A stretch of DNA of 20,060 nucleotides from a virus: positions 1-20,060 of the IMG/VR virus record IMGVR_UViG_3300033816_001191, one strand, 5' to 3'. How positions within the stretch are numbered: position 1 is the stretch's first letter; the number at the start of each line of letters is the position of its first letter. The translations under genes were made by a program, and so were the position numbers. This document shows, piece after piece, positions 1 to 20,060 of this stretch. Below the pieces are notes generated by a model that had not been told where the DNA came from, ran no database searches, and saw only the letters and a program-made list of their open reading frames with translations.

Positions 1-2
1 AA

Positions 3-176
3 ATGAGCGGGCTGCCAAGTTGGTACGATGGCTGGTTGCAAGATGCGCCAGAGCCGGTCGAGAAGGAGTGCGAGTGCGGTGCGCTCATGGATTGGGTGGA
101 CGACCATGACGACTGTGGTCCGTGCGGACGCTGGGTGTGCGTTGAGTGTGAGCGTGAGAAGGAGGTGCAGGGATGA
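3..176 (+). CDS. small Cys-rich protein, possibly zinc-binding
   Basis: This 57-residue ORF begins two bases into the window, so its true start could lie upstream. It is acidic and has paired cysteines (CEC near residue 25, then CGPC and CVEC near the C-terminus), which suggests a small zinc-ribbon-like fold. I do not recognise a family. Its last codons (KEVQG) are written over a strong Shine-Dalgarno site (AAGGAGGTG), and its TGA overlaps the ATG of the next gene as ATGA. It is therefore probably the upstream, translationally coupled member of the early operon. Function unknown. Confidence 0.6.
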   Translation: MSGLPSWYDGWLQDAPEPVEKECECGALMDWVDDHDDCGPCGRWVCVECEREKEVQG

Positions 177-508
177 GTAAACAGCTTAAAGAATGTCCGT
201 TTTGTGGATCTACAGATTCCCGAATACACAATCACGTTGTGACAAATCAATTCACTATAGTTGGGCTGCAATGGTTTGTGCAGTGCATCGGCTGTGATGT
301 TGAGGGGCCAAGTGCGGACTCAAAAGAGTTTGCCATTGAGGCATGGAATAAAGGCACGCCAAGATACCACCGAGTCTTCAAGCTAGAGGATGCTCTCAGG
401 CGCATTCGAGACTGCGACTTTGAATACACTGGCAACTGGGAAGAGGGAATGCGGGCAATAGCAAGGGAGGCACTAGACGGATGCCGCTGTGAGGAGGTGG
501 CGGAATGA
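173..508 (+). CDS. Lar-like restriction alleviation family protein
   Basis: The N-terminus has the Lar-family pattern: LKECPFCGS (residues 5-13), a second CIGC knuckle near residue 38, a following GP, and the closing EFAIEAWN segment near residues 52-59. Lar of the Rac prophage relieves EcoKI restriction by modulating the host type I enzyme. Most phage relatives are known only by this zinc-binding domain, so an anti-restriction role is inferred from family. The last ~45 residues are not part of the usual short Lar domain. The start has a strong SD (AAGGAGGTG) placed by the end of the upstream gene. The gene ends over the SD of the next one and overlaps it by four bases. Confidence 0.75.
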   Translation: MSKQLKECPFCGSTDSRIHNHVVTNQFTIVGLQWFVQCIGCDVEGPSADSKEFAIEAWNKGTPRYHRVFKLEDALRRIRDCDFEYTGNWEEGMRAIAREALDGCRCEEVAE

Positions 509-1005
509 GCTCGCAGGAAATCAACGAAGCCATCGCTAAGGCGTGCGGCAGGCAGAGAAACCCAGACGGTGGTTGGTATCCCGACAACGGCTTGCGAGTT
601 GGCACGCAAGCCATCCCAGACTATTGCGGCGACCTCAACGCGATGCATGAGGCCGAGAATGTGCTGGATGAGACGCAGGCTGAGGATTACGAGGAACTGC
701 TTAGGGGTTATGGGTTCCATGCTACAGCCCGTGAACGAGCAGAGGCGTTTCTGCGGACGCTTAAAGCAGCAGAGGTTCGCGAGCGCAACGAAATCCTGCA
801 ACAGTTGAACAGGATCGCACAGCTACAACGCTGGATTCCGGTGGAGGAGCGGTTGCCTAAGAGCTACTTGACGGTTTTGTCATTGAGCCGAAATAAAGAC
901 ATCAAATTGGATTTCGTTCAGCCAAAAAACATCTGGTATCTCGGAAGAAACAACGTCACCCACTGGATGCCGCTGCCGGAGCCTCCGAAGGAGGTGCAGG
1001 GATGA
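505..1005 (+). CDS. phage ABA-sandwich-like plus DUF551 protein
   Basis: 166 residues. The N-terminal part (INEAIAKACG near residue 6, then YCGDLNAMHEAENVL near residue 45) resembles the phage ABA sandwich domain found in many small phage proteins. The C-terminal part has the DUF551 signature: RWIPVEERLP near residue 112 and THWMPLPEPP near residue 152. Neither domain has a known biochemical role. The start follows GAGGAGGTGGCGGA and overlaps the preceding stop. The gene ends with KEVQG, whose codons form the SD for the next gene. Parts of the DUF551 region are nearly identical in DNA to the next gene, which indicates duplication or conversion. Confidence 0.75.
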   Translation: MSSQEINEAIAKACGRQRNPDGGWYPDNGLRVGTQAIPDYCGDLNAMHEAENVLDETQAEDYEELLRGYGFHATARERAEAFLRTLKAAEVRERNEILQQLNRIAQLQRWIPVEERLPKSYLTVLSLSRNKDIKLDFVQPKNIWYLGRNNVTHWMPLPEPPKEVQG

Positions 1006-1358
1006 GCGAAAATGATTTAATGTTCATGCCAGACAGCATGATTGCAGGAATGTTGATGCACATTTCATTGGAGATGCATCATAACCATCGCGCTCTGATA
1101 GATGAGGCCCGCAGAAGGCTGGCTTTACGCCATGAACCGAACAGGCTCGCACAGCAACAACGCTGGATTCCGGTCAGCGAAGCTCACCCTCCAGCCAACG
1201 AGATGGTGCTTGTTTGCATTGGCAGCGCGAACCGCGTGATGATGTGCTCCATTGATATGTCTGGGGTGTGGGCGGGCTACCAGCCAACCCACTGGATGCC
1301 GCTGCCGCAAATGCCGAACCATTTCGGTGAGGCCAACAAAAAGGAGGTTCTGGTATGA
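1002..1358 (+). CDS. DUF551 family protein (second copy)
   Basis: 118 residues. The C-terminal two-thirds carries the DUF551 pattern, with RWIPVSEAHP near residue 53 and THWMPLPQMP near residue 96. The N-terminal ~40 residues (MPDSMIAGMLMH and a following helix) differ from the upstream paralogue. Start chosen at the ATGA overlap with the previous gene, behind an identical AAGGAGGTGCAGGG ribosome site. Its own 3' end again encodes an SD (AAGGAGGT at 1341-1348), just before an ATG at 1355. Function unknown. Confidence 0.75.
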   Translation: MSENDLMFMPDSMIAGMLMHISLEMHHNHRALIDEARRRLALRHEPNRLAQQQRWIPVSEAHPPANEMVLVCIGSANRVMMCSIDMSGVWAGYQPTHWMPLPQMPNHFGEANKKEVLV

Positions 1359-1426
1359 TTGGCGTTAACACCGAAAAAAGACATGAAACTACTCGCAACC
1401 GTATTCGCGATCATCGCCATCGTTGA
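1355..1426 (+). other. short ORF behind strong SD, possibly frameshifted N-terminus
   Basis: An ATG at 1355 overlaps the previous stop as ATGA and sits at ideal distance from AAGGAGGT (1341-1348). By sequence it is the best-initiated start in this stretch, but it reads only 23 residues before TGA at 1424. The following membrane-protein ORF (1383-1538) is one base out of frame with it. A run of six A (1374-1379) lies just before that ORF. Removing one A would join the two into a protein starting MIGVNTEKDMKLLATV. It may be a leader peptide, a slippage site or a single-base indel. Confidence 0.35.
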
Positions 1427-1538
1427 CACCATGAAACTATACCAACAGGAGGACAAAGCCTCCGTAACCGCGTATCTGCTGGTGCTGCTCTTGGCAGTCT
1501 TCGGCATCTTTTACGCCATCAAAAGCGACGAGGAATGA
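1383..1538 (+). CDS. small two-helix membrane protein
   Basis: 51 residues with two hydrophobic segments: LLATVFAIIAIV (residues 3-14) and AYLLVLLLAVFGIFYAI (residues 30-46). They are separated by a polar loop (QQEDKAS). The tail is charged (KSDEE). Its stop overlaps the ATG of the downstream nuclease gene as ATGA, which supports it being translated. ATG 1383 has no good SD; an internal ATG at 1431 would leave one helix. The better ribosome site points at ATG 1355 in another frame (see that entry). Function unknown; such proteins in early phage operons are often membrane-acting accessory factors, but nothing here shows that. Confidence 0.6.
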   Translation: MKLLATVFAIIAIVDTMKLYQQEDKASVTAYLLVLLLAVFGIFYAIKSDEE

Positions 1539-2347
1539 GCATCTTCAAACCAGAGACAAAGAAGCAGACCGGCAACGAGCCAGCGCAGGCAGCAGTCGCT
1601 GCCGTGTTGGACGCGGCCATACTAAAGCGGCAGGCCGAGCAGCAAAAGCGGGATTACCTTGGGGCGTCCCGTTGGGGAGAGGCGTGCGAGCGGCGCCTGC
1701 GGTATGAGTACGAGCACACGCCGGAGGACGAAGGATCCGGCTTCTCGCCGGAGGTTCTTCGCATATTCGACATGGGGCATGACGGAGAGGCCCGCATGGC
1801 GGACTACATTCGCAAGGCAGGGTTCGACTTGCTCACCGAGAAGAGTGACGGCCATCAGTTCGGTTTCCGGGCTGCGGACGGGCGCCTTGGCGGCCACATC
1901 GACGGCATCATTGCCGGTGGGCCAACCATCACCGGCGTTGAGTACCCGCTCCTTTGGGAGAACAAGGCGCTCAACGATAGGTCTTGGAACGACACGAAGA
2001 ACAAGGGCGTCAAAGCCTCCAAGCCGGTGTACTACGCCCAGATGCAGATTTACTGCGCGTACCTTGACATCCCGTCTGGCGGCATGTTCACCGCGCTCAA
2101 CCGCGACACCGGTGAGGTGCTCGTTGAGCTTGTCCCGTTCGATGCGCTTGCCGCGCAGGAGGCTTCCGACCGCGCTGTGCGCGTCATTGACGCGTCTTCG
2201 CCCAGCGAGCTCTCTCGCATCGGAAAGGACAGAACTGACTTCCGGTGCAAGTTCTGCTCGTTTAAGGGGCCATGCTGGGGAGATGTCTCCACGCCAGCCC
2301 AACCATCCCCAGCCATCAAGGCAACCAAACCATTCTGGCTTAAGTAA
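1535..2347 (+). CDS. PD-(D/E)XK nuclease with Cas4/AddB-like Fe-S cysteines
   Basis: 270 residues. The nuclease core is visible: GHIDG (D123), then LLWENKA (E142, K144), then QMQIY (Q169 to Y173), matching the D...ExK...QxxxY order of RecB/Cas4-type exonucleases. One cysteine upstream of the core (C51, in GEACERRLRY) and three at the C-terminus (C238-x2-C241-x5-C247) reproduce the pattern that binds a [4Fe-4S] cluster in Cas4, AddB and Dna2. By family it would process DNA ends during replication or recombination. It lies between a small membrane protein (ATGA overlap) and the primase-helicase (20 bp gap), consistent with a replication/recombination module. A Cas4 role in CRISPR is not implied, as no cas genes are present. 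The start is fixed by the overlap. Confidence 0.85.
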   Translation: MSIFKPETKKQTGNEPAQAAVAAVLDAAILKRQAEQQKRDYLGASRWGEACERRLRYEYEHTPEDEGSGFSPEVLRIFDMGHDGEARMADYIRKAGFDLLTEKSDGHQFGFRAADGRLGGHIDGIIAGGPTITGVEYPLLWENKALNDRSWNDTKNKGVKASKPVYYAQMQIYCAYLDIPSGGMFTALNRDTGEVLVELVPFDALAAQEASDRAVRVIDASSPSELSRIGKDRTDFRCKFCSFKGPCWGDVSTPAQPSPAIKATKPFWLK

Positions 2348-2358
2348 GTCACTACTAC

Positions 2359-2370
2359 CCAAACAAAATG
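2359..2370 (+). promoter_or_regulatory. CA-rich SD-less start context of primase gene
   Basis: CCAAACAAAATG includes the ATG of the primase-helicase. The identical 12-mer starts the minus-strand genes at 8154 and 8733. No Shine-Dalgarno sequence is present in the 20 bp gap after the nuclease gene. This appears to be the plus-strand member of the CA-rich leader class described for the accessory operon. Confidence 0.55.
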
Positions 2371-4896
2371 CAGCCATTGACAGACCGTCGTGGCTTGGTG
2401 GATCTACGCCAAGCCCAAGAGCACCTTCGCCTCATGTTCGGTGATAGGGACTGGAGAGAGAACGAGTTCGTTTGCGTTCGCGGTATCGGCGAAAAAGGAA
2501 CCGAGCAGGAGGGAGTCTTCCGGGAGGACATCTTCGTTGAGCCAGCCAAAGAGGGCTTCGCTCCGGTGTTATCAGCAACCGAGCGGTGGGCACAGTACAA
2601 CGTGGCTACCTTCGTCGTCCCCGGCATCTTGTCCGAGCGCAAGGCAACAAGCGCCAACGTCGCACGTATGCGCTCGCTGGTGGCAGACCTCGACAACGGC
2701 AACACCGACGAGAAGATGCGGGCCATCACCGAACAGCTTGGCGAGCCTTCGCTGGTGGTGTTGTCAGGCGGGACGACCGAGGAGGGCACTCCAAAGCGGC
2801 ACGTCTGGTATCAACTCGATGCGGAGGTGCCAACCGAACAGGCGATCCGCATGCGGGACGCGCTTGCCAAGGTAAGCGGCGGGGACGCCGCCATGGGCCT
2901 TGGCGTTGACTCAAACCCGTACGGCCGCGCTCACCAACCAATCCGTCTGGCAGGCAGCGTACACGCCAAGAAAGGCACGCCAGTTCAGACCGCCATCGAG
3001 TGGAGAAGCGAGACCATTCAGAACGCTTCCGCGTTCACCGAGCGTCTGCGCTCGCTCTTACCAGATGGCGCGGTAGCACCGGAGGCGGGGCTCTTCGGGG
3101 CCAAAAGCACCAACGCGCTCCCGAAGGAGCCAGCCCATCAGCGGGACGTGTACGAGGGCGCTGCCAACGGGGAGACACGCTGGGACGCGTTCAACAGCGT
3201 TGCAGGGGCGAACCTGGGGCTTGTGCGGCGGGGGATGATAACTCTTGAGGAGGCCCGCGAGCAGACCCGCGGCTGGATGCTTCAGCGGATGCACCCAGCA
3301 TGGACGGACGCACGCTTCGCCTCGGAGTGGCAGGGGCTTGTCAATGCAGACACGCGCCGCAACGGGAAGGTTGAGGCAGCACCGGCGGCAGTGCAAGCGA
3401 CGGCCCGAGCTCTTCCGGCGTCCACGCCGGCGGAGTCGTGGTTTGAGGCATGGCAGGCGCACCGGTGGATTAAGTGGCCAAAGCCAGAGCACACCTACTT
3501 GGTTGAGGCGCTGGTCGTCAAAGGCGAACCGCATCTCTTCATCGCTGAGGGCGGCGCAGGCAAGACCGGTCTCATCGCTGACTTGGCCCTTAAGGTCGCA
3601 GCCCAACCAGAGTACGCAGGGGACTTGGACTGGTGCGGGCAGCGCATCACCAACGGGGGAACCGCGGTGCTTTTGCTTTGCGAGGACAGTCAGACCGAGA
3701 TGCACCGGCGTATCCTTGAGATTGATCACGGCGGGCTAATCACAAAGGCAGGCCGGAGGCTTGTTGTCATCCCACTCTCAGCTGTTGGCGGGGCGTTTCC
3801 GCTTGTGGAGCGCGATCCCAAGAGTGGCTCACCAATAGCCTCACCGAAGTGGGAGGCAGTCATCACCGAGCTTAAGCGGATCCCAGACCTGTGCCTTGTG
3901 GCAATCGATACCTTCAACGCGGTCTCCCACGGGGATGAGAACAACGCTCTGGCAGTTGCGGAGATGATGCGCGAAGCAGGGCGTGTGTGCGGAGAGCTCA
4001 AGGCAGCTCTCATGATCACGCACCACATCCGCAAGCCCGGCAACGAGCCGATCCGAACGCTCAAGGACATGAAGAACTCCATCCGCGGAAGCAGCGCCAT
4101 CCCGTCGTACTTCCGAATCAACTTGGGGTTCTGGCACGCGACCGATTACGAGCGCCGCATGAAGGGGATGGCTCTGGCTCCGCGGGTGGACTCTTGTTAC
4201 CGGTTCGGGGTACTCAAGGCCAACATCAGTGGGCTCATGCGCGGCGAGCGAACACTGCTTCGCGACGGCAACGGCCTGCTTAAGGACGTGACAAAGCTGG
4301 ACGTGTACAGCGCCATCAACGTGACAGAGAGGCTTGCATGGCTTGTTCTGGCGGTGCGGGAGGCGGCTGGTAATCTGCACCCGTACACGCTGGGTAACAA
4401 GAACGCAGCCAACGGGCTTTACAAGCGCCGCTCGGAACTTCCACCGGTGTTGCGCGCAGTTGGCGCAAGCGAGTTTGGACACCTCATCGAGGAGGGCTTA
4501 CAGAAGGAGCTTATCGTCTCGTGCGCGGTCAAAGGCAGCAAGGCTAAGAGCTACCTTGATGTGCCGGGCGGTCTTTTGGCTTCGGATGAGACCGGCGCCG
4601 CCATCCAAGCAGGGGCGTATTCGTCCCTGCCGGATTGGTCGGAGTATATGTTCGATCCTGAGACCGGTACCTGCGTTGGCAGGTCAGCAGCGGGAGCGTG
4701 GGGGGCTACCTTCTCGCAGCCATCCATGGCGGCACAGGGCCAGAGTGGACAGGAGCAGGAGGATCAACCGGTGCGGGAGGAGCTGGCTGAAGAGCATGAC
4801 GAGCCAGCAGTACCTGCATTCCGCTCTCAATTCGCGCGAGGGATTCGCCTTGGGCTACCGAGAGCTGAGAAACTAGCTTCTCAAGATGAAGAATAG
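2368..4896 (+). CDS. AEP primase / RepA-like helicase fusion
   Basis: 842 residues. The N-terminal ~230 resemble a RepB'-type archaeo-eukaryotic primase: a metal-binding VADLD (D107, D109), SGG (133-135) with RHVWY (144-148), and a late IRLAGSVHAKKG (192-203). A RecA-fold helicase of the RepA/AAA_25 type follows: Walker A EGGAGKT (394-400), Walker B LVAID (510-514), MITHHIRKPG (549-558) and SIRGSS (571-576). The last ~90 residues are polar, Q/E-rich and probably disordered. By family it would prime and unwind DNA at the phage origin, combining the jobs of plasmid RSF1010 RepB' and RepA in one chain. The tail overlaps a minus-strand ORF for ~190 bases, and a plus-strand terminator follows at 4982. 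Confidence 0.85.
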   Translation: MQPLTDRRGLVDLRQAQEHLRLMFGDRDWRENEFVCVRGIGEKGTEQEGVFREDIFVEPAKEGFAPVLSATERWAQYNVATFVVPGILSERKATSANVARMRSLVADLDNGNTDEKMRAITEQLGEPSLVVLSGGTTEEGTPKRHVWYQLDAEVPTEQAIRMRDALAKVSGGDAAMGLGVDSNPYGRAHQPIRLAGSVHAKKGTPVQTAIEWRSETIQNASAFTERLRSLLPDGAVAPEAGLFGAKSTNALPKEPAHQRDVYEGAANGETRWDAFNSVAGANLGLVRRGMITLEEAREQTRGWMLQRMHPAWTDARFASEWQGLVNADTRRNGKVEAAPAAVQATARALPASTPAESWFEAWQAHRWIKWPKPEHTYLVEALVVKGEPHLFIAEGGAGKTGLIADLALKVAAQPEYAGDLDWCGQRITNGGTAVLLLCEDSQTEMHRRILEIDHGGLITKAGRRLVVIPLSAVGGAFPLVERDPKSGSPIASPKWEAVITELKRIPDLCLVAIDTFNAVSHGDENNALAVAEMMREAGRVCGELKAALMITHHIRKPGNEPIRTLKDMKNSIRGSSAIPSYFRINLGFWHATDYERRMKGMALAPRVDSCYRFGVLKANISGLMRGERTLLRDGNGLLKDVTKLDVYSAINVTERLAWLVLAVREAAGNLHPYTLGNKNAANGLYKRRSELPPVLRAVGASEFGHLIEEGLQKELIVSCAVKGSKAKSYLDVPGGLLASDETGAAIQAGAYSSLPDWSEYMFDPETGTCVGRSAAGAWGATFSQPSMAAQGQSGQEQEDQPVREELAEEHDEPAVPAFRSQFARGIRLGLPRAEKLASQDEE

Positions 4897-5050
4897 TCGC
4901 ATCACGAGCGGCAATGGTCTTTTGGAGGGCTGCGCACGTTGCCAGCGCAGCCTTCAAATCGGACTTGATATCGACCGTTTCAGCCGCCTTTTGGGCGGCT
5001 TTTTCACGGCGTTTTACACGGTATTCACGGTAGTATTCGGCGGTCATCAT
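4706..5050 (-). CDS. coiled-coil protein, antisense to primase tail
   Basis: About 114 residues if started at the double ATG (5050/5047), giving MMTAEYYREYRVKRREKAA. The order is natural for a protein: a basic N-terminal helix, a coiled-coil stretch with leucine spacing (LKAALATCAALQKTIAA, then ILHLEKLVSQLS), and a Pro-rich end (APPAPVDPPAPV). The frame stays open to 5158, but the upstream extension runs through the TTTGYGCAA repeats and reads poorly, so the shorter start is preferred. No SD is seen. It overlaps the 3' end of the convergent primase gene by 191 bases, and an intrinsic terminator for the other strand lies inside it. I recognise no family; a small DNA-binding or replication accessory protein is possible. 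Confidence 0.55.
   Translation of the reverse strand: MMTAEYYREYRVKRREKAAQKAAETVDIKSDLKAALATCAALQKTIAARDATILHLEKLVSQLSVAQGESLARIESGMQVLLARHALQPAPPAPVDPPAPVHSGPVPPWMAARR
4982..5004 (+). terminator. intrinsic terminator after primase operon
   Basis: AGCCGCC (4982-4988), loop TTTTG, GGCGGCT (4994-5000), followed by a T run to 5004. This is a classic rho-independent terminator, about 85 bp after the primase-helicase stop. It falls inside the minus-strand coiled-coil ORF, where the same bases encode the KAAQKAA segment. Confidence 0.7.
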
Positions 5051-5077
5051 AAGTCGTTGATAATCAGTGGTATTTTT

Positions 5078-5190
5078 GGTTTGCGCAAATTTGCGACAAC
5101 CTGTTTGTGCAAGATTCGCCAACTTTGTGCAAGCATTTTTACAGAGTATTTTTTGCAAAAGCGCAAGGTTTGTGCAATGGTTTGCGCCAA
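5078..5190. repeat. TTTGYGCAA repeat cluster, iteron- or operator-like
   Basis: Copies of TTTGYGCAA occur at 5080-5088, 5104-5112, 5124-5132 and 5169-5177. Related forms are at 5090-5099 (TTTGCGACAA) and 5181-5190 (TTTGCGCCAA). The two central copies are exactly 20 bp apart, so they lie on nearly the same face of the helix. The stretch is noticeably AT-richer than the flanking genes. It lies upstream of the preferred minus-strand start and next to the primase-helicase gene. It may be binding sites for a repressor or replication initiator. Confidence 0.65.
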
Positions 5191-5335
5191 CATTTGTAAG
5201 TGCCCAAAAATGGGTTGTGAAAAAGGACGCGTCGTAAACGCCTGAAAATCAAATGAGTTGCAAAAGAAAAATCCCCTTTGAGGACATGAGCCCTTATATA
5301 GAGAGTAGCGTACTCATCGCTTACGCTCTTCCTAC

Positions 5336-5391
5336 TATCCCCTCTCTCTTCTCTCAGCTTACCGCGTTGCTAGCTGAGAGGAGAGGGGATA
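5336..5391. repeat. long inverted repeat / hairpin
   Basis: TATCCCCTCTC plus CTCTCAGCT on the left (5336-5359, with a 4-base TCTT bulge) pairs with AGCTGAGAGGAGAGGGGATA on the right (5372-5391), around a 12-base loop. All 20 bases of the right arm pair. No T run follows on either side, so it is not a simple terminator. A smaller hairpin (AGCGTA at 5306-5311, TACGCT at 5321-5326) lies just before it. It may be a primase or origin structure, a transcript-processing site or a structured RNA. The wider gap 5191-5488 holds no convincing gene. Confidence 0.6.
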
Positions 5392-5488
5392 CTGCTTCGC
5401 AGGCTGCCTTCCTCTATATCGAACGAAATTTCCACCTGTTTTCTTTTTGTTGTGTTTGCTGACCGTTCTGAAGGGCCGCGCCGCTCGC

Positions 5489-5500
5489 ATTGTATACAAT
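5489..5500. promoter_or_regulatory. 12-bp palindrome with -10-like element
   Basis: ATTGTATACAAT is a perfect palindrome 14 bp before the RusA start codon. It contains TACAAT (5495-5500), a five-of-six match to the sigma-70 -10 box, but no convincing -35 box lies 16-18 bp upstream. It looks like a small operator overlapping a promoter. If TACAAT is used, the transcript would begin only a few bases before the ATG. Confidence 0.45.
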
Positions 5501-5514
5501 CCCGATAGACTTTT

Positions 5515-5967
5515 ATGACTCTCACTTTCTTTGTTGCCGGTACACCTCGCCCACAGCCAAGGCCGCGTTTTGTTAATGGCAGAGCGGTATCCACCCTCGA
5601 TGCGAAGTCCAACGCGTGGAAGGCGGCTTTGCGTGCGTGCGCGGGCCATGTTTTGCAGCGGGCGGGGAAGACATCGGAGTCTCTTGGGCTGCGTGAGGCG
5701 ATTTCGATGGAGTTGACGTTCAGCTTCTCGACCGGTGAAGAGGGGCGGTTTGGGAAGCCGCACACGCACAAGCCGGATGCGGATAACTTGGCGAAGCTGG
5801 TGATGGACGCGCTGGTGGATGGCGGTTTGTGGGTTGGGGATGACAGCCGGGTGGCGGACTTGACGGTCAGGAAGCGGTGGTGCGCAGCCGGTGAGGAGGG
5901 CGTGAGCGTGAGCGTGTACGTTGACGCACAGGTGCAGGAGCAGGCCGCTCCGGATTGGCTGGGGTGA
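5515..5967 (+). CDS. rusA: RusA-like Holliday junction resolvase
   Basis: 150 residues, slightly longer than E. coli RusA (120). The opening FFVAGTPRPQPRPRF matches the family start, which normally reads as a beta strand followed by a P.P..R segment. The catalytic block is KPDADNLAK (D88, D90, K94), followed by a DAL near 98-100 and GDDSRV (D109, D110), then K120. These correspond to the metal-binding aspartates and the lysine of RusA. By family it cuts four-way junctions symmetrically as a dimer, resolving branched replication or recombination intermediates before packaging. No SD precedes the ATG; a palindromic operator-like site lies 14 bp upstream. It opens a second short plus-strand operon. 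Confidence 0.9.
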   Translation: MTLTFFVAGTPRPQPRPRFVNGRAVSTLDAKSNAWKAALRACAGHVLQRAGKTSESLGLREAISMELTFSFSTGEEGRFGKPHTHKPDADNLAKLVMDALVDGGLWVGDDSRVADLTVRKRWCAAGEEGVSVSVYVDAQVQEQAAPDWLG

Positions 5968-6013
5968 GGTGAAGAGAGATTTGTGAAAAGTTTTGCTAAA
6001 GGAGTCGGAGCAA

Positions 6014-6433
6014 ATGGCCGAGATAAGAAATATGAAAACAGCAGACATCAACGCGGACGAGATCCGCGCCATTGTGGCCAAGATGCGTGAGGAAGGCCGC
6101 ATCACGGACGCCAAGCCCAAGTACCGCACGCCGTCCATCAACCGAGCATTGACGGAGATAACGTGCGACCAATGCGGCACGCGGTTCACCAAACAATCGC
6201 CCACCCAGCAGCGCTGCAGCAAGGAGTGCGCACGCAAGGCGAACAACGAGGCCGTACGCCAATGGCACATTGAGCGCGGTCTGCGCAGCGAGCAGCGCTT
6301 AAGCAAGCGGCATTGCAAGCGGTGCCGGCAGGAGTTTGATGCGTCATCCCCAAACCACACGTATTGCAGCCAAGAGTGCAGGTATTTCAGTAAACCCGAA
6401 CCAAGAAACAAAAATGGTAACACCAAACGATAG
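6014..6433 (+). CDS. double zinc-finger protein
   Basis: 139 residues from ATG 6014, chosen because AAAGGAG (5998-6004) is correctly spaced before it; an upstream TTG at 5993 would place the SD inside the gene. Two similar zinc-binding modules are visible: CDQCGTRF with CSKEC, and CKRCRQEF with CSQECRYF. Each has the C-x2-C...C-x3-C spacing of small phage and transposon zinc fingers. The N-terminal ~45 residues are helical and charged. DNA or RNA binding is plausible but not shown; no known regulator is recognised. Its last 20 bases overlap the next gene. Confidence 0.7.
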   Translation: MAEIRNMKTADINADEIRAIVAKMREEGRITDAKPKYRTPSINRALTEITCDQCGTRFTKQSPTQQRCSKECARKANNEAVRQWHIERGLRSEQRLSKRHCKRCRQEFDASSPNHTYCSQECRYFSKPEPRNKNGNTKR

Positions 6434-6794
6434 CAGCGACAGCAACCACAGCAGCAACAACGACGATTGGATGGACGACGCCTCCCTTCCGGTAATGGAG
6501 CCAGAGGACATCATCCGCAACTTGATGCGGGCGCTGGAGAAGACGGGGGCGGCGTTGGACAGGGAGCGGGCCAGGTCGCAGGAGCTTTTGGATAGGGCAG
6601 ACGCCGCGGAGCGGCTGGTGGTGGAAGCCACCGATGTGGTCGGCGAGCTTAAGCAGCGGCTTATGGTGCGGATAATGGCGGACTTGGATGTGAGGGGAGG
6701 GGACAAGGGGGTGTTGTTGGACGCGGACCGGTTCATGCAGGCAACCGTTCCGATTGTGGTGCGTGTCACCATGGCCGATGAGTTCGGCGTGTGA
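6414..6794 (+). CDS. hypothetical coiled-coil protein
   Basis: 126 residues from ATG 6414, which overlaps the end of the zinc-finger gene. The frame is open further upstream, but that part is the shadow of the previous gene. After a Ser/Asn/Asp-rich start (residues 1-25) comes a long charged helix, roughly from EDIIRNLMRALEKTGAALD to ATDVVGELKQRL, with heptad-like hydrophobic spacing. A more hydrophobic C-terminal end (ATVPIVVRVTM) follows. The start lies in an A-rich context (AACAAAAATG) without SD. No family recognised. Last gene of the short operon begun by the resolvase. Confidence 0.6.
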   Translation: MVTPNDSSDSNHSSNNDDWMDDASLPVMEPEDIIRNLMRALEKTGAALDRERARSQELLDRADAAERLVVEATDVVGELKQRLMVRIMADLDVRGGDKGVLLDADRFMQATVPIVVRVTMADEFGV

Positions 6795-6868
6795 GAGAGG
6801 CCCCGAGGCAGCCGAGGACGAGGGGGTAATACAACAACCCATCCACCGCAGGCCCGCACATGATTGCC

Positions 6869-6898
6869 AGCAGAGCAGAGCAGAGCCGAGCAGAGCAG
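6869..6898. repeat. AGCAG pentamer tandem array
   Basis: Six five-base units of AGCAG, with one CCGAG variant, run uninterrupted. The array sits between two imperfect copies of a ~41-bp sequence (6812-6852 and 6901-6941). Confidence 0.7.
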
Positions 6899-7076
6899 TC
6901 CCGAGGACGCCGATGTAATACAGCAGTCTGTTGACCGCTGGGCAGAATCCAGCATAGCGTAACCGATCTCTTCTGGCGTGGTGCCAACAATGCACAATGC
7001 AACGTGGGTGGAATAACACGCCAGAAGGCCCACGGCCTGCCGAGTGGCAGTGTCCGTGGGTTTGTTCGTTTTTAGG

Positions 7077-7158
7077 GGATTAACGCAGCCAAAACCGAAA
7101 TCACCGGCAGGTTTTGACTTTCGTGAAAAGTTTTGGCCCAGCCACGAAATCGGAATGG
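7077..7158. repeat. 82-bp dispersed repeat, copy A
   Basis: Begins GGATTAA and ends GAAATCGGAATGG, with CGTGAAAAGTTTTGG in the middle. A second copy of the same length and with clear similarity lies at 8817-8898 in the same orientation. The core GTGAAAAGTTTT also occurs at 5983-5994. It may be a duplicated control region. Confidence 0.6.
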
Positions 7159-7319
7159 CTTGTACCCGGTAGCCGATCACCAGTAGCGTGCAGCCCTTCC
7201 CGCAGCGACGCGGTGGGGTGATCGCCGTCAGCGCTTATGGCGTTTGCAGGCGGTTGCCCCGAGGCGCCGCGATGGGCGGGGCATGGCGGGGACAGTAGGG
7301 GACACGGGAAGCAGGCACG

Positions 7320-7346
7320 CGTCAGCGTGCGTCAGCGTGCGTCAGC
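7320..7346. repeat. 10-bp tandem repeat
   Basis: CGTCAGCGTG occurs twice followed by a partial CGTCAGC. Short, perfect and in non-coding DNA; function unknown. Confidence 0.6.
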
Positions 7347-7396
7347 TCAGGGAGCGGCGTTGGGGAGGAGAGCGGGGCATGGTGCGGTGTTTAGGG

Positions 7397-7434
7397 CACA
7401 AAGAAGGCCGAGGCGCCACGGGGGCAGCTCGGCC
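7397..7434 (-). terminator. probable terminator of the accessory operon
   Basis: Read on the minus strand, GGCCGAG and CTCGGCC (7428-7434 and 7406-7412) form a 7-bp GC stem with a GC-rich loop, followed by TTCTTTGTG (7397-7405). It lies about 27 bp past the last minus-strand gene, as expected for the operon end. Confidence 0.5.
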
Positions 7435-7460
7435 GGAAGGGGAGGGGAGGGGAGCGAGGA

Positions 7461-7775
7461 TCAGAACGAACAGCACCCGCAACATGGTGCGTCTTCACAC
7501 CGCCCGCGGCGGTTGCGGTAGCCTCTCCAGCCAGTGGACGTGATGACTCCAAACGATACCGCATTGCCAGCGCTCCAAGCGAGTGCGTCAGCAACGCGCT
7601 CAGAAGGCGCGTCAGGGGCGGTCTGGACGCAGTCAGGGCACGTCACCCGCCAGCCGCCACGAGGGGCGCGGGAGAGGGTTCCGACACCCGCGGGGACGCG
7701 GGTAGTGCAGTTGTCGCACGCCGCTGGGTAGCGGTTGGTGCGGGAGGGGCTAGTGGTGTTGGTGGTGGTTTGCAT
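7461..7775 (-). CDS. four-cysteine zinc-ribbon-like protein
   Basis: 104 residues. CDNC (C20, C23) and CPDC (C46, C49), separated by a V.AGVGTL turn and a GGWRVT strand, form a likely zinc ribbon. Small phage proteins with this layout are common but uncharacterised. The C-terminal end (ending EDAPCCGCCSF) is less protein-like. The start is ATG 7775 in CA-rich sequence (ATGCAAACCACCACCAAC). The leader contains AAACCAAACC and no SD. Last gene of the minus-strand accessory operon, followed by a likely terminator at 7397-7434. Function unknown. Confidence 0.65.
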   Translation of the reverse strand: MQTTTNTTSPSRTNRYPAACDNCTTRVPAGVGTLSRAPRGGWRVTCPDCVQTAPDAPSERVADALAWSAGNAVSFGVITSTGWRGYRNRRGRCEDAPCCGCCSF

Positions 7776-7815
7776 ATGGTGTGTGGTTTGGTTTGAGGTT
7801 TGAGTGGGGAGGAGG

Positions 7816-8154
7816 TCAGTCGCAGATTAGGCGCATGAATGCATGAAGGTCGTCCACCTCGTCTTCGGTGGCGTTGCAGTAGCATCCCCAGTCCACCGCG
7901 CCCGCGGGCACTGTGCCGAGGCAGCTCGGGCAGTCGGTTCGGAAGTGCGCGAGGTCGAACACCGCCTGGGGAACGTCTCCCACGGTAACGTCGTTACCGT
8001 CGTTCGGGCTGAACCATGCCTCCCAGTAGGCGGTGGCGGTCTGCGGCCCGTACACGCAGAGCCAGCCGTCACGGGTAATGTGTGTCTCATAGCCTGCAGC
8101 GGTGAGCTCAGCAGCTGCGGTGTGGATGGTGCGGGGTGTTGTTTTTGTACTCAT
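7816..8154 (-). CDS. hypothetical acidic protein with Cys cluster
   Basis: 112 residues. The N-terminal half reads as an alpha-beta fold (TAAAELTAAGYETHITRDGWLC...). The C-terminal half carries C75-x2-C78 and C91-x-C93, a possible metal site, and ends acidic (ATEDEVDDLHAFM). No family recognised. The start context is CCAAACAAAATG with three CCAAA units directly upstream and no SD; the first codons are also CA-rich (AGT ACA AAA ACA ACA). It shares this start region almost exactly with the next upstream gene, although the proteins differ. It lies 40 bp before the 7461-7775 gene. Confidence 0.65.
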   Translation of the reverse strand: MSTKTTPRTIHTAAAELTAAGYETHITRDGWLCVYGPQTATAYWEAWFSPNDGNDVTVGDVPQAVFDLAHFRTDCPSCLGTVPAGAVDWGCYCNATEDEVDDLHAFMRLICD

Positions 8155-8186
8155 TTTGTTTGGTTTGGTTTGGTTTGTTTTGTTTG
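8155..8186 (-). promoter_or_regulatory. CCAAA-repeat leader, SD-less
   Basis: On the minus strand the bases directly before ATG 8154 read AAACCAAACCAAACCAAAC then AAA. This gives three CCAAA units that run up to the start codon with no purine-rich ribosome site. Together with the stop-side bases to 8199 it forms the whole 45-bp gap to the upstream gene. Confidence 0.75.
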
Positions 8187-8199
8187 CAAAAAGGTGCGG

Positions 8200-8733
8200 T
8201 TACCTGACCTCAGGGAGCTTGCTTTGGACGTAGGAGCAAAGGTCATCGATTTCCTCCTCTAAACCTTTGGCATGGGCTTTTCTGGGATCGCCGCTCAACG
8301 TCTCACCAAGCGGGTCCTCACCGGTCTCAACAACGTATAGCGAGTACAGTGCGTTCCGAAGCAGTTGGTAGTGGCAGCTCATTGTTGCCAGTTGCCATGC
8401 CAGTTCCTCAGAGTCTGCGTCCTCTTTGCCAAACTCAGAAATCACGTCCCAGCTGCAGTCGCTGTCAACGGCAACAAACTCAACGGTCTCAACTCCACCG
8501 ACTCGCTTGAGGTTCGCGCAGTAAGCGTCTTTGCGCCACCCGCCTTTGTAAGACTCGTCCTCGGAAAACACCCAGTCGCCTGCTTCGTCGTTCGTCCAGT
8601 CGAAGTCGCCTTCAGGGGTGTAGACGAACAGTGCCTCCCACGAACACGCAAACGGACGCGGATTGCGTTCAATGGCGCGCATGGCTTGGTTTACTTTTGC
8701 GCGGAGCTGGTTTGTGTTGGTTTGTGTACTCAT
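8200..8733 (-). CDS. hypothetical acidic protein
   Basis: 177 residues, acidic, with many aromatic residues in the middle (FACSWEALFVYTPEGDFDW) and a helical C-terminal part (EELAWQLATMSCHYQLLRNALYSLY). No signal peptide or membrane segment. I do not recognise a family. The start is ATG 8733, with CCAAACAAAATG as its context and further CCAAA units upstream. Codons 3-8 (ACA CAA ACC AAC ACA AAC) continue the CA-rich run into the gene. It is the first gene after the terminator at 9150-9179, so it may head its own transcript. Confidence 0.65.
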   Translation of the reverse strand: MSTQTNTNQLRAKVNQAMRAIERNPRPFACSWEALFVYTPEGDFDWTNDEAGDWVFSEDESYKGGWRKDAYCANLKRVGGVETVEFVAVDSDCSWDVISEFGKEDADSEELAWQLATMSCHYQLLRNALYSLYVVETGEDPLGETLSGDPRKAHAKGLEEEIDDLCSYVQSKLPEVR

Positions 8734-8761
8734 TTTGTTTGGTTTGGTTTGTTTGGTTTGC
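8734..8761 (-). promoter_or_regulatory. CCAAA-repeat leader, SD-less
   Basis: The minus strand reads CAAACCAAACAAACCAAACC then AAACAAA directly before ATG 8733. No SD. Near-identical to the leader of the next gene downstream (8155-8186), including the shared 12-mer that contains the ATG. Confidence 0.75.
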
Positions 8762-8816
8762 TGACTGACTGAAAGGGAAATCGGTTGGGGAGGAGGGGAA
8801 CTTTAGCGGAAAAACC

Positions 8817-8898
8817 GGATTAAACGGGGCGAAATGGAAATCGTGGCGAGAAGTTGGAATTCGTGAAAAAGTTTGGGCGAGGCAGGAAATCGGAATGG
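8817..8898. repeat. 82-bp dispersed repeat, copy B
   Basis: Matches 7077-7158 over its full length, with conserved ends GGATTAA and GAAATCGGAATGG and a central CGTGAAAAAGTTTGGG. It lies about 85 bp upstream of the minus-strand gene starting at 8733, where a promoter or operator would be expected. Confidence 0.6.
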
Positions 8899-8910
8899 GG
8901 TCTCATATGC

Positions 8911-9021
8911 GGGCGCGTCATGCGTGGGCGCGTCATGCGCGCTTGGGTGTGTGTGCGTGTGTGTGTGTGTGTGGGTGGGTGCGCTTGGGTGTGTGTGGGT
9001 TCGGGTGTGTGTTTGTGTTTC
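8911..9021. repeat. short duplications and GT-rich tract
   Basis: GGGCGCGTCATGCG is repeated with a 15-bp period (8911-8924, 8926-8939). GCGCTTGGGTGTGTGTG occurs at 8939-8955 and 8981-8997. Between and after them is an alternating GT tract with GGG interruptions. Reading frames here give only Thr/His or Cys/Val repeats and are not genes. With copy B of the dispersed repeat, this accounts for most of the 8762-9149 gap. Confidence 0.7.
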
Positions 9022-9039
9022 GAGTATAGCGTTTAAACG
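9020..9039 (-). promoter_or_regulatory. weak promoter/operator candidate
   Basis: The palindrome CGTTTAAACG (9030-9039) is followed on the minus strand by CTATACTCG, whose TATACT is a five-of-six -10 match. It sits after the terminator at 9150-9179 and before the gene starting at 8733, so it could restart leftward transcription. No good -35 box is visible, hence low confidence. Confidence 0.25.
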
Positions 9040-9149
9040 AGCGGAAAGGGCTCTTCCAAGCGTCACGGGAAGCGGGGAAGGTGGCGATAGCGGAAAGGGG
9101 AGAAGGGTGGCTTCTTGGGGATTTTAGGGGTGGGGAGCGGGGAGGCACG

Positions 9150-9179
9150 AAAAAAGCCGAACCCGTTAGGGCTCGGCTT
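9150..9179 (-). terminator. intrinsic terminator within accessory block
   Basis: On the minus strand AAGCCGAGCCC, loop TAAC, GGGTTCGGCTT form an 11-bp stem with one G-U pair, followed by a run of six T (9155-9150). It ends the transcript of genes 11238 to 9203 and divides the accessory block into two units. Confidence 0.8.
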
Positions 9180-9204
9180 GGGTTGGGTTGGGTTGGGTTG
9201 GGTT
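9180..9204. repeat. five tandem GGGTT units, G-quadruplex motif
   Basis: Plus strand: five perfect GGGTT units. The minus-strand transcript reads CCAAC pentamers. The array begins at the stop codon of the 9203-9397 gene and abuts the terminator stem. Five G3 runs with 2-base spacers meet the usual G-quadruplex pattern on the plus (template) strand. Confidence 0.8.
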
Positions 9205-9397
9205 AGTCTTGCGTTGCAATGCTCTCGCATGTCTCCCTGAGCTCAGCGGTTAACTCACAGAGGGATGCGCCGCTACTGTGTGCGTCCTGAATGGCGTTGA
9301 CGGCGCAACATGCTCCGTTGGGGTCCAGCGTGAGGAGCCAGCCGTATACGCTGGCTAACTCAGGGTTAGCGTCGAGAATGTCAGGTAGGGTTGTCAT
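9203..9397 (-). CDS. small hypothetical protein
   Basis: 64 residues, acidic and mostly helical (PDILDANPELASVYGWLLTL), with a CC pair near residue 30 and two more cysteines. No family recognised. The start ATG 9397 comes three bases after the stop of the upstream gene (TAAACCATG), implying translational coupling. It is the last gene before the terminator at 9150-9179, with the GGGTT array (CCAAC in the transcript) filling the gap. Confidence 0.55.
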   Translation of the reverse strand: MTTLPDILDANPELASVYGWLLTLDPNGACCAVNAIQDAHSSGASLCELTAELRETCESIATQD

Positions 9398-9400
9398 GGT

Positions 9401-9610
9401 TTAGTGTCGGTACAATCTACCGTCGGTCCCGACACGGTGGGCGAGTAGGGGTGAGGGGGGTGGGGTTGTTGAGACGGACCAGTGGAGGTCAGTTGCGGCA
9501 AACTCGCGGGTTAGCGCGCGCATGATGTCGTGCTCATTGTCGGCGGAGACAGTGCCAACGTAGGACCGAGACCCGTTTGGCGCGAGGGTGTAAACGTAAA
9601 AGGTGCGCAT
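9401..9610 (-). CDS. small hypothetical protein
   Basis: 69 residues from ATG 9610; the open frame continues upstream but that part overlaps the GP88-like gene antisense to its frame. The start of the protein (MRTFYVYTLAPNGSRSYVGT) reads as two beta strands, followed by a helix (EHDIMRALTREFAA) and a Pro-rich end. Function unknown. It follows the GP88-like gene by 10 bases and precedes the next gene by three, so the three genes are probably co-translated. Confidence 0.55.
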   Translation of the reverse strand: MRTFYVYTLAPNGSRSYVGTVSADNEHDIMRALTREFAATDLHWSVSTTPPPSPLLAHRVGTDGRLYRH

Positions 9611-9620
9611 TGTCAGTGTG

Positions 9621-10346
9621 TCAGTTGAGGTCAACAACGAAGCCGCTCTGGTCTCGCTTGGCACTGCCTTTGGCGCGCAACCCGACAATGTACCCAGAGC
9701 GTCCAGCGCGCGCGCGGCGGTCGAGAAACCGAAGGTCCGTAGCGTCTCCGTTGAGCACTGGCCTATGCCAGTAAGTTGATGGGAGCGAGTCGCGAAACAC
9801 TACAGCGACATTCCCGCCCGCCGAGAGCACCTGATGACACTCTGTTTCGTTTGCGGCCGAATCGCGCGAGAATACAACGGTATAGTTTTGAGGGTGAAGG
9901 CCTTTGGCGTTGTCTAAGGCTTTTTTGACGGATTTGGAATAGTCATAAAAGGGGACGTCTAAAAAGCATTCCATCAAGGTTTTACCTTGAGAAGGTACGG
10001 TAAGGCGATGAAATGCAAGGTCGCTGGTGCCATTTAACCTGATGCAAGGTTGCAAGCCAAGGCGTTTAGCTTTGGTGATCAGGGCCTTGCAATCTTCAAA
10101 CAGGGTCTGCATGAATGCGTCACGGTTGCGGAAAAACAGTCTGGTCTTGGCAATGCGTGCCTTTTGGACGCTATTGAAAGCGCCTCTTCCGGAGGTATTT
10201 AAACAGCCTGTTTTGCACGCTGCGGCCCACGGGCAAACGTTGCCAGCACCTGAGAGGGTGTGGGGGGCAAGGTACAAGATACCAGTTAGATATCCAACTT
10301 GCTCTCCTTTTTGGGTCTTGGCTGAGGAGTGGCCTAGCAGTTTCAT
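9621..10346 (-). CDS. GP88/DUF7227-like phage protein
   Basis: 241 residues from ATG 10346, chosen because the frame upstream is only CA-rich leader. Features I associate with the phage GP88/DUF7227 group: YLAPHTLSGAGNVCP with a cysteine cluster (C38, C44, C48), ACKTGCLNTSGRG, RLFFRNRDAF (near 69-78), RLNGTSDL (103-110), and a C-terminal RFLDRR...IVGLRAKGSA...SGFVVDL. The biochemical role is unknown; the three cysteines and conserved polar motifs suggest a metal- or cluster-binding enzyme, but that is inference. It is the largest and best conserved gene of the accessory operon. The leader carries three CCAAA units and no SD. Confidence 0.75.
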   Translation of the reverse strand: MKLLGHSSAKTQKGEQVGYLTGILYLAPHTLSGAGNVCPWAAACKTGCLNTSGRGAFNSVQKARIAKTRLFFRNRDAFMQTLFEDCKALITKAKRLGLQPCIRLNGTSDLAFHRLTVPSQGKTLMECFLDVPFYDYSKSVKKALDNAKGLHPQNYTVVFSRDSAANETECHQVLSAGGNVAVVFRDSLPSTYWHRPVLNGDATDLRFLDRRARAGRSGYIVGLRAKGSAKRDQSGFVVDLN

Positions 10347-10387
10347 TTTGGTTTGGTTTGGTTTGTAGTTTGTTGGGGGTGAGTGGT
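10347..10387 (-). promoter_or_regulatory. CCAAA leader plus junction sequence
   Basis: Reading the minus strand from the previous stop codon: ACCACTCACCCCCAACAAAC, then TAC and AAACCAAACCAAACCAAA before ATG 10346. The first half recurs at the next two gene junctions upstream (10598-10631, 10866-10898). No SD. Confidence 0.75.
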
Positions 10388-10597
10388 TTAACGCACGGTA
10401 CCGCAGTGGCAATCAGCCATCCCACACAAAGCGCGCTTGATGCGCTTGTGTAACGCCAAAGCGTTGAGTTGGGAGCGGTTGCGGTTGTGTGGTTGGGTTG
10501 ATTTGGCGCGGTAAGCGGCGCTAACTATCTCGTCCCAATCGAGTTGGGATTTGATGCGGATTGATGTCTGGTGGAATGAGTTGGATAGAGTTTGCAT
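10388..10597 (-). CDS. small basic hypothetical protein
   Basis: 69 residues from ATG 10597, preceded by the CA-rich junction leader. Basic and mostly helical (WDEIVSAAYRAKSTQPHNRNRS, then LNALALHKRIKRALCG), ending with three cysteines in CGMADCHCG. Could bind nucleic acid, but no motif proves it. Its end (GTGCGTTAAACCACTC) matches the ends of neighbouring genes at the DNA level. Confidence 0.5.
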   Translation of the reverse strand: MQTLSNSFHQTSIRIKSQLDWDEIVSAAYRAKSTQPHNRNRSQLNALALHKRIKRALCGMADCHCGTVR

Positions 10598-10631
10598 AAT
10601 GTTTTGAGTTTGTTGGGGTTGGGCGAGTGGT
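10598..10631 (-). promoter_or_regulatory. CA-rich junction leader
   Basis: Minus strand after the TAA of the upstream gene: ACCACTCGCCCAACCCCAAC then AAACTCAAAACATT before ATG 10597. Shares CCCCAACAAACTCAA with 10866-10898 and lacks an SD. Confidence 0.7.
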
Positions 10632-10865
10632 TTAGCGCAGAGCATAGCAAATAGCGTTGCTACGCGTTGTACCTAGTCCGGAAAAATCACAAAACACTCT
10701 CTCTCCGGTACCTACGCGGATTGCTGTGGCGGAAAATGCCACCTTGTGTCCATAGCAATGCTTGGCGTCCACCGTGTAACGGATTGAGTTCGGGAGTATT
10801 ACGCATTCTCCGAATGCCCAATGGTTTATCTTCCAAGTGCGCTTGCGTTTGGCTTTTGTTGTCAT
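10632..10865 (-). CDS. small basic hypothetical protein
   Basis: 77 residues, lysine/arginine-rich at the start (TTKAKRKRTWKINHW), then a probable beta-rich region (SIRYTVDAKHCYGHKVAFSATAIRVGTGERVFC) and a short helix. Four cysteines, no clear metal motif. Could be an RNA- or DNA-binding protein; no family recognised. The start lies in CA-rich sequence (ATGACAACAAAAGCC) without SD. Confidence 0.5.
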   Translation of the reverse strand: MTTKAKRKRTWKINHWAFGECVILPNSIRYTVDAKHCYGHKVAFSATAIRVGTGERVFCDFSGLGTTRSNAICYALR

Positions 10866-10898
10866 AAGGCGTTGAGTTTGTTGGGGTTGGGTTGGGTG
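10866..10898 (-). promoter_or_regulatory. CCAAC leader, SD-less
   Basis: Minus strand after the TAA of the membrane-protein gene: CACCCAACCCAACCCCAAC then AAACTCAACGCCTT before ATG 10865. Three CCAAC units plus the shared CCCCAACAAACTC block. Confidence 0.7.
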
Positions 10899-11054
10899 TT
10901 ATCGCATGGCTACCTTGAGCGTTACGGCGTAAGTGGTTAGGCACAAGGCACCAACGAGACAAGCCTCCACGGTTGAGAGGGGTAAAAACGCCAGTGCAAG
11001 GATGTCGGCGGTGGTGAGTAGGTTTAAGGCTAGTAGGAAGTGGCTCTCTTTCAT
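10899..11054 (-). CDS. small membrane protein
   Basis: 51 residues from ATG 11054. Two hydrophobic segments, about residues 6-26 (FLLALNLLTTADILALAFL) and 31-47 (ACLVGALCLTTYAVTL), with short charged ends (KES; KVAMR). Probably inserts as a hairpin in the inner membrane. Role unknown; superinfection exclusion or a lysis-related role is possible but unsupported. The gap to the upstream gene is 13 bp, TAAACCACCCAAACCC running into the ATG, again CA-rich and SD-less. Confidence 0.55.
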   Translation of the reverse strand: MKESHFLLALNLLTTADILALAFLPLSTVEACLVGALCLTTYAVTLKVAMR

Positions 11055-11067
11055 GGGTTTGGGTGGT

Positions 11068-11238
11068 TTAAGCTTCAATGATGTCAAAAGTGATGTCTGC
11101 TCTATCCGTTTCGGATTCAAGGCCTTGCATAAGCGCTAGGGCATCAGCATAGGGGAGTGGATCTGAGTAGATTTGGGGCTCATGGCAGGGGACACCTACA
11201 GTTTTTCCGGTGACTATGTACAAGGGGTTGGTTTTCAT
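11068..11238 (-). CDS. small hypothetical acidic protein
   Basis: 56 residues from ATG 11238. The protein opens with a beta-like segment (NPLYIVTGKTVG), then a helix (YADALALMQGLESETD) and a final strand (ADITFDIIE). No family recognised. The leader reads AAACCAACACAAACCA directly before the ATG, with no SD. It is the first gene of the minus-strand operon, so a leftward promoter should lie in the 11239-11396 control region. Confidence 0.55.
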   Translation of the reverse strand: MKTNPLYIVTGKTVGVPCHEPQIYSDPLPYADALALMQGLESETDRADITFDIIEA

Positions 11239-11396
11239 TGGTTTGTGTTGGTTTGATTGCGTTGGCTCATTGCCAACGTGGTGCAAGGTTGGCGCAAAAG
11301 GGGCAGTGCGTCAACAAGGATTGTGCGAAAAGTTTGCGCGCTGGGTGGGGAGGGTGCGTTGCTTTGAGCCCTATATCAGCCGTTCTTTAGGGCTGC
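11239..11396. promoter_or_regulatory. divergent control region, accessory versus late genes
   Basis: Gap between the leftward accessory operon and the rightward packaging genes. It contains words related to the 5078-5190 cluster: GTGCAAGGTTGGCGCAAA (11281-11298) and TTGTGCGAAAAGTTTGCGCG (11321-11340). GAGCCCTATATCAG (11366-11379) resembles GAGCCCTTATATAGAG (5288-5303). AGCCCTA (11367-11373) and TAGGGCT (11388-11394) can pair just before the ATG at 11397. No clear sigma-70 promoter is visible. Confidence 0.45.
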
Positions 11397-11735
11397 ATGA
11401 AGTTAGACCGTAGCGTCACGGGTAGGGCAAAGGGAACGCAGAACAAGTTCACCACGTTTCTTAAGGAAGCGATTCAAACGTCGTTTGAGCGCCTAGGCGG
11501 GCCGGATTATCTTGAGCAAGTAGGAAGGACTGATCCAAAGACGTACTGCGCTCTATTGTCTAAGGTGATGCCCAAAGGTGATGCGAAGGTTGAAACAACC
11601 GTCTCCACGCTCTCCGATGCAGAAATCCGCTCTCGGGTCGCTCTAATGCTCCGCGAAGGGCTCTCGGCTGAGGTGGTGTCCACGGGCGATAGTGTTGACG
11701 TTGAGGCTGTCACTATTAAACAAGCCAAACTATAA
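11397..11735 (+). CDS. probable terminase small subunit
   Basis: 112 residues. The start (VTGRAKGTQNKFTTFLKEAI, then a helix to LGG near residue 35) follows the GRPKGSKNK-type opening of DUF5681-like and related proteins encoded directly before TerL in many phages. The next part (RTDPKTYCALLSKVMPKGD) matches the group's usual ending of the helical domain. The final ~45 residues are less conserved. By position and pattern it would recognise phage DNA and recruit the large terminase. It starts a rightward operon. ATG 11397 overlaps the right arm of a possible hairpin (11367-11394) and has no strong SD. Confidence 0.65.
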   Translation: MKLDRSVTGRAKGTQNKFTTFLKEAIQTSFERLGGPDYLEQVGRTDPKTYCALLSKVMPKGDAKVETTVSTLSDAEIRSRVALMLREGLSAEVVSTGDSVDVEAVTIKQAKL

Positions 11736-11742
11736 ATAAACC

Positions 11743-11829
11743 ATGCAATCCAATCGATTCCAGTACGATTCAGGGGTGGAATCCTACTGGAAGCAGTGTT
11801 ATCTTAAACGCTATCCAATAGATACCTAA
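11743..11829 (+). CDS. possible 28-residue ORF
   Basis: ATG 11743 opens a 28-residue frame in the gap between the small and large terminase genes. It is rich in aromatic residues (NRFQYDSG, then SYWKQCYLKRY), which is unlike random sequence but not decisive. The start context ATAAACCATG is A/C-rich. It may be a real micropeptide or chance. Confidence 0.25.
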   Translation: MQSNRFQYDSGVESYWKQCYLKRYPIDT

Positions 11830-11858
11830 AACCCCCTAGGCATTAGTGGGGACTTACA

Positions 11859-11880
11859 GCGGAGACGGCGGCGTCTACGC
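11859..11880 (+). other. GC-rich hairpin before large terminase
   Basis: GCG-G-AGACG, loop GCGG, CGTCT-A-CGC: eight pairs around one G/A mismatch, ending 18 bp before the GTG start. Another small stem (CCCC/CTA with TAG/GGGG, 11832-11851) precedes it. No T run, so probably not a terminator; a translation-control or packaging-related structure is possible. Confidence 0.35.
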
Positions 11881-11898
11881 GAATGTCGCTCTTAGACC

Positions 11899-13344
11899 GT
11901 GAAAGAACTCAGCCCAGAAGAAAAAGCCGAACTCGTCCTCTGCCTTGAGGAGCTCCAGCGCCGTAAGCGCGAGCGCCGTTTACTCGGTTACTACCCAGAC
12001 GCTGGCCCCCTGCGACGGGAGCTTTACAAGAAGCACACCGCCTTCTTCGAGGCGGGGGCGCGGTACAAGGAGCGCCTGATGATGGCAGCCAACCGCGTCG
12101 GCAAGACCGAAGGCATCGGCGGCTTCGAGATGGCGCTACACCTCACGGGCCGGTACCCCTCATGGTGGCGCGGTCGCCGGTTCGACCGCCCCATCTCAGC
12201 GTGGGCGGCAGGGGACACCGGTAAGACCTCACGGGACATCTTGCAGACGAAGCTGCTGGGCCCTGCGGGCGCCCACGGCACCGGTCTCATCCCGAAGGAG
12301 GACATCCTGAGGACGAGCGCGAAGGCAGGCATCGCTGACGCGGTAGAGATCATCATCGTCCGGCACGCCTCCGGCGGCGAGTCGCGGTTAACGCTCAAGA
12401 GCTACGACCAGCGTCGTGAGAGCTTCCAAGGGACGGAGCAGGACATCATCTGGCTGGACGAGGAGCCGCCGCTGGACATCTACACAGAGTCGCTGCTGCG
12501 GACGATGACGAACGACGGGATGGTGATGCTGACGTTCACGCCGCTCTTGGGGATGTCGGAGACGGTGATGGCGTTCTTGAAGGACGGGGAAGTCGCGGAG
12601 CGAGCGGAGGGGACGAAGTACGTGGGGATGGCGACGTGGGACGACGTGCCGCACTTGAGCACGAAGCAGAAGGAGGATTTGTGGTCGAGCATCCCGCCCT
12701 TCCAGAGGGATGCGCGCTCGAAGGGCGTGCCGCAGTTGGGGGCAGGGGCGATTTATCCGGTACCGGAGAGTGAGCTTGTGGTGCCGGACTTTGAGGTGCC
12801 GGTGCACTGGCCGCGGGTATTTGGGATGGATGTGGGGTGGAACCGGACAGCGGCGGTGTTTGGTGCGCTCGACCAGCAGAGCGACACGTTGTATCTGTAC
12901 TCGGAGCACTACCGCGGGCAGGCGGAGCCGGCCATCCACGCGGAGGCGATTAACGCGCGTGGGCGCGGCATCCCCGGGGTGATTGATCCGGCGTCCCGTG
13001 GGAGAACGCAGGTGGACGGGCAGCAGTTATTTGTGCGGTACCGGCAGATGGGGCTGGACTTGACGGTGGCGAACAACGCGGTGGAGACGGGGATTTACGA
13101 TGTGTGGCAGCGGATGTCGACGGGACGCCTGAAGGTGTTTAAGAGCATGACGAACTGGGTGGCGGAGTTCCGGTTGTACCGGCGGGACGACAAAGGCAGA
13201 GTCGTTAAGGAGAACGACCACTTGATGGATGCGACGCGGTACTTGGTGGTGAGCGGGCTGAATCGTGCGGCCTTGAGTTTGAAGAAGCGGATGCAGAAGA
13301 TGATTGAAGTGATGCCGGTGCTGAACTTCTTCTCAAAGAAGTAG
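11899..13344 (+). CDS. terL: terminase large subunit
   Basis: 481 residues, close to P22 gp2 (499). ATPase: Walker A AANRVGKT (63-70), Walker B IIWLDE (183-188) and the coupling motif TFTPLLG (212-218). C-terminal RNase H-like nuclease: GMDVGWN (D311), VIDPAS (D363) and ENDHLMDATRY (D440, D444). By family it cuts concatemeric DNA and drives it into the prohead through the portal. The gene starts at GTG 11899; the next in-frame Met is residue 61, which would remove the Walker motif region. No SD precedes the GTG, but a GC-rich hairpin does. It lies between the small terminase and the portal gene. Confidence 0.93.
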   Translation: MKELSPEEKAELVLCLEELQRRKRERRLLGYYPDAGPLRRELYKKHTAFFEAGARYKERLMMAANRVGKTEGIGGFEMALHLTGRYPSWWRGRRFDRPISAWAAGDTGKTSRDILQTKLLGPAGAHGTGLIPKEDILRTSAKAGIADAVEIIIVRHASGGESRLTLKSYDQRRESFQGTEQDIIWLDEEPPLDIYTESLLRTMTNDGMVMLTFTPLLGMSETVMAFLKDGEVAERAEGTKYVGMATWDDVPHLSTKQKEDLWSSIPPFQRDARSKGVPQLGAGAIYPVPESELVVPDFEVPVHWPRVFGMDVGWNRTAAVFGALDQQSDTLYLYSEHYRGQAEPAIHAEAINARGRGIPGVIDPASRGRTQVDGQQLFVRYRQMGLDLTVANNAVETGIYDVWQRMSTGRLKVFKSMTNWVAEFRLYRRDDKGRVVKENDHLMDATRYLVVSGLNRAALSLKKRMQKMIEVMPVLNFFSKK

Positions 13345-13402
13345 CTAGTCCAAAGCCCTCTAAGCCCCCAGTGCCGGCCCTTTGCCACCGCTCAAGCCCC
13401 CA

Positions 13403-13430
13403 TTGACACAAACGCTTAAACCCGCATGAT
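13403..13430 (+). promoter_or_regulatory. weak sigma-70-like promoter before portal
   Basis: TTGACA (13403-13408) is a perfect -35 box, followed after 16 bp by CATGAT (13425-13430), four of six to the -10 consensus. Transcription would begin about at the portal ATG, giving an almost leaderless message. The 92-bp gap otherwise holds two similar AAGCCCCCA words. Confidence 0.25.
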
Positions 13431-13436
13431 GAGACC

Positions 13437-15473
13437 ATGAAGAACGACCCGGTGAAAGTGCATTCGGAGGCTACTGCCGAGTTTGACCGTATCCAAGAGG
13501 TGCTCCGCAACGAGCGTTTGCAGTGCCTGCAAGACCGCCGGTTTTGTTCTATTCCGGGCGCACAATGGGAGGGGCCGCTTTCTGAGCAGTACGAGAATCG
13601 GCCACGGTTTGAAGTGAACAAGACGCAGCTGGCGGTGATGCGGATTATCAACGACTACCGCTCGAACCGTATCACGGTGGAGTATGTGCCGCGCGAGAAG
13701 GAGTACGAGAGCTTGGCGGAGACGTGCAACGGTCTGTTTCGGGCGACGGAAGTGGATTCAAGCGCTGAGGAAGCGTACGACAACGCGTTTGAGGAGGCGG
13801 TGACGGGCGGGTTTGGGGCGTTGCGTTTGCGCAACGAGTACGAGGACGAGTACGACGGGGAATCGGACGAGCAGAAGATTTGCATTGAGCCCATTTACGA
13901 TGCGGACTCATCGGTGTACTTCGACTTGAACGCGAAGCGGCAAGACAAAGCGGACGCGAAGCGGTGCTTTGTGATTACGGCGATGACCAAGGAGGACTAT
14001 GAGGCGGAGTGGGGGGACGATCCGGCGACATGGCCGAAGGAGATTACGCGCACCCAGTTCGACTGGCAGACGCCGGATGTGGTGTATGTGGCGGAGTACT
14101 ACCGTGTGGAGGAGAAGACGGACTACATGGTGACGTTTGAGGGGATTACGGGCGATGAGGAGAAGGAGCTTTTGTCGGTGCTTAAGGAGGGGAAGCTGGA
14201 GGAGTTGACGGCGCTTGGGTACAAGGAAGTTAAGCGCAAGAAGATTAAGCAGAAGAAGGTGCACAAGTGGATTATGTCGGGTGGCAAGGTGCTTGAGGAC
14301 TGCGGTTACATTGCGGGGCAGTGCATCCCGATTGTGCCGGTGTACGGCAAGCGCTGGTTTGTGGACAACGTGGAGCGGTGCATGGGACACGTTCGGCTGG
14401 CGAAAGACATGCAGCGCCTAAAGAACATGCAGCTCTCCAAGCTCGCAGAGATTTCGGCGCTCTCGTCGATGGAGAAGCCTATTTTCATGCCTGAGCAGGT
14501 GGCGGGGCATCAGGTGATGTGGGCGGAAGACAACCTCAGGAACTATCCGTACCTGCTGGTGAACGGGATAACGGACGCGAACGGCGCGGTGCAACCGGCG
14601 CCTCCTGTGGCGTACACGAAATCCCCGCAGGTCCCACCGGCGATGGCGGCGCTTTTGGGGGTGACAGACCTTGATATGCAGCAGCTCTTGGGCAGCCAAG
14701 GCAACGGGGACAAGATGGTCTCGCACGTTACCTCAAAGGCGGTGGACTTGGTGATGCAGCGCCTGGACATGCAGTCGTACATCTACGTCTCGAACATGGC
14801 CAAGGCGATTAAGCGCGTGGGCGAGATTTGGTTATCCATGGCCAAAGACGTGTTCGTGGAAGATAAGCGCAAGATGAAGGTTGTTACCGCCAACGGCGAA
14901 CAAGACGAAGTTGAGCTCATGACACCGGTGATTGACCCTGAGTCAGGCGAGCTTGAGTACGAGAACGACCTCTCGGAAGCCCAGTTCGATGTCGCGGTAG
15001 ACGTGGGGCCATCGTCAACGACCAAGCGTCAGGCGACGGTGCAGGCGCTGCTCTCAATGATGGCGGTGACACAAGACCCAGAGACGATGAACGTGCTCTC
15101 GTCGATGGCGATGATGAACATGGAAGGCGAAGGGCTTGGGGACGTGCGCAACTACTTCCGCAAGAAGCTGCTTCGCATGGGGGCGGTTAAACCCACTGAG
15201 CAAGAGGCCCAGGAGCTCCTTGCAGAGCAGCAGAACGCCCAGCCGGACGCACAGACGCAGTACTTCGCTGCGGAGGCGCAAAGGGCAAATGCGCTCGCGC
15301 AAAAGGCACAAGCTGACACGGTGCTTGTCATGGCCAAGGCAGAAGAGACGCGGGCTAAGACTGAGGAAACGATTGCGAAGGCCGGCCAGATTGATCAGGA
15401 CAAGGCGATGCAGTTGGCTGAGAAGATTGAGAAGGACGTGCAGAAACTTGTAGCGCCGCCTGCAACATTTTAG
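13437..15473 (+). CDS. P22-like portal protein
   Basis: 678 residues (P22 gp1: 725). The strongest match to the P22-type portal family is RPRFEVNKTQLAVMRIINDY (55-74) leading into RSNRITVEYVP (75-85). The middle carries the family's extended wing and stem; the C-terminal ~100 residues are a long Ala/Gln/Lys-rich coiled coil (AEAQRANALAQKAQADTVL and on), like the barrel helix of P22 portal. As a dodecamer it forms the DNA entry and exit channel at one vertex and docks the terminase. ATG 13437 has no convincing SD (GATGAGACC). It follows TerL in the expected order. Confidence 0.92.
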   Translation: MKNDPVKVHSEATAEFDRIQEVLRNERLQCLQDRRFCSIPGAQWEGPLSEQYENRPRFEVNKTQLAVMRIINDYRSNRITVEYVPREKEYESLAETCNGLFRATEVDSSAEEAYDNAFEEAVTGGFGALRLRNEYEDEYDGESDEQKICIEPIYDADSSVYFDLNAKRQDKADAKRCFVITAMTKEDYEAEWGDDPATWPKEITRTQFDWQTPDVVYVAEYYRVEEKTDYMVTFEGITGDEEKELLSVLKEGKLEELTALGYKEVKRKKIKQKKVHKWIMSGGKVLEDCGYIAGQCIPIVPVYGKRWFVDNVERCMGHVRLAKDMQRLKNMQLSKLAEISALSSMEKPIFMPEQVAGHQVMWAEDNLRNYPYLLVNGITDANGAVQPAPPVAYTKSPQVPPAMAALLGVTDLDMQQLLGSQGNGDKMVSHVTSKAVDLVMQRLDMQSYIYVSNMAKAIKRVGEIWLSMAKDVFVEDKRKMKVVTANGEQDEVELMTPVIDPESGELEYENDLSEAQFDVAVDVGPSSTTKRQATVQALLSMMAVTQDPETMNVLSSMAMMNMEGEGLGDVRNYFRKKLLRMGAVKPTEQEAQELLAEQQNAQPDAQTQYFAAEAQRANALAQKAQADTVLVMAKAEETRAKTEETIAKAGQIDQDKAMQLAEKIEKDVQKLVAPPATF

Positions 15474-15499
15474 TGGACAGATCCACTAACTAAGAAAAA

Positions 15500-16372
15500 A
15501 TGGAGAACACAAACACGGCAGTAGATGCTGACGTGACCTTGGATGAGGACGAAGTTCCCGCAACTGAGGCTGTGGCTGAAGACACCGGTAAGACGGTGGA
15601 AGCAGAGCCAGCTGAGAGCGGTAAAACGGAAGCCTCGGAAGAGATTGATGTCAGCATCGGGGATTCGCCAACCCAGAAAGAGGACGCAGAGAAGGCACCT
15701 GAATGGGTGCGTGAAGTGCGTAAAACCAATCGGGAACTGCACCGCAAGAATCGGGAGCTAGAGGAGAAGCTGAAGGCAATATCGGCAACTGAGAACAATC
15801 CGGTTGACCCTGGGCCAAAGCCGACACTGGAAGGCGCTGATTACGACACGGAGAAGTACGAGGCCAAGCTGGCTGAGTGGTTTGATCGGAAACGAAAAGC
15901 CGCTGAAATCCAGTCCAAGGCCGAGGAAGAGCAGAAAGCCCAACAGGCTGAGTGGCACAAGAAGCTTGAGAACTACGCGAAGTCCAAGACTGAGCTGAAG
16001 GTTCAAGACTACGAAGATGCCGAAGCCTCGGTGCAAGAGGTGCTCAACACCACGCAGCAGGGTATCCTGTTGCAAGGTTCAGAGAACTCTGCGCTATTGG
16101 TGTACGCGCTGGGCAAGAACCCGAAAAAGGCGAAAGAACTTGCTGAGATAAAAGACCCGGTAAGATTCGCATTCGCGGTCGCAAAGCTCGAAACGCAACT
16201 CAAGGTGACAAAGAAAACTGCTCCTCCTCCAGAGAAGACCCCACCGTCCGGCGGGGCAAGGTCAACCGGAGGATCCGACGAAGTGTTGGACAACCTACGC
16301 GCAAAGGCCGAGCGCACCGGTGACTACACCCAAGTTCTGGCCTACAAACGTCAATTGCAGTCAAAAAAGTAA
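15500..16372 (+). CDS. scaffolding protein
   Basis: 290 residues (P22 gp8: 303). The N-terminal ~75 are highly acidic (DADVTLDEDEVPATEAVAED). A charged coiled coil follows (VRKTNRELHRKNRELEEKLK) with more helical sequence to ~190. The C-terminus is basic (LRAKAERTGDYTQVLAYKRQ, then LQSKK), like the helix-loop-helix by which P22 scaffold binds coat. It would direct prohead assembly and leave before DNA is packaged. Assignment rests on composition and position between portal and coat, since scaffolds diverge quickly. The ATG follows CTAACTAAGAAAAA with no SD; it ends 3 bp before the coat gene. Confidence 0.85.
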   Translation: MENTNTAVDADVTLDEDEVPATEAVAEDTGKTVEAEPAESGKTEASEEIDVSIGDSPTQKEDAEKAPEWVREVRKTNRELHRKNRELEEKLKAISATENNPVDPGPKPTLEGADYDTEKYEAKLAEWFDRKRKAAEIQSKAEEEQKAQQAEWHKKLENYAKSKTELKVQDYEDAEASVQEVLNTTQQGILLQGSENSALLVYALGKNPKKAKELAEIKDPVRFAFAVAKLETQLKVTKKTAPPPEKTPPSGGARSTGGSDEVLDNLRAKAERTGDYTQVLAYKRQLQSKK

Positions 16373-16375
16373 CCT

Positions 16376-17695
16376 ATGGCTAACTCGTTCAATAAAGAAG
16401 AGCGCGTAGCGTTTGAGAACCTCCTTGAGGGGTTTAACGACGCTCTCGTGCTGTCCCGTAACGTCTCGATCTACAACACGGATCAGACGATGATGGAGCG
16501 CACCAACAACGTCATCTGGCGTCCGCAGCCCTACATTGCGACCTCGTTGTCGAATGCAGGGGTTGGCACGGACATCTCATTACTCCCTGGTGGTGGCTAC
16601 GCCTCCTACACCCAGCTGGCAGTTCCCGCCAGCATCAACCAGACGCGCACGGTCGCTTTCGAGCTCAACGCTCAAGAGCTTCGTGACGCTCTGCAAGAGC
16701 AACGCCTTGGCAACTCCGCCAAGCAGAAACTCGCTTCTGACATCAACGTGTCGGTGCTGAACATCGCTGCCAATCAGGGCACGCTGGTGGTTAAGCGCAC
16801 GACCGCGGCAGGTGCTTCAAGCGGTTTCGATGACGTCGCCCAGTGCGAGGCCATCTTCAACGAGCAAGGCATCATGGATGGCGACCGCTACCTCGCGCTC
16901 AACACGCGGGACTACAACGGTCTTGCTAACGACCTCGCCAAGGCTTCGCGCTCCTTCGGGAACCAGAAGTCCGACAAGGCGTATGAGCGTGCATACGTTG
17001 GAATGGTGGCGTCCTTCGACATCTACAAGCTCGACTACGCGGTCCGCTTGGGTGCCGGGTCTGCTACAGCGACTATCAACACGACGGACGCTGGCGCGAA
17101 CTACTACATCCCCAAAGCCATCTCGACCTCGCCAACAACGGCAGAGCGTCTCAACGTGGACAACCGCTTCCAGTCCCTGACTGTGGCAGTTTCCGCTGGG
17201 GCTTTGGCCGCAGGCGACGCGTTCACGATCGCTGGCATCAACGCAGTGCACCACATCACCAAAGGCGACACCGGTCAGCTTAAGACCTTCCGTGTCATCT
17301 CGGTGAGTGCGCCTGCTGCTGGCAACCAAGCAATCGTCATCAGCCCGCCGCTCATCACGAACCAAGTTGCTAACGCAGCTTCCGCGCAGAACCAAAACTG
17401 CGTTGCGAACACGAAGGCAACCAACGCGTCAATCACGCTCCTGAACACGGCAGCAGCTCCTGTGAACTGCTTCTGGCACAAGGACGCGATTGAAATCCTC
17501 CCCGGTCGCTACTCGCTGCCTGACAACGCTGGCGTTGCAGTCATGCGCGGCTCGACCGACCAAGGGTTGGAGCTCGTCATGACGAAGCGTTTCGACCAGA
17601 ACACCCTCACGACCAAGTATCGTGTGGACACGTTCTACGGGGTTGTGAACAAGCAACCCGAAATGAGTGGAATCATCCTGTTCAATCAGGTATAG
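16376..17695 (+). CDS. P22-like major capsid (coat) protein
   Basis: 439 residues (P22 gp5: 430). Landmarks shared with the P22 coat group: RTNNVIWRP (42-50), the ELNAQELRDALQEQR helix (96-110), NVDNRFQSLTVAVSAGALAAGD (260-281, in the inserted domain region about 225-350), FRVISVS, and NCFWHKDAIEILP (364-376). It forms the T=7-type shell by the HK97 fold plus an inserted domain. ATG is only 3 bp after the scaffold stop, without SD, so it may depend on coupling. The gene has the strongest synonymous-site uniformity by eye (many GCG/AAC codons), fitting high expression. A hairpin follows at 17708. Confidence 0.92.
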   Translation: MANSFNKEERVAFENLLEGFNDALVLSRNVSIYNTDQTMMERTNNVIWRPQPYIATSLSNAGVGTDISLLPGGGYASYTQLAVPASINQTRTVAFELNAQELRDALQEQRLGNSAKQKLASDINVSVLNIAANQGTLVVKRTTAAGASSGFDDVAQCEAIFNEQGIMDGDRYLALNTRDYNGLANDLAKASRSFGNQKSDKAYERAYVGMVASFDIYKLDYAVRLGAGSATATINTTDAGANYYIPKAISTSPTTAERLNVDNRFQSLTVAVSAGALAAGDAFTIAGINAVHHITKGDTGQLKTFRVISVSAPAAGNQAIVISPPLITNQVANAASAQNQNCVANTKATNASITLLNTAAAPVNCFWHKDAIEILPGRYSLPDNAGVAVMRGSTDQGLELVMTKRFDQNTLTTKYRVDTFYGVVNKQPEMSGIILFNQV

Positions 17696-17707
17696 TTCCC
17701 GCTAACG

Positions 17708-17740
17708 GGGGGTGGCCCTTCGGGGCCATCCCCTTAACTT
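17708..17740 (+). terminator. hairpin after coat gene, UUCG loop
   Basis: GGGGGTGGCCC, loop TTCG, GGGCCATCCCC: an 11-bp stem with one G-U pair and a very stable tetraloop. It is followed by TTAACTTT, a weak T run, so it may be a partial terminator or a 3' stabiliser that raises coat mRNA relative to downstream genes. Confidence 0.65.
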
Positions 17741-17758
17741 TACTGAAACCAAAGACTT

Positions 17759-17920
17759 ATGCCGCTCAAGAAGGGTTATTCACAGAAGACAATCTCCTCC
17801 AACATCAGCAAGGAGATGAAGTCCGGTAAGCCGCAGAAGCAAGCGGTGGCAATCGCGCTCTCGACTGCCCGCAAAGCCAAGCAAGCAGCTGGAAAACCCG
17901 TCGGCAAACTCAAGAAGTGA
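17759..17920 (+). CDS. small very basic protein
   Basis: 53 residues, lysine-rich: [20 protein letters not shown], then [20 protein letters not shown] and a Lys-rich end. This pattern (MPLKKG..QKTIS.N...E...[14 protein letters not shown]) is one I associate with small conserved phage and prophage proteins of unknown role. The charge suggests DNA binding, perhaps in the virion. It follows the coat-gene hairpin, with the A/C-rich leader CTGAAACCAAAGACTT. Its stop overlaps the next start (TGATG). Confidence 0.65.
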
Positions 17921-18231
17921 TGGAATTTCCAAGCATGGTGTACCGCTCACCCGGGCGGAATCAGGCAAGAGGTGGGACGTACGACTATTGTGGCGTCGAA
18001 TCCCAAGAGGAACTCGATGAAGCTATCCAATACGGCTGGCACACCTCGGTTGAAGCAGCGGTAGACGCTTGCAACGCCGCTTTGGAGGCCGCTGAGAGGC
18101 TCAAGAACGAGCCCAAGGTCAAGATTGTGGTGACTGAGCCAGAAGTTGAGGCTGTGGCCGCTCCTGAGGCTCCTGAACTTGTTTCTGAGGACGAAGAAGA
18201 AGACGAGAAACCGCGCCGTCGGCGCAAATAA
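17920..18231 (+). CDS. small hypothetical virion-region protein
   Basis: 103 residues from ATG 17920, which overlaps the previous stop by one base (a GTG at 17917 is also open). The N-terminal part (MVYRSPG, later CGVESQEELDEAIQYGWHTS) follows the "position/edge" segment found in many phage proteins encoded beside capsid genes: a short Y-P-G start, then E-E-L-x-x-A-x-x-x-GW. The C-terminal half is charged and low in complexity, acidic (SEDEEEDE) then basic (KPRRRRK). Function unknown; I cannot assign it to decoration or connector. Confidence 0.6.
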   Translation: MEFPSMVYRSPGRNQARGGTYDYCGVESQEELDEAIQYGWHTSVEAAVDACNAALEAAERLKNEPKVKIVVTEPEVEAVAAPEAPELVSEDEEEDEKPRRRRK

Positions 18232-18234
18232 CGC

Positions 18235-18711
18235 ATGGGATACACAAAACGCCAGTTCGTTGAGGCCGCTTTCGAGGAGTTGGGGCTGGCGTCGTATGTG
18301 TTCGACTTGACGCCCGACGAACTTCAGTCCGCGGTGCGCCGGTTGGATGCTATGGTCGCCCAGTGGTACGCGAAAGCCATCCAGATTAGCTACCCGCTGA
18401 CGAACTCGCCTGAGAACAGTGATCTGGACACCGAGACGAACGTTCCTATCACCGCCAACGAGGCCATCATCCTGAATCTGGCGATGCGGATTGCCCCTCA
18501 GTACGGCAAAGCGCCGTCTTTGGACACCAAGTTGGGGGCGATTTCAGGCTACCAAACGCTCCTTATGCAGAGCGCGAATGTCCTGCAGCAGCAGTATCCT
18601 TCGGCGATGCCCTCGGGAGCTGGCAACAAAGACGTGGATTGGCCGTTCCTGCCGGCGCCATCCATCGCTCCCATCGAGCAGGAACCAAACGGTCAACTTC
18701 AGTTCCGCTAA
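18235..18711 (+). CDS. P22 gp4-like head completion / tail accessory factor
   Basis: 158 residues (P22 gp4: 166). The family outline is visible: a start with TKRQFVEAAFEELGL, then LTPDELQSAVRRLDAMVAQW (26-45), TANEAIILNLAMRIAPQYGK (72-91), and a C-terminal part ending in Pro-rich PAPSIAPIEQEP. In P22, gp4 binds the portal ring after packaging, closes the head and provides the platform for gp10. Its position two genes after the coat, close to the P22 order, supports the call. Start ATG 18235 is three bases after the preceding stop and has no SD. Confidence 0.85.
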   Translation: MGYTKRQFVEAAFEELGLASYVFDLTPDELQSAVRRLDAMVAQWYAKAIQISYPLTNSPENSDLDTETNVPITANEAIILNLAMRIAPQYGKAPSLDTKLGAISGYQTLLMQSANVLQQQYPSAMPSGAGNKDVDWPFLPAPSIAPIEQEPNGQLQFR

Positions 18712-18712
18712 C

Positions 18713-19156
18713 ATGGCTATCCAAAATCTCGATAACGTCGACAGCATCAACAACTCCACGTTGTTCGCCGTCAACCAGAACGGTCTGGACTACAACTGCA
18801 CTGCCGCAGTGGTCGCTGACTTCATCCAAGAGAACACGACTTTGGGAGATGGCAAAGTCATCCAGTACTCCTCCCCAATCAGCGCGTCAACGGTCGCAAT
18901 CAGCGGCACAAACAACAGCGTGTGGCTTGTACTCACGCCAGTATCAACTCTTGCAACGCTGACCATCTTGCTTCCGCAGGTTTCTGGGTGCGTAGCAAAC
19001 CAAGAGATTCTGGTGAACTCGACCGCAACAATTACTTCGCTGACGGTGAACCTCAATGGAGCAGTTGGAAGCAACATTCCAACATCACTTGCTTCAGGCG
19101 GTTCTTTCACGCTCCGGTTTGAGCCGGTTCTGCAAAAATGGTATCGCGTAGGCTAA
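18713..19156 (+). CDS. hypothetical structural protein
   Basis: 147 residues from ATG 18713, one base after the gp4-like stop (TAACATGG). The frame is open further upstream but there it only shadows gp4. Rich in Ser, Thr, Asn and Val with alternating hydrophobic strands (STVAISGTNNSVWLVLTPVS, then LTVNLNGAVGS and GGSFTLRFEPVLQKWYRVG). The ending, a beta strand then WYRVG, is typical of small beta-sandwich domains in phage tail or decoration proteins. Placement in the virion gene run supports a structural role; the exact role is unknown. Confidence 0.6.
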   Translation: MAIQNLDNVDSINNSTLFAVNQNGLDYNCTAAVVADFIQENTTLGDGKVIQYSSPISASTVAISGTNNSVWLVLTPVSTLATLTILLPQVSGCVANQEILVNSTATITSLTVNLNGAVGSNIPTSLASGGSFTLRFEPVLQKWYRVG

Positions 19157-19157
19157 T

Positions 19158-19451
19158 ATGACACTCCCATTCAATCCCTCATACGGCAGCGGACAATCCC
19201 AGTCAGCAACTGGAACGTCCGCACAGTACACCATCCGCACCGGCACACGCAGTATCTGCGTGACCAACACCGGATCCACTAACCCCGTGTTCGTGCGTAT
19301 CGGGCAGGGGACAGTGACAGCAACGACCGCTGATTACATCGTCATGCCAAACAGCCAAGTCTCCCTTGGCAAGTTCCAAGATGACGACAAGATCGCGCTC
19401 ATCTCGCCATCTGGCACGACAGTGAACTTCATCTGCGGCGCTGGGCTGTGA
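19158..19451 (+). CDS. small beta-rich virion protein
   Basis: 97 residues. Ser/Thr/Gly-rich, with predicted strands (SAQYTIRTGTRSICVTNTGS, PVFVRIGQGTVTAT, VNFICGAGL). The pattern VTNTG...VFVRIGQG...TATTADYIVMP...IALISPSGT..NF..G.G fits a group of small beta-sandwich proteins encoded among head or tail genes; some act as decoration or fibre-associated proteins, which is inference here. It starts one base after the previous stop. Its stop overlaps the GTG of the next small gene. Confidence 0.65.
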   Translation: MTLPFNPSYGSGQSQSATGTSAQYTIRTGTRSICVTNTGSTNPVFVRIGQGTVTATTADYIVMPNSQVSLGKFQDDDKIALISPSGTTVNFICGAGL

Positions 19452-19606
19452 TTCGATATCTATCCAGACGGCGCTCCAAAACGCCTGCAGGCCCGACGGT
19501 GACCCCTCCGGGGCCGCCGCCCGCCGCGTCTTACTACCTCCGCCCCGGTGGTGGAACGAACTACTATTTACGCCCCGGCGGCGTTGACCGCTACATCAGA
19601 CCCTAA
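19448..19606 (+). CDS. 52-residue basic protein with YYLRPGG repeats
   Basis: Starts at GTG 19448, overlapping the previous TGA as GTGA. Basic opening (RYLSRRRSKTP), a Pro-rich middle (TVTPPGPPPAA), then three related units: YYLRPGGG, YYLRPGGV, RYIRP. Too short for standard ORF calling, but the repeats and tight coupling suggest it is real. It may bind peptidoglycan, polysaccharide or another structural protein; none of this is shown. I recognise no family. Confidence 0.55.
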   Translation: MIRYLSRRRSKTPAGPTVTPPGPPPAASYYLRPGGGTNYYLRPGGVDRYIRP

Positions 19607-19611
19607 AGCAT

Positions 19612-20060
19612 ATGCCTGACCTTACAGTTTCAACGGACATCGACTCCTTCATGCAGTCTGCTTCAAGGCAGGCCGCGATGGACAATCTCGCGGGCGCAAC
19701 GACTTCCGGCCAGTACCTTCGTGGGAATGGCACCGACGTGGTGATGAGCGCAATCCAAGCCGCTGACGTTCCAACGCTGAACCAGAACACCACCGGTACA
19801 GCATCGAACGTGACCGGAACGGTCTTGGAAGCCAACGGCGGCACAGGAGAAACCACCTACTCCAATGGGCAGCTTCTCATCGGCAACACCGCAGGTGGGC
19901 TTACAAAGGCAACGCTGACGGCAGGTAGCAATGTCACCATCACGAACGGAGATGGGGCTATCACCATTGCATCTTCTGGCGGCAGCGCAACCCCGACCAA
20001 CGTGCAGGTGTTCACTTCCACTGGGACGTGGACAAAGCCTGCTGGGGCTGTTGCAGTGGA
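19612..20060 (+). CDS. tail-fibre-like structural protein (3' truncated by window)
   Basis: 149 residues visible, still open at the window end. After an N-terminal helix (SFMQSASRQAAMDNLAGATT) come repeats typical of phage fibres and glycine-rich tail proteins: VLEANGGTGETTYSNGQLLI, then GNTAGGLTKATLTAGSNVTI and NGDGAITIAS. The last part seen (VFTSTGTWTKPAGAVAVE) is the GTWTKP opening of the glycine-rich domain common in host-range or fibre proteins. It would help adsorb to the host. ATG 19612 lies five bases after the previous stop, with no SD. Which part is receptor-binding cannot be seen. Confidence 0.7.
   Translation, partial: MPDLTVSTDIDSFMQSASRQAAMDNLAGATTSGQYLRGNGTDVVMSAIQAADVPTLNQNTTGTASNVTGTVLEANGGTGETTYSNGQLLIGNTAGGLTKATLTAGSNVTITNGDGAITIASSGGSATPTNVQVFTSTGTWTKPAGAVAV

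Follow-up and report, generated by a model that had tools for sequence, protein, structure and literature searches.

The window analysed here, the whole stretch of 20,060 nucleotides, is part of a P22-like phage contig and carries ten minus-strand ORFs at 7461-11238, all of them without a Shine-Dalgarno (SD) site. Because gene calling from codon use overlooked small accessory genes, ORF conservation and array-anchored tests were used instead. For most of the island ORFs the changes relative to homologues concentrate at codon position 3, indicating that these are real genes. The share of changes at this position is given with each gene below.

2349..2367, plus strand: C/A-rich leader with CCAAACAAAATG at its end, preceding the AAA_25 replication gene 2368-4896; kept in the relative G007
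7461..7775, minus strand: accessory gene, 104 aa, family F6; 16 relatives, position-3 share 0.47
7776..7815, minus strand: C/A-rich leader CTCAAACCTCAAACCAAACCACACACCAT of ATG 7775
7816..8154, minus strand: accessory gene, 112 aa, no family; two relatives only, position-3 share 0.43, weak
8155..8194, minus strand: leader CAAACAAAACAAACCAAACCAAACCAAACAAA of ATG 8154
8200..8733, minus strand: accessory gene, 177 aa, for which the codon-position comparison had no usable relative
8734..8773, minus strand: leader CAGTCAGTCAGCAAACCAAACAAACCAAACCAAACAAA of ATG 8733
9154..9179, minus strand: intrinsic terminator closing the gene run from 11238 to 9203
9203..9397, minus strand: accessory gene, 64 aa, with a short, weak C/A leader ACACTAAACC; one relative, position-3 share 0.54
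9401..9610, minus strand: accessory gene, about 69 aa, with a leader of only weak C/A richness; 28 informative relatives, position-3 share 0.52 (tested as 9401-9688)
9621..10346, minus strand: GP88 family gene (PF17338), 241 aa; Pfam E 1e-38, position-3 share 0.62
10347..10387, minus strand: leader CCCCCAACAAACTACAAACCAAACCAAACCAAA of ATG 10346
10388..10597, minus strand: accessory gene, 69 aa, F7, the conserved neighbour upstream of the GP88 slot; position-3 share 0.60
10598..10637, minus strand: leader CAACCCCAACAAACTCAAAACATT of the 10597 start; direct repeat of the 10866-10905 leader (repeat family D3)
10632..10865, minus strand: accessory gene, 77 aa, F15; cleanly missing from the relative L004
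10866..10905, minus strand: leader CCCAACCCAACCCCAACAAACTCAACGCCTT of ATG 10865
10899..11054, minus strand: accessory gene, 51 aa, F3, with leader AAACCACCCAAACCC; position-3 share 0.53
11068..11238, minus strand: accessory gene, 56 aa, F12; position-3 share 0.56
11239..11260, minus strand: leader GCAATCAAACCAACACAAACCA of ATG 11238, with a hairpin immediately upstream

The F6 gene shows a weak match to PHROG 2656/5664 at its C-terminus (E 6.8e-7). A viral scan returned no relatives of 7816-8154; 8200-8733 had only two short weak matches. Neither an Rfam search nor a sigma-70 promoter scan across the island gave a match, and a tRNA scan of longer relatives found none.

The CA-rich stretches pointed out in a preliminary description of this DNA are indeed the leaders of the minus-strand ATGs 8154, 8733, 10346, 10865 and 11238, and a sixth such leader serves the minus-strand ATG 7775. 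Those of 10597 and 11054 are weaker, and 9397 and 9610 have almost none. As had been described, a purine-rich ribosome site is missing: none of the ten window leaders (0/10) has a GGAGG-like SD 5-12 nt before the start. The eight C/A-led starts carry 19 CCAAM pentamers (CCAAA or CCAAC), compared with 6.9+-2.2 in shuffled leaders, and 0 of 5000 shuffles reached 19. Leaders reach a pentamer density of 47.5/kb, whereas the coding parts of the same genes have 7.1/kb and further non-coding stretches of the minus strand 3.0-8.5/kb. Allowing up to one mismatch, CCAAACCAAA gave 16 matches where 1.5 were expected, and the exact pattern of array plus ATG occurred twice in the window and in none of 100 shuffles. 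The string CCAAACAAAATG is present exactly three times, at 8152-8163 and 8731-8742 on the minus strand and at 2359-2370 on the plus strand. The reported continuation of the CA bias past the start was also found, codons 2-9 being 76% C+A versus 55% over the whole coding parts. One array does not precede a start: (CCCAA)5 at 9180-9202 on the minus strand is flanked by a stop codon and the terminator, and (CCCAA)n in this position recurs in relatives.

The C/A leader class recurs in 33 gene families from the islands of 41 contigs; the phages concerned are uncultured, mostly of freshwater type, and make up one family. As suspected from the window, accessory genes stand apart by their leaders in this phage and throughout its clade, where they have C+A of 0.81 and 2.24 CCAAM per 40 nt (0.81 when shuffled); the values are 0.56 and 0.19 for early genes and 0.58 and 0.12 for late genes. 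Taking one leader per family, CCAAM counts were 51 versus 25.9+-4.3 in shuffles, which shows order beyond base composition, and the leaders have a periodicity of 5 nt (z=6.4). Rotations of CCAAA occurred 222 times, compared with 42 for CACAA, a pentamer of equal composition. Moreover, 31 of 42 arrays lie 0-14 nt ahead of an ATG opening an ORF of 40 codons or more (14.6% at random positions), and C/A-led ORFs amount to 36% on the strand opposite TerL versus 3% on the TerL strand. The CCAAA word itself is not tied to a particular gene: GP88 homologues of the clade mostly carry other C/A-rich leaders, and the leaders of one family drift freely inside C/A-rich sequence.

The trait is confined to close relatives with a TerL identity of about 80% or more. 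The C/A-led ORF class was absent at TerL identities below 70%, as well as from the SD-using named relatives EBPR podovirus 1 and Chlorobiaceae phage CV-1-33. Across IMG/VR we found at least 120 CCAAA-array stretches before ATG, compared with 57 arrays before GTA and 104 permuted CACAA arrays before ATG. C/A arrays thus precede starts in many unrelated, mostly SD-poor phages, and CCAAA is not proven to be special outside the clade. A TerL search of GTDB genomes for the host gave identities of 53-68% in scattered phyla and pointed to no host. An array before ATG was not general in the sampled Bacteroidota (2/198, control 4) and was seen in 0/151 cases in the Pelomonas family, and the true host may lie outside both.

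The preliminary description regarded the lack of SD sites as a hallmark of the operon and contrasted it with SD-led early genes. The first point did not hold, since late structural genes are also without SD (8% versus 13% by chance). SD loss thus extends over the whole phage, and what distinguishes the accessory class is the C/A leader alone. Of the second point, strong sites before the left-hand starts 173, 505, 1002 and ~1356 stood up in the window, but over the clade early genes show only a slight excess (31% versus 19% by chance). Clade accessory gene calls had SD sites in 15% versus 3% in C/A-rich shuffles, of which a part are likely miscalled starts. Since late genes are SD-less and have no strong C/A leaders, translation without SD does not depend on the array in this phage. 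The predicted folding at starts is -1.0 kcal/mol for accessory genes, -6.2 for late and -6.3 for early genes, and an A at -3 is found in 62% of accessory genes and 42% of late genes.

Comparison with relatives gave a new result: homology breaks at leaders and start codons. It had been proposed that related phages might keep the same leaders while coding parts diverge, and this was strikingly the case. The upstream flank is shared without the coding part by 34 family pairs. Behind one and the same upstream gene and leader lies GP88 in this phage, an ArdA anti-restriction gene (PF07275, E 2.7e-21) in some of the relatives and, in a further one, a clamp-like gene (PHROG 947). The 10347..10387 leader is the fixed upstream half of this slot, homology ending at 10347 or 10356-10357. 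Likewise, the 8734..8773 block heads different genes in L106 and L122, where homology begins at 8737 and 8734, respectively. L122 has a hybrid leader that is of the 8733 type in its 5' half and of the 7775 type in its 3' half. The relative without the gene 10632-10865, L004, is short of 223 nt, with an overlap of 44 nt at the two repeated leaders.

Gene gain and loss follow the same boundaries. Of the junctions, 59/123 fall in the leader/start zone, compared with 14.8+-3.5 expected under uniform placement and 22.9+-4.2 when placed in non-coding sequence only; as the contigs are related, the 123 junctions cannot be counted as independent. The gain/loss events comprise 22 distinct combinations of insert and downstream gene. 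In 48 of the 59 start-zone cases the insert is mostly one ORF. Direct-repeat overlap at junctions has a median of 21 nt in the start zone and is about absent elsewhere. Junctions lay only in start zones in 29 cases and only in stop zones in 5. In short spacers, however, a leader directly follows the previous stop, so that junctions at starts and at stops are hard to tell apart: family pairs with a common downstream flank (36) are about as frequent as those with a common upstream flank (32). Nearly all accessory genes share this kind of leader, which would allow the downstream gene to be replaced, inserted or lost at the leader/ATG junction.

The closest precedent are the Start-Associated Sequences (SAS) of Cluster K mycobacteriophages. 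SAS/ESAS are repeated sequences before the starts of many unrelated small phage genes, shared by related phages; SAS have been suspected of a role in translation and suggested as recombination homology (PMC3203893). Both systems have a shared sequence immediately upstream of starts in many families, here 33. However, SAS has a constant sequence of 13 nt, GGGATAGGAGCCC, that contains an SD-like core and is in some cases accompanied by inverted repeats (PMC3203893), while the leaders described here are C/A pentamer arrays of variable length, without SD and apparently without a hairpin. The SAS consensus GGGATAGGAGCCC had 0 matches in the window with up to two mismatches, and no ESAS-type 17-bp inverted repeat pair was found at leaders in a search limited to inverted repeats of 18 nt or longer; a hairpin does lie before the 11238 leader. 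C and A signals with similar biases on both sides of the start are reported for genes without SD in Chlorobi, Bacteroidetes and other groups (PMC5397173), and non-SD starts of Bacteroidetes, Chlorobi and Cyanobacteria show a Kozak-like A at -3 (PMC5397173, PMC6847099). The leaders resemble the Bacteroidetes/Chlorobi type in the lack of SD, weak structure, A at -3 and matching flanking bias, but elsewhere the class consists of genome-wide position biases and not of a tandem pentamer array in one island on one strand. In enteric bacteria, ACA/CA-rich enhancers such as yifK and gltI raise initiation, and ACAA repeats were reported to function without SD (PMC3879156). These enhancers are likewise C/A-rich, unstructured and upstream of starts; however, they act alongside SD and are GcvB sRNA targets, and here there is evidence of neither SD nor sRNA. 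Finally, as in phage moron and anti-defence islands, the genes are small, interchangeable and replaced singly, and include in relatives the known counter-defence gene ArdA. In contrast to other moron islands, genes are exchanged here at a boundary marked by a shared, recognisable leader repeat that runs up to the ATG.

Taken together, the leaders are probably both SD-independent translation leaders and the fixed upstream boundary of gene slots in a hypervariable island. That they promote translation or drive recombination we infer, as we do that homology between leaders assists exchange and is not merely kept by selection. C/A repeats in the mRNA would be unable to fold or to pair with the anti-SD, so that the AUG, usually with A at -3, would be presented on open RNA, and the C/A bias of the first codons would extend the open stretch. 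The 30S subunit may then load through accessibility and A/C-rich single-strand binding (e.g. by ribosomal protein S1) and not through SD pairing, and a gene arriving at the leader/ATG junction would be immediately translatable.

A purely compositional origin, in which the minus strand is merely C/A-rich, seems hardly credible. On the minus strand, a mild C/A richness (0.65) is seen in the non-coding DNA of 8774-9180, but the pentamer density of leaders far exceeds that elsewhere on the strand, and both the excess over shuffles with one leader per family and the preference for CCAAA over CACAA rotations reveal order beyond composition. Post-transcriptional control of the accessory genes through Hfq or Hfq/Crc, raised in the preliminary description, is very improbable as well. 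There is a general likeness to known targets in the A-rich sequence close to starts, but runs of at least four ARN triplets occur in 0% of leaders versus 6% of shuffles, the Hfq motif AANAANAA is at chance level (0.19 versus 0.17), and a period of 5 does not fit ARN binding, which has a 3-nt register.

Two further explanations are unlikely, though less so. The leaders might copy the start context of a host in which C/A-rich non-SD leaders are the general rule, as suggested by the low SD use across the whole phage, by the lack of the trait in the two SD-using relatives and by the similar signals in Chlorobi and Bacteroidetes (PMC5397173). However, the phage's own late genes do without such leaders, and the array is not general in Bacteroidota or the Pelomonas family, although the true host may be neither. 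Alternatively, the arrays may mainly be recombination homologies (linkers) driving accessory exchange, with a secondary effect on translation. The crossovers inside arrays in L122 and L004, the repeat overlap confined to start-zone junctions and the excess of start-only over stop-only junctions fit such linkers, as do the arrays before terminators, away from starts; since the latter serve no start codon, they also count against a role of the array specific to starts. On the other hand, with its own C/A leader on every gene, overlap is expected under selection alone; missing structure, A at -3 and the C/A bias of codons 2-8 fit translation and are unneeded for recombination; and leader drift within families weakens the homology. 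It is conceivable, at a tentative level, that the leaders are dual-use landing sites combining SD-free ribosome loading with homology for capturing and swapping counter-defence genes. If so, any gene recombined at an array would be expressed at once.

Leaders that are SD-independent and also mark slot boundaries have consequences for the study of these phages. Gene finders that rely on SD scores would overlook such genes or place them wrongly. In uncultured phages poor in SD, the C/A pentamer leaders offer a sequence handle for accessory genes, among which there are probably counter-defence genes. With exchange taking place where a universal leader meets the start codon, a route is suggested by which swapped genes may be kept translatable.

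All ten small minus-strand genes between 7461 and 11238 lack an SD site, and C/A-rich leaders precede eight of them, being strong in six. The pentamer CCAAM, which covers CCAAA and CCAAC, reaches 47.5 per kb in the leaders of the window, compared with 7.1 in the coding parts of the same genes and 3.0-8.5 in other non-coding minus-strand DNA. In the eight C/A-rich leaders 19 pentamers were seen, versus 6.9±2.2 after shuffling. The SD-less minus-strand operon with CCAAA/CCAAC leaders, as proposed in the preliminary description, is borne out, and the three exact CCAAACAAAATG sites it had reported were found again at their positions. Codon-position-3 bias against relatives indicates that most of the accessory ORFs are genuine genes, with 8200-8733 and 7816-8154 weakly tested.

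The window, a viral record from IMG/VR with a length of 20,060 bases, encodes a P22-like head set, and replication functions lie on its left side:

2368-4896, AAA_25 replication protein (left side)
5515-5967, RusA (left side)
11899-13344, TerL
13437-15473, portal
15500-16372, scaffold-like protein, slightly under its Pfam cut-off
16376-17695, coat
18235-18711, tail factor

TerL is present at 95-100% identity in more than 40 viral contigs and at 71-80% in others. No close TerL was found among GTDB genomes, where the best match reached 68% and the matches came from scattered phyla. Judging by the sample numbers of the IMG records, this phage and its relatives are probably mostly freshwater phages.

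Across the clade, leaders on the accessory strand have a C+A content of 0.81 and carry 2.24 CCAAM per 40 nt, compared with 0.81 after shuffling. The corresponding values are 0.56 and 0.19 for early genes and 0.58 and 0.12 for late genes. Moreover, the accessory leaders are almost unfoldable (mean -1.0 versus about -6 kcal/mol) and show a periodicity of 5 (z=6.4, one leader per family). It had been suggested that these genes form a class of their own, separate from SD-led early genes. The C/A leader does set them apart, while the lack of SD sites does not: SD-like words are below chance in late genes (8% versus 13%) and no more than slightly above it in early genes (31% versus 19%), so that SD absence is phage-wide and the C/A leader alone marks the accessory class. 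The strong SD sites of the early genes 505-1005 and 1002-1358 are not independent observations, since these adjoining genes have repeated segments in common (94% over 36 nt and 84% over 32 nt). Targeting by Hfq, also put forward earlier, is argued against by ARN runs and AANAANAA, neither of which is enriched in the leaders.

The C/A-leader trait is limited to the strand opposite TerL, where 36% of the ORFs are C/A-led versus 3% on the other strand, and to close relatives. It is found at 27% among relatives with 76-80% TerL identity, a value that comes from two contigs only (L044 and L045), at 8% for 71-75% identity, and at zero among relatives below 70%.

Comparison with relatives shows the accessory leaders to be boundaries of gene exchange. 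Homology between window and relatives breaks at 10347 or 10356-10357 for the start at 10346, at 8734 and 8737 for the start at 8733, and at 10857-10863 for the start at 10865. The gene starting at 10346, GP88, is the cargo behind a common upstream gene and leader in the window and in two related contigs, L005 and L029. Behind that same upstream gene and leader, L007, L010 and L106 carry genes of family F2, which contains ArdA according to the Pfam match of the family representative, and L122 carries a clamp-like gene. An ArdA anti-restriction gene lies in the accessory island of relatives at L112:15127-15651 (PF07275, E 2.7e-21); the ArdA family is present in 16 contigs, and its leaders are strongly C/A-rich, with a family mean of 4.1 pentamers. 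The gene 10632-10865 is precisely absent from L004, and the two repeated leaders overlap by 44 nt. In L122 we found a hybrid leader, in which the 8733 type is joined to the 7775 type.

Of the 123 clean gain/loss junctions counted across 41 islands, 59 lie in the leader/start zone, where 14.8±3.5 would be expected under a uniform distribution and 22.9±4.2 within non-coding DNA. The 59 junctions span 22 distinct combinations of insert and downstream gene. Junctions confined to start zones number 29, those confined to stop zones 5. All these counts are taken from kindred contigs and do not represent independent events.

These findings are most simply explained by a leader that is unstructured and independent of SD pairing, that would serve almost every accessory gene and would be held constant while the cargo behind it is replaced. 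This agrees with published features of genes without SD, which show C and A signals, with a matching bias before and after the start that works against folding (PMC5397173), and an A at -3 (PMC6847099), and with the increase of initiation by ACA/CA elements (PMC3879156). The arrays may also actively promote recombination; however, overlap at the junctions is also expected where selection merely retains one leader per gene.

Several other elements were observed in this part of the genome. A (CCCAA)5 array at 9180-9202 (-) lies between a stop codon and the intrinsic terminator 9154-9179 rather than upstream of a start; its plus strand is a (GGGTT)n G-quadruplex-like run, and similar array-plus-hairpin arrangements occur in L006, L008, L017, L041 and L074. 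The non-coding block 8806-8895 is 76-80% conserved in at least a dozen relatives despite differing flanking genes, and may act as a promoter or regulatory element for the left accessory run. It has TTCGTGAAAA(A)GTTTTGG in common with 7118-7160 and 5982. A long low-complexity (TG)n/(CA)n stretch at 8940-9020 lies in the gap separating the two accessory gene runs, and the 666 nt of 6795-7460, without a clear gene, hold low-complexity GAGCAGAGCAGAG-type repeats as well as CGTCAGCGTG repeats.

The nearest known kind to the CCAAA leaders are the Start-Associated Sequences of Cluster K mycobacteriophages (PMC3203893), likewise start-linked repeats upstream of unrelated phage genes, for which recombination has been suggested. 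However, their sequence is unlike that of the C/A leaders and was not found in the window. Among the matches listed, similar C/A arrays lie upstream of starts in many unrelated viral contigs, where a permuted pentamer is also common before starts. Hence, the phenomenon may extend beyond this clade, and composition may matter more than the exact word.
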